From Aspidapion aeneum (Eukaryota > Arthropoda > Insecta > Coleoptera > Brentidae), in the NCBI GenBank assembly GCA_963576565.1, contig OY755038.1:200791013-200855012 (forward strand): DNA of 64,000 nt. Reading direction: 5' to 3'. Below the pieces are notes generated by a model. It searched no databases. It worked only from the letters and a program-made list of their open reading frames with translations, and had not been told where the DNA came from. Below are positions 1 through 64,000 of the stretch, in pieces (the stretch's first letter is position 1; each line of letters opens with the position of its first letter). The translations under genes and the position numbers were made by a program.

Positions 1-1990
1 GTCACCCCCACCCCTGTGCTCCCTCCGCCATCTTGAAAAAACCATCAATAATTGGCACTTTTTTTAGTTTTTTGCCTTTAATTTCGTTCCAGTACACTAA
101 ATCGCAAAAAGAGTTATATGACATTTTTTAGAGGATATAATTATCTACAATTGCGTGGTACTATGGTTGTCCTGCGGGCAGTAGTAACGGAGCTAGGTAA
201 TTTCCAAAAATGGCTAAAATCACGTGCTCGGGCAAATTTTCAGATGTTTTCTAATTTAGACGGCATAAGCTTCGAAATACTTTGTTCTAGGGTAAAAGTT
301 CTAAGAACATATCTTGTAGAGAATTTTATCAGCTACAAATCCATCCATTCTTTTAATAAATTTTTAAATATTGTAATGGAGTGGGAGTAACTTTTAACTT
401 AAAGTAAGTAAGTTAGAAAATAATCATTTTTTAAAATTTAGTGCTTTAAACGGCACGTTTGTTATTTATTTTTATTTTTTTGTGTAAATTTAGTGACGTA
501 CAAAAAGGTAAGAAAGCTTATGGCTCAAACACCTCCTTAAACTAACCACCTCTTCAAAAACCCCCCAGACCTCCCAAAATCTAACATATTTAGGTTTTCC
601 CAAATTTTCTCAAAAAATACGCTTCTAAGAGAAAAATATGTAATATATTTTATTGTAGACAATGACATTTCCTTTTGAAAACGGTACAACTCGATGGTGG
701 TCAACTATTTATAAACTCTTCAGCGGCGTCCGTTAATTGAAGTAATTTAAAAAAGTAAAAAAATATCCATGTTTTTTCCATGATTTATTCGATTTTTTTT
801 TAAACCAAGCTTTATAGAACAAAATGTGTTATACATTATTGTAGCATATAAAATTTCCTTTTGTTACAAGTTTTATCTAATTTTTTCAAAAACTAAGCCT
901 AATTTAAAAAAATGCTATGATGCACTTTATTGTCAGTAAAATTCTCTTTTCAACGGTGTATAACTCGATGGGGTTTGACTTACAACGAACCCGCCAGCGA
1001 CGTCCGTAAATGGGAGCCATTTAATTTTTTTTTTTTAAATTATGTTTTGCACAGGTTTTATTTGATTTTCTGAAAACCATCCGATTTATCAAAAGAATTG
1101 TTTTTTATTTCAATGTAGATAATAAAATTTCCTTTTAAACGTTGTGTAACATGGTAAAAAATATTTCATATTTACCGCTTCAGTGGTGTGCTTAATTTAA
1201 AACACTTTTTTTCTATAAACCTTGGTTTAAAAAAAAACCGAATAAATCATGGAAAAAACATGGATATTTTTTGACTTTTTTAAATAACTTCAATTAACGG
1301 ACGCCGCTGTAGAGTTGATAAAAAGTTGACCCCCAATCGAGTTGTACCTTTTTCATTGTCTACAGTAAAGTGTATTACACATTTTTCTCTTAGAAGCGTA
1401 TTTTTTGAGAAAATTTGAGAAAACCTAAATATGTTAGATTTTGGGGGGTCTGGGGGGGTTTTTGAAGAGGTGGTTAGTTTAAGGAGGTGTTTGACCCCTA
1501 AGCTCTCTTACTCAAAAAAATAAAAATAAATAAAAAACGTGCCGTTTAAAGCTCTACATTTAAAAAAATTATTATTTTCTAACTTACTTACTTTAAATTA
1601 AAAGTTACTCCCACTCCAATACAATATTTAAAAATACATTTAAAGAATGGATTTTGTAGCTGATAAAATTCTCTACAAGATATGTTCTCAGGACTTTTAC
1701 CCTAGAACAAAGTATTTCGGAGCTTATGCCGTCTAAAGTAGAAAAAGTCTGAAAATTTGCCCAAGCACGTGATTTTAGTCATTTTTGGAAATTACCTAGC
1801 TCCGTTACTACTGCTCACAGAACAACCATGGTACCACCCAATTGTAGATAACTATATCCTCTAAAAAATTTCATATAACTCTTTTTGCGATTTAGTGTAC
1901 TGTAACGAAGTTACAGGCAAAAAACTACAAAAAGTGCCAATTTTTGATGGTTTTTTCAAGATGGCGGAGGAAGCACAGGGGTGGGGGTGA
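1..1990. mobile_element. Long foldback (giant inverted repeat) element
   Basis: Positions 1 to about 812 reappear as their reverse complement from about 1210 to 1990. The ends read gtcacccccacccctgtgct on the left and, complemented, the same with one change at the right. The spacer (about 813-1209) holds degenerate direct repeats built around a 'fccttttNNNacggt..caactcgatgg'-type segment, seen near 651, 837, 928 and 1112. No transposase is visible; open frames inside are chance frames. The window starts exactly at the outer end, so a target-site duplication cannot be tested. It is most likely a non-autonomous DNA transposon of foldback type. Confidence 0.85.
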
Positions 1991-2188
1991 CGAAAACTCA
2001 GATTTTTAACTACCCTTTCGACCTTAATAACATATGCAAAATTCAGAACTGCCGGACCTTTTGTAGGGTAAAACTCCTCTATTCATTGTACTACTATAGC
2101 AATAACCAATATTGCTGCGCTTGCACTAATTTCGTCTATAAAAGCCGATGCTGGATAATAGACCGGCATCACTCTAGCAAGTGATCAA

Positions 2189-2372
2189 CCCAGTATACCA
2201 CTGAAATACGTGGTCCCTACTAAACAGACCCAATACACCACTGAAATAATGTGGTCCCTACTTAACATACCTAAGTAAAACCTCACTATGGTGGTTACGC
2301 TTTATGGCCCATAAGGCCAACTCTCTACGGCCTATAAGGTCTATTTCTTATGGCCTCTAGGTCAACTCTCTC
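2189..2372. repeat. Short tandem duplication and GGCC palindromes
   Basis: A ~40-bp unit containing accactgaaata and gtggtccctact occurs twice in tandem (2189-2228 and 2229-2267). It is followed (2303-2372) by imperfect repeats of a 'tatggcctNtaggtcaactctc' type rich in GGCC. No coding potential is seen. Confidence 0.6.
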
Positions 2373-2602
2373 CAGCCAGCATCCCTCTTTTTACATTATT
2401 TAATTATTTATAGCAATAACCTCTATTCCTGTTAATCTGTTTTCTTATATAAAATACATGTATAAATGTGGATTGTTTATACTTAATTTTCATATTCCCC
2501 TAAATCCCTCAGTCACAAGGGCACTAAATAACAAACCTTATGACATATATGGTAGAGATACCACTTGTCACAAATATAGTCGTGACAATATTAGCTTACA
2601 CG

Positions 2603-2668
2603 TACACTATAATTAAAGTACCTAGTGTGAGCGTAGGTGCCCATATATTAGCAGAGTATTTTTTTTAG
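2603..2668 (+). repeat. Dispersed repeat, copy of the end at 24354-24423
   Basis: The segment with acacgtacactataat, cctagtgtgagcgtagg and gcccatatattagcagagtat matches 24354-24423 closely. The latter is the right end of the (TCTG)n-bearing element at 23676-24423. Here only the end piece is present. Confidence 0.6.
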
Positions 2669-2707
2669 TCCTTGCCGTATATTTATCTTGTAAGCCTATT
2701 ATGACAT

Positions 2708-2890
2708 CAATAACGTGCTTGTATATTTTATTTGTTATTTTCTTCCCCGTGACATCCAGTGTATATTTTTCTTATTTGCATACATATACCTGTAACATAT
2801 TTGCACACATTTATGATATCCCTAACGTCTTTGTATATTTTATTTGTTATTTGTTTCCTCGTGACATCCAGTATATATTTCTTATTTTTA
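2708..2890 (+). repeat. Two tandem copies of a ~114-bp unit
   Basis: Copies begin near 2710 and 2824. Both contain ttgtatattttatttgttatt, then cgtgacatccagt and tatatttcttattt. Further single copies of ggatgtcacaag lie at 2941-2952 and 3168-3179, so the repeat decays to the right. The open frame across it follows from the repeat and is not evidence of a gene. Confidence 0.6.
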
Positions 2891-3192
2891 TGGAGGTACT
2901 TGTTACATCCGTTATTTTTATGAAACGTTGGCAACATTGCTGGATGTCACAAGTTAACACACATATTTAGGGATGTTACAACGTCAAAATTTTTTGTATA
3001 TACAATGGACGCCACAAAGATATGAAAAATGTTATTTCTAAATTTGTGAGTTTATACAAATATTTTTATGGAATTAAAAATAAAATATTTTTTATTACAT
3101 TTCATATTTTTTATTTTTGGATAACATCAGGTTTTAAAGGGGATGTCACAAAAACCGACTTTTTGCTGGATGTCACAAGATACAACGGTCGA

Positions 3193-3225
<33 letters not shown>
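3193..3225. repeat. (TA)n microsatellite
   Basis: An uninterrupted alternating TA run directly precedes the repeat block that starts with ttcacccggattagg at 3228. Confidence 0.9.
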
Positions 3226-3227
<2 letters not shown>

Positions 3228-4356
3228 TCACCCGGATTAGGAAAAACCAAGCTCTTTATAAACAATGTGCCGTATAGTTAATTATAGAAAATTAAATTTC
3301 CTTTAAATGATGTATAACAATGTAAGATTAATTTAATTTTTAAAAATTCAGGGATGTCCGTAAATAAAATAAATTTTTAAAAATCAAAAAAAGAATCACC
3401 ACACTATAACCGCAATCTGAAGTGATAGTTTTCTAAGAACTACTACGCCGATTTTATTAATTTGTACTTCCTTATGCGGGATAAAGTAGTGTTTTTCTAT
3501 GAATTAAAAAAAAACTAAAACATTTTCGGAAAGTAAGAATAAACGTGCCTCTTTGAAGGGTCAAGTATGTTTCTGTCCGACATCCTAGCTTTTAAGATGG
3601 CGGCAAATTTCGATTGTATTCTTTAAAGAAAAATTAATTCTCCCCATGATTTTTTTTATTACACTAAGATCGGTTCAGTAATAATGAGTTTATAAGGAAA
3701 TTCAATCAATCGTATAATCTGTAAAACAATGGCTGAAACAAAAATCGATTTTTTGAGAACAACCACACCGATTTGACTAATTTTTAACTTGTTGTGCTTT
3801 TCTATAAATTAAAAAAAAACTAAAATATATTCAGAAAATAAGAATAAACATGTCATTTTGAAGAATCAAGTATGATTCTGTCCGCCATCTTCAATTTTGA
3901 GATGGCGGCAAATTTTGGTCATGATCTCTAAAAAGCAATCAATTCTCACCAGAATGTTTTTTATTTCATCAAAATCGGTTCAGTAGTAATTAATTTATAA
4001 GGAAATAAATCCAGACATGATTAGCAAGGCAATCGTATAATATTCCAAACAATGCGCAATGGTTGAAACAAAAATTTTTTTTTAGAAACACCAAAATGAT
4101 TTTGCAGCTTTTTTACTGATTTAAAAAAATAATTAAAACATGTTCGCAACACAAGAACAAAGGAGTATCTTTGAAGGGTACAATTTAATTTTGTCCGCCA
4201 TCTTGGATTTTAAGATGGAGGACAAAAAAATATATTTAGTCAAAACTCTGAATAATTCTCTGCCAAGTGCAGTTTGTCCCATTAAAATCTACGTTATAGT
4301 TCAAAAGTTATATTGAAAAAAAAAAATTCCGGTTTTTTTGGCCCACCCGGTATATA
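3228..4356. repeat. Threefold ~305-bp repeat, relative of the foldback core
   Basis: Three diverged tandem units are marked by a CCGCCATCTT...AAGATGGCGG hairpin at about 3578, 3881 and 4195 (spacing 303 and 314). Each has the same preceding text (a run of A, ctaaaacat..., aagaataaac) and the same following text (aaaatcggttcagtagtaat). The first 130 bp (3239-3365: aaaaaccaagctctttata, aaatttccttt, atgtataac, gatgtccgtaaat) resemble the core of the foldback at 780-1010. The block ends in ggcccacccggtatatata, whose reverse complement also appears at 20131-20155. Confidence 0.7.
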
Positions 4357-4410
4357 TATCAACCCACCCCCGAACTGAACCGAAAATGTAATTAAAAGTG
4401 GTCGATTATT

Positions 4411-4530
4411 CAGTGGCGCACCCAGGAAGATGTTTTAGGGGGGGCCAAGGCTCCATGATGTCATATTACCGGCTATTTATTTTATTATTAATAAAATAGG
4501 TATGTGGAAAATATCTAAAAAATCCTAGAC
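4411..4530 (+). mobile_element. Left end of a hAT-type element, right end missing
   Basis: It begins cagtggcgcacccaggaag and is followed by a G-run. Its continuation tatgtggaaaatatctaaaaaatcct (4501-4526) matches the middle of the MITE at 16535-16724. The CAGTGGCG start is typical of hAT-group ends. No matching right end was found nearby, so this is a truncated copy. Its right limit is approximate. Confidence 0.55.
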
Positions 4531-6298
4531 TGTAACAGAGTAGGTATAAATTTATTATACTTTGTATTTAATTCATTTTTTGCGGAGATTTAATTTTACT
4601 CAGACCCAAAGAAATTCAAGGAACCCGTTGAATGTTTTTGCTCAGACCTATTTCGGCTCAATTAATGAATGAAATACAGGTGTACCGATGACCTTCAACG
4701 ACGCGGCTCACAAACACACACCAGGGTTTTTAAGCGGGTTGAGGGGACGTGAAGGGAAGTTCATCAAAAGACATCTAAATTGCTTGGGTGATCACGCTAC
4801 ACGAGCGGGATACCTAGAATCAGGCGGCAACCTCGCACAGTAGAAGCCCTGCGATATTTTAAATATAATATAGTTACGAAACCAGCGCTAGCGTTGTAAA
4901 CTAAAAGGTGCCTTTAACTGGACCGTGCTTCTGTTGGTAATAACCTATATATTCTGTGATAAAACTTTTAAAAACGTTACCGAAACTTGTAGAGTTTGTA
5001 GATCGGTTTGGGACGTATCTTCCTATGATTAAATATTTGTGCACTTATTTGTTGTATTTAAGTAAAAGAAACAAAAATGTATGTCTCAATTTTTTCCTGA
5101 ATGTCTTGCTTGGTTTAGACGGCGATCCGGCCACGGGTTTCAATAAATCCGAAAATTATTTTTTTTGTCATAAACTTATCAAACCTAATATCTATCCTAA
5201 AATTAATTTGATTTCGTTAAAATAATTTTATGATTAATTTTCTGGTCGGCTGTACTTAGCCATTGGTGTTTACAGAATAGTTCGGTCTGGTTCGCTTTGC
5301 ATATTATTATGTTATGTTCGTGTTATTTCAATCTTACTTCAATGAAGTAAGAAAAACGTTTCATTTCTTGGTTTTGTTCCAGAAAAATGTATTTTTTTAA
5401 GAACCTGTAGATCATCAGCAATCCCGGAAAAATATTGAATTATCAGCAATCGAGTTTAAAGGTAGGTTTTAGATTACATTTTTTCTTATTTTGCGGTTTT
5501 TGACGCTGTACAAAAAACTGAAACTTACAATGCTGCCATGATTTACGGTCTAAATTTGAGCAGTCAGATTTTTTCACATTTTCTCAAATTTTGAAGAATT
5601 GCCTCCTTTATACCTGAATTTTATTACTGTCTCATATTTCGCCTTGCCTGTTTGATTTTTGAACTTTTTCAAGGTAAAATATAAGATACAGTTTTAATTA
5701 ATTTTTTTATTTTCATATTATGGGTCAAATTTCTATGTTTTTACGTTTGAAATATTTTTCTGAATATCCCTTATATACTAATTCGAGTCCCACAGAAAAT
5801 TCTAAAATTTCAAAAATATCAAAGTTTTAAAAAAGTGTCTCATTTTTAAACCACTTTTGTAATTGTCTTGTAAATTTTAATTTTTCATGAAAAATATACA
5901 AATCATATCATGTAATTTTACTAATCTTGGAATGTAATGGTAAGTGTAATTTTTTACTGCTCTGTAAAATTACAGTAAAAAATGTTGGTTACAAAGTTGC
6001 CAACGTTATTTATTGGAATTTTGCAAAACACCTTTTTCAGACACACAAGTAAGTTACAGCTAATTCAAATTAATGTCTTATATTATATAACAGTTTTGAG
6101 AAAAAATACCACTGTTTTTATTCCAAATTTATTCCTCACTATTAACCACTGTTAGACAGGCCTTGTTGTGACATAATTTGTGAACAGTCGTTTTAGTGGC
6201 ACCAAAATGCTAGTGTAGCTTTTAAGAAAATGTTAATGACGTTTGACACATGTCAACGTAACGTAACAATACCATTTTTATTAAAGATCTCATTCTCA
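4531..6298. other. No gene recognised
   Basis: AT-rich sequence with only short frames; the longest (4956-5225) opens with GTG and resembles nothing I know. A small perfect hairpin lies at 5946-5982 (ttttttactg / cagtaaaaaa). Confidence 0.5.
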
Positions 6299-6306
6299 GC
6301 CCAACC

Positions 6307-7381
6307 CAGCGTTGCCAGGTGTACTGATTTTTCAGTAGATCTACTACTTTTGGGTCTTTGTCCACTGAATACTGTTTTTACGCCGGATTCTACTGCTTTT
6401 TTCAGCTTTCAAGAAATATGAGCAGTAACCGGTAACTTGTTAGTTACCTATTCAAAATATTTATAATTTTTTCCTGTGAAAAATTTATATGAAAACGCCC
6501 ACATCCGTTAAAACATCTCCATGATGTATTTTTATCCTGTGGTTTTGGATTTTGCGCTTCTTTGTGGAATATAATCACGGTCCCCAGAATTTCGAGGGAC
6601 CGTGGAATGTAATAGCGATTTTGGATTTACTGATCTGAAATCACTCGCGGGTAGAGGTGGTAACGTCACGAATCTCCCTCCGAGCACCCCGGGATTGATT
6701 TGAGATCGAGCGGGATTGCTCGCCTACGGATGGCGTACTCGACTTTTTAAACACTTGCTTAAAATTTTGTGGTTTTTATGACCCTAACAAATATATTGTT
6801 GTTTTAAATTCTTTTATTTCAATTTTTTGAAGTATATAAATATAAATTTTCTAGATGCAAAACACGGAAAACACTTATAAAAACAAAAATACACCAAAAT
6901 TAGAAACAAATTTATGAGATCTGAAAAAAGGGGTTATGTCAGGTGTCCATTAAGAGTATTATACGCGCGGATTCTTTGTTCTTGGGCTCTGGTTGGCTGA
7001 TTGATAAAAATTTGAGCCAATCAAAGCCTGAGAAAAAAAATCTGCGCGGATAATACGCTCAATCGATAGCTGACTTTATCTTTTGGAGAGCACTGCTCGT
7101 TTTTCGTGGAACGCCTGCATCCGTTTCAGAGCAATTTTCGAGCACTCGAGGGCACTTTTCGAACAAAAGCCGAAATCGCTATAAGTGCGCGTCGGGGGAT
7201 CCCCGCGTCGGTTGTCGTCACGTTGCGTTCGAGAATTGATTGAATCAACTCTTTTTTCTTTGTTTATCACTAAAAGAAATATGAAACGGTTTTTTGAACT
7301 GCAAAAAAAATCTACTGTTTTTTTACAAAATCTACCGCTTTTTTATGTACTGTTTTCTTAAAATTCGACCTGGCAACACTG
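6307..7381. mobile_element. hAT-like non-autonomous transposon with 8-bp TSD
   Basis: The ends are CAGCGTTGCCAGGT at 6307 and ACCTGGCAACACTG ending at 7381. They are flanked by the identical 8-bp direct repeat GCCCAACC at 6299-6306 and 7382-7389. An 8-bp TSD with CAG...CTG ends is the hAT-superfamily signature. Inverted similarity continues inside (ctactg/cagtag-type text at both ends). The interior is GC-richer at 6570-6740 and 7100-7230 but has no transposase. A palindromic element is nested at 6949-7063. The length (1075 bp) and lack of a transposase make it non-autonomous. Confidence 0.85.
6949..7063. mobile_element. Nested palindromic MITE
   Basis: Left arm 6949-7001 and right arm 7011-7063 are reverse complements with scattered mismatches. 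Markers are attaagagtattatacgcgcg against the complement of cgcggataatacgctcaat, and ggctctggttggctgatt against the complement of gagccaatcaaagcct. The loop is about 9 nt. Lying inside the hAT-like element at 6307-7381, it inserted later or was captured by that family. Confidence 0.75.
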
Positions 7382-7389
7382 GCCCAACC

Positions 7390-8089
7390 TTCGTCGTGTT
7401 CACTGGTGTTTGTCCTCCCTCGACCCCCACCGCTTTACACTTGTAACGTATAGAAAATACCAGGAAATACCGTAGGTATTATACCACAAAAATCGGCGAT
7501 CGAGCCACCCCTCGAGTTATAGTGATAAGATAGGTAAATTATTTTGTATGAAGCGATTATGTAGAATAAAAAGGTCTTTTGACAAGAACTCGATTTGCTT
7601 AGTGGGGCGGGCTGCCCGGCTTTCCCTACCTTCTTATAACTTTGTTATTATTTGCTGTAAAAAGATTAAACCAAAACTGGTTTAAATTTTCATATTTCAC
7701 AATTTTTTGACACCAAATGAAACAATTTTTCTCATTTTTGAATGCTACAGGAAATTCTTTTTAAAAAGACCACAGTAATAGAATTTTAATTATTTAACTA
7801 AACGTTGGTTTATTTTTATTTTGCGCATAGCGTTGGTTCACTTCCCGCAGTTACAAGTATTTAATGTTATATTCGTGTTAAAATATGCCTGTAAAAGTGG
7901 AAAATGAGTCAAGATATTAATGCTAGGATACGAAACATAATTTAATTTTGGATGAACGTATTTCGCAAGTCATAAATTTAATATTCGGCCTTCCGCGCGC
8001 GGGAGAACGAACGTGCACCTTTCTTTTCTCCTACTAATGTCATTTTTTTTCAAGGGTCTCAAGAGGAAATATTGCATAAGATACCCGGC
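7390..8089. other. No gene recognised
   Basis: AT-rich apart from short GC-richer patches near 7400-7440, 7600 and 7985-8010. I see no domains, repeats or terminal structures I can name. Confidence 0.4.
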
Positions 8090-9110
8090 CTTCTATTCTG
8101 CCAGAGTCATTTCGCCTGTACCAGGAGAGGCCGGGTAGTGTCGGATTCCCACCGACTAAAACCTTTTGATTGCGACTCCAACCTGCCTGGCGGCAAGCCA
8201 CAGTCACTGCACTACAGCCATTATTGGCTTATTTTGCACCCTCTTGGTTACTAGGCTAATCACTTTATTAATTTCGTCCCCTATACAAGTCCTCAGTCGC
8301 TATTGGGTCTAGTTCGTTTTCCCCAAATATAAAGTGCTTTTGGCGATACAAGGACTTGCATTGGCATATTGCATGTTCTACTGTTTCCAAATTCAGACTG
8401 CATAGTCTGCAGCTCGGGTCTTCTTGATCTTTAATTGCCATATGGCCGGTCATTTTTCCTAATGTGGTTCTCACTTGCATCTTACTGCAACTAAGCTTAT
8501 CTTTTGTAAGTCTGGCAACCAGATCTTTAATAAAGGCCCTGCTTTGTCTTAGCCACTGTCTTTCTAACCAGTGGTTTTCATGAATTTCCCATACCAAAAG
8601 TTTGACCTGGGATTTTATATTACACTTTTGTACACCCAGCAGGGCTGGCTCTCGTCCATTCTAATTTTCTGACTATCCTTTCCTTGCTAGTTCATCAGCT
8701 TTTCATTGCCTTAAATACCTCGGTTTCCTGGCACTCATAATAGTTTTATCCTATTATGTTCCGCAAGTTCCAGTTCAACAAGGCATTTCCACACTAGCTT
8801 TGAGGTTACCTTTGAACGCATAAGCATCTTGGGTCTACCTAAATATCTGAGTATATAAATATGGTTTGACCGACGTGTCCGATTCTATTGTTCTATCTTC
8901 AATTTCTAGAGTCGCAGAGATTTCCGTTTGAAAGACCGACGGGTAATATCCGAGAGAAAAATGTAGATCTCTTATAGGCCTTTCCCCGAATACTCCTGCC
9001 CCACACCCTTCGTCAGTTTTTGATCCGTCTGTGTACAAGATCAGCCCTTTCTGTGGCAGCGGGTTGTTCTGTCCAGATCATGCTACTCTCTCCTGTATAA
9101 CTACTTTGCA
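8090..9110 (-). pseudogene. Truncated LINE: RNase H and C-terminal zinc region
   Basis: On the minus strand, a frame at 9038-8835 starts with YTDGSKTDEGCGAGVFGE, the first catalytic-Asp motif of an RNase H domain; a Glu follows in QTEISATLE. Further down, about 8730-8680, the complement encodes GN-EKADELARK, matching the late RNase H motif. Then 8597-8268 encodes a C-terminal region with CRLC...ETVEHAICQC, the Cys/His pattern at the end of LINEs of the R1/I/Loa type. Frames are broken between these blocks. No reverse transcriptase lies upstream (higher coordinates), so the copy is 5' truncated. The stretch down to about 8090 is probably 3' UTR. It is a dead copy. Domain identity is fairly sure; the clade is a guess. 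Confidence 0.75.
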
Positions 9111-11122
9111 CCACTAATGTGAGGACGAATCAATCTCACCGATGTGCGATGGGCTAATCGATGCAACCAAACGGGTTCTTAAAAAGTTTATCATATCATA
9201 TCATCAAACAAGTTCTTCTTAATATCTGATGCAATTAATAGTGCAGTAATTTAATTTTGAGATATGTGGCATAAAGCTGGCCAAAATCGCTTTAATTCCT
9301 GTAGTTTTAAACATGTCATTTTTTCGAAAAATTCAGTCAGCCCAATGTAACCCGTCGCGTGGTGGCTTCGACACACCTGATACTGCTTCTGAGAGAGAGT
9401 GACGTTCATGTAGCTCTAATCCAGGAACCGTGGATCTGTCAAGATGCCATAAAGGGATTAGGGTTGCTTTTAGGTTGCTATAAGAAGGGTGTTGATAATT
9501 TAGGCTCTTAGTGGTATATCTTTGAGCCAAAGTGTTAAGCCTGAATAATTTTTTGTTGTAAACCGCAGACTTTTTTATGTACTGGAATACCATAAGTGTC
9601 TAAGTGCATGGAGGTCTAGTAGGGCCTGGTGGTTTTATAATCAGTACGATTGTCAGCTCGAACAAACCTACTGTTGTAATTTTTTGCATTTGTATATAGG
9701 TTCTTTAAATGCTTAAGCAATGTATAGTTTCGCTCAATTGTTAAGCCGGAAGTAACAGTTTAGAATAAGTTAAGAGGTGCCGGTCCAGGCTACCGCTTTA
9801 TCACAGGGTAATTTCCTGCACAAGTTTAATACGCTTTTTCGAGGATTTATGGAAAATTTTGAAAATTTATTTTGCCCTTATGATGGTAGCTTCGTTTTCG
9901 TAATGTTTGAAAAGTTCTTCTTCGAAATAGATAAATACAATTTTTTATGGCCGGGATCATTTTGAATGAATTTTTCAAACGGTTGTATGGAATAGTAAGA
10001 AGTAGTACAAGTCTATGCTTTTATTTGTATAAATATCTATGATAATTAACCAGGGATATCTGAACCTTAAATTAATTAGCGGACATATATCGCTAAAAAC
10101 CTTAAAAATACTGCAATGTAATAACGCGTCTCTTCTTGACAAGCTTTTCTTATGTTTGCTAGGGTTTGCCGATTTTTGTCGCATCCAGTCCACGCCTGAG
10201 CTCAAGGGTTTTCTGTGTGAATCAGCTGATTGCTCTTGTATTTTCTGAAATTTAATTTTTTGTTTTTGTAACTGTTATTTTTATGGATTTTTTCAAAAGT
10301 TTTATTTGCTCAATCTCAAGTAAGTGTATGTTTGATAAAAACAAAATCAGTATTGCCACCAGAAATAGGAACCAAATTTGTCGTCAAAAAATTAAAATTG
10401 AAATCCAGCAAGATTAAATATGGTGTCAGTCTTTTTAAAGCTTTAACTTTACTAATTAACTAAATCAAAGGGAAAAGCCCCCAATAGCCATTTGCTCTTT
10501 TTAGAGAAGATGTCCTTTTTTGTAATCGTCCGAAACACTATTTTCTGCCTTAGAATAATAATTAAAAAGAATTTAGTCTAGTTCCTATTATTTTTAATAA
10601 AATTTAAAGTGCTGTTTTTTTAAAGAAACGTGAAATTATTAGCCAAAAAAAAATATTAAAGGACATTTATAATATTTGGATCATTTGTGAATTTTGTTGC
10701 ATATTTGAACCAGACTTTAGAATCTGGTTAAAAAATATGTGTATATTGGACATCTTGATATCTACTTAATACGATAAAATATAAATATACATATTTACAA
10801 ATGTACTAATAACAGCATCATAAAATATAAGTAAGTGGGTTAACTTATATGTTTCATTACATCTGTGTGTTCGGACAATTTCGTAAGCATATAACTGATA
10901 ATACAGAGATGATGTAAAGGACTACAATGGTTTAGTTGCAACAAATAGTGAATAAAATATTGTAATTATAATAAGAACCGTTTTATATTAAATATCGTCT
11001 TTATTAAATTAAATTAATAAGCAGATTGATTTGGAAATGCTTTTTGGTGTCGTTATTAGATATAGAATTGTATTTTTGGCGCAGTTATGGGCGTAATTTT
11101 CTTGCGCGGTTTTTGTACTTGT
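9111..11122. other. No gene recognised
   Basis: Low-complexity AT-rich DNA with short frames only. A minus-strand frame at 9593-9333 (86 codons) has no family resemblance that I can see. Complementary short frames at 9975-10248 overlap each other and show no domain. Confidence 0.4.
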
Positions 11123-12378
11123 ACAGGGTGGTTTAAGGTACTTCTAGGGAAGACAGAGAAAAACTGACCACGCATTGCGAGGCTCAAATTTCAAGAGAAG
11201 ACTTATAGTGAAAACCGCATTTTGAAATATTGTCTCGTCTTTGAGTTACGGGGGCTTTTTGAAAAGTCTGCATTTTGGAGGGGGGTCAATAACTTCGTTA
11301 TTATTGGAAATATTGATTTAGAGTAAATTGCAATTTTATAGACTTTGTCACGGGGAATTCAACCGCTAAATTAAATTTTAACTGTCACTTTTAGTTTTTG
11401 AAATATGACATAAAGTTGCATTTTTTCTTATGGAATGGCCTATATTTTAATTAATTTTCGAATTCGTGATTGAATTCTTGTCAAAATGGGGTATCATATG
11501 TCATAGTTTGATTGAGCGGTTTCGGAGATAATTAATTTTTTTTATTTTTGTCTAGTGTGCGTTGAATAACGTCATGCGCCATTGACGTGAAAGCCTTGCG
11601 GTCAAATCCTACTTCAATGCTCCTAAAGTTTTGTTGTCTTATACTATGCAAATCAAGTTGGCCTTGCTTCTTGGCGTTTTGTCATTGTTTTCAATTGTTT
11701 AAACAATTTGACATTACGCTTTGATATGAAATTATTTTGCACAAAAGCGTTTTAATTTTATTTTGAAATATGTATCATTTTTTTTACTTTTTATAACTAG
11801 GCTTTGAGGGCCGTCAGCTGAATTATAATTTTTCCAAACCAGCCTTACTATATTTGTGACTGTGTAAAATAATAAAAATACTGGAGTGCCTTTACCTGCC
11901 TCAGCAGGAAATCATAGCGCACTAGAAATAAGTGAAAAAGCTTACTATCTCCTAAACCGCTCAATCAAACTATGACATATGATACATCATTTTGAAAAGA
12001 ATTCAATGACGAATTCGAAAATTAATTAAAATATAGGCTATTCCATAAGAAAAAATGCAACTTTATGTCATATCTCAAAAACTAAAAGTGAGAGTTAAAA
12101 TATAATTTAGCGGGTGCATTCCTCGTGACAAAGTCTATAAAACTGCAATTTACTCTAAATCAAAATTTCCACTAATAACAAAGTTATAGACCCCCTTCAA
12201 AAATGCAGACTTTTCAAAAAGCCCCCGTAGCTCAAAGACGAGACGATTTTTCAAAATGCGGTTTTCACTATAAGTCTTCTCTTGAAATTTGAGCATCGCA
12301 ATGCGTGGTCAGTTTTTCTCTGTCTCCCCTAGAAGTACCTTAAACCCCCTAAAAGTGCCCGATTTGGGACACCCTGTA
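11123..12378. mobile_element. Long terminal-inverted-repeat element
   Basis: Arms of about 410-430 bp, 11123-11530 and 11945-12378, are reverse complements at roughly nine positions in ten. Anchors include tggtcagtttttctctgtc, gcggttttcactataagtct and ctatgacatatgat on one side and their complements on the other. The outer ends read tacagggtgg and caccctgta. The right arm carries about 16 extra bases just before its end. The spacer (11531-11944) is not obviously repeated. There is no transposase, so it is non-autonomous. I could not fix a target-site duplication. Confidence 0.85.
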
Positions 12379-13248
12379 CGGAATTTTTTTGTACAATTAT
12401 GGGCTTTGCGACATTTTATTTTGCGCAGTAGAAACAATGCGCGGTATTTGCAAGGTAATAGAATACGCGATTTTTGACTATGTGCGATATTTTTTGGACA
12501 GTATATTATGCTGCGCGGTTCTAAAGTGTCCGGTATATTTTGCACAATTAAAATCGCAAATAAAAAAACAGCGAAAGAATAATAACAACCTCTAGCTATC
12601 CATTTTGAAGTTAGGAAATCCTTGAATTTAACCCCTTTGTTTGGCTACAGTAGCGCAGCGTATGAAAATTTTGATGTCAATGCATATGGGAAAAGTTTCT
12701 TGCTTTTTGTGCTAAAATAAAGGGTTTTGATTACTACGAATATACAAATTAAAACAAAACTTTTTGCTAAAAAGTTTAGCGGTGTATACCTATATAAAGA
12801 GAAAAATTTTTAAAATTTTTTAAAATTAAATGAAAATTATTTCATAGAGTTAATCAAGTAATATTCATCCACAAAAAAGAGAACCAAAGGAAGGCAATGC
12901 GAGCAGTCATTCCTCCATAACCATTGCTTTAAGTTTTAGTATACACATAATGTAGTGCGCTATAGTTTTTATAGTTCTTTGGTTGTCAGTAGATAGCAGG
13001 TCAATTAGATGGTTAGGATTTGTTAAACAATGCCTAAGCTCGCACGGCCTTGAATATCAATAAAGTTTGACAAATCTTGGTAAGAGATGAAACTTTTCCA
13101 AAATTTTTACGACCTGAGAATCAATTGAAGGTTCGCAATGAAAGAAATCTAAGATGACTGTAATCACGAACCGTATAAATCTTGAAAACCGTTACTCGAT
13201 GCGCCAAAAAGGTACTAAAGTTATTGCGTAAAATGATGAGAAGAGTGA
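12379..13248. other. No gene recognised
   Basis: AT-rich. The flank just outside the TIR element (gtacaattatgggctttgcg..., 12388) resembles the flank on the other side (gcgcagttatgggcgtaat, 11079), with several gcgc/gcgg words in both. This hints that the element sits inside an older repeat. Confidence 0.4.
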
Positions 13249-13256
13249 TTTGTTTA

Positions 13257-13519
13257 CAGCGGCGTAGCGTGGGGGGGGCGCGGGGGGTTCGTCGCCCCCC
13301 CCCGCCCCGAGGGTAGTGGCGCCCCAGTGGTGGCCGAAGCGCCCTCAGCTTTAATAAGTCGGGCCGGTAACGGCCAATTGAGTCGGCGCCAAAGGAAACT
13401 AACGACATGAAGACCTTTTTTTTTTTTTTTTTTGGTCGCAAGATTTTTTCAGTTTTCAGAGGCGCCCTTTTTACCTGTCGCCCCCCCCCCCCCGCCCTTT
13501 CGGGCACGCTACGCCGCTG
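13257..13519. mobile_element. hAT-type MITE with perfect 8-bp TSD
   Basis: The ends cagcggcgtagcgtg (13257) and cacgctacgccgctg (ending 13519) are perfect inverted repeats. They are flanked by TTTGTTTA at 13249-13256 and 13520-13527. The 263-bp interior is strongly GC-rich, with G and C runs and a T16-type run near 13417. There is no ORF of meaning; frames on both strands follow from the composition. The 8-bp TSD and size identify a non-autonomous hAT MITE. Confidence 0.9.
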
Positions 13520-13527
13520 TTTGTTTA

Positions 13528-15760
13528 TTAAATGTAACTCAACTATAAATAGGGCGCAAAATTGTTTTAATTTGCTGGTAGCTGAATAGCTTATTCACTT
13601 TCACAAAACGTCTAAAAATCAAATTTGACCCTCCTCCAAAAAAAAACGGTGGGGATGCAGAAACCAAAAATTATTTTTTGGACTACTCGAAAAGTGGTCT
13701 TCCAATGATTAATTTTTTTTAAAATTCTGACAACCCACCTCATACCGATTTGCCCTTATTTTATTAAAATTTAAAATTAAGGATAAATAGTTCTGAAAGG
13801 AATTTGAATTTGAAGCCAGAGAAAAATTTGGAAATAAGAGATACGTGGCAGAAACTGGAGAGAGTTTCTGATACATTGATAATACAAGTTCGTTTTTTCC
13901 TGCAAGTTATTTCTTACCCCGTAACCGGACTATTATTCGGCGCGGCCGTTTTAGGGAAAGGGTACAATTCGGCGGGAGCCGGTTTAGCGTAAAAAACCCG
14001 GTATGTTTAGGTGTTTTTAGGTTTAGTTGCATTTTGGTTAACTTTGGTTAAGTTTAGTTTGCTGTCGGTTGGTATTTTGTAATTTTATACTCTCTCGCCG
14101 AACCGGCCCGTGCCAAATAATACTAGCACGGATCACCAAAGAAAACTAGATTCTGCAGTCTGACCTATTGCTATCGAAGAAATAAATTTCTTCGATGCTA
14201 TTGCTGAGCAATGAGCACGTACTATTATAACTTTGAATGCGCGTTGCACATAGGATGATCGTGAACCACTGTGTTGCCGATACAAAAAAAGTCTGCTGTT
14301 TATACTGGCTCATTGTGGCCCACTCTACCCTAAATAAAAATAACCGTATTTAGGTTTTAGAGAATATGATTATTGCTTAGTTTTATTTGTTAAAAGATGC
14401 TAAAGAACATTATCTACAGCTCCATGCACTTGTATTGTTAAAATAATAGCAAGTAAACATAAAAAGGCTCTCGTTTTCAGTGTTTTCACCCCTTGTTGCG
14501 TTTTTTAATTAAAACCGCTTTTGTTAATGCACGCTATCCATCCTGCCTGTTGATTATTATTCTGAGCCATACATACCCCACAATGGTATGTAGACCTACT
14601 GGGATTAAAAACTTTTATTTTTCCCTAAAATATAGTTATTTTGGGTAAAAAATGCCTAGTTAAATTTGAAACGCCAAAATTTTTTCTGAAAGAAACAAAA
14701 GTGATTTTATCAGCAAAAATTGTTGTAAAATGAACGTGTCAGATTTTAAACTAGTACACCATATCAATGAGTACACCATAGTATTTACTAAAGAGTCTAC
14801 AGTGCTAAGTGCTACAATCCAATGTCTAGAAGTCCAGATTTTGGTTAAAGGTTTAACTTATTTTTCTCGTGCAATAGCTTTTAATATTTATATAAATTGC
14901 TCATAAAAAGCTTACCATATTGGTCATCTAAGACACTATCTCCGCAAAAAACTTAAAAATTAATAAAAAAATATAATATTTTCGTTTAAAAATGGCAGCC
15001 ATATTTAAACCTCCAAACGTCACAAAATTATCATATGATACGGATCTTGTAGAAAAAGAACTGCTTTACAATTTTGCTTAAATATATTTTTTTGCTGACG
15101 CTAATACTTTTCGAGATAATCGACGCAAAAACGGCGCAAGGCTCATTTTTTGTTAGTGGTGAAAACTATGATTATTTTAAGAGGTCATTTGTGAGCGTTA
15201 ACACATCAGACAATTTGTGTCGAAAATTTAATAGAGAATCTAAAAAGTCCTATGACTTTTTCTCGTCAGTTACAGTTTACGTGCAAAACTCAAAAAATCG
15301 TCATGGTCACCTTTGTGGGGTGGGGGTGCTTTTTTTGGCAAAAGGGGATAAAGTGCCCCCGGGGGGAGGGAGGAACTCTTTGGATCTGTATTCGGGTTTC
15401 TACTGGGAGTTCATAACCAAAATTTAAAAACTTTATAACCCATTTTTTCTTCTAATCCTCGTTATGTCATCAAATTTGAATACACTATAACAGTTGTATG
15501 TATGGCTAAGCCTGTATGCTAGCGCGATTTTTTTACTATTATGCGCTTATTTTTGTGCTAAAACAAGAGAAAAAATTAACGGGATTTTAAAAGATGGAGT
15601 TTAGCTACGTATTACTGCTTTCGGGTAAACAGGGTAAGGGTACAGGCTTTGGCGTGGTTTGGCTATTATCGTGTGTCACTTTAGGTTTTTTTTGGGCTCT
15701 GGGGCCGATATACGTAATATTTACGTATATGCTGGGGCGCCCTCCCCCCAACCTAAATAT
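13528..15760. other. No gene recognised
   Basis: Mostly AT-rich. A GC-richer patch at 13910-14110 (cggcgcggccg, gccgaaccggcccgtgcc) could be promoter-like or repeat-derived. The 117-codon frame ending at 15427 has a hydrophobic N-terminus resembling a signal peptide, but it opens with TTG, is not preceded by a splice acceptor, and has no family resemblance. Confidence 0.35.
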
Positions 15761-15885
15761 TTTTGACACATTTCAAGAAGAAAAAATCAAATAGCATAAA
15801 GAAACGGCATCATGGGGCCTCGGACTCCCCTCCAAAGGTCTCTGGGCCTTTTCCTTCCCCAAGATATATTCCTGGGTGCGCCAAT
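15735..15885. mobile_element. Right end of a hAT-like repeat
   Basis: The stretch ends in cctgggtgcgccaatg, the complement of which (cattggcgcacccagg) is nearly the start of the element at 4411. C-runs and ggggcctcggactcccctcc are in keeping with the G/C-rich ends of the neighbouring MITEs. Left end not identified. Confidence 0.4.
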
Positions 15886-16237
15886 GCAAAAAGGGCCTAC
15901 TGTTTAATTACGAAATTAAACAGATTTTCATTTTTTACAATTTTACATAAATCTACATTTTTGGATAAATTTATTATTTATACATGCAGGTGATCTTGAG
16001 AAATTAGGTTTTAAAAACATAAACTAACCTTCTTAAGTTTACCTATTTTAATTATATAATTTATTTAGTTTATAAAACAGCACGAAATATCAAATTTTAT
16101 CATTTGTCATGAACGATAACAATGTTCTTATTATAAAAAGAAAAGATTTATCTTAATAAACCAGATGCAACATTTGATAGTTGTTCTCACTATAATGCTT
16201 AAGTTTACTGTTCCATAAGCCTTCTTGATCATTGCAG

Positions 16238-16489
16238 GGTGTGAGGTTGCTCCGTGGCAGTAAACTTGTTACTTCAATCCCGCTGCTTAACCAAGCCGAG
16301 TTAAGCAAGAGTAATTGTCAAGCACAGCTTGCACATTGGTCCTTTGAGCCGGACCAATCTGGTGGTATCTGGTCTACTTGCCACACGTACCCGTCACCGC
16401 CCCCACTACTACTGCTTCTACTAGTTACCTATACTCATATTATCTGGACAGACGAAATTGTGGTAGACAACATTCCGACAATCCAATAA
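16238..16489 (+). CDS. Possible terminal exon, unidentified protein
   Basis: A splice-acceptor-like run (cttcttgatcattgcag, ending 16237) precedes an open frame of about 83 codons that ends in TAA at 16487-16489. The frame is less AT-rich than its surroundings, uses varied codons, and has a Pro then Leu-rich stretch (PPPLLLLLL) near its end. An alternative is a short internal exon ending at the donor-poor site near 16446. No family is recognised and no upstream exon is seen in the window. It may be chance or repeat-derived. Confidence 0.25.
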   Translation, partial: GVRLLRGSKLVTSIPLLNQAELSKSNCQAQLAHWSFEPDQSGGIWSTCHTYPSPPPLLLLLLVTYTHIIWTDEIVVDNIPTIQ

Positions 16490-16534
16490 TTAGTAGAGAG
16501 TCTTAGGGCATTTCTACTGCACTTTAATAATGAT

Positions 16535-16724
16535 CAGTGGCGTATATAGAAAAAAGTTTCGGGGGGCCCGAGACAGTTTCCGGGGGGGCCGAGACCTCAT
16601 GAGGCCGCATTTTATGCTATTTTATGTTTGTATTCATGAAATATGTGGAAAATATCCAAAAAAATCTTAGGTTCGGGGGGGGGCCCGGGCCACCCAGCCC
16701 CCCCCCCCCTTATATACGCCACTG
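16535..16724. mobile_element. hAT-type MITE with perfect 8-bp TSD
   Basis: The 190-bp element begins cagtggcgtatata and ends tatatacgccactg, perfect inverted ends. The direct repeat ATAATGAT flanks it at 16527-16534 and 16725-16732. The subterminal parts are G- or C-run rich (ggggggcccg / cgggcc...cccccc). The centre (tatgtggaaaatatccaaaaa) matches the truncated copy at 4501-4526, so both belong to one family. Confidence 0.9.
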
Positions 16725-16732
16725 ATAATGAT

Positions 16733-17518
16733 GGTTGCCAAGATATATTTTTTGAAACTTGGGTGACTCCTGACTACGAAAATGTATCTTGGCCTCCCCC
16801 TCTCTCAGTCATACACGCTCCCACCCATTCAAGCCCTTCAAATTGATTCTTCAATATCTCAGCATCCAGCAGAGATAGAACAAAATTCTTTTTCACTGTT
16901 ATTTGTTTTGTGATTTCTAGATTATATCATTTATTAATACTCTATTGCATATCTCAAAAACTAAATAAGATATTAAAAAAAAATATATATATTTTTAAAA
17001 ACCCAAATTTTAATTTTTGCTCATATTCTATTTTATCAGACCAGATACGAAAAAATGTCTGTATGAATATTTTCCACCATTTTCGCTCTTTTCAAAAAGG
17101 CATATATATCCATGGGGTTGCGTTAACCCCCATCGCAATAGCACTGGTTGATTGAAGCCATTACGCCAAAACTCGTCATATTTCTGATATGATAGTCATT
17201 AAAATAATATTTGATTGAAATGATTGAAGATATGGTTTCGCAATTAGGGTGCCTCCTAATAATAAAAACCTGTCTTGGCCACCACAAAAACTAAACAAGA
17301 TATTTAAAACTTGCATTTTCAATTTTTTTATTTTTTAAAAATTATGTTTGGTAATATTAATAAGTTTCTAGAACCGAGTAATTCAATACGATATACCTAA
17401 TCTTAAAGATCATCACTATGTTTTAAGAGAATTTAAAGATTATGAGTATATAGCTTTTAACGACTGCGACGAAACAAAAACATTTCATATTCCGTAAAAA
17501 TATTTGAGATAAAAGTAT
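16733..17518. other. No gene recognised
   Basis: AT-rich, no domain-bearing frame. A short copy of the inverted-repeat text (acaaaaacatttcatattccgtaaaaa, 17473-17499) stands just before the hairpin at 17519. Confidence 0.4.
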
Positions 17519-17847
17519 ATCATAACAAAAACATTTCATGTAAAAAAAGCCAAGTACGCTAAAATGGCATTCCGTAAAAAGAATTGAGATAAAAGTAAAG
17601 CCAAGTTCTCCAATACAAATTTTAAAATGAAAGGCTCTTACTAGTTTGGAGATGTTTTTTTAAACTTTGCTATTACAGCCAAACTTCTTTATGTTCAATT
17701 TAGCACTGTGCCTAAGAGTCATTAAGAAACTTTCATTTTAAAATTTGTATTGGAGAACTTGGCTTTACTTTTATCTCAATTCTTTTTACGGAATGCTATT
17801 TTCGCGTACTTGGCTTTTTTTTACATGAAATGTTTTTGTTATGATTT
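17519..17847. repeat. Inverted repeat, ~116-bp arms
   Basis: Left arm 17519-17634 and right arm 17731-17847 are near-perfect reverse complements. Shared words include aacaaaaacatttcatgtaa, gaattgagataaaagtaaag and ttctccaatacaaatttt. The loop is 96 bp. It abuts the satellite array at 17931. It is probably a small palindromic MITE; flanking duplications were not resolved. Confidence 0.85.
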
Positions 17848-17930
17848 CACTTCTTTCCCAAAGAAATTGGATAGTACTTAATTTTTAAAGTAGTAAAATA
17901 TCAAAACTTTTGCAATGCCTTACCCCCCAT

Positions 17931-18965
17931 GGTTTTATCGTAGTTCCTATCAGCCTTCCAAAGCTCAGCTCTCTAGCGTTTCTTTAAGTGCACAATGTTA
18001 CTTTTACATAACTTTACATGTATAGGGGAGGGAAATAAATTAAAATTGTCTTGTTTTTAAGTTTTATCCTATAGTTTTATCATAGTTCCTATCAGTCTTC
18101 CAATGCTCAGCTCTCTAGCGTTTCTGGAATTAGGTAATGTTACTTTTACATAACTTTGCATTTATAGGGGAGGAGAGTAAATGAAAATATTGGAGTTTTC
18201 AATTTTTTTCCCATGGTTTTATCATAATTTCTATCAGCATTCCAATGCTCAGCTCTCTAGCGTTTCTGAAAGTGGGCAATGTTAGTTTTATATAAATTTA
18301 CATTTATAGGAGAAGGAAGTAAATTAAAATGTTGGTGTTTTTAAATTTTTTCATATAGTTTATCATATTATCTTTCAGTCTTAAAAAGTTCAGCTCTCTA
18401 GCGTTTCAGGAAGTGGGCAGTGTTCCTTTTACATAACTTTACATTTATAGGGGAAGGAAGTAAATTAGAATTTTAGGGTGTTTTAATTTTTTTCTATAAC
18501 TTTATCATAGTTACTATTGGTCTTCCAAAGCTCAGCTCTCTAGCATGTCTGGAAGTAGGCAATTTTACTTTTACTTAACTTTATATTTATAGGGGAGGGA
18601 AGTAAATTAGAATTTTGGGGTGTTTTAATTTTTTTCTATAGTTTTATCATAGTTTCTATCAGTCTGCTAAAGCTCAACTCTCTAGCATTTCTGGAAGTGT
18701 ATAGGGGAGGGGAGGGGAGTAAATTAAAATTTTGGGGTTTTTTGATTTTGTGCTATAGTTTTATCATAGTTCCTATCAGTCTGCCAAAGCTCAACTCTCT
18801 AGCATTTCTGGAAGTGGGCGATGCTACTTTTACATAACTTTAAATGTATAGGGAAGGGGAGTAAATTAACATTTTGGGGTTTTTTGATTTTTTCCAGGGG
18901 TTTGGTCATAATTTCTATCAGTCTGCCAAATTTCAGCTTTGTAGCATGTCTGAAAGTACAGTAGA
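17931..18965 (+). repeat. Satellite-like array, ~8 copies of a ~141-bp unit
   Basis: Unit starts lie at about 17931, 18071, 18213, 18354, 18496, 18638, 18756 and 18898. Spacing is 140-142 bp except one 118-bp unit with an internal deletion (18638-18755). Each contains a tttatcatag...ctatcag segment, then agctcagctctctagcgtttct, then acttttacataactttaca and ataggggaggg. Copies have diverged visibly, and the outermost ones most. Open frames crossing it are products of the periodicity. Confidence 0.9.
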
Positions 18966-20130
18966 ATAATGATGATCTATACATGAGTTAGTGAGTATGA
19001 GTAAGTGAGTGGCAATTTCGACGTTTTATGAAATTTCGTAACTACTTTATTACTTTATGGAATTCCATGAAACTTGGAGGGGTTGTTAACTCTATAAAGA
19101 TCTACGACTGTGCAAAGTTTGAGTTTCGTAGCTCATTCGGAACTAGAGTTTTAGATATGTCAAATATGGGCTGAAATGTTTCAAGAAAAGGTGGTACAGC
19201 AGTACGCGCGATTTTGGCAGGGCAATACCGTGCCCCCAGATTTCCTGTGCTAAATACACAATTTTAAGGGTGTGATTTATAAACTTTATTGAAAATCATT
19301 CTCCAGTACATTCTAATGGAGAATGAACTAGATTTACCACCATCATGCAATGAGAAAGGCGCAAAGAGATGTAACAGTTTTTTGCTGTCGATTTTGTAGA
19401 GATTTTTGTGCGCTAAAAAAATTATTTGTTTATTTATTAGTTTAAATCTTTCTTGTGTACAAACTTTAAGCTGCCTTTTCTTTATAAAAAAGGTAAAAAG
19501 TAGACTTGATAATTCAAGTAAGTAATTTATATTTTAAAATATTTAAGATTGTTAATCTCAAAAATTTTGGATGTTTTATGCTTCACCCTTAAATAATTTT
19601 TGTTGTTTCATCCTACCCTAAGTGAACGTAACAGAAATAAATTTAAGGTTCTGCTTTAAACTAACCAAATCTCGTTGGAAGTAACCAACTTGCCAGGTTT
19701 ACAAAATTCATTACCAAAAACTCAAAAAAAATTCGCAGCTAATAAACCAGTATGTAATATGTTTTAATGTTAAATAGGTATAACATATATATTAAAATGG
19801 TTTAGGGGCAATATTAATCTTTTTTTGTCTTTTATATATTTTTTGACAAAAAAGGGAAATATTAAATATTTTCCATCCGAAAAATACGAAATTTATCGCT
19901 ACGAAAATCAAAAGATGTCGCCGCGCGTCGACCCAAAAATGTATACTTATTCTGTCTGGAAAATAAGAGAAGAGAAAACGACAGTAAAGTCTGGAGAAAA
20001 TTTATGCAGTATTTTCACTCACTAATTTTTTTTCTCCCAAATTGTTATTGAAATTAGATGTGAGCGTACCAGAAATAAATTTAAGGTTCAGCTCTGTTAT
20101 GGGTTTGGTTTATTTTGCCAATTTTCATAT
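18966..20130. other. No gene recognised; short direct repeats
   Basis: A ~45-bp stretch (gaaataaatttaaggttc with flanks) occurs at about 19632-19670 and again at 20069-20110. The frame at 19825-20025 has no family resemblance and opens with a non-ATG codon. Nothing else recognised. Confidence 0.4.
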
Positions 20131-20447
20131 ACCGGGTGGGCCAAAAAAAACCGGACAATTTTTTGAAGTGTAAACTTCTTTAGGCGCGTTTAGCAGTTTT
20201 TGTGGGTAGTAAAATGAACTGAGCCGTCAGGCTCGGCTATGTAACGCTCACTCGGGTCAAATCGGCTCGAGTCGACTAACTGTGAGAAACATTCAGCGAG
20301 CGATATGATGATGCAGATGAAGGCCAGTACACAGAAGAGTTCGGTTCGGTTCGGTTTGCAGAATATGTTATGGGCCAGTATTATTAATTTCGCCTTGTTG
20401 AAGTTCGGTTCGGTTTTTGTGGGTAGTGAATTGAACTGAGCCGATAT
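20131..20447. repeat. Repeat end CCGGGTGGGCC and TTCGG-rich duplication
   Basis: ataccgggtgggccaaaaaa at 20131 is the complement of 4335-4355, marking a shared repeat terminus. Then tttttgtgggtagt...tgaactgagcc occurs twice (about 20195-20225 and 20412-20442), separated by (ggttc)n-like text. Confidence 0.5.
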
Positions 20448-20449
20448 TT

Positions 20450-20878
20450 TGATGTATTTTTACCTATCTTAGCAATATCGTCGTGATGTCTGTGTGTGTG
20501 ATGGTGTGCGTGTGTGTGTATTATTTCTGTCCGTAACACGATAGCTCCTAAACAGCTGAACAGATTTTCATAAAATTTTCAGGTAAAATAGTGTTTGATA
20601 CTCTAACAAGCTGATTAGATTTTGGTCAAAATCCATTAATGCTAATGACAGTTTTTTGACAATTATAAAATTTAAAAAATTCTAACTTTTTAACGAAGCA
20701 TCGCATCAATATGCGGTTTTCGGAATAAAGTAGACTACATTTTGCTCAAAAACCTCGTAACAGCTTTAATTTCTGAAATATTTACAAAAAACTGTTTTCC
20801 AGGCTGATATATCATGGCTTGACTTGAATTATGCTAATAGGCTAACAGAGAAATTATCAGATCCGTGCTGGATCCATT
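20450..20878 (+). repeat. Microsatellite-bearing repeat, copy 1 (inverted to copy 2)
   Basis: It matches the reverse complement of 25552-25958 over its whole length. Order: ttagcaatatcgtcgtgatg, a GT-rich run (20486-20520), tattatttctgtcc, aacacgatagctcctaaac, gattttcataaaatttt, tggtcaaaatccattaatg, then ctgatatatcatggctt and taataggctaac. Together the two copies bracket about 4.7 kb. They may be ends of one foldback-like transposon or two independent insertions. Confidence 0.8.
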
Positions 20879-21690
20879 TATTTTAAATTGCCTTTTAAAA
20901 TTTTAAAAAATATTTTTAAATTATATTTAAAATAATTTTTGTGATTCAATATTTTTTTTAAAATACATATTCTAGCAGAACATACTTATTCATATACACG
21001 GACTAAGAAAATAACTTCCAAAAACTATTCACGGCCTCCCCTACTATGTGGACTATATATAAGCAAGGGAAGGACTTTTTACTACCTCACGCAATTTGAA
21101 TCTGAATGAAAATAAAAAACAAAATTGAAACGAAACAAACAAAAAGCGACAGATTTAGCATAATAATTAATCAATGACAACCATTTAATGACTTTTTTCT
21201 GAGTAAATGTACTTTTCCTTTTATATTTTCGATACAGTTTACCTTGTAGTCGCCTGCCATTCTAGAGCAAAGAGAACGATATAATGTTCTTTTCAACCTT
21301 TCCATTTACCCCATTCTCGCGAGCCATTCCCCAAGGAAAGGTGAAAAAGAAATTTTGGTAACCATAACTGTGCAGAGTTATATTGATGTCATTTGTCTGT
21401 ATCTACAAAAATGGGATTTTACAGGCTGTCCGAGAACTGATAGTAGATAGAGAAAAACTGTAGATTTTGGGGTAAACATATTAAGATTTTTCCACCCTAA
21501 TTTCGTCACAAACAGACAGACAAATATAAAAACAAACTTTGCAATGAAATCGTTGCTTTAGGTCTAGAAATAAATAAATACCACGGCACGTTTTTGTTTG
21601 TTTTTCTATTTTAATCGTCTTAGTTAGCGAGAAGAATACCACAAAATTGCTAATTTAACGAATACAGTAAATTCAATAGCAAAAAAGTTA
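20879..21690. other. No gene recognised
   Basis: AT-rich sequence between the microsatellite repeat and the tandem array. No domain or repeat recognised. Confidence 0.4.
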
Positions 21691-22138
21691 GCAATGGTGC
21701 AGACTTAATGAAACACACTGTATAAAAAATTATTATTTATTTTTATTTAAAACAAAAATCAACAGGTTTAGATAATTAAGTTTATTTTTTGAATATTAAT
21801 ACGTTCCCTTTACTGAAATCATAAGGAAGCAACGGTGCAGATTTAATAAAACACCCTGTATAAAGAACTAATATTTATTTTTAGTTAATAACAAAAAGCA
21901 ATGGGTTTAGGTAATAAAGTTTATTTTTTCAAAATAATATGTTTCCTTTATTAAAATCATAAGTTAGCAATAGTGCAAACATAAAGAAACGCCCTGTAAA
22001 AAGAAATAATTTTTATTTTATCTAATAGCAAAACATAATAGGAACAAAGTTTATTTTTTAAGATTAACCAATATGTTTCCGTCATTAAAATAATAAGTTA
22101 GCCATGGTGCAGACTTAATGAAACACCCTGTAATAAAG
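21691..22138 (+). repeat. Tandem array, ~137-bp unit, 3.3 copies
   Basis: The phrase gcaatggtgcagacttaatg...aaacaccctgta recurs at 21691, 21829, 21967 and 22101 (periods 138, 138, 134). Between the phrases come aatatttatttttatt, acaaaaa-caa-gggttta and aaagtttattttttnaa...atatgtttccttta. Copies have moderate divergence. Confidence 0.85.
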
Positions 22139-22409
22139 ACTGCTGTACTATATTTCTTATATATAATATATAAAATACTAAACCTGTTTCTAACCTATAG
22201 TTAAACGAAATAAAAAAAAAATGTGTCATTGTTTTAATTAAATCCCTATAGATCATAAAACGGACACACTGTAGCCTTAGTTTCCTTGTCGTTTCACTCA
22301 GAAAACTTCATGTTTTATATGTCAAAAGCCATTTTTATATAAAATTCAAGATGGCGGACTACTGTAGAACAAATATTTTCACCCCTCTAAAAGTTTTTTA
22401 AGTGCGTCA

Positions 22410-23125
22410 TTATCATACAATTAATATTGTTTTTTTTTAATCTTTTTGACGGGAAGTTATAGTAAAAAAACTACAAAAACTCACATTTTTCCATACTCTA
22501 GTGGCGTGCAATTAAATAATTCTAGCTCGAAAACGAAACAGATGACCCCGCAATTTTTTTGAGGCAAATATTAGGACGGTTTGGGCTCTAGCTTAAATTG
22601 AATTCACCTCATTTGACGCATCCGGGTAAACACACTATTCCGTAGACCATTAGCAAACATGTCGTGAATTAAAAAAAATGTTTGAAATAACCTGTAAGTT
22701 TATCACACAACCTATTATACGAATATCACTCTAGAATAGTTAAAACGACTCACATAAAAGCAAGTAAAGTTAATGTTGACTATGTATTTTAAGTTTCCAT
22801 TCTTCATATTTAATAAATCCAAGTATTTTTCTTGTATTTTTTTAAATTATTTTGAGCCACTCTGAAGGTATGTGCCGCAAACTATATGTCAAAAATTGAT
22901 AAAACTCCTAAAAGGACTCTTTTTTCAATAAAATAAGACTAATATCGGTTTTTTATTTTTATTTGGCGATAAGTTATTACAAAAAAACTACAAAAGGTCA
23001 AATTTTTCCATATGTCAGTGTCCTATGACCCCCCCATTTTTTTTTTTAAAAAATATCAGGAAGGTTTGGCCTTTAACATATCTCAAATACAGCTTATCTG
23101 ACGCATCCCGGTAAACAATGTATTT
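22410..23125 (+). repeat. Diverged direct repeat (two ~210-bp copies)
   Basis: 22410-22640 and 22925-23125 share taagttatnanaaaaaaactacaaaa, then atttttccata, then gacgcatcc-ggtaaac at their right ends. About 300 bp of unrelated AT-rich text lies between them. No coding signal. Confidence 0.55.
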
Positions 23126-23516
23126 AGTGCCTCCTCCTTTAACTTAAAGCCTCTTATCGAATGTATTACTATTTGTTAATCAGTCTAAAACTAAAAATTA
23201 TATGGCAAAACAAATGTTTAACTTTCGATATTATCTGTTAACATATTGAAACGCCCCAAAGAGGATAATTAAATAAATATTGTAAATTCCAAACGGGCAA
23301 AAACGGGTAAGAGATATTAATAAATTCTTCAAATAGAGGGATGATATTTTTATGCATATTTGGAGGCATAACATTCTGGGCTGGGACATTCCAATGAATA
23401 TTTCCGTTATATCGAGAATGATATTTTTTTATATATTTTTTAGTAACATTCATTCTTAAAAATTATAAATCAAATACTACAAGAAATAAAAAGATCAATT
23501 TAATTCAATGAAAAAA

Positions 23517-23563
23517 GAAAAATCTCTGTCTTCCTCTAATAACTATTTATTTTCGTCGACTTG
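23517..23563 (-). repeat. Inverted copy of the tail at 24577-24622
   Basis: Read on the minus strand, gtcgacgaaaataaatagtt and the following tagaggaagacagagattttt match 24577-24622. The match begins exactly at GTCGAC, the predicted cleavage point of the hammerhead-like motif in the other copy. Confidence 0.6.
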
Positions 23564-23675
23564 AATTTTAACAACTAAAATAATTTTTCAGAAACCTTTT
23601 TAAATAATGTGATAGTCCTACACAATTTTAAATTGTTTGTCAATGTTTTGTTCGTCCCATGTATTTTATTTTTAG

Positions 23676-23838
23676 CTCACACATATACTATACTATAGTA
23701 GTGTGAGCTATGGTGATCCTAATTTTTTCGAGAAAAAAAAAGTTGCTCCGATTTCAAAAATTTTTATATATCTTTGCGTTTCAAATGATTTTGAAACTTT
23801 TTTGTCGCGCCGTCTGTCTGTCTGTCTGTCTGTCTGTA

Positions 23839-23869
<31 letters not shown>

Positions 23870-24423
23870 AACGACCAACGCGCATAACTCAAAAACCGCT
23901 TGGCCGATTTTAATGAAATTTGGTACCTAGGCTGGGTCTTAGGTCGAGATGGTCCCATTTAAAAATGAACAAAATCCACCGAACACAAGCCAAATAAAAG
24001 GGTGGGGGAAGATTTCAAAAATTAAGAGTTTATGTGAAAATATGGCGTGTGTGATATCAAACGAAAGGTAATTGAGTATGGAGTTAAACAAAATACATTT
24101 TAGTTTTTTTTTCTTGAAAAAGGGTGGGGGTAGATTTCAAAAATTAGAGTTTACGTGAAAATATGGCGTGTGTGATATCAAACGAAAGGTAATTGAGTCC
24201 TGAGTTAAACAAAATACATTTTAGTTTTTGTTTTTTAAGGGTGGGGGTAGATTTTAAAAATTTGAGTTTAAGTCAAAACATGGCTTGTGTGGTATCAAAC
24301 AAAAGGTAATTTAGTCTGGAGTTGAATAAGATATATTTCAGGTTTTAGTTTTATTAGCTCGCACGTACACTATAACTATAGTACCTAGTGTGAGCTTAGG
24401 GGCCCATATATTGGCAGAGTATT
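23676..24423 (+). mobile_element. (TCTG)n element with threefold internal repeat
   Basis: The left end is a hairpin (tagctcacacata...tagtgtgagcta, 23675-23712). Then follow (tctg)n at 23813-23868, the box aacgaccaacgcgcataactcaaaaaccgcttggccgattttaatgaaattt, and three tandem ~120-bp units beginning ggtgggggNagatttNaaaaatt at 24001, 24123 and 24240. The right end (24354-24423) carries another hairpin-like segment and recurs alone at 2603-2668. There is no protein; it is a non-autonomous element of uncertain class. Confidence 0.65.
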
Positions 24424-24530
24424 ATCTCTTGTGAGAGAACTTTGTTTGTCTTGGGAAGTTTCACCTGTTTTTATTATGTGTAGGTAAGTTTGTATTTTTT
24501 CACTTTATACTGAATAATTTGTTGATTGTG

Positions 24531-24597
24531 ATTTATTTTTCTACAGTCCTTGATGATGGCCCAATAAGCCGAAACTAGTCGACGAAAATAAATAGTT
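24531..24597 (+). ncRNA. Hammerhead-ribozyme-like motif (degenerate core)
   Basis: The core reads TTGATGA (24550-24556), a stem GGC-ccaataa-GCC (24558-24570), GAAAC (24571-24575), then TAGTC (24576-24580) with the candidate cut after C24580. The bases after the cut (GACGAAAATAAAT) can pair with the upstream atttattttt...agtc (24531-24548) as stem I with an internal loop. ACTAGT is palindromic, giving the minimal stem III known from Penelope-like element ribozymes. The core has an extra or changed T (CTTGATGA, not CTGATGA) and an unpaired T before stem II, so this copy may be inactive. Seen: the bases and pairing. Inferred: the ribozyme ancestry. Confidence 0.5.
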
Positions 24598-24719
24598 AGT
24601 AGAGGAAAACAGAGATTTTTAATTTTTCATTTCTTGGAACCTCTACAGAAAGTTACGGAGTACTTCTTCACGTTGAATTTAATTCAGTTGTTTTAAGAAA
24701 GGATCCTTGGAAGTTAATT

Positions 24720-25094
24720 CATTTTAATTTACTTTCGCCGACACTAAGGCCGTCATTTCGGAACGCCTAATTGCACGGGTCATTGGCCACCTTTGGAACT
24801 CCAGACCGGGTATTTTTTTTTATCCGGTCCTTTTCTCCCTTAGAGATCCCCTACCGATTGAAGGAGTGTGTAACAAAGTCCGCGTTCACGAGATATCCGA
24901 CCTCATCCGGCCTGGTTACCGGCGTAAATGAAGGGGTAGGGCAATATTACATTTTACACTCCCCAGGAATAAATGTCTGCCGAACCCGCCACTGTAGCAA
25001 GCGAGGTTCCTTAACTCACTTGTGTTCAATGCGCGAACGCACCGAGCCATCAAGGCTACTTTTTGAATTAGTTCTGTATCCGAAGTCCTATTAA
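24720..25094. other. GC-richer island, unidentified
   Basis: A stretch clearly richer in G and C than its surroundings, with an open frame of 107 codons on the plus strand that opens with TTG and has no family resemblance. It could be an LTR or promoter fragment of an unseen element. No TG...CA ends were found. Confidence 0.35.
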
Positions 25095-25551
25095 CCTAAA
25101 AAAGTACGCAAATTTAATCTAAATTTACCCGATTTTAACAAAAAGAGTCTCTAAACATACAGAGATGCCTTTTCTTTGAATTAAGGCTGAAAAGCACACC
25201 TCACCCGTTTACACAGGTTATATGGAAATTGTTTGTCTCGGTGGAATTGGATATAATTTTAGTATATTATAGTAGGATAACTAAGTATTTTTTCAAATAG
25301 ATTCAGTGGGACAAGTTGTATTTAATATAGTAGTTAAAAAAAGAAACCAAAATTAAAAAAAACTTTTTTTTTTCAATTTTTTGTGGCATGTTTTCCATCA
25401 CTATAATTTATATACATTGAGTTTTTGGAGCAGGGTCCTGCAGGCCTCCTTGAGGCTACGGGCCCTAGGCAAGTGCCTTAATTTTTGCCATCATACGGAA
25501 AATAGCTTAAAACAGTTAAGTCAATTTTATTTAGTAAGAAAAATAAATGGC

Positions 25552-25880
25552 GGATCTGATACCTTCCTAGTTAGCCTATTATCACATTTCTAGTGAAGCC
25601 ATGATATATCAGCCTTGAAAACAGTTTTTGTGACTATCTCAGAAGCTAAAGCTCTTAGAAATTTTTGGTTACAACACAAACTATACTATACCACATATTG
25701 GTACAGCATTTTTTAGATATTGTAACTGTGAAAAAACTGTCATTACCATTAATGGATTTTAACGAAAATCTAATCGAGCTGATTAGAGTGTCGAACGCTA
25801 TTTTACCTTAATTTTATGAAAATCGGTTCTAGCGGTTTAGGAGCTATCGTGTTACTGACAGAAATAATACACACACACAC

Positions 25881-25923
<43 letters not shown>

Positions 25924-25958
25924 TAAACATCACGATGATATTGCCAAGATATGTCAAA
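25552..25958 (-). repeat. Microsatellite-bearing repeat, copy 2
   Basis: Reverse complement of copy 1 at 20450-20878. The (AC)n run at about 25866-25921 corresponds to the GT run in copy 1 but is longer and purer, as expected for microsatellite growth. Homology stops at both ends near the same words as in copy 1. Confidence 0.8.
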
Positions 25959-26672
25959 ATACACCCAAACAACAAATTGTCGGCGTTATCTGAAAAAAAA
26001 ATTGTCGAAAATAATACCTTTTCTAGCCATTGCTACGCGGGCTAGGAAGGTAAAACACCGAATTAAAAAACTTCATATCTATAAAGTTTGGACAATCGGA
26101 AAACAAAAATATGTTTTTCCTTTAAATATCTTATAAATATATTAAATTCGTGTCAAAATACACTGTGCTAGTTTTAAAATTCGGTAATAGTGCAGATATA
26201 AAAAAATTGTTTCCTTGACTACTCTCTGTATATTATCTAATTAATTGACAAGAATGACATTATAAACGACTTTGTCGTTAGGGCTTTCCTAAGTAATTTT
26301 TATGCTAACTTAATTTTTCTCGGTCAAGATGTAAGAGTTTTTATTATTAGAACATACAAAAACGACCACGAAAAATTGTGAAAAACTTAACTTTACTTAT
26401 ATTTATTTTTTACTCAGATGTCCTGCTATAAAATTATAGTCCATATAACCTGTGTAAACAGGTACGGTGTTCTTTCCCAAATTGACAGTATAACCTTTTT
26501 TTTTGGCGGCTGGTGACTTTATAAATTGGGGGGGGGGTAGAAATTTATATTGTATGGAAAAGGAGATAAAAAACTTACCTAAACAATTTTATTTTAGCAT
26601 TTTACAAACAACCAGCTACTTGGTGTAGTTTTTAGTTTATTTGTTTATAGATAAAGTCTGTTTGCCCTTCTT
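25959..26672. other. No gene recognised; candidate hAT left end
   Basis: Mostly AT-rich. tggcggctggtgac followed by a G-run (26504-26532) resembles the complement of the hAT-type end at 27690-27734 and may be the other end of the same element, although its first bases are lost in a T run. Confidence 0.4.
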
Positions 26673-26999
26673 TTACATGCGCAAAGTGCTCGGATTAGCA
26701 CCAGTTTCAGACTCATCATGGCCCCATAGAGCAACCCCAAAAATCCCATAGAATTTTATACAGTCTATTAGCCTACTAAGTATATGTCTATTTTTTGCGA
26801 CATTTTTATTATGTTCGGTAATGTTTTGCCTATAGGCACTATTTAGTTGCCACCTAATATAAGTCTTGCCTAGCATAGAAAATTCTATGTGGTTATTTAA
26901 ATAAGTAGCACTTACTTTGTGTCTTTTACTTTTTACTAAAGTGCTTGATATCACACATTTCTTTGCCACCCACGCAGGATCACTGCGTGGATTGTTCAT
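26673..26999 (-). pseudogene. hAT transposase fragment (DUF4371/ZMYM1-like)
   Basis: The 108-residue frame has, at residues 63-97, HN..VAKNRHILSRLID, then GHDES. In the DUF4371 family of hAT transposases (the group that includes ZMYM1-like proteins) a HN..V..NR.IL..LI segment precedes a conserved RGHDE motif by about 20 residues; here the Arg is Trp (LWGHDES). The frame starts with ATG at 26999, shows YIRW/QL text typical of the region upstream, and stops soon after GHDES, where a full protein has some 400 more residues. It lies between hAT-like ends at 26504 and 27734. The protein is dead. Family identity is likely; subfamily uncertain. Confidence 0.65.
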
Positions 27000-27413
27000 A
27001 ATAAGACAAATAACAAATAAAGCAAAAAAAGCATTTCGTTTTTCACAACCACACTATAAGACTAGTTTAAACCAGTTTTCAGCATTGTATAATTTTTTAT
27101 GACTTGCACTAAAATTTTGGTTTATTTGTCTATGTGGCCCTGAAGATTTTATTTGTAATCAAAGTTTATTTGTTAACGTATGTAAATTTGCACAGTTAAT
27201 TATATAATCGACGGTATTTATTTCCATTTTGAATACAAACAAAAAAAAACAAACAATGGGGACGCGACCGGCAAGGCTTTTAACTACTGACCTACCCCAA
27301 ATCAAAACAAACTCATACGTCTTCACTAGGGATAGAACCGGCAACACGTATGAAGGGCAACGAACGTTTTTTGGCACGATTAATATGGCCGACGTAAATT
27401 AAAACAAACATAT
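27000..27413. other. No gene recognised
   Basis: AT-rich, upstream of the hAT fragment on its strand, and probably part of the same decayed transposon. Confidence 0.35.
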
Positions 27414-27575
27414 CCTCCCTTCCCCGCGCGAGAGCAGTCGCCCATACACCGCTGAAAAACGGGTGAAATTGAAATCTTGCCCCACGCGGTGCTGCCTCCC
27501 TTCCCCGCGCGAGAGCAGTCGCCCATACACCGCTGAAAAACGGGTGAAATTGAAATCTTGCCCCACGCGGTGCTG
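27414..27575. repeat. Perfect 81-bp tandem duplication
   Basis: 27414-27494 and 27495-27575 are identical base for base (start cctcccttccccgcgcg, end ccccacgcggtgctg). The unit is GC-rich. Perfect identity suggests a recent duplication or an assembly artefact. Confidence 0.95.
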
Positions 27576-27689
27576 CCGGCTTGTAATTATTTACGCTAAA
27601 AAAGTTTTCCCAATTAATTGCCTTTTTTAACGGGAAGATTTAACTTTTTTTAAATAAATTAATTAAAAATACTGTTTTTTGTCTAGTTT

Positions 27690-27734
27690 TGGGAAGCCAC
27701 TGCCCCGTTGCCCTCCCTGTAGTAGCCGCCACTG
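27690..27734 (-). mobile_element. hAT-type terminal end
   Basis: On the minus strand it starts CAGTGGCGGCTACTACAGGG, the CAGTGGCG type of hAT end seen elsewhere in this window. It probably closes the element containing the transposase fragment at 26673-26999. No 8-bp duplication could be matched. Confidence 0.5.
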
Positions 27735-28225
27735 GGGTCGGGACCATCTCGGGACGAACATACTGACATGACATATTTAACAAAATGTGGATACGTACCT
27801 TTGCCATTTACAAGGAATCCACAAAAGAAACATTTCAGGTCATGAAAAGGAGGGTGCTTTTACCTTTACCTTTTTACCTATCTCTATCTATTTATAGGAA
27901 AAGTCCAAATCAATTGTGTCTGGAGGCTTTTTTGATGGCTGGTGAAATATTTTATGAGGTGTAAAAGTGAGGATTTTTTTTCATGAATATTTTGTTCCTT
28001 TTTATTGCCTACTTGCTATTCAGTCCTTAAGGACTGGATGTTGAAATAGAGGGACAAGAAAGGGAGTTCTCAATGAGTTGTACATACAAGTCCTTAACAT
28101 GGGCTTGGCATCGAAGAATTTATGAATTTTAAAATAATCTGTGGTAAAGTTTGCGATACTAGGCATAGGCTTAGTTCACCTATAAGCTAATCGATACCTA
28201 GTTTAAAAAAAACAAGTTTAAGATC
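27735..28225. other. No gene recognised
   Basis: AT-rich flank of the large LTR element. It carries the left copy of its target-site duplication at its right border. Confidence 0.5.
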
Positions 28226-28229
28226 CCAG
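28226..28229. repeat. Target-site duplication CCAG, left
   Basis: CCAG immediately before the 5' LTR is repeated as CCAG at 44682-44685 immediately after the 3' LTR. Confidence 0.85.
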
Positions 28230-29547
28230 TGTAACAAAACGGGATTTGAGCATAAATGGTATTTTTGCCATTTATAAGTTTTTAAAGATTTTTAATTAAA
28301 TATTGTTTTTGTCATCAACAAGCATTAATTATATGCAAGACTAGGTTAAGATTAAGTAAAATTTATGGCAACTCGGCGACTTGTTTTTAGGCATGTTTTC
28401 AGGTTCGCTGTATTTTAATAAAAGTTGTATTCGGCTAATATGTCCTTTGAGCCACTAACATCAACATAATTCATATTTTGTAACTGGAAACAAATTTGGT
28501 AAACTATTTTCAACTTTTAAGGAACACACTGTAAGATTTAAACTTTACCGAATTTCTAAATCCACGCATCTTTGAATTGCGGTGGTATTTTGTCTCTTTG
28601 TCTTTCTCGCCAATGCGAGAGAGCTTAAGATTCAAACCACGGCAACCAAGAGTGTCTGTAGAGAAGAGTGGTGGAAGAAATCCGTTAAAGAAAGCTTAGA
28701 TTTAGCCCAATCAGCTAGCGGCAAACTGAGAATGTCTAGAGAGCGGGGTATTGAAACTTTCGAAAGTCGTCAGGGATTTTACTCTTTAGTTTGTCGTTGC
28801 CTAGTACGGTACACTTTCATTTACACTTCTTAAGGGGGGTTTTATTTCAACTGGGGAAATTTATCAATTATTTTAACATTGTATAAAACTGTTAACTTTA
28901 ATATTCATAATTATTTTGGTCTTTCCTTTTAGAGTTTATTGATTGTAAAGTCATTAATTATTACTGTTTCCAGTGTTTTGAAATAATGTGTTTAACTGTT
29001 TTATGGTTTTTTATCAACAAAATACAAACCATTCGTTGCCCTAAAATCGGCATTTTTAATTAATAACATATCCCAAACCTAAACAGTAATATTAAGTAAA
29101 TTAAACAGTTGATTGAATAGTTTCACTCATTCAATCAACGTTTAAGATGTTGATAAATATATATATTTACAACAAATATATAAAAGGTTTATAAAACCTA
29201 AAAGTTTAAGAAGTGTAAATATTTGAATATAAAAGTTCAATGGTAGTAAAAATTTGATATTAAAATAATAAATATTAGAAGTGAAAGTGTGAAGCTGCAA
29301 GAAGAAAATTGAAAAGGTATGTATGATTATCCTATTAGTTATACATTTGAGAAAAACGTTTATAGCATACTTTTCCTCCAAGAACCGCCAAATTCCCTTT
29401 CGAGATCGTGTAAATTTAATAACATATAGTAACATTTAATCTTTTTATAATTTATATAAGTTGTAACCTAAGTTGGTAGCTTACAACATTTAAGCCTTGG
29501 CAACTTGAGGTGACAGTACCACTGTCACACGCCAGGCCCCTCTTACA
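28230..29547 (+). repeat. 5' LTR
   Basis: 1318 bp, TGTAACA...TCTTACA. It differs from the 3' LTR at 29262 (A against T) and 29542 (C against G, which spoils the terminal inverted repeat). Internal features: a GC-richer block at 28565-28830 holding an 83-codon GTG-initiated frame, a perfect 10-bp hairpin GTTGATTGAA/TTCAATCAAC (29108-29139), and TATA-like atatataaaagg near 29176. Promoter and polyadenylation points cannot be fixed by eye. Confidence 0.92.
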
Positions 29548-29550
29548 AAG

Positions 29551-29568
29551 TGGTGTCAGTAGTTCAGG
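29551..29568 (+). promoter_or_regulatory. Primer-binding site (tRNA-Leu-like)
   Basis: Three bases after the 5' LTR comes TGGTGTCAG, complementary to the 3' end of tRNAs finishing CTGACACCA, as many tRNA-Leu do. The match weakens after nine bases. Position and TGG start are as required for minus-strand priming. Confidence 0.7.
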
Positions 29569-32500
29569 GTAATTTAGTTTTTGGAAAATTCGTGAAAAAA
29601 TTTTTTGGAAAATTTGGGAAAAATTTTGAAAAATTTGTGAAAATTTTATGTTGAAAGTTTGAGAAAAACACTCAGTAGTACTTTAGTTAACCCATTGGTA
29701 GTATTTTGTTGGAAAAACTAAAGGAAATTTTTGTAAAATTGTTCATTTAAAAAGAAATAGTCTTGTCTAGTTTTTGAAAACCAAAACTAATTTGTTGGAA
29801 GATGTGCCATAACTGTTTTTCGTTGTTAAATTTACTAACGTTATAATCTGTGTTGCAATTTTTTTATGAATTTTTTAATATTTTTGAATATTTTTTGTCC
29901 TTGAATCAGTAAATACAAGGAAAATGTCAATGTCATGACAATGTTTCTATTGATATATGATCACTTTAAATTTTTAAAAGATAAATTGGTAGAATATTTT
30001 TTATTGAAAAGTTAAGTTTAAATACTATCCAGATATGCCAGCAAATAAAATGCTCTCCATTTCTATCTGGAGGACGGATTCTCCAGCATGCGAAAGGATC
30101 AACCTTTTGCCTTAATAAAGCTTTACTGAACTCTAGATTTGAGTTATAACTCCAAAACTCGTTGGTAAACTTTTAAAATTGTTCCATCAAAACATTATTT
30201 AAACAAAATGGATAAAAGAGTCCATTATTTTGTCTTAATTGTAGCACAGTGTTGTTAAAATAAAGTCTCATTAAACTTATCATTCTCTTGCCATTAAAGC
30301 CTATTTTGTCTTTCTAGCTGAATTTTTTAAGAATCTTTTATTAAAAACACAAAAAAAAGAGTCCATTGCAACTCTTTATTTTTGATTAGTTGGCTGAAAC
30401 AATAATTGCCAACCCTTCCTCTAACAAACCACTGATTTTTTTTGAAGACACCCGTCAAATATAACGAAGGGAGGATATTTTTTATTTATTTTATTGCATT
30501 AATAACAGTTTTTTTTGTTTTTTTTTTGAACCATTAAACCTTTTTTATTAATATTTAATAACATTTTTTGTATAAATAATACAAAAAAATTTATGTTAAG
30601 TCATTATAACATTGTTTTTATAAGTATTTTTCTTCGTAGATATCGATATTTCTACTTTATTTTGGTTTTATTCTTTGTTTAATAGCTAAAATTTCATTTG
30701 GCAAAAAGTACCTAAACCAAATTATTTGACCATCTAAGTATCCAAAATGGTGTAATTAATTAATCTCAAGTAATTTTCCATTGATATTGCATCATAACTT
30801 TAAAATTTATAATTTCTAACTACTTTTTCCATGCAAGCGTGGGTAGCATACCTCTGCTATAGTCTATTTGCAATAATTATGGAAATTTCATCTCTCATAA
30901 ATTTGTGCTACAGGACATTTGTAAAGTATCTGGTCAGGATAAACTCAAACAACAGACCTAGCTACTAGCAATATCTTGTATAGAATATGTGATAGATGTT
31001 TTTTTTTGTCACTTTGTAATTTTTGTACTCTCTATATCATACAAATATGATTGAGATTTACCAGTTCAAACTATAAGTAAGCAACCACGAAGTATTTTCA
31101 AATTTTATGTTTTTATATTTCCAGATTTTCAAAATGTATTTTATTTTCCAAATTACACACAAGTTTTTTTTTGGAAAATAAACGTGACTGACTGATTTCT
31201 TTGTATCTCAGTAACAACTTTGTCGATTATGAGAAATTTCTTTATTATAAGGTCTACAAGTAAATCTTTCAAAATTTTAAAAGCACTAATTTGCTAAAAC
31301 CATGGACTAAATAAATGTAGCCACAGCAAATATCGACTCTATACAATTATTATCAAATTAAAAATAAAAATTTACGTTTTATGTTACAAAACATAGCATT
31401 CAAACATAGCATTCTTTAAAACGACGTACTTGTCGAACTATCTTTGCTTTATAATTTCCTTATGACGTATTATTCTTTTCATAAAAGAAAATTTGATTTT
31501 CTTTTTAAGTTGGATATTATCAGCACTATCTGCAAATTCACAGCTTTTAAGTAAAGTGAGGTAAATGTAAAAACAACCTCCTGTATATTTTTTTTGGTTT
31601 TTTTGAGAGAGACTTTATTTTATTTATTTTCTTTCACTAACATGTAGGTAATCAAGTGAATTTCGTTTCATAATATTTTTAATCAAATCAAAAAGTATAT
31701 TGTCGTTTATTATCGTAAGTTATTGTCAAGCCATTTTTGCATAATGGTATACCTAATTAAATATTATGAAATGGAAAAACCTATGTAGAACCCTTCATTC
31801 AATTTTCTATGATTCAGGTAAAGCCAACTAGATGGTCCGAACAAAAACTTTCGGGTTTTTGTTTGTAAAGTCGTAAACTAATTTATCGTCTCTTCTTAAT
31901 TATTATGTAGATTTTGGGAAAAATCACAATAAAATTATTTTTGCTTTATTTTGTCATTATCTTTGCCCTTAAAGGAATTAATCCGCTACATGCGAAGTAA
32001 TTAGGTAATTAACTATTTATGTTAATAAATGAACTCATCACACTTAAATATCTTATTAAATATTAACACCTTTGAAATTAAAACCTAAAACGACTTATTA
32101 CCAAATAGATCATTCTGAGTTAAAACCATGATGTAGAAAGAGAAAAATGATTAGGGAGTTTGATAAAAAGCTCATATTATGAAAAAAAAAGTACTGATCT
32201 TTGTCAACATTAAAATTTGGTACATGTCTAACTTTGAAGACCTATTTTTTTCGAAAAAAATCTAAAGTTATATCCTAAGAAAGGATATTAAGAAAATTCG
32301 ACCTATTTTAAATCAAAGCAATAAAATAACCACCTTTAGCGAAAAATGTACGTTATTTTTCATATTTTCAAAAATCAAAACGTTAACCTAACAGAAAACT
32401 AAACCTTTTTTGTAGAAAAAATAAAAATGGCATCCATATCGGTTTACTAGTTACCATCTTAAAACACAACTTAGATTATTTAGAGACTGTTTCATCCTAT

Positions 32501-32864
32501 TTTTTATTCGTATGTCATTGTATTGAATAATAACTTTACTGAAAAAATAAATAAATTATCCATCAATTAACTTAAAAGTCAAAACACGTTAACTAAACTT
32601 AAGAAAGGACTATATTACCTATTGAGAACTGCCCATAAGCTTTTATCTCAGTACATATTTTAGATCGAGTCAAAATTTTTATTTATAAAGTCCTTGTAGG
32701 AATACTTTATTTTATCATCTGTATTTTACACTAAAATGTCACCTAGAGCAATGATTGACATTGCGCAAGTTGTAATTAAACATTATTTGTTATAAACTAC
32801 CACTAGTATTATTGTCACAGTGCATTCATTACGTTTTTTAAAAAGAGAATGGTGCTATCTATCT
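29569..32864. other. LARD interior, part 1: non-coding
   Basis: Very AT-rich, no frame over about 60 codons with any domain. The first 500 bp, where packaging and dimerisation signals would lie, contain runs of aaaattt words and a modestly less AT-rich patch at 30040-30120. Confidence 0.5.
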
Positions 32865-33045
32865 ATTTATTTAGCCTTCTTTGATCCATCTTTGGATATA
32901 GGCCTCCTTCAATATCTTCCACTCTTTCCTGTATGACGCCGTGTTCATCCATCTAGTCCACATGTTTCTTCAAATCGTGCGCTCATCTCATTTGTGGTCT
33001 TCCACTACCTCTTTTATTTTCCCAAGGTATCCAGTTTACAATACA
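32865..33045 (-). pseudogene. LINE 3'-terminal fragment inside the LARD
   Basis: On the minus strand the text encodes, in broken frames, K-R-GSGRPQMR followed by a W/H-D-L-KK segment and EAYIQ-RW-like endings. This is the standard C-terminal tail of insect LINE endonuclease-reverse transcriptases (GRP...RW, then a trailing EAY.Q.W). It ends in a (gata)n-like run at 32865-32875. Only the last ~60 codons remain, so it is a 5'-truncated insertion. It differs from the 36-kb fragment, so two LINE families are represented. Confidence 0.55.
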
Positions 33046-36000
33046 TTTGTTTGACAAAAGGACGATCGATTTAACAAATGTATTGGTGTTATCGACTATG
33101 TCTTAAATGAAATAATATTTTGTAAAGCCATACAGTAATTTTTGGAAAAAAACATAATCTCATAGCATTTTTATTGCATAAGGCTAAAGAAAGTCACAAA
33201 TCAATGTCCTAACACAGTAAAGGCTTTTCTTAACCCTTTTTACTTGTTTTAAAACGATAATTTGTTATAACAGTGAAATCGTTTTGATTAGTTTGAAGCT
33301 AGAAGATATTTTCTTGTAATTTCTATTAAAAAGACCAAGTTTACAGGTCATGTCCATGTCTTTATGACTATATAGGTACATTATTGATTTTTAATTAAAA
33401 GATATACAAAATTAAGTACCATGTTTCAAATAACTAAAAATATAAACAATTTAAATAAATAAATTCGATAAGATCAAAGTACCATGTTTGATGTAATATG
33501 TAGATTTACACCAAAACAGCAGATAACCTAAAAAGATTGCTTAACAGTTCCTTTTCCATACTATATAGGAGAAGTACTAATAATTGTTTCCAAAATTTAA
33601 CCAAAGATAGTGATAAATTAATCTATTATTCTAAATTTGACTTGACCTTTGAAATTGGATAAAGGTATTTGATATTTTTCCTAAAATAAAAACTCGCGTA
33701 TTTTGAGTTAGTAATAATTTTATACATAATCTTAAAAACAATATTATTTAGCATAAATAATAATTATTAAAATAAATATATCATAATTCCCATTTAATAA
33801 TTAAAGACTGGTTAAAGAGAAAACGCAATATGGAAATATGGAAATTTAGGTTATACATAACCAATAAGCTAACTTAATTATAAAATTAATTAAAATCAAA
33901 TAGGATTAGTAGAAAAAAAAAACGAGACATAAATTAGTTTGAACGACTTAGTCTATTGCTTCAAGCAAATAAACTATTTTGAAAAACTAAATCAACTTTT
34001 GAAAATTATTGCAAATACCGTTGCAAAAAGATACCCTGTATATTTGCTTGAATCAATTTAAGTATGGTAAAACTTTTTTTATTTAGGCTGCATTTTTTTA
34101 AATATCCAAGAAAGGTTTCGAAAGGAAAAACCCGTTATTTAATTTCATATTTTTTGATCTTTTATTTCCAAGTTAAAACGTCTTGGCCCATAAATCAATT
34201 TACAGGCTATAAAAGTCTTCCAGACCACTTGGGTCTATAAACAAAGATATACTTGAATTTTGGTAATTTTGAAACACATGTTCACCATATTTTATACCTA
34301 CATTCTAAAAAGGGCTCTTCTATTCATTCAGGTCCACAAAGAAATGGTTAAGAATTTTTAAAATAAACACACATCTGGGAAAAAACCTTTCGTAGCCTAC
34401 TTCGTTAGTCTGTATGCATAACAGTGGCGTATCGGAATTTTATTTGGGGAAGGAAATATTATAATAAATATTGCATAAAACTATTTTGCATATTGTCCAG
34501 ACCACTGTATTATGTGTGTCCAAAACAAATATATTTTAACATTTGGGAGGGAAATTTCACTTTTTTTTACCCTCCTGTAGATCCGCGTCTGACGCATCTA
34601 TTCACATTTAACTTTACGGTATCTATCAATTAAACTATGATATTATATTTATAGATCAAACAAGCTTTCGTGAAAAAAAAATGTTTTGTTTCTCTCATAT
34701 TTTTCCGTGAGCAGCTTGAACGCTCACGGGGGTCTAATGTTTGATTTTTCATTCACGGGTACTATTAAATTTATATTTTTCAAACAAGATCTATAGTGAG
34801 AAATGCAGTTCCTTGATTTAAAATTTCATTAAGGTCGGTCGGTAATTTTTGAGTTGCCAGCTAAATCTAGAAAACAATGGCTTATGTACATAATTCCTAA
34901 TATTCTCGTAACCACATCACATGTGACGATTTTAGTGCGTTAAATTAAAAAATATATAGGATTTATATTTACAAACTAAAAAAAATTGGTATTTTGATAT
35001 CTATATGATATAAACTTTTTCATAAAAACTTTTTACTTTTATGTACAACGTCGTGTAAAACACAGTGTTACACAATAGACCCGTGTGTACAGAGAGGTAC
35101 TGAAAACAGCTTACATAAATTTCCATCTATCATTTTTTTTTTAAACTATATTTCATTTTTATAAATTATACCATGAAGTAATTAAGACCTTTTGTTTCTA
35201 TTTTTGTCAACCTTAAAAGTGTCATTTGAGCTTTTAAACCTTCATTTTTGTTTAAGACAACTATTAAAACATAAACCTGTTGGTTAGTATTTTTTTTGTC
35301 CATATTAAGATTTAAAAGAAAATTGAGAATATTTCTCAAATTTTAAGTTATTGACAGTTAAGTCAAACTTTTGTTTATTGTCATAGCTTTCTGCACCCTT
35401 CATTATTTACATAGCATTCTGCACCGTTCATTATTTTAAAATTGACTAATGTAATTTTTCGATAAATTTACCTATAAGATGTTTCATGGTAGTAATCTTT
35501 ATCAACTGCTAATAAAAAAAAAGTAGCTCAAAAGAAAGGTCTATTTCCCAGGCCTACTTCGTACTTCGTACTGTATGTTTTTTTTTTGAAAAGCGCTAAT
35601 AACATAATGTTTTCTCACGTTTACTAGTTATTATATGCATAGAGTTCTATAATTTTTCAGTTAAGTTGTCTCTGCACAGTTAATCAAACTATTTCACAGT
35701 TTTGACTGCGAATTGAGTTAGTATACAGATAATTTGAATTTTCTTTCATACAGTATTCTTTTGTTTTCTTTGCGTTCCAAGAAAATGTTGAATAGATACA
35801 TACATCCAGGATATTCTTAGCATATGTAAATAGTACCGAATCTCAAAAGTTTTAAGTTATTTACACACAGAGATTCTATAATGTAGTTGTCGTAGCAATA
35901 TAATAACTTGCGTGCGTAAATATCTTAGTAACCAAAGATTTAGTACATTCGTTTCTTTGCTAACTTTTGTAATCTTCTTATCCTGTTTAATAAAAAAATA

Positions 36001-36089
36001 ATTTTTATGCAATTATCATCAGAGCTTACTTTTTTTTTAAATGTGTTATTACTATTTTGCTGTAGTTGGACTTACTCTATACAGTAGTT
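33046..36089. other. LARD interior, part 2: non-coding
   Basis: AT-rich. A 26-bp direct duplication (catag-ctttctgcacccttcattattt type) lies near 35384-35436. No domain-bearing frame. Confidence 0.5.
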
Positions 36090-36470
36090 GTTTACTACTA
36101 CTATGTCGGTTTAGAACGTTTTTCTACGTTGTCCGACGCCTATTCTCCACCTCCTTCGATCATGACAGTGATCTTCCTTCCGTCAGGTTTTTTTTTGACT
36201 CATTGATCTTTGGATTGACTGTTACCATTCCAGTTTAGGACGCCCTCTTTTTCTGCGCCCTATTGGTTGCCATTCTAGGACCTGTTTTGGTAATCTTTCG
36301 TCGTTCATCCGTTGTACATGGGCATACCATATCAGTTGCCTTTTAGTGATGTCATCAGTTATGCTTTCCTCGATTCCCATTATTTTTTTTATGATCTCAT
36401 TTCTTGTATGATCAGTTCTGGATATTTTCATTGATCTTCTTATTGCATCCATTTCGACACTTTCCATTGG
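36090..36470 (-). pseudogene. LINE C-terminal fragment (same family as 44.7 and 54.8 kb)
   Basis: The minus-strand frame from 36599 to 36222 contains, from about residue 46, ESVEMDAIRRS, ITDDITKRQLIWYAHVQRM, LPKQVLEWQPIGRRKRGRP and KLEW. This is the RT-distal tail of an endonuclease-reverse transcriptase LINE, continuing out of frame to the family's 3' end with its tagtagtag tail near 36090. The same text is at 45525-45860 and 56380-56745. The first 45 residues of the frame are not LINE. At the 5' truncation point a perfect 12-bp palindrome (acactttccatt / aatggaaagtgt, 36457-36487) suggests local inversion during integration. Confidence 0.85.
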
Positions 36471-36599
36471 AATGGAATGGAAAGTGTAGTTGTTTAAATA
36501 AACGATTAATTTTTCTGAATTAGAGGTAGTTGACATTTCATCCCCTACCCATTCTTTGCCAAAAAGTTTAATTTTTTTTTGTAATGGCTCAAGCCACAC

Positions 36600-39500
36600 A
36601 CGTATTGAAAAACCTATAAAAAAATATTAATCTAGATCCTAGATCAATCTGAAAGTCAAAAGGGACAATCTCCCTCTTGAGTTTTTAGATTAGATCGTCG
36701 ATGTCAAAAAGGACAATCTTTGTCTTGAGTTTTTAAGTTTTTTTTTGTTTCAATATTTGCAATTTTGACACTAAAGATATTTTTTCTCTTGCATTGCAAA
36801 AGCAAGCCTGTCTATCATTACATAGACATATATAACATAAATTAATTAAGCAATGCCTTAGCATTTTAATTTAAAATTTTGCATTTGTAGAGGTTTTTTT
36901 GTTTTATTCGCCTAAAAAGTTTTTAATTATCATCTAATCCTCGTAATTTATGAGCACTCATTAAAATTTTTTTTTATAAACTTGTTATAATTTTTAATAA
37001 CTACGAGACCGATTTTAATGAAAAGAAAAATAATAGTGTCTAAACACTTTGTCAAAAGCATAATACATTCATTAAATGATGTTTTAAAGAAAAAGTTTTA
37101 TTATATTTGTTAAAACCATGTATAAAATTAGTGCTATAACTTCGTTTTCTTTTATAGGTGAAGACCATGACATTCAACAACTGTAGAGGTCTACGATTCT
37201 TCGACTTCCCTCAAAAATTTTACTTACTTAATATTTTTATTTTCAGGAATTATATTGTTTTGTATTGGGTTGTAAATGACCAAAACATCAAGTTGAGAGT
37301 TTTTAAAAACTATTTGTTCTAAAATTGTTTGGTAATTTTTGAGATATTTTTATAAATGACAAAAGTCTGTTACTATCTGTTGAGTAAATATGTGAGAGGG
37401 AAGTATTTTTGAATTAAAGCGTCCTAGAATTTTCTTTTAACGTAACTTTGATATGGCTATATGGTATGGCAAAATGGATCTGTGTTTGTTATATGCATCT
37501 TTTGATGTATAAGGAATGTTATAAAACAATAGACCAATAATAATTCGCCAAGTGGAATCGTCGCGTTTTCTTTTTCTTTTGTTTTTTTTTTTTGTAAGAC
37601 GAGGGCGAATTAATTTTTTCGCTGTTTGTATCATTATATTATAGATTATTTTATAAAATGTTTTTTTTATGGAGTGAGTGTTTTTAGCTGGATTTTAAAC
37701 TCCCCAGTCATTGAGAAGAAGGCTGAGGAGTAAATTGGGAAAATTTTTCTTCTCCACTCGAGAGGGTGTTACAATGGTATACCTATAATTAAAATTTTCA
37801 ATTGGTCTATATTTGTTTTGTTTGTTGCCGTATCTCCTAATATCGTAACTCAATTTTGAAAGATAGGGTTACGGTATAGTCAGTTAGATGTTTTAACCAA
37901 TCTTTATCAAGAAAACTACTGAATTAATAATCGTCATGTTATAGCTTACATGGTCTACAGGTGAACTGGTCTAAAACAGCGGAAAAATATATGGGTTGGA
38001 TTTTTGGGTTTCTTTCAAGTCAAGTCATTTTGTAAAAATGGGAATTTAAATTTAGGAAAAACTATTCAAGGTAGAGGTAAAACTTTAACTATGAAACGAA
38101 TAAAAGTTATATCAGGGTAGGTTAATGAAGACAGTGACGTCACACCTAGTAGTTACCAGTAGGAGACCAAGGTAATTTTCTATTTCGTCATGTTGGGAAC
38201 TCATTTTTGAGTTATACTGGATAAACAATAGACCGGAAAATTTATTTAACAAGAAGATTTGGAGTAGTCTCTTTCTTCTGTACACACCTGTGATCTTCTA
38301 ATTTCAGGAATCTGGCCAGTAACCGGAAATGCTGAGCTCACAGTGTCTTATGTTTTCTAATTAGGGAGACAAAAGCGTTGTCGTTGAATAAATTTTATAT
38401 TTTACAATACAATTTTCAATTTAAAATGGTAGCTACCTATTTTTTTTATTATGACGAAACATGATTTAGATTTGGTATACAAGAGTCACTATATGTTTTT
38501 GGAACCTGTGTTGAAGTGATGATGGGATATTATTTTAAAACAGGTTTTATGGTAGACATTTGGACAATTTTTCTGACTTGGTTAAAAAATAGGTTAATTA
38601 GATAATATTTGAGATAGTAACTAAAAGTTAGGATTTTTAGAAATTTAGTGTTTAATGGTATAGGAATAGGAAAAACTTAGAAGATACAACCATAAAGAGT
38701 AGACGACTCTTGAGTCATGCCATATCAAAGAAAACCGTTTTATGTTTATCAGTGATATTTAAAAAAAAAAGATATTAACATCAAGAAATAATCAGAGATT
38801 GGAAAAACAGACAAGAACAGCAGAATAAAGAAGTATTTTCTTTTATTATAAAATTTTATGATTAAATTTTTACTCTTTTTACTTTATAGGGTTGATAAGC
38901 CATTTAAGCTAATCTTTATGTCATTTGGTAATATTTACATTATGAAATTTATATATTTTCTTTTGTCTTGACATTTTATAAATAAAACCACTGTCTTTGG
39001 CTTTAGCAGTGATAACACCTATAGACTAACGAAAAAGTCTCATTTGAATTAGAAAGTTTTAAATCAAAAACATCTTAATGGAATAGTATATTTAAAGTCA
39101 AGTAAATAAAATCTTTGTATAAAAAAAAAATTCTAGTGTACAGCGAACAACTGTTTTTTTTTATTCTGTAAAATGTTACCCGTAAAACTAATTATCATAA
39201 AACTAAGTGCATAAGCACAAATTTTATAAAATAATAACTAATTAGCTGTGGAGATTGGTAGTTGGCATAATCGCTGGACTTAGAGACAGTGTCTCTATCG
39301 CGTTATGGCCACAGTTATATCTATAAGTGTACAGAACTTTTGTAATTTTTAATTATGCGTAATAAGTGACAACTATACCGTTATTCTTTAATCTCTTTTG
39401 TACTTTGCTTTAGTAGAAGTAAATTGTATCTTTTCAGATAATGTCTGCATCAATCATATGTCAGATATGTAATTTTAATCTTGTTTTTTGTGTTACACGG

Positions 39501-42500
39501 AAAAAGTGTAATATTTAACTTTTTATTATTTTGGTAAAGTAATTTTTTTTTCTAGTGACCAGAACATTTTAGATATTTTGTAAACTTTTAATAATTTTTT
39601 TAAATTTTTTGTAATATTTAAAAAAAAAACAAAATATCATTTTATTTTTTGTTAAAATCCACACATGCCTTTTGGTTTTGTTCTTTTATGATGAATATGT
39701 GTGTTATAGTAAATCAACGTAACGTAATGGTTAAAGTATTAACGTAAAATCGATTATATATAGTATATTTTAGAGTCCATTATTTCAAAAAGCTTTGTTT
39801 TTTTTTAAATGGGGGTCATTTGCTCTTAATCAGTGCTTTTCTAAGATCCCATAAACCGAATAAAAACTACGTCATCAACGGTTAAAATTTTTTTCGATTT
39901 ATGTACATATATTTTTTTTTTTTTTTCATTTTGAAGTCATTCTTGAATCCAATTGGATATTATCATAGCAATCTTAACATTGCTAAGATACATTTTTCTA
40001 TTTTTTTTTTCTCTTCTCATTATATTATAACTTGATAAAATCAATATTATCTAAATTAATGACATTTGATTCTTTAAAACTATTTTTGAATTTTTGTATT
40101 GTTTATCGATAAAACAATATTTTATTTTTTATGTTTTTCTCCTATATGGAAAATACTCGACTATACGAACTTTAAGTACAGTCTGTACCATTTAAGCCAA
40201 GTAAATTCCATTTTGAGGATAAATTTTGATAATCTTTTTTTTTATTTTGATATTTTTTTAAAATCTACACTATTTTAAACAAACAAAAAACATTCTCCAC
40301 TCTTTTACTCTATGAGTACAATTGTTTTTGTAGAACTTTTCTACGACTGTATAACTATGTCAAATCACAAAAATGTGTTGTCTTTTCTAAAAATGTTTTT
40401 TTTGTTAGTTTGTTCCTTTCTGTTTGCTGTCCTAGTTAATCGATAATATAAAAATATTCTCTATAACGTCATAGCATTAATCAAGAACACCTAAATTATT
40501 ATTTTTGTACTATTTTTATTTCTATTATCATCTTTAAGTAATTTTGTTGTTACTAAGGCCTATACATGATTGGCTCCATTAATGATAAACAAAAAGTATT
40601 TATGTATACTTTTTGTGTAAATAATAAAATCCTTTAAATCACCAGTTGATCGTTTATGGAAAAACTTATCGTAAAAGTTAGTCTTTCTAAGATCAGTGTT
40701 TTTATATTTATATATTTTTATTTTTCGTATATTAGCAAGCATTATTTCATTTATTATTATTTTTATTATTTTTTTTTTAAATATTTACTCATTTTAAGTC
40801 TTGCGTTATCTAAAGAACCTTATCGTTTAAGATACCTTTTGTTTTTTTTGTCAACTTATTAAATTGGAAAAAAAGTATGTTATACCTAAAATATTTTAAA
40901 GTATTTTTTTTGTATTATTTTTTTCATATTTTCGAAGTAAGCCCTTGCCTGCTTGGACTCTAAATAGTTCTTATTTAGTAGTTTTGGAAAAATAAGAAAT
41001 GAGTTTGTCACCCAAGAGAGTTTTTTCTTTTCATAACACCAAAAAGAGTCGATTGAAGCAACCATCAACTGTCATTTTTGTTTAATTTTTTTTTGTCATT
41101 CGCTTCAATTGGAATATAATAAGACATAATTTTATTTAAAATTTTATTATCAACTAAGATTATTTTATTTTGTTTGTTTTGATTCATGCACTTTAAAATC
41201 GTCTATCGCCACCTGTGTATGTGTGTATGAAATTCGATAAAACCTAAATTGGTCAAATTTTAAAACATTTGCTTACATTAAGTCAAGTATTTTGAAGCAA
41301 AGATGTCTAATTTTCAAACAATGACATCAATAATAACCTACTTTGTTTTGCTGCTGTTCTTAGTTTTTCAAAATTGTGTAAAACCAGCTTACAATTAATT
41401 GGAAAATAAAATAAAATGCAAATTAGTTAGAAAATGGAAACCCAACTTTTCATTTTCAAACATACTAAAATCACACCGAAAATCAATTTGAAAGGAAGAA
41501 TATTTTTCATGTTTAAAGAAAAATTATTTAGCAAGATCTATGGAAAAGAAAGTTTACATTAAAAAAGATAATGTTTCAGGAAAGAAATTTTAAAGAAAAT
41601 TCGGAAAAAAATGTGAAAAATTCTAGGAGGAGCTTTATTCTAAGTGATTTTGAAAATGTATATATTCATCTGGCTGGATTTGTTCTATTTTGATTTGTTC
41701 ATGAGTTTTTTTTTATTGATTTGTTCTATATTGAATTATATTTTGATTTGTTCTAGTAAAAAAAAATATTATATTTGAATTTATTCTGTTTAAAAAATCT
41801 ATGTGGATTTGTTTCATTTGAGATTATTCTATCTGTTCTATTTGATTTTCTTTATAAAATTAAAATTTTTGTATCATTAAAATCTTAACTATGATAAAAA
41901 CTTGTATTTCAGTTTTTGTATCATTTTGCGTTCGTTTTTGCTAACTTGTATTTATTTTCAGTTGTTCTTTCGATCACATGAGTTGTTTTTATATGATTTG
42001 TTTTTGCTTCGATAGAGTATTCCATGTTTGATTTAAGGTTTATTGTGTTAACCTGGTAGGGTTGTTTTTTTTTATTACACTGTAAACAATAAACCAACTT
42101 AATTTTTTTTTCAAATATTGTCAACTAAACGTTTTTTTTCTCGTTATTGTAAATTAATTTTGATATTTGAATTTTTTTTTAAATTATTGTCAATTAAACG
42201 TATTTTTTTTAATTTTTTTTGGTATAAATATATTTTAAAGTCTTAAAATAATCAATTTTAATATTTCAGTTAGTGTTTGTAATTTCTTGCTTTTATCTTT
42301 GTTTTAAAATTAATTTTTTTTATGCAAACACGTTTTTTTGGGTTAGACAACCTTTTGTAGGTTATTTGCCGTCTAACTAGTTTTAGTTCACCTAAAACTT
42401 ATTTATGAGATGTAATCATAAAATCAAAAATTTTCAATTTTTTTTTATTTAAATAATATATAATTTTTTTTTAACAATTAATTTTGTTTTACATAAGGTT

Positions 42501-42556
42501 GGTTTATTGTTATTAAAAACATTGTTTTTCTTGTATTAAAATTATTTTGTTTTTAG
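36600..42556. other. LARD interior, part 3: non-coding
   Basis: Extremely AT-rich with many T runs. Local duplications include tcaaaagggacaatct...cttgagttttta (36653-36690 and 36700-36737) and repeated gatttgttcta words at 41650-41850. Frames up to 67 codons are compositional. Confidence 0.5.
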
Positions 42557-42810
42557 GTCAGCTATTGCAAAGTGCTGTCAACCAACCAACAAATTTCTTC
42601 CACAAACAGTTTAATCAACCAAGCAGCCATTCCACCATTAAAGTCATTAGATCTGCCAAGCAGCCATCATCACTACAATCGACGTCTTCTTACCGTCGCT
42701 GTGCAAACCTGCAATTGGATACTTCTTTCCAAATTCAATACAGAGTCTGCTGTTCACCCTTAGTTTCAAAGATGGCCAATGTGGAAACTCAGCTCTTGCT
42801 GCGTACCTAG
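42557..42810 (+). CDS. Possible spliced exon near the LARD 3' end
   Basis: A T-rich tract ends in ttttgtttttag at 42556, a good splice acceptor, and composition changes abruptly to a less AT-rich block. The first frame is open for about 84 codons, Gln/Ser/Asn-rich, ending RT then TAG; a second overlapping frame (42572-42763) is also open. No envelope-like features (signal peptide, membrane segment, furin site) are seen. It may be the acceptor exon of a subgenomic RNA or simply a non-coding leader-like region needed for transposition. Function unknown. Confidence 0.25.
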
Positions 42811-43350
42811 TGTTTGTTTAACACTATGGAGGAAACGGTTTGGTTTGGAGACTCCCTTAATTTATTTACGTTAACTTAAATCACTTTTTTTTTGTCTCCA
42901 CAAATTTCTGCATAAGCGTGTATATAATATATACCTTAATGTAGTAGTTTTCGAACAATGTGTGTTAAAATTATTTATTTCTATATATTTTTCGGTTTAT
43001 TTGTCAATTTTATTTTGCCCTCATTTAATTTAAGTTATCGTTGTTATTAAGCTGCACTGATATTTTGATTCTTTCAGTACTGTTTGGAATCTACTGATCG
43101 TTCACCATGTTTGTTGCTGACTAGCTGATCTAAGATGTTGTACCTGATCCAGTGTTGCTGTTTTGTTCCAGAATGGAACTTCAAGTTTTTTCCAGCCAGA
43201 ATGTTTGTTAACCATCATCCACAGAAGAAAAATGGAAACGAAGAGCGCTATAGTTTTAGTTTAGATTTGTGTTGTCTGCACTACTTAATGCTTGTTGTTA
43301 TAAACCATTTTATTTCGACTTGCGTTTAAAAAAAATTGTTTATACTTAAT
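42811..43350. other. LARD 3' region, non-coding
   Basis: Less AT-rich at 43080-43280 than the rest of the interior. Contains a 64-codon frame (43135-43329) with no family resemblance. Leads into the purine tract. Confidence 0.4.
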
Positions 43351-43363
43351 CAGGGGGGAGTAA
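43351..43363 (+). promoter_or_regulatory. Polypurine tract
   Basis: aggggggagtaa directly abuts the 3' LTR start TGTAACA at 43364. A purine run at this place primes plus-strand synthesis in LTR retrotransposons and fixes the element's orientation as plus. Confidence 0.85.
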
Positions 43364-44681
43364 TGTAACAAAACGGGATTTGAGCATAAATGGTATTTTT
43401 GCCATTTATAAGTTTTTAAAGATTTTTAATTAAATATTGTTTTTGTCATCAACAAGCATTAATTATATGCAAGACTAGGTTAAGATTAAGTAAAATTTAT
43501 GGCAACTCGGCGACTTGTTTTTAGGCATGTTTTCAGGTTCGCTGTATTTTAATAAAAGTTGTATTCGGCTAATATGTCCTTTGAGCCACTAACATCAACA
43601 TAATTCATATTTTGTAACTGGAAACAAATTTGGTAAACTATTTTCAACTTTTAAGGAACACACTGTAAGATTTAAACTTTACCGAATTTCTAAATCCACG
43701 CATCTTTGAATTGCGGTGGTATTTTGTCTCTTTGTCTTTCTCGCCAATGCGAGAGAGCTTAAGATTCAAACCACGGCAACCAAGAGTGTCTGTAGAGAAG
43801 AGTGGTGGAAGAAATCCGTTAAAGAAAGCTTAGATTTAGCCCAATCAGCTAGCGGCAAACTGAGAATGTCTAGAGAGCGGGGTATTGAAACTTTCGAAAG
43901 TCGTCAGGGATTTTACTCTTTAGTTTGTCGTTGCCTAGTACGGTACACTTTCATTTACACTTCTTAAGGGGGGTTTTATTTCAACTGGGGAAATTTATCA
44001 ATTATTTTAACATTGTATAAAACTGTTAACTTTAATATTCATAATTATTTTGGTCTTTCCTTTTAGAGTTTATTGATTGTAAAGTCATTAATTATTACTG
44101 TTTCCAGTGTTTTGAAATAATGTGTTTAACTGTTTTATGGTTTTTTATCAACAAAATACAAACCATTCGTTGCCCTAAAATCGGCATTTTTAATTAATAA
44201 CATATCCCAAACCTAAACAGTAATATTAAGTAAATTAAACAGTTGATTGAATAGTTTCACTCATTCAATCAACGTTTAAGATGTTGATAAATATATATAT
44301 TTACAACAAATATATAAAAGGTTTATAAAACCTAAAAGTTTAAGAAGTGTAAATATTTGAATATAAAAGTTCAATGGTAGTAAAAATTTGATATTTAAAT
44401 AATAAATATTAGAAGTGAAAGTGTGAAGCTGCAAGAAGAAAATTGAAAAGGTATGTATGATTATCCTATTAGTTATACATTTGAGAAAAACGTTTATAGC
44501 ATACTTTTCCTCCAAGAACCGCCAAATTCCCTTTCGAGATCGTGTAAATTTAATAACATATAGTAACATTTAATCTTTTTATAATTTATATAAGTTGTAA
44601 CCTAAGTTGGTAGCTTACAACATTTAAGCCTTGGCAACTTGAGGTGACAGTACCACTGTCACACGCCAGGCCCCTGTTACA
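43364..44681 (+). repeat. 3' LTR
   Basis: 1318 bp, TGTAACA...TGTTACA with a perfect 7-bp terminal inverted repeat. Same length as the 5' LTR, with no indel. The two mismatches are at 44396 and 44676. The hairpin GTTGATTGAA/TTCAATCAAC is at 44242-44273. Confidence 0.92.
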
Positions 44682-44685
44682 CCAG
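44682..44685. repeat. Target-site duplication CCAG, right
   Basis: Matches 28226-28229. The sequence then continues into a LINE remnant. Confidence 0.85.
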
Positions 44686-44699
44686 GTACCAGTGACCAC

Positions 44700-45870
44700 T
44701 CAGGACTTTACGAATCGGAGACGTAGCAAGATAATATTAAGACGCTTAAATCTGGAAAATTTGAGGGAATATACGCTAAAATGCATAAAGGGACAACGGA
44801 TGATTGGAAAATAGTATTCATATCCTCAATACATAAAAAAGGAAACTAGCTGGATTGTAGCAATTACAAAGGAATTTCAGTAACTCTAAATAGATTGTAC
44901 AATAGGATTTTAAGAGATGAATAGAGAATGATTTTCATGAACAAGAAGAAGAAGAGCAAAGTGGGTTTCGTGCAGGCAGATCTTGTAGTGATAATGTTTT
45001 TTATCTTACACAAGTAATTGAGAAAAGGAGTGCCAGAAATATAGAGACTCATGTTACCTTTGTGGACCTACAAAAAGCATATGATACCGTGTAGAAAAAT
45101 CATGGACAGTGTTAGAAAAAACTAAATAGAAAGGGTCAGAATCTATAATTAAAATTGGGAATCAACTTTCAAAAGAATTCCTGGTAACGAAAGACAGGGA
45201 AATTGTGTGTGTTTGCTGACGACGAAATAATTGTAGCTAATAATAAAGATAACAAAAGTGGGGGTTAACAGTTAACGAATCAAGTGAGTTAGAACTAGAC
45301 AATAGACAAACAATATATCCATGCACTGAATATCTATACTTGGGTGTCACATTTGATAAGACAGGAACAGACTGTCAAGAACTGGAAAAAGGGATAGTCA
45401 AAGCAAAAAAATTATTGGATCTCTTAACAGTATTTTATAGAGCAAAGAGTTAAAAAAGAAAGAAGCACCCTGTTGTATGGTATAAAGACTTGTCGCGTAA
45501 CAAAAAAAAACAAAGCAAAAACGGAAAGTGTCGAAATGGATGCAATAAGAATCTTTAGAACAGATCAAATAAGAAATGAAATCATAAAAGAAAGAATGGC
45601 AATCGAGGTAAGCATAACGGATGATATCACTAAAACACAACTGATATGGTACGGCAATGTACAACAAATGAACGACGAAAGATTACCAAAGCAGGTCCTA
45701 GAAAAGCGCAGAAAAAGAGGGCGTCCTAAACTGGAATGGCAACAGTCAATCCAAAGACTATTGAGTGAGTCAAGAAACCTGACAGAAGATGATTGTCAGG
45801 ATCGAAGAAGGTGGAGAACAGGCGTCGGACAACGTAGAAAAACGTTCTAGTAGTAGTAGTAGGCGCAGCA
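44700..45870 (+). pseudogene. Decayed LINE reverse-transcriptase copy
   Basis: Aligned by eye with 55330-56745. It starts at the K-LKSGK segment before the RT domain, runs through DW-K-IVFISSI-KKGN, EQSGFRAGRSCSDN, THVTFVDLQKAYDT and a shortened FADDE-IIVANN active-site region, to YLGVTFDKTGTD, ESVEMDAIR, ITDDITKTQLIWYGNVQ and KRGRPKLEWQQSIQR. Many frameshifts, stops and internal deletions (for example between 45115 and 45215) make it non-functional. It ends in tagtagtagtag at 45848. It begins only some 20 bp from the LARD, so the LARD inserted beside it. It keeps a stretch (about 45283-45350) deleted in the 56-kb copy. Confidence 0.85.
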
Positions 45871-47990
45871 ACTTCCTTTCACCCTCCTTTCGCAAACTCA
45901 CTGCACCGGATTCATTGAAACTTCGATCGTACCTATACTTTCTCTTTAGCCTTAGACCTATTATTTACGTTTAATATGGAGACTTTTCAGAGTTCAAAAA
46001 TTCGAAATAATGAATACAAATACCTAATATAAACAATACCCCGGCGTACGATATCGGTAAGGTACGCATGTTGAATATCTGTGTCAATTGTCAACTCTGA
46101 TCCGCGAAAGAGCGCGACGTTCTTATAACCACCACCGAAACCTTGCGCATCTGAACCTGATGACGACACAAGGAAGCTGCTTCACAACGGGTTCGCGAGT
46201 AGTTTATTTTATTTTCAAAAAATATGGCTAACATTCTAACCAAATCTGGTTTTAAAAAAAAAAACTGTTAAAAATTTTTTAAAAATCACGTCGATTTAGC
46301 AAAATTATGGAATGTTCAGAGAATATGAGTCGTTTTTTGTAAGGTACTTTAATTTACTTTTTTATAATTTTTAGATCGGGCCATGATATCTTTAAACGCA
46401 AATATCTCGAACACCCATCGACCGATTAAGGAAAATATAAAATTTTCTAAACTAAATCAAAATGCCTTTAAAACAACATATCACTCGACTCCCTTTTACT
46501 ATTCAAATTCTAGTGGTAATATTCACCCCTCGACGGCTCTCTACAAAAATTTCAATCTTGCCGTAAAAGCATTCCCCTCACAAAATATATTGTCAGGAAT
46601 GCAAAATACCCCTGACTGTGCCACTGTAAGAAACCATCTTGGAAAAAGGAAAAATGCAAAATATGGTTCTGTTGAGATAAGAAAGTGGTTTCGCCGCCCT
46701 CTACATTGGGAAACAGTTGGCTGCCGCCTACCTAGACAGCAGGTGGTTGATGCGTGAAAAACTACTGAATAGTGAAGAGTGGGAGTTGTATTGGTTAAGC
46801 ATGGGGATACATCAAAAAGAGAGAGGGTTTTCCCTTCAAAGTGATTGGCTATAGAAAAACTGTGAGATTAGAAAGTGTTGTCTATAAAGTGTCATTTTAT
46901 CTCTGTTTTCGTTTAGGTTTACTTGCTTAGCTCATTAGCTAGAATGTAAAGTTAATTGTAGGATTATCAGCTACGCCCGTGACTTGGTTCCTCCAAGCTC
47001 TTCAAAGAAGAGATAATGGATTACTTAGGTCCAACCTACCGTTAATAAAAACCCAAACTTTGAGGAGACAAGTGGGTAGTCACATTCTAAGTTTTGTTGA
47101 GCTTAAACTAAAAACCTCCAAATTAATTGTCAGTAAAGAAACATAAGATTTTTCTATTTGAAGAATATTTTGCAGTTTATTATTTTGGTAAGTTAAAGTT
47201 TTTATTTTAATATTTTGGGTCATTTTTATTTTATAGGTCATAACAACCCAAGTAACATTTCTTTATTTATAGCAGAAGCTAAAAGCAAAACAAGCGCGCC
47301 AGCTCAAGAATGCTTTTTAATAGTTTTTTGATTACAAAATAACAAATATTTAAAATGAAAAAAAAGTCATTTACACTATTCACCATTAAAAAAGTCTGTT
47401 TGGTTTACATAAATCAAAATTAAAGTAAAATTATTGTTAAAAAACACTGCTAAAACGACTAGATAAATATTTTCTCTTTACAATATTTTTTAAATAAATT
47501 TATATACGCCAATATGGTTTTATAGTGGTCACTTGGTTTTATTTTGTTACTGTATCGCAAAAAGGATTTTTGAGTGCCCTTATGAAATCAACAAAAAAAA
47601 AACAATATAAACATAGTCAACATAACCTCACTTAAATTTTTTGTATTTGTTTTTGAAGTGTTTAAAAGCGTATAATTCAACACTTTTAAATGTTTTTTAT
47701 CGTGCAATTTCGACACAATCGAGAGGGCCAGTGCAATGATATTCGTTGTACCTGCAGGTTGGAGGGTAACCTCTTATATAGGCCGTCTAAACAGGCCTTA
47801 TCTAGGCCTGGGTGTCCTACCCAGGAGGACGAAACTCAACAATTATTAATTATTGTCAATAATTATTAATTATTGGGCTTTAAATAATCCATCTTGCAAT
47901 AGGTAGGTACCAATCTGTGCCTAGGTATATCTATAGTTTTTACAAGAAATACCTAAAAAAATAAAACAGGAAAGTATTTACTTACTTCTG
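45871..47990. other. No gene recognised
   Basis: A less AT-rich segment at 46040-46200 and a 124-codon ATG frame (46383-46757) show no known domain. The latter lies in text (aaatatctcgaacacccatcgaccg) typical of dispersed insect repeats. A palindromic caattattaattattg duplication occurs at 47840-47874. Confidence 0.4.
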
Positions 47991-47996
47991 TTAGAA

Positions 47997-48540
47997 CCCT
48001 TAAGGAAACAAGGTTTTATTTGGCCGCCTATTTAAATAATATTTAATAAACAGCTATGGGTAACTATAAATACAAAATAATTAAGTTTACCTTTAACCCT
48101 TCCTATAAAACCTTTTTAAAATGCCTAAACGTAATGGCAAAAACCAAAAGTCTAAAGTTTATATTTACCACTCTTAAAAACCTTAAGGAAACTAGGTTCT
48201 ATATGGCCGCCTATCTAATCATATTTACTTTTAAACTACTGGTAACTATAAAAACAAAAGGATATACGATAACCTTTTAGCTCTATTATAAAACACTTTT
48301 GTGATGACCTAAAGTAATGAAAAAAACTAAATGACCAAAGTTTATATTTATTTCTTTTTAAAAACTTTAGGTAAAATGGTTTTATAAGATCATCTTTATT
48401 AATCAGAGATCAATAAAACCAAAAGTATCTAAAAGGAACAGAAGGAATATCCGTTTTATTATACTCCCTTTATAAATCACTTTTTGGTTGTATACCTCCC
48501 TTTTAGGTAACTGGCAATATAAATTACCTTTATGTAGCCA
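47997..48540 (+). repeat. Tandem repeat, ~183-bp unit, about 3 copies
   Basis: The phrase ccttaaggaaac-aggtt-tat-tggccgcctat recurs at about 48000, 48182 and (weaker) 48364. Each unit then has actggtaactataaa, cctttna-ctc-tataaaac and ctaaa-gtaatg. A frame through two units is an artefact of the repeat. Confidence 0.8.
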
Positions 48541-50537
48541 AATTGATCCTAAAACCCATAACAGCACCCTCTAAATAACCTAGGAACCAAATTAATAAAA
48601 CCTTGAGTGGTAATAATGTTACTTGGGAAAAGTCTTGTAACAGTTTGTAAAATGCAACCGAGTTTTATTTTGTATTCATTAAAGTTTGTAACGTTTTTAA
48701 AACTGTTTTATATTTATTTTATACACACAAGGGCTCTACTGCGGTACCCCCATTTAAGGGGGATTTAAAATAAAATCGTACCCGACAATATCGTCGTGCG
48801 CCGGGATTTTCTAAATTTTTAACAGTTTTTGAGAAATTCTAAATCTCAATAATAGAGTTCGGTTCAGAGGATTTTAAGATATCAACGCAATGGTTAAAGT
48901 TTAAAAATGTTTATTCCAGATACTATAAAATAAGACCTTTATAATGCTGAAGATGTTTACTTTTTTGCCATTCATTATATTAACGGTGAATTCTTGAAAC
49001 TCGTCAATATATTTTATAATGCATTTAAAAAGAAAATGGATAACAGAGTGCAATTTAGCTGCTTCCATTCTAGCTGCTTAGAAAGTAGAGCGAGAAACTC
49101 AATTTTCAAGAAGCTGCTAAATCAGCGTTTCGTTCCTGGCCTTCAGATGGATATACGACGAACCCATTATTATTGTTAACTGAAATTTAGCTGTTAGTTT
49201 GTCCACTGAACACCAATTTCATCCCAGAATATGGATTAACCCCACGGATTTCTTAAAAAGAAAATGGATTGCTAGCCCTGTGGCCAAGAAATTACTGCTG
49301 AGGAGGAGGAGGTCGACCATGACGGGACAATTTCTGTTGTCAACACTGAAATTCTTTAAGAGGGTTGTAGCTGGGTAACATTGATTAATAAAAATTTAAA
49401 AAAAACTTATTTGGGTATTTTAACTGAACCGATCCGAACCAACAAATTTGAAAAAAAAACATTCCCTGACTTATTTTCATAATTTAAAAAACATATGACT
49501 ATCTTTTTCTAAAATGACATTGTCAAATATGATTAAAAAACACTTTGGTTTTAAATTTTTTTACACGCTTGATACGTCGCCATTTTCACGTTATTAGAGA
49601 AACACAAAAATAATTACCAATCCTCTCTAATATAACTTTTATAAGTGCTGGCCAAAAGTCCCACCACCCTGCAAGCAAACAGCCTGACAAATGACAGCGA
49701 ACATTTTCTTTGAGTTCGGTGGTGTGTGTTAATAATGACATTCTTATAAATATCAAAAACTTGATATGGGGCCTTTTATAAATACGTACAGTGGTTATAT
49801 AATTCAGCACCTGAAGGGATCCTATTCTTGCAGTTATATTACACCTTATTTATAAAACTATTTAGCAAGTTAGTAAAACTTTTGTTCCCCCACCTCTATA
49901 TAACTTACGGTAACTGTCAGGGATTTTATAAAGCCAGGAAAGCATATTATAAAATCTAAACAACCTTATAAGAAATAGGAACCAAATTTATAAAACCTTA
50001 AGAAATTGAACATGTTATGTGATCTATACTTTTATCAAAGGTCTCATCATAAACATACCACAGGACGTCCGGTGAATGTACATTTTACGTCCATAATACG
50101 CATATCATGGTAAGTATCTAGTTTAAAAGCAGCTAACATATGTTTGAAATAACCGTTGTTGCAACCCAATTATTAGGAATTGATTGTAGTTTAGTGTTGG
50201 ACTTCCAGCGAAATTCAAAATTAACAAAGGCAATTTGAGTTCGTTTTCGAAGGTGATTTGGCTGTTTTGAAACTGAAAACTGATTGAACGCGTACATTTG
50301 GGGAAGAAATGGAAATTATAACGTAATAAATTAGTTTTGCGTTTTAAAATTATACATCTTAGTACTGTTTCGCCTATCTTTTATTAATCTTCATTATCGA
50401 AGAAATATATAAGTTATTTTTTCGATGTTTACATATAGTATAGGCACACGGTGCGCCCTTTTCGCAAACCCCGATTTGGCCGTACACCATATACCAAACT
50501 GATGCACATACCCCGTAGGATGCAAGTTTTCTTTCAC
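48541..50537. other. No gene recognised; one long-range direct repeat
   Basis: ataggaaccaaat-tataaaacctt-ag occurs at 48585-48612 and 49974-50000, suggesting that 47.9-50.0 kb is one repeat unit's span. A less AT-rich patch at 49040-49370 has a 61-codon frame without family resemblance. Confidence 0.4.
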
Positions 50538-50877
50538 TAAGGGCCGGTTTATCAATGGAGGGGTATCTCGTCGTGTTAGCTAGCCCTGGGTCAACTTTAA
50601 CCTTGGGGTAACCCTCGAGTTAAAGAGAAAAATGCTTATCCACGCGATTTTAACCCAGAGCTCCGAAACTCGCAGGTTGGCAAGGCTGGTAACAATCGAC
50701 CATCTAAGTTTTCCCTTCTTATTTATTAGTCTGTGCTATTTTTGACATTTTGTGGTTACAATCATATGTTTTTCTGTATTGTTGGTTTTGGAGTTTTGTT
50801 TAAAAGGATTTGGAAAAAACTTATTCACCTTCTTCAGTTATTGTACTCCAGCCAGTAAGTATCTACTATTGGGGCTA

Positions 50878-51138
50878 CTATTCTGTTAGGCCGAGTGGCA
50901 TTACTTTATTTCCACCGGCAGTTGATAAAGCAAATTGTTGTTTTAAAGGCTCTATGTCTCTACATAGAGATTTCTCTATAATGCATTTTCCAGAGCCGGT
51001 ATCGAGGACTATGTCTACCCCCTTAAAATTATTGACGACACCCTTAACTACCAGAATTTTATTGCTTGCCCCTGTTTGGAGGACGACGCCGTTGGGGCAC
51101 TCTAATTGAGTCGTCCTTGCACATTTGGGGATGGCGAC
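50878..51138 (-). CDS. Retropepsin (partial), -1 frame after gag
   Basis: On the minus strand, a frame opening just upstream of the gag stop continues as LECPNGVVLQTG..., then DIVLDTGSGKCIIEKSL. DTG is the catalytic aspartate motif of retroviral-type aspartic proteases, preceded by hydrophobic residues as usual. It runs in the -1 frame relative to gag and ends at tandem TAG TAG (50875-50880), about 45 residues after DTG. A full retropepsin would continue to an ILG-type motif, so the gene is cut short. Nothing of reverse transcriptase or integrase follows; the TIR region begins within 200 bp. It is a dead fragment of a Ty3/gypsy-like pol gene. Confidence 0.75.
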   Translation of the reverse strand, partial: VAIPKCARTTQLECPNGVVLQTGASNKILVVKGVVNNFKGVDIVLDTGSGKCIIEKSLCRDIEPLKQQFALSTAGGNKVMPLGLTE

Positions 51139-52679
51139 CTACTCGCTCTACTAAACGATACTCTTCTTTGTGGTCCCCTTTCGCTGCTACGCTCCCTGCT
51201 ACATGCATAATGCCCACACCTATTGCAATCGTTGCATCTCGGCCTGCCGTCGTGACACCTCGTATTTGGAAGATCCCTGCTTCCTGAGTGATCCCTTCTG
51301 GGTGACTCTACGTGACTATTTTGCGGCCTTCTTTGTTCATTCCTGTTGTTTTGTCCAAAATTATTTATATTTTGGCCAAAATTCCTCCTATTATACCCAT
51401 GATTTGAGTTTTGATTATAATTTCCCGTATTTCGATTATGATATTGACCTATCGGCCTGTTTAGATTACCTCTATAATTGTTTGATCTACCTCTAAATTC
51501 GCGAAACCTCGACCTACCTCTACCATTTTGATGATAGTTCGACGCGTTTTGCCTAAAATAGTTTGTTTCATTGTGTCGCGTGTAATTTGGGCCATTTTGC
51601 CTTAAAAAATTAGGACCGTTTCGCCTAGGATAGCTTCCCTCATTTTGTTCGATTGTCAAAACTTCTGTTTGTCTTGTCATTTTGTCTATTAAAACGTTTT
51701 GTCTAATAGCACTTAATTTCAAAACTGTTTCTCTTAGTTTTTTGTGATCCAGGTCGGATGAGGTTATTAATTCGTATGACTCTGTATAGGAGCTATGTAG
51801 CCCACTTTCAAAATGTTCTCTAAATTGGTCAAATGGCATTTTTTCGTCAATTTCATACGCCATATTGAATAAATCATAATAATATTGTTTAATATCCTCA
51901 GCACTTCCCTGTTTTCTATTTTTAAATTTAATTTTGAGATTTTTTAGAGGTTGGTCACCCCCAAATTCTTTTAAAAAATCTTGTTTTAAGTGAGCCCAAG
52001 TTTTATTTGCATTCTCGGTTTTGCTACTATATTCTAAAAACCATCTGAAGGCGGAGCCTTCCAAATAATTTTTAAAATATGCTATCTTATGCGTTTCGGT
52101 CCAACCGTTTACTTGAGATACTTTTTCGTATTTTGTAATGAAATTCACCGGGGAGTCTAACCCTGGGTTAAAGTAAGGTGGGTCTATAAATTTGGGTGAT
52201 GCCGGATTACTGGTCGTACCCGTCAGAGCGTCACTTAGCGTTGTATTTGTCATTTTAAAAAATTTTGTGATGGCTGAGTCCTGTTTTTTATTGAAGCTAG
52301 ATTTTGTATTCAACCCTTGGTTAATTATGGTTTGACTTTTTTCGTCTTGCAACGTTTCTTCGGTCGAAGGAATTTCCGTTTTATTGGAAATGACCGTTAA
52401 ATTATTTGAATCTTCAAAAGATAAATTTTGCCCACGGGATAATTTAAAATCTTGTTTTGAAATTTGTAAAACTTTTTTAGGGGTTGAGTGATTTTCGGCA
52501 CTCGGATCGACGAAGGATAAGTCGAAATTTACTGTCTTTCTGACAGGACTTCTTGAGAGTTTGGTGCTTTTTAAAAAGGGACTGCTCGCAGATTGCGAAC
52601 TAGAGGCGAAGACGTTATTTTTATCGTCTTCACTAAGACTTTTTGTGACGCTTCTAGTGACTCTGGCTGGGGTACCCAT
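51102..52679 (-). CDS. gag: Ty3/gypsy-like Gag polyprotein, 525 aa
   Basis: Structural capsid precursor of an LTR retrotransposon; it would assemble virus-like particles around element RNA in the cytoplasm. ATG at 52679. Residues 1-160 are Ser/Lys-rich and probably disordered. Residues 165-320 are the capsid-like (retrotrans_gag) part, with PYFNPGLDSPVNFI, YLEGSAFRWF and TWAHLKQDFLKEFGG, the conserved spacing around the W/F and L.EF motifs. Residues 355-470 are an Asn/Arg/Gly-rich nucleic-acid-binding stretch with repeated RQN-NY units. Residues 482-493 (CNDCNRCGHYAC) resemble a degenerate zinc knuckle. A heptamer C CCA AAT precedes the stop by about 6 codons and fits a -1 frameshift into the protease. 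The intact length implies recent activity, yet pol is missing. Confidence 0.85.
   Translation of the reverse strand: MGTPARVTRSVTKSLSEDDKNNVFASSSQSASSPFLKSTKLSRSPVRKTVNFDLSFVDPSAENHSTPKKVLQISKQDFKLSRGQNLSFEDSNNLTVISNKTEIPSTEETLQDEKSQTIINQGLNTKSSFNKKQDSAITKFFKMTNTTLSDALTGTTSNPASPKFIDPPYFNPGLDSPVNFITKYEKVSQVNGWTETHKIAYFKNYLEGSAFRWFLEYSSKTENANKTWAHLKQDFLKEFGGDQPLKNLKIKFKNRKQGSAEDIKQYYYDLFNMAYEIDEKMPFDQFREHFESGLHSSYTESYELITSSDLDHKKLRETVLKLSAIRQNVLIDKMTRQTEVLTIEQNEGSYPRRNGPNFLRQNGPNYTRHNETNYFRQNASNYHQNGRGRSRFREFRGRSNNYRGNLNRPIGQYHNRNTGNYNQNSNHGYNRRNFGQNINNFGQNNRNEQRRPQNSHVESPRRDHSGSRDLPNTRCHDGRPRCNDCNRCGHYACSRERSSERGPQRRVSFSRASRSPSPNVQGRLN
51123..51129 (-). promoter_or_regulatory. Candidate -1 frameshift heptamer CCCAAAT
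   Basis: In the gag frame the codons read TCC CCA AAT, so C CCA AAT has the X XXY YYZ form. Slipping back one base gives CCC AAA and enters the frame carrying the DTG motif; that frame has a stop just upstream, so the overlap is tight. A downstream pseudoknot was not modelled. Confidence 0.55.
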
Positions 52680-53195
52680 TAATTATAGAAACCATCTTTT
52701 TAAGAAAAAAAAAAAACGTATGAAAATACCGAATTGAAAATGTCGAGACAAAATGTATTAAACTAATATGCGAAAAAATATACACTAATAATAGGTAACA
52801 TGTCACCACACTTAAACTGCGTTTTTTGATTAAAAAAAAAATATATATTATTTTTTCTGTCCATCTAGTTTGAGAATTTTATGAAAATGGTATTTATATA
52901 GGAGAAATAATTCTAATGACAGAAAAATAATTGAGAAAAAAAAAAAATTCTAAAAAATAAATAAATGTAATATTCAATATTTAGTTAATGCATGCCGGAA
53001 TCGATTGTTTCGGCTGGAGCGTCATAATAATTTCGATACTCCTTAAAATAATTAAAAAAAATTAAAATGAAATAACAAATAGTGAAAAGAGTGAAATTAA
53101 GAAAAATAAAAAAAATTAAAAATAATTTGAAAAATACATTTTTTCCACTATATGCCTATATGTCTTTCAAAAAAGACAGCGGCGCCTCCACCATA
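52680..53195 (-). other. Gypsy leader region with PBS candidate
   Basis: Untranslated AT-rich leader between LTR and gag. Two bases after the LTR the minus strand reads TGGTGGAGGCGCCGCTG (53193-53177), which has the TGG start of a primer-binding site; I cannot name the tRNA. Confidence 0.5.
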
Positions 53196-53666
53196 TGTCA
53201 CGAGGGGGTTTTATCGTGACGAACACAGTTTAAGTTAGGTGTAATGGTTTTATTATAATACTTATATTTACTACTTACATTGTACTTAAATACATCTTGT
53301 CTACAAATCTTCTTTGATAGGCTTAACTTCTTATACTTGACTAAAGTACTACTTGTTCACTATTAACTGCCTGGGCGTTAGGTTCTCAGCGTACAACTAA
53401 CTGCTAAACTCTTTTGGAGATGCTTTTATTACAAACCGTTTGCCATTGATAGGATATCGAGATGTGTTTTGTTTCCTGTATAAACATCATCGAAATCCCA
53501 TTAGCCACGTTGTTTATAATACTTCTATATACAATTTATTACTTTTAATACAATTTGAACTATATACAGAAGTTCATTTCCTTAGAATGTTTAGGGTTAA
53601 TGTGCACTTGCTTATAAACGTAACTTGTGTCATTCACTTAATAGGACATTATTTTCTATCCTGACA
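53196..53666 (-). repeat. LTR (5') of the gypsy-like element
   Basis: The 471-bp segment runs from TGTCA (53196, plus strand) to TGACA (53666), giving inverted TGTCA/TGACA ends. On the minus strand the LTR is followed by the PBS candidate, leader and gag in correct order. No second copy is present in the window, in line with loss of the 3' half. The outer boundary at 53666 is inferred from the inverted ends alone. Confidence 0.6.
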
Positions 53667-54829
53667 ATATGATGAAAATATTTTAGCTACATAAAAATTA
53701 GCATGTGGTTCCAAAATTGTAAATTGGTTCTGTTGTACTTAACTACGTACAGTATAAAATTAAAATGCATCTATAGTTTCCTATATACCTATTAAAGCTA
53801 GATTTATTCATTACATAATTTAAGAGAAAAACTGAGTTAAAACCTAATGGATTAATGTCCGTATTGGTACCTATTGGATCATAATGCTACGTTTTTAAGT
53901 TTATTTTTAAACTACTACACGTATTTTTTTTTTTTTTGGTTACATGTCATGTCTTTACAAGGAAACAGACAAACTTCTCTAAACTTGGGCATTTTAATGA
54001 AGAAATATCAAGAAGGCGCATCAACACATTAAACTGTTATCCCGGAACAAACATCCTGTGCAGAGCAAGAGGCTTCCTGGCTGACCACAAAGTGTTTATA
54101 AATCTTGATTTGATATATTATTTATTCTGTAGCATATTTTTTAATTATAAAAGTGCTCTAGCATGTGTCAATCATTTAAGTATTTTATTTTGATGTTACT
54201 GTATAACTTAATTATCGTTGATTCAGATTCCTAAAATTCTGTTGTAATCTTCATATCATTATTTTTGAGACAACTTTTTACTACTTATTTTCGATGGTAA
54301 ACAGCTGATGAGTGAGAGAAAACTTTATAGTCATTTTTCAGGGGCCGTCAAATAAAAACTTTAAAAACTCACTGTTTGAAATACATTCACTTTTTATTTT
54401 GCATTTTTAAATAAATATAAAAAGTTTTAAAACTATATACATAACTTAGTAATAAAACTGGTACACATATTGATGATTCATATGTGAGTGTGCCTTGCAG
54501 CCCTTCCACTGCGACCACCAGTGGGTCTATATTGTGGCTTGGTACACATATTAGGAATAGCTCGGTTGGCGGGTGGGATATTTATTGGGTTATTTATGAA
54601 GTGCTTTTCTATTAAACATTATCTTATCTTATCTTTTATCATAGAAAAAAGAATATGTATTTTAGGATTGCTTGGTAGACTGCTCCCATTGCAAAAATCT
54701 CCATGTCTGTAGGGAATTCCATCATCTAAGCCCCACACCGTAAGAGTATTGCCGCAGGTGTTCTAAAAACTTCGAAGCATACTATTTAACACTTTTAAAA
54801 TTGAAGTGGATAATTAAAATGTCACTCAT
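53667..54829. other. No gene recognised
   Basis: AT-rich stretch between the LTR and the LINE. A less AT-rich patch at 53985-54090 (85-codon frame, non-ATG start) has no known domain. Confidence 0.35.
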
Positions 54830-56750
54830 TTGAAGAGATTTGAAGAGATATATACAAACATAATAAAAAGCTTGAAGGAAGCAAGCAACTAAGCTGTTGG
54901 GTACCAAGATAATAGAAATAACAGGAAGATGTGGTGGACGGACAAAATACAGGAAATGGTCAAAGAGAAAAAACGTACATACTTGAAATGGCTCAGTACT
55001 AAGGAGCAAAGAGACCTAGAAATCTACAGGGAAACCAGAAGACAGCTAAGAAATTTGATACGCACAGAAAAAAATGAAATGTTCGAGCGCAAGTGCCACG
55101 ACATAAACACACACTTAGGAGGTAGGCAGAGTTCTGAAGTATGGAAATTCATTTCTACAGTAAAAAACCCAACAAAAGAAAAAGTAAACATCCAGATAAT
55201 CAAACCAGAACAATGGACAGAACACTACAAGGGACTGCTGCAGGAGACGAGACTCGAATATCTGGCAGCCTCTCCGAGAAGAGACATAGAAGTACATGGA
55301 GAGGAAGTAATCATCGAAAAAGAAATGATAAATAATAATATTAAAAAGCTTAAATCCGGAAAAGCTAGCGGACCTGGGGGAATATATGCTGAAATGCTCA
55401 AATATGGATCAGAGAAACTAGTCGAAAATCTCACATATATTATTAACCAATGCATAAACGGACATCCAGTACCTAATGATTGGAAACTTGCATTCATATC
55501 CTCAATACAAAAAAAAGGAAACAAGCTGGATTGCAACAATTACAGAGGAATTTCAGTAACCAGTACTCTAAGTAGATTGTACGGTAGGATTCTTAGAGAA
55601 TGATTTTCATGAACAAGAAGAAGAAGAGCAAAGTGGGTTTCGCGCAGGCAGATCTTGTAGTGATAATGTTTTATGTCTTAAACAAGTAATGGAGAAAAGA
55701 AGCGCCAGAAATATAGAGACTCATGTTACCTTTGTAGACCTACAAAAAGCATATGATACCATTCCAGTAGAAAAATTATGGACAGTGTTAGAGCAAACTA
55801 ATATCAATCATACATACATAAAAGCGATAAAAGAACTATACAAAGGGTCAAAATCTAAAATTAAAATTGGAAATCGACTTTCAAAAGAATTCCTGGTAAC
55901 AAAAGGCTTAAGACAGGGATGTTGTATCTCTCCAACTCTTTTTAAAATATATATCGCAGTAGCTCTAAAAAACTGGAAACGGAAAGTGCACGGCATGGGA
56001 ATACAACTTAACGACCGATTTACCATATACACACTACAGTTTGCTGACGACCAAGTAATTGTGGCTAATGATAAAGAAGACATGGAGTATATGATGAGAA
56101 AGTTAACAGAAGAATACCAAAAGTGGGGATTAACAGTGAACGTGGACAAGACACAGTACTTATGTATTGGGTGTCACATTTGATAAGACAGGTACAGACT
56201 GTAAAAAATTGGAAAAAAGAATAGTAAAAGCAAAAAAAAGTTATTGGATGTCTTAACAGTATTTTATGGAGCAGAGAGATAAAAAAGAATGTAAAATTTA
56301 ACATATATGAAACAATGGCCAAAAGCACGCTGTTGTATGGAATAGAGACTTGTCGCGTAACAGAAAAGTACAAAACAAAAATGGAAAGTGTCGAAATGGA
56401 TGCAATAAGGAGATCAATAAGAATATCTAGAATAGATCACATAAGAAATGAGATCATAGAAGAAACAATGGAATCGAGGGAAGCATAACGGATGACATCA
56501 CTAGAAGGCAACTGATAAGGTACGGCCATGTACAACGGATGAACGAGGCAAGATTACCAAAGCAGGTCCTAGAATGGCAACCAATAGGGCGCAGAAAAAG
56601 AGGGCGTCCTAAACTAGAATGGCAACAGTCAATCCAAAGATCAATGAGTCAAAAAAACTGACTGAGGATGATTGTCAGGATCGAAGGAGGTGGAGAATAG
56701 GCGTCGGACAACGTAGAAAAACGTTCTAAACCGACATAGTAGTAGTATAA
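54830..56750 (+). pseudogene. LINE (endonuclease-RT type), 5' truncated, frameshifted
   Basis: Non-LTR reverse transcriptase. Frame 1, from LKRFEEIYTNII (54830, one stop) through NRKMWWTDKIQEM, runs to 55603. It holds the linker (WKFISTVKN) and the first RT blocks (KLKSGKASGPGGIYAEMLK, DWKLAFISSIQKKGN, NNYRGISV). A frameshift near 55590 moves to the frame with EQSGFRAGRSCSDN, FVDLQKAYDT, GLRQGCCISPTLF and the active site FADDQVIVAND (about 56040). A deletion at about 56160 removes some 30 codons and shifts again. The tail (ESVEMDAIRRS, RRKRGRPKLEWQQSIQR) ends near 56735 in tagtagtag. The apurinic endonuclease is lost by 5' truncation. The family resembles RTE-like insect LINEs; the clade is unconfirmed. 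It is the best-preserved of three copies in the window. Confidence 0.88.
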
Positions 56751-56991
56751 TTAAAATGTTATGCTTTTGAGGAAAATCAACCAAAATAAAAAAACACTTC
56801 AAAATAGTTCAAAATTTGGAGGTTAACCCAGAGCTAAATACGCTGCCCTACCGTCCGAGCGCGGGTCAAGTTAGCCTAGGGTTAACCCTCGAGTTTGCAG
56901 ATAACCTTCGATGGATAAATACTTTTAACAACTTTAACCCAGGGCTATCTCTAACTCAAGGGGTAACCCTCCATTGATAAACCGGCCCTAA

Positions 56992-57435
56992 GAGGACTTA
57001 AATTTGCCTGGCACTTCTTTGTCGAGGGCAGAGACTTTTATATTGCGTAGCAAGGGTACACACTGGACTCACGCTTTTACACTCCTTCCAAAACGTATTC
57101 CTGCTACATACTGGACTTGCATCTATCTAACATCCCTATCATCCGAGTAACACTTGGTTATAGACGATAGACTTCTTTCGTTTTCAGCGCAACAGTCGTG
57201 GTCATCATGAGACGGAGACGGAGATTTTCGCTGGCGCCGTCCTGGTACTGACCATAGCAGGCTCCTGGGTTATTAATCCTGACTCCTTGGTTGCCTGTCG
57301 GCTCTTGGACTACACCTACATATACTCACGATTTAGAAGGTCAACCTATATTCTAAGTGCATCGCACGCCATCTCGATAACGACTGTTAAACGCTAAAAA
57401 GGGAGTGGGCGAGAGGACGACTTTAAGACTTTTTA
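56992..57435. other. No gene recognised
   Basis: Less AT-rich than most of the window. May be the body of the SINE whose head lies at 57440-57522. Confidence 0.35.
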
Positions 57436-57439
57436 TTCT

Positions 57440-57522
57440 TTTTGCGTCGTTGTTCGAGACTCGAAACTCGAACCTTCTGCATGTAAAGTCGATGACCATA
57501 CCACGGGACTACGCTGCCACCT
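57440..57522 (-). mobile_element. tRNA-like SINE head
   Basis: On the minus strand GGTGGCAGCGTAGTCCCGTGG (read to 57502) resembles an A-box region. After about 30 bases comes GGTTCGAGTTTCGAGTC, a B-box-like GGTTCGA. Spacing is as in a tRNA, but I cannot fold a complete acceptor stem. An A-rich, GC-mixed body follows toward lower coordinates. Could also be a tRNA pseudogene. Confidence 0.4.
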
Positions 57523-57529
57523 TAATCAA

Positions 57530-59195
57530 TCAATATATAACCTAACCTCAAAAATCCAACCTGGTGGGAGAAGATGTTTGTTCAATTTTAAACCACTATG
57601 ATTAATTTAGATTTCACATATATCTTAAATTCTTTGGTGATGGCTATAATAACCTCGGCAAAATTTTTTTTTAATTTTTAAGATATTTATCTTAGTAAAT
57701 CCAGCCGTGATCAAGCTTGGCCGTTAATACCAAATTTAAAAAATATATTAAATCACAGACTTGACAAAATCTATGAAAAATACGTTTTCTATTAGCCAAT
57801 ACATTAATGTAAAATTCCGGAATTTTTCACTCAAACCAATGTCTTAAAATGTTGTTCCTAATTTCAGAACTTCTTAAAATGCAAGTTTCTCTAAACTAAC
57901 TTTTTTGACTGGATACCGACGATATATCCATTTATTTCAGCAGTAAAGTAGCCATATACAAAAGAATTAACTAGTTCTACGAGACACTCACATTCATTTT
58001 CATCTTAAATCTCTAAGATCATATTTAAATTGGTAAAGAAAGAGTTTTTGACCAATATTTTCTTAATTTTGTTGTGTAAAAAAGTCATTGTTTATCATTG
58101 CTCCTACTAGAAGATCAGAACTTTTTTCTAATCTGTGTCGGAATGAGGCCACACGGTGTTTTAATAGCGCATTAAAACCTGTTATTCGTGCATTTGCGAA
58201 CATTTCACTGGCGCTACAAAGACGAGTTAAGCTGTGTAGTTTTCGGAAGATGTTATTATAAATGACGCGAATTTTCTATCGCTGCTATACTATAATTGCA
58301 CCAAAGCTCACTGGTGTACAAACATGTAAGGTATGCGACAAAAAGTTTGTTTTTTAACCGAAGCACATGCTGTAGAAAGGGATCGCGCTAACATATTCTG
58401 AGCCATACTTACGATCAATGTCGCAATTGTCATTCATATCTTCTGAAAGTATGTGCTCTAACTATTTCATCGTTGGTACCACTTCTAGAGATTGGAATTT
58501 TTAAATGTTTATATTTTCGCGGTTTAAACACCATTGTGGACTGCTATATTCCAATTAAATTTTGTTTAGGTTAGATTAAGTAAGATGGCAGACTACCAAC
58601 TGCTAACTCATTTGACCTCAGGTAGACCTTCGGTTCCATTGTTAAACCACATGTGCATGGAAACAATTTTACAAAAATAACCTTAATCATTTCTGTGTGG
58701 ATATTGTCCACCCTTTCACGACTGCGACCACTCACTACTTACAAGCTTCGTAGGTAAGGAACCACTTGTGCCTGTAGTTATTTATTTTTAACAACGCTGA
58801 AACGCTTTCGAGGGGGGTTTTTTATCCTCTTATTGAAAATTAAGCCCCCTAGATGTGGACTTCTTCACGCTATATGTTCAAGTATCTTTAGTTCTTCAAG
58901 ATCTTGGAAGTAAGGACCAAGGTATTCACACAGCAGATGGCTTATGCTCTCAGGTTTCTCCCTGTCCAGTAACTATGGCAGTAGTTGCCGGTATCTTTAG
59001 ACCAGTGACCTGTAATAATCGGTCACTTTTCTCAGCATTGTAAGGTTTCTGTCTTCTTCAAGTTACATTTTGGCCATAGCAACATTGAGATGCTGCTAGG
59101 GTCACTGCAGGTTTTCCACCCCACCTTTCAATATTATAATAGTTATTTTGTTTGTTCAAGGAATATATATTATAATCTATAATCTTTGGTTCCAG
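57530..59195. other. No gene recognised
   Basis: Mixed composition. The 62-codon frame at 58855-59043 opens with a non-ATG codon and has no family resemblance. Confidence 0.35.
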
Positions 59196-59291
59196 GTTTT
59201 GTGCATCATTCCAACATGGTCGTTAGGAAATTTGTCCATGCCGGAAACGCCATTGGATTTCATGATAGTGGACGACGAAGAGGCAGAGCGT
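59196..59291 (+). CDS. Possible internal exon (96 bp), unidentified protein
   Basis: An acceptor-like end (tctttggttccag, to 59195) and a textbook donor (GTAAGTAT at 59292) enclose exactly 96 bp that are clearly less AT-rich than the surroundings. In one frame it is phase 0 at both ends and reads VLCIIPTWSLGNLS through DDEEAER (32 residues). A second frame is also open and has an ATG in good context (ccaacATGG, 59215), giving a basic MVVRKFVHAG... start. I cannot say which is used. No family recognised; no neighbouring exon seen. This is the best host-gene candidate in the window. Confidence 0.35.
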
Positions 59292-60680
59292 GTAAGTATA
59301 TTTAATTTAGTTTATTTTAAGACCACTATTAATGATGGCTCGATTTCTTCTTCTAAAGCTTTGTACAGACTTAAATATTTGAACGAACAATGAACGCAGC
59401 AACGAACCGAATGAAGAACAAAATATGAATGAGTAGTTTTATTTTGATGTCTAAAATGACGTGTGCTGTTCCCATAAATGCTTTTAGTTTAAATGTCCAT
59501 TTCTATTGGAACAAACTTGCGAACTCATTTGCGCATTATCTTTTATGTCAGGGAAAAAACCGACAGGTGATAAAAATACCGCGAACCGTCCGTCGGATAC
59601 CTGGGATTCGCAGAATGGTTTGGAAACGCATTTCTGACCCTGTGTTTGGTTTGCCATTCGGTCTGTTGCTCGTTGAAATATTTAGGTGTGTATGAACTTT
59701 ATGACTATTCAAAATATTCGCTCTCATGGCTTTTTTAATGATTTCCAACTATTATCAGGTTCTTTAGAACTATTTGACCGAAAATGACGTTACGATGTCT
59801 GACTTTAAAACCCATTACGTGTTCTTAAACTTAGCGAAATTGGATGTCCGGTCCGCACACAACCACGGAAAGCTGAAACAAGAAATTAACATTGATTGTA
59901 TAAATTGGGGTAATGCAGTTGTTGGATAATTAGGTTTAGGTTTGAATGGGGTTTTAGGCTAGTGTGTGTACGAGTGAAATTTTAAGCTTAGATCTTTTAA
60001 TTCATAATATTTGTTAATGTTACCTAGATATTTTCAAGAAGAAAAAGAAAGTATTTAATCTATGTTAAAAAATTAACTTCAATAACGTAATACTGAAAGC
60101 TTAAGACGGAACCAAATTGTTCTTAATGGTAAGATAAAGATATTTGCGGTTTTAAGATCTTAGCCTCGTTCTAACCAAAAACCAAAATATGGCAAACAGC
60201 AACAAAATTCTTTGATGTCTTACCGCCTACCTTGTTGATTTTAGCCGCCCATATACATGAGCATCACAATGTTTACGGCAGATGTTGCTTGGTTTAAACG
60301 AACCTCTTGTAAACCTGTTGTTAACAGTCCACAGGGTGCATAGGTGTGTACGTGCAGCATTTTAGACTAGAGCAGGCGACGCAGTAAAAACTACATATTT
60401 GAGATTTTGATATATTTTTTATCAAAAACAAAAAACAAAGTATCTAGAACCTCAATTGGCAAAAGTCTGAACTCGAAAATCAGCGAACAATTTCCTTGCG
60501 GGTTATAAAGATAGGTACTAATAATTATTTATTAGGGATGGCCAGTGCCCTCCGCCCCGTCGCCTCTTCCATGCGCACGCCTATGGTATAAAATAGATCT
60601 ATTTAGTTGGAACGGCTTAAGGTAATAGGGTTTAGCAGTGTCCACCACTGTCATTAAAATCCTCACGGCTCTGTCTTTTC
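59292..60680. other. No gene recognised
   Basis: Would be intron if the exon at 59196 is real. Short frames at 59148-59748 overlap on both strands and lack domains. Confidence 0.35.
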
Positions 60681-60684
60681 TACG

Positions 60685-61235
60685 CCATTTCTTAGGACAC
60701 ATGTCTTAAACGACAATAAAATCTGCTATATCTTTTAAATAATCTCTAATTAAACTCTATAAGGGTGTGTCGAAAGTGAGTTTTCTTATTTACAGCCCTC
60801 AATCTGGTTGTATTGCTAGCTATTGGGACCAAGTAGCCCAATTTCCTATTTCGATCATTTCAAAATCTGCTTTTTTATTGTCTTTATCGTAGTCCATTTT
60901 TAGAGCAAATGTCTTTAAAGTCAACTAATAGATTCTCAAATCTCCAATATCTTTTGAATAGTCTTAAATTAAACTCGTTAGACTTGTGTCGGAAGTCAGT
61001 TTACTTATTTACAGCCCTGAATCTGGTTCTATTCCTGGCTACTTACTCTTAATTTCTTACTTTATTTATTTAATATTCTACTTTTCTATTGTCTTTTCAT
61101 CGTTGTCCATTTTTGCGTCCATTTCTTAGGGCAGATATCTTTAATGACAATTTATAGACATTAAAATCTCCAATATCTTTCGAATAATCTCAAATTAAAC
61201 TCTATAGAAGTGTGTGGAAAGTTTTCAGTCTTTTT
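60685..61235 (+). repeat. Tandem repeat, ~220-bp unit, 2.5 copies
   Basis: atctNc-atatcttt-aatantct-aaattaaactc recurs at 60721, 60940 and 61166 (periods 219 and 226). Each is followed by gtgtgtcgaaagt-agtt. In the first two units ttatttacagccct-aatctggtt and a gtccatttttN...cttagg-ca segment follow. Confidence 0.8.
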
Positions 61236-62549
61236 CTTTTTCAAATTTTAGAGAAATATGCTTGCTGAATGTAACATTTGGAATTTGGCCATGCGAGGGA
61301 GTCCAGTATTGGTAATTTCTAGTTCCCTCTCCACGAGCCTGGAGTCACTCTTCGAGTCCATAGTTTTAATTTTCTTGGGGAGCTAATAGAATAGTGACAA
61401 AATACCATGTATGTGATGTCGTCTCAATAAACGCTTTAACACTTTGAAAAATAATAAAGATTCGAAGAGTTGATGGAGGATGAAGGATCTTTTCCACATA
61501 TCTCAAAAGAGTACCCTGCGCCCACATGATTGTCGGAAGCTCTGTGCTTAGCATCTAGCAAGGTGGCCCTAGGACTCAGTGTATGGGATATTTTCTGTTT
61601 ACACAGGACATCTAATCACAGAATACAGGACAATTAGTTTGAAACTCGTAGACAATGTTTGAGTAGAAACAAAATTTCGTACTTTCGAAATTTTGTTTCT
61701 ACAGAACTATTAGTAATGAAAATCTGTATTGTTAATTTACAGTTCAACGTTAACCAGACTAAAAAGCTGTTTATTAATAAACCCCAAGGGCTTATAATAT
61801 TATCAACAAAACATGACCCGAAAGTTGTTTCGGTCGAAACCGCAGAAGCTATTTGGTAATGCAAATAAATTTGCTATCCGGACTTCCAGCAGCTAGCTGG
61901 TTGGCGTGTTATGGCTTGTCCCCACACGTAATTGCACAAATAAAATTATATCACTTTGACAGTACATTGATGTCAGTGTAGTTTGTTGGAAAATAACATG
62001 TTCAAAAGCATTTTGTTCAAATGGTATTTTTTTAGAAAAACATTTTGCTAAGAATATGTTTTGCAATCGGAATTTTATTCGAATAACATTTTGATCAAAA
62101 ACATTTTGTTTGAACGGATAACTGAAAAATGGCTCCACTGTCCCCTTTTTGGGAGTTCGAAATCGGTGTAAGCATAACTTTTGGTTATTGATCACGTGCG
62201 TGTCTGGACAGGTAAAGATTTGGATAAGTTTGCGATCAATTGACCATCGTAATCGGTGGAGCGGATGAGCGGAGGAGCAGCTGTTCCAGGCTGCCAACTT
62301 TCGGGGCGGTTCTAATTTTTTCATTTAGTTACCTTCTTTTGATACGTAATATTTCGAAATCTAACGAAAAAAATTTTGTGGTTACAAACCATTTAATAAA
62401 TTTGTAGCGGAATAGAAAAATATAAAAACGGGTCAACTAAATTAAAAAAATGAAATGAAAGGACGTGAAAAATAAATCGCAATTTACAAGAAACCTAAAA
62501 AGTTTTGTCACGATTCGTTGCCTTATTATCTCTGATGGAGTGCCAAGTA
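61236..62549. other. No gene recognised; degenerate acattttg repeats
   Basis: At 61985-62120 words of the type aaaacattttgttcgaa recur at irregular ~20-bp spacing, a low-complexity repeat that makes the Phe/Asn/Gln-rich minus-strand frame (61893-62324) suspect as a gene. Confidence 0.4.
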
Positions 62550-63135
62550 CAGTACAATCCCGATTATCCGAGTCGCGATTTTCCGAAGCAAACTTTAAAA
62601 ACAAAAATCCCGATTAACCGAAAAAAATCGCATTATACGAAACGCGACGGTCTAAAATGCGAATTGTTTTAGTTAGCTGACAGAGTGTTAAGGCGGGCTC
62701 AAACGACTCGTGTACTTGGCAAATACACAATTATTTGCGTACTTGGCAAGTATACGAGCTTTGCGAATTGCGATAGCAAGCAGGGCACTCACACGACGTT
62801 TACAATTTACACGTACAGGCAAGTATTGTATTTGCAAGTGTATGAATAATCGTCAGCCCTTTGACTCGTTCCATTTTTACCGACACAAATGAAAAACCAA
62901 CAAATGACAAATAATTGTACAAGTAACCCATTCGCACGACATGGCAACTATACGCAAGTAACAAATATTCGCCAAGTACATGTGTCGTTTGATCCTGGCT
63001 TTACAAATGTTTTTAAGTCGATCTAATGATATACGCATCCTAAACTCCTATTTAAAAAAAAATCGGATTAACCGAAATTTCGATTATCCGAAATCACTTT
63101 GATCCACATTATTTCGGATAATCGGGACTGTACTG
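62550..63135. mobile_element. Pogo-like (Tc1/mariner) MITE with TA duplication
   Basis: The left end CAGTACAATCCCGATTATCCG and the right end (complement) CAGTACAGTCCCGATTATCCG match at all but one position, with TA on both outer sides (62548-62549 and 63136-63137). Inner repeats of cgattatccga/cgattaaccga follow at both ends. No transposase. A second MITE is nested at 62691-63000; without it this element would be about 276 bp. Confidence 0.88.
62691..63000. mobile_element. Nested MITE with TTA duplication
   Basis: The ends aggcgggctcaaacgactcg and (complement) agccaggatcaaacgacaca are inverted copies, followed on both sides by tgtacttggc-aata. TTA lies at 62688-62690 and 63001-63003, the TWA type of PIF/Harbinger. 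It interrupts the pogo-like MITE and is therefore younger. Confidence 0.75.
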
Positions 63136-63137
63136 TA

Positions 63138-63503
63138 CTTGAATGCCATAACGACCTTGTAAAATGTGACTTTTCAATATGGCAACCCTTTATGCCAAAT
63201 TTTGATGGGTTGTCTCAATAACTCAAAAAAAAAACTAAACTGATTTTAGTTTTTTTAACCAAGTTAGATATTACTAATTTTCCGGCACCATTCGAGTTTT
63301 AGGATAAAAACTGAACATTTTAAAAATGCCGTTTTTCAAAAAGACAAGGTAGGTTTACTCGACGCAGTATCTGGGTGACATGTGGAATGACAATTTTGGA
63401 TTTTTCAATCGAAATGGGTTTAAACAGACTCTGTGAAGTAATCGGAAAATAAAAATTCAAAACTTTCTGATATTCTGGAAACCACTTCACTTCACTATAA
63501 GTT
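63138..63503. other. No gene recognised
   Basis: AT-rich sequence between the MITE and the LINE fragment; it holds generic repeat text but no ends I can define. Confidence 0.4.
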
Positions 63504-64000
63504 TCATTTAAATTTAGTTTCCAGACTTTTTTTTTCGTTAAATGAGATTAATCTAAAATTTTCAAAAACATTTTTATTAATTTGAATTTCTGCACATTTT
63601 TCAGAATCTCTGTAGTCTACTATTTCTTCTATGCTTTTAATATAATAACTATTCATTTCTTCTGCTATAACTTCCTTATTATCTTTCTTGTTTTCTTCAA
63701 AAATAACTTCAGATAATTCAATTTTTTGTCCAGGATTGCTATTGTTTTTATTGTTGTCAATTTTTTCTCTATAGTAACTTTCTTTTCCTTTTCTTAAGAT
63801 ATTAACACAGTTATTTCTTAAAATCCTATATTGTTCCCAATCATTTGCGTCATTTGTTAATACTGATTGTTTGTATATATCATCTCGCTCCTTTTTTGCT
63901 TCTAAAAAAGCTTTGTTAAACCATGGTGTTGGGTGATTATGTTGGATAATTTGTTTCTTGTTAATTATTTTACTGGTCTTTTCTTCTACATTTTGTATTG
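63504..64000 (-). pseudogene. LINE ORF2 linker region, runs off the window
   Basis: An open minus-strand frame of about 165 codons enters from beyond 64000 (codons begin at 63998) and stops with TGA at 63504-63506. It reads HPTPWFNKAFLEAKKERDDIY, then W-E-QYRILRN, LRKGKESYYREKI, then MNSYYIKSIEEIV. This PWf...K..RD.., RN....lr..K..yY.., and YyikSI.. series is the linker between endonuclease and reverse transcriptase in Jockey/CR1/I-type LINEs. The RT core should follow but the frame ends after ISFNEKKS, so the 3' part is lost or displaced. 3' loss is unusual for LINEs and points to a later rearrangement. The family differs from the LINE at 54.8 kb. Confidence 0.7.

Follow-up and report, generated by a model that had tools for sequence, protein, structure and literature searches.

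A young 16-kb LTR element without recognised genes, and its family of mosaic copies, in an apparent animal genome

LARDs, of which Sukkula is a grass member, were reportedly described from grasses by Kalendar et al. in 2004, and BARE-1, an autonomous plant element, reportedly evolved as a mosaic (Vicient et al. 2005). The window, that is the whole 64,000-nucleotide stretch of DNA analysed here, holds an element that invites comparison with both. With grass LARDs it shares LTRs, a primer-binding site (PBS), a polypurine tract (PPT), a non-coding interior common to many copies and a presumed need for a helper; with BARE-1 it shares the mosaic state of LTR retrotransposon copies, although BARE-1 is autonomous and from a plant. 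Grass LARDs are described with ~4.4-kb LTRs and a ~3.5-kb interior (PMC3532108), dimensions that this element does not match, having 1.3-kb LTRs, a 13.8-kb interior, an apparent animal host and copies near linkage equilibrium. Because its dimensions differ from those of the type elements, we call it LARD-like, a reservation about size and not about mechanism.

The sequence-only reading of this DNA had presented LARDs as best known from grasses; they were indeed described there, but they are not a plant speciality, since two sources report them in insects: a repeat pipeline annotated LARDs in the honey bee (PMC4028053), and in Drosophila they count as one of the oldest TE groups (PMC9005704). 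Those insect annotations likewise concern non-coding LTR derivatives, whereas here the copies are young, full-length and flanked by target site duplications (TSDs). At the other extreme of size, TRIMs are under 1 kb, and PbTRIM of the harvester ant is described as a gene-less LTR retrotransposon in an insect (PMC3532108); ours is also gene-less and apparently in an insect, but at 16.45 kb it lies far outside the TRIM length of under about 1 kb. A review notes that what lies between the two LTRs of an element is seldom longer than 10 kb (PMC6431247). As for recombination, the wheat pair RLG_Cereba/RLG_Quinta has a non-autonomous partner whose recombination is ascribed to template switching (PMC11302176), but RLG_Quinta retains GAG coding and has a known helper, whereas no gene or helper was found here; a further paper is on non-autonomous pararetroviruses with concerted evolution of noncoding sequences (PMC5491270). 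A limited literature search on insect and animal LARDs returned no title about a giant recombining family, and one on linkage disequilibrium (LD) and template switching in LTR retrotransposons returned only work on a Drosophila inversion. The size, the near linkage equilibrium and the conserved core appear to be new, while the annotation of LARDs in insects was already known.

In our judgement the element is quite probably a young copy of a gene-less 16-kb LTR family whose mosaics formed before insertion, likely by template switching during reverse transcription by a Gypsy-type helper. The family offers a way to test the persistence of LTR elements that are very large and gene-less, and it shows that a 16-kb non-coding unit can still insert intact many times. 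If copies recombine as freely as described below, selection could act on short stretches independently, and therefore the diversity along the element would map the cis-acting sequences that the helper needs.

Structure and abundance of the element

The element is complete, with paired TG...CA-type LTRs, a PBS, a PPT and, at each locus compared, a fixed-length TSD of its own (Table 1). The LTR pair of the window copy carries two mismatches, at LTR positions 1033 and 1313. We take the PBS to be tRNA-Leu-like and the LTR ends, the PPT and the 4-bp TSDs to be Gypsy-like, the Gypsy assignment resting on these features in an element without pol.

Table 1. Coordinates of the element and its parts within the window
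Feature	Position	Strand	Basis or remark
Target site duplication CCAG, left	28226..28229	.	flank comparison
5' LTR, 1318 bp, TGTAACA...TCTTACA	28230..29547	+	two mismatches to the 3' LTR
U3 cassette, two strongly diverged alleles among copies	28520..28760	+	
TATA-like motif TATATAAAAGG in 5' LTR	near 29177	+	
PBS TGGTGTCAGTAGTTCAGGG, three bases past left LTR	29551..29569	+	
Interior without coding, 13,816 bp, colinear across 11 compared full copies	29548..43363	+	
LINE 3'-end fragment inside interior	36093..36468	-	
Conserved non-coding core	37300..38400	+	vs second family; family-2 piece ends at right edge
PPT AGGGGGGAGTAA, directly 5' of right LTR	43352..43363	+	
3' LTR, 1318 bp, TGTAACA...TGTTACA	43364..44681	+	
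Target site duplication CCAG, right	44682..44685	.	flank comparison
Complete element, 16.45 kb	28230..44681		

The assembly searched comprises 149 contigs and 1.286 Gb. The LTR search gave 2915 candidates; scoring 40 of them yielded 42 matches, among which, on our reading of the list, 15 LTR pairs were spaced 14.7-15.2 kb apart, the window's own included. The 10 higher-scoring of the 14 other pairs were fetched, so the resulting 11 full copies were selected by LTR similarity to the window copy. All 11 (10 fetched and the window's own) are flanked by perfect 4-bp TSDs that differ between loci; the PPT is identical in each of them and the PBS in 10, the remaining copy (c8) having one change. Copy lengths are about 16.0-16.5 kb, and each interior follows that of the window copy colinearly apart from indels. 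LTR pairs differ at 0-3 positions per copy, 16 differences summed over the 11 pairs (0.11%), which places insertion of the order of 0.2 million generations ago at an assumed mutation rate of 3e-9 per site per generation. Allowing up to one mismatch, we counted genome-wide 260 LTR-end/PBS junctions and 273 markers of the mid-interior, and none of either in a backwards-read control; these are counts of ends and markers, not of complete elements. An interior shared and conserved across many copies, as in LARDs, is thus seen both in the full copies and in the marker counts.

These observations bear out much of the sequence-only reading. It had proposed a complete young unit with equal 1318-bp LTRs, a CCAG duplication, a PBS and a PPT, all of which are present; it had suggested a high-copy non-coding family, which is real, young and 16.0-16.5 kb long; and it had pointed to a search of the assembly with LTR and interior for full copies with TSDs, which every copy fetched turned out to have. 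It had also named segmental duplication or misassembly of the two LTRs as what would undo it, and this can be set aside because 10 further copies each carry their own 4-bp duplication.

Diversity among the 11 full copies was ~1% in the LTR vs ~3-4% over most of the interior. Selection on the whole LTR was considered and dropped, because these copies had been picked for their similar LTRs: in a set of 12 picked by junction pattern instead, the LTR differed from the window copy by 1.2-2.6% and the leader by a similar 2.0-3.0%, the LTR mismatch reaching 7.6-8.7% in two of the 12 that carry the other U3 allele. In these two (L039 and L046) a ~250-bp U3 cassette is strongly diverged from the window's within otherwise near-identical LTRs, a difference that is promoter-region swapping. 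At another locus (G000, C1:187457892-187460516), three LTR matches adjoin in alternating orientation (-,+,-), possibly a palindromic integration or an inversion product.

Mosaic copies and a core shared with a second family

The main result, beyond the reach of the sequence-only reading, is a nearly free recombination among copies ahead of insertion. The copies are mosaics, and over about 0.3-1.2 kb the LD between their sites declines until it equals or approaches that of unlinked sites. The nearest relative of each copy switches between 500-bp blocks, and block distance matrices have a mean rank correlation of 0.21 for neighbours and at most 0.05 beyond. At 35430-35730, four copies differ by 0% (rounded) and the other seven lie 11-16% from those four, and beside these deep haplotypes all copies fall within 5% of one another at 34830-35129. 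In the two halves of the element, mean r2 fell from 0.56 and 0.44 below 50 bp to 0.11 and 0.15 at 0.6-1.2 kb, against an unlinked null of 0.10; beyond 1.2 kb the 5' half stayed at 0.10-0.12 and the 3' half at ~0.13, just over the null, and the minimum numbers of recombinations were 91 and 73.

The decay recurred in replicate samples that were not picked by LTR similarity, each including the window copy. For LTR and leader without the two other-U3 copies (11 sequences), r2 started at 0.31 and by 301-600 bp was at 0.10, equal to its null (0.10); when the two were added (13 sequences), it went from 0.66 to 0.15 at 601-1200 bp and 0.07 beyond (null 0.08); and in the mid-interior (9 sequences), from 0.79 to 0.14 at 301-600 bp (null 0.13). 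The effect of distance on r2 was reached by none of 500 position shuffles in each of five runs. Misalignment in hypervariable stretches inflates some of the four-gamete counts, but it cannot create a distance decay in the well-aligned LTR.

A PPT search that excluded the family's own LTR start led to a second family. The locus found (L069) has an interior 3' end 70% identical to the element's and an LTR alike only over about the first 60 bp. Its LTR gave 299 candidates; scoring 40 of them yielded 44 matches, among which, by our reading of the list, six LTR pairs were spaced 13.6-14.6 kb apart and two wider, at 19.7 and 27.1 kb. Four 500-bp samples from the interior of one copy were colinear with the element, at identities of 63-71%, 67%, 83% and 61%, with a longest stop-free stretch of 89 aa; the family-2 sequence compared amounts to 3 kb of this copy and the L069 end, so a gene elsewhere is possible. 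These alignments suggest that two giant families, the second ~15 kb long with different LTRs, likely share one old gene-less interior, and the design is likely old because colinearity persists at 61-71% in sampled interior pieces.

Against this background one region stands out. Over 37300-38400, as far as the family-2 piece extends, identity between the families is 80-92% per 100 bp, and within the family none of the 44 interior bins is less diverse than the two at 37351 and 37651, with 0.53% and 1.52% against a median of 3.60%. The predicted RNA fold of 37371-38150 scored z -3.5, with 0 of 20 shuffles as good, while two further stretches of the interior, 780 bases each, scored z -0.9 and -0.2; a fold of the alignment, made with 6 of its 12 sequences, gave z -3.3 (0 of 25 shuffles as good). 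Comparing consensus pairs between the window copy and family 2, 199 of 219 could be compared: 159 were unchanged, 16 were preserved through a change on one side and 5 through changes on both, and 19 were broken. Covariation support is weak, and the folding results speak for constraint on the core rather than for one specific structure. Rfam returned two matches for the core, at E 0.24 and 1.6, both below gathering scores, and none at gathering scores for the whole window. From its conservation between families, its low diversity and its folding we regard the core as a likely cis-acting RNA, which may serve in packaging or dimerisation.

Recent exchange between the families, instead of function, is a credible though rather doubtful source of this conservation. 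Recombination within the family is plain, and the core overlaps a polymorphic stretch, 38151-38450, with 6.9% mismatch and two haplotypes ~10% apart (8.5% mismatch at 38230-38419 in a separate comparison), so that exchange may explain some of the conservation. It accounts poorly, however, for the two bins that rank first and second of 44 for low within-family diversity, or for a core that folds better than its shuffles.

Timing of the mixing

Reverse transcription makes the two LTRs of an element alike at insertion, and locked pairs are therefore expected if copies insert already mosaic. When the same site was compared between 5' and 3' LTRs, ~15 kb apart, mean r2 was 0.985, with r2 = 1 at 26 of 27 informative sites, against 0.13-0.09 for sites 0.3-1.3 kb apart inside one LTR; this locking carries a mild bias, pairs having been noticed only where both LTRs scored well. 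Because LTR pairs stay locked while LD decays within ~1 kb, mixing precedes integration, and its pattern is likely the one that template switching between co-packaged RNAs would give. Post-insertion conversion or random assembly chimeras would uncouple the LTR pairs.

An unlikely alternative is that the mosaics arose by gene conversion between chromosomal copies, the source copies being converted first and transposing afterwards. Many similar copies offer a substrate, and copies that elsewhere differ by 2-4% share tracts of 0.6-1.1 kb without a single difference, a plausible length for conversion, but the tight pairing of LTRs within each element weighs against it, as does, with little power, a LINE family of the same genome (5459 first-look candidates vs 2915 for the LTR). 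In 11 LINE copies, on average 1.7% apart and with 6 informative sites, four gametes occurred in 0 of 15 site pairs, and r2 did not fall with distance. That collapsed or chimeric repeats created the mosaics is highly improbable: assemblers do struggle with 16-kb repeats that are 2-4% diverged, but different perfect TSDs stand at 11 of 11 loci, LTR pairs agree mutually and not with other copies, and random read mis-assignment is an unlikely source because LTRs 15 kb apart would not stay in step.

Under template switching before insertion, the reading we prefer, the whole unit would be transcribed from its LTR, two family RNAs would be co-packaged in particles of the Gypsy-type helper, strand transfer across the 14-kb interior would be frequent during reverse transcription, and the mosaic DNA would be integrated by the integrase of the helper. 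The core from ~37.3 kb may act in cis, perhaps as a packaging or dimerisation signal, and selection would keep it while much of the interior drifts. A wider reading, which we hold tentatively and at somewhat less than an even chance, is of a long-lived gene-less lineage that behaves like a sexual population: at least two giant families would live on borrowed enzymes, reshuffle their 14-kb RNAs by template switching until the copies are close to linkage equilibrium, and cohere through a conserved, structured core of ~1 kb in the RNA that marks them for helper particles. The signal defining such an RNA parasite would lie in its RNA and not in a gene.

Coding capacity and the search for a helper

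The LARD reading is supported by the interior, which is without coding capacity within the sensitivity of the Pfam scan. Its longest stop-free stretch, 134 aa, overlaps the LINE fragment, and in 30 Markov controls the longest such stretch measures 104 aa on average (range 70-142); stretches of at least 40 aa number 97 vs a control mean of 83 (sd 10). The LINE fragment is 91% identical to another LINE of the window, and its region is retained in all 11 copies (307-457 bases within 36000-36440). The sequence-only reading had found no gag, pol or env and had left decayed remnants to a profile search: with Pfam, run on six frames with X at stops, no match below E 0.18 arose in any of 18 interior pieces, which upholds the claim. 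Elsewhere in the window the same procedure recovered RVT_1 (2.6e-32) and gag (4.9e-7); on 44686-49000, which holds a decayed LINE-like stretch, it flagged nothing, and strongly decayed genes may therefore escape it.

That the elements are decayed autonomous Gypsy copies, and not a non-autonomous family, is for these reasons very hard to credit. LTR ends, PPT and 4-bp TSDs look Gypsy-like, and a Pfam scan can miss very decayed remnants; yet all 18 frame pieces were blank while the positive controls worked, polymorphic sites over the 11 copies show no clear triplet periodicity, the 1318 short indels tallied against the window copy, where a shared indel enters once for every copy that has it, include 1050 with lengths not divisible by three, and the second family is colinear at 61-71% in pieces, with its four sampled 500-bp pieces open over at most 89 aa.

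An autonomous relative sharing LTR ends, PBS and PPT, to which the sequence-only reading had looked for mobilisation, was not found in a partial search, and mobilisation in trans is for that reason something we infer. At the loci inspected, junction, related-PBS and PPT patterns led to gene-less sequence or a rearranged end and to no helper gag-pol with matching PBS, LTR ends and PPT. By our reading of the lists, contig C1 has 37 exact junctions, 28 of them with a mid marker 5.0-8.1 kb downstream; six of the nine without were fetched (3 kb each) and all six start with family interior, which runs throughout the 3 kb in three and for only 0.4-1.2 kb before other sequence in three. The related PBS TTACANAGTGGTGTCAGNAGTV had 0 exact matches. 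The same PPT followed by another LTR start gave five matches, namely the family copy c8, two apparent diverged copies of the same family, L069 of the second family, and a PPT with an inverted LTR; in the six frames scanned beside the last two, Pfam matched nothing with an E value up to 1.

At C1:194848000-194850700 (L068), a PPT like the element's is followed by the family LTR (92%) in inverted orientation, with different sequence upstream. The window itself contains an intact 525-aa gag ORF of Ty3 type (PF03732) at 51102-52679 (-), with four relatives at 38-39% identity, one of them named and from the beetle Agrilus planipennis, the sole sign of an insect host in this analysis; minus-strand frames scanned over 46000-54100 held no pol domain. 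This ORF was considered as the helper and set aside, no sequence link to the element being seen. LINE copies lie at 55449-56747 (with RVT_1) and 44780-45849. Towards the left of the window, an inverted repeat (1-838 / 1193-1991, 88.6% identical, 354-bp spacer) occupies its end, a tandem array of ~142-bp units, 82% alike, spans 17932-18957, and a perfect two-copy 81-bp tandem sits at 27414-27577, just left of the element.
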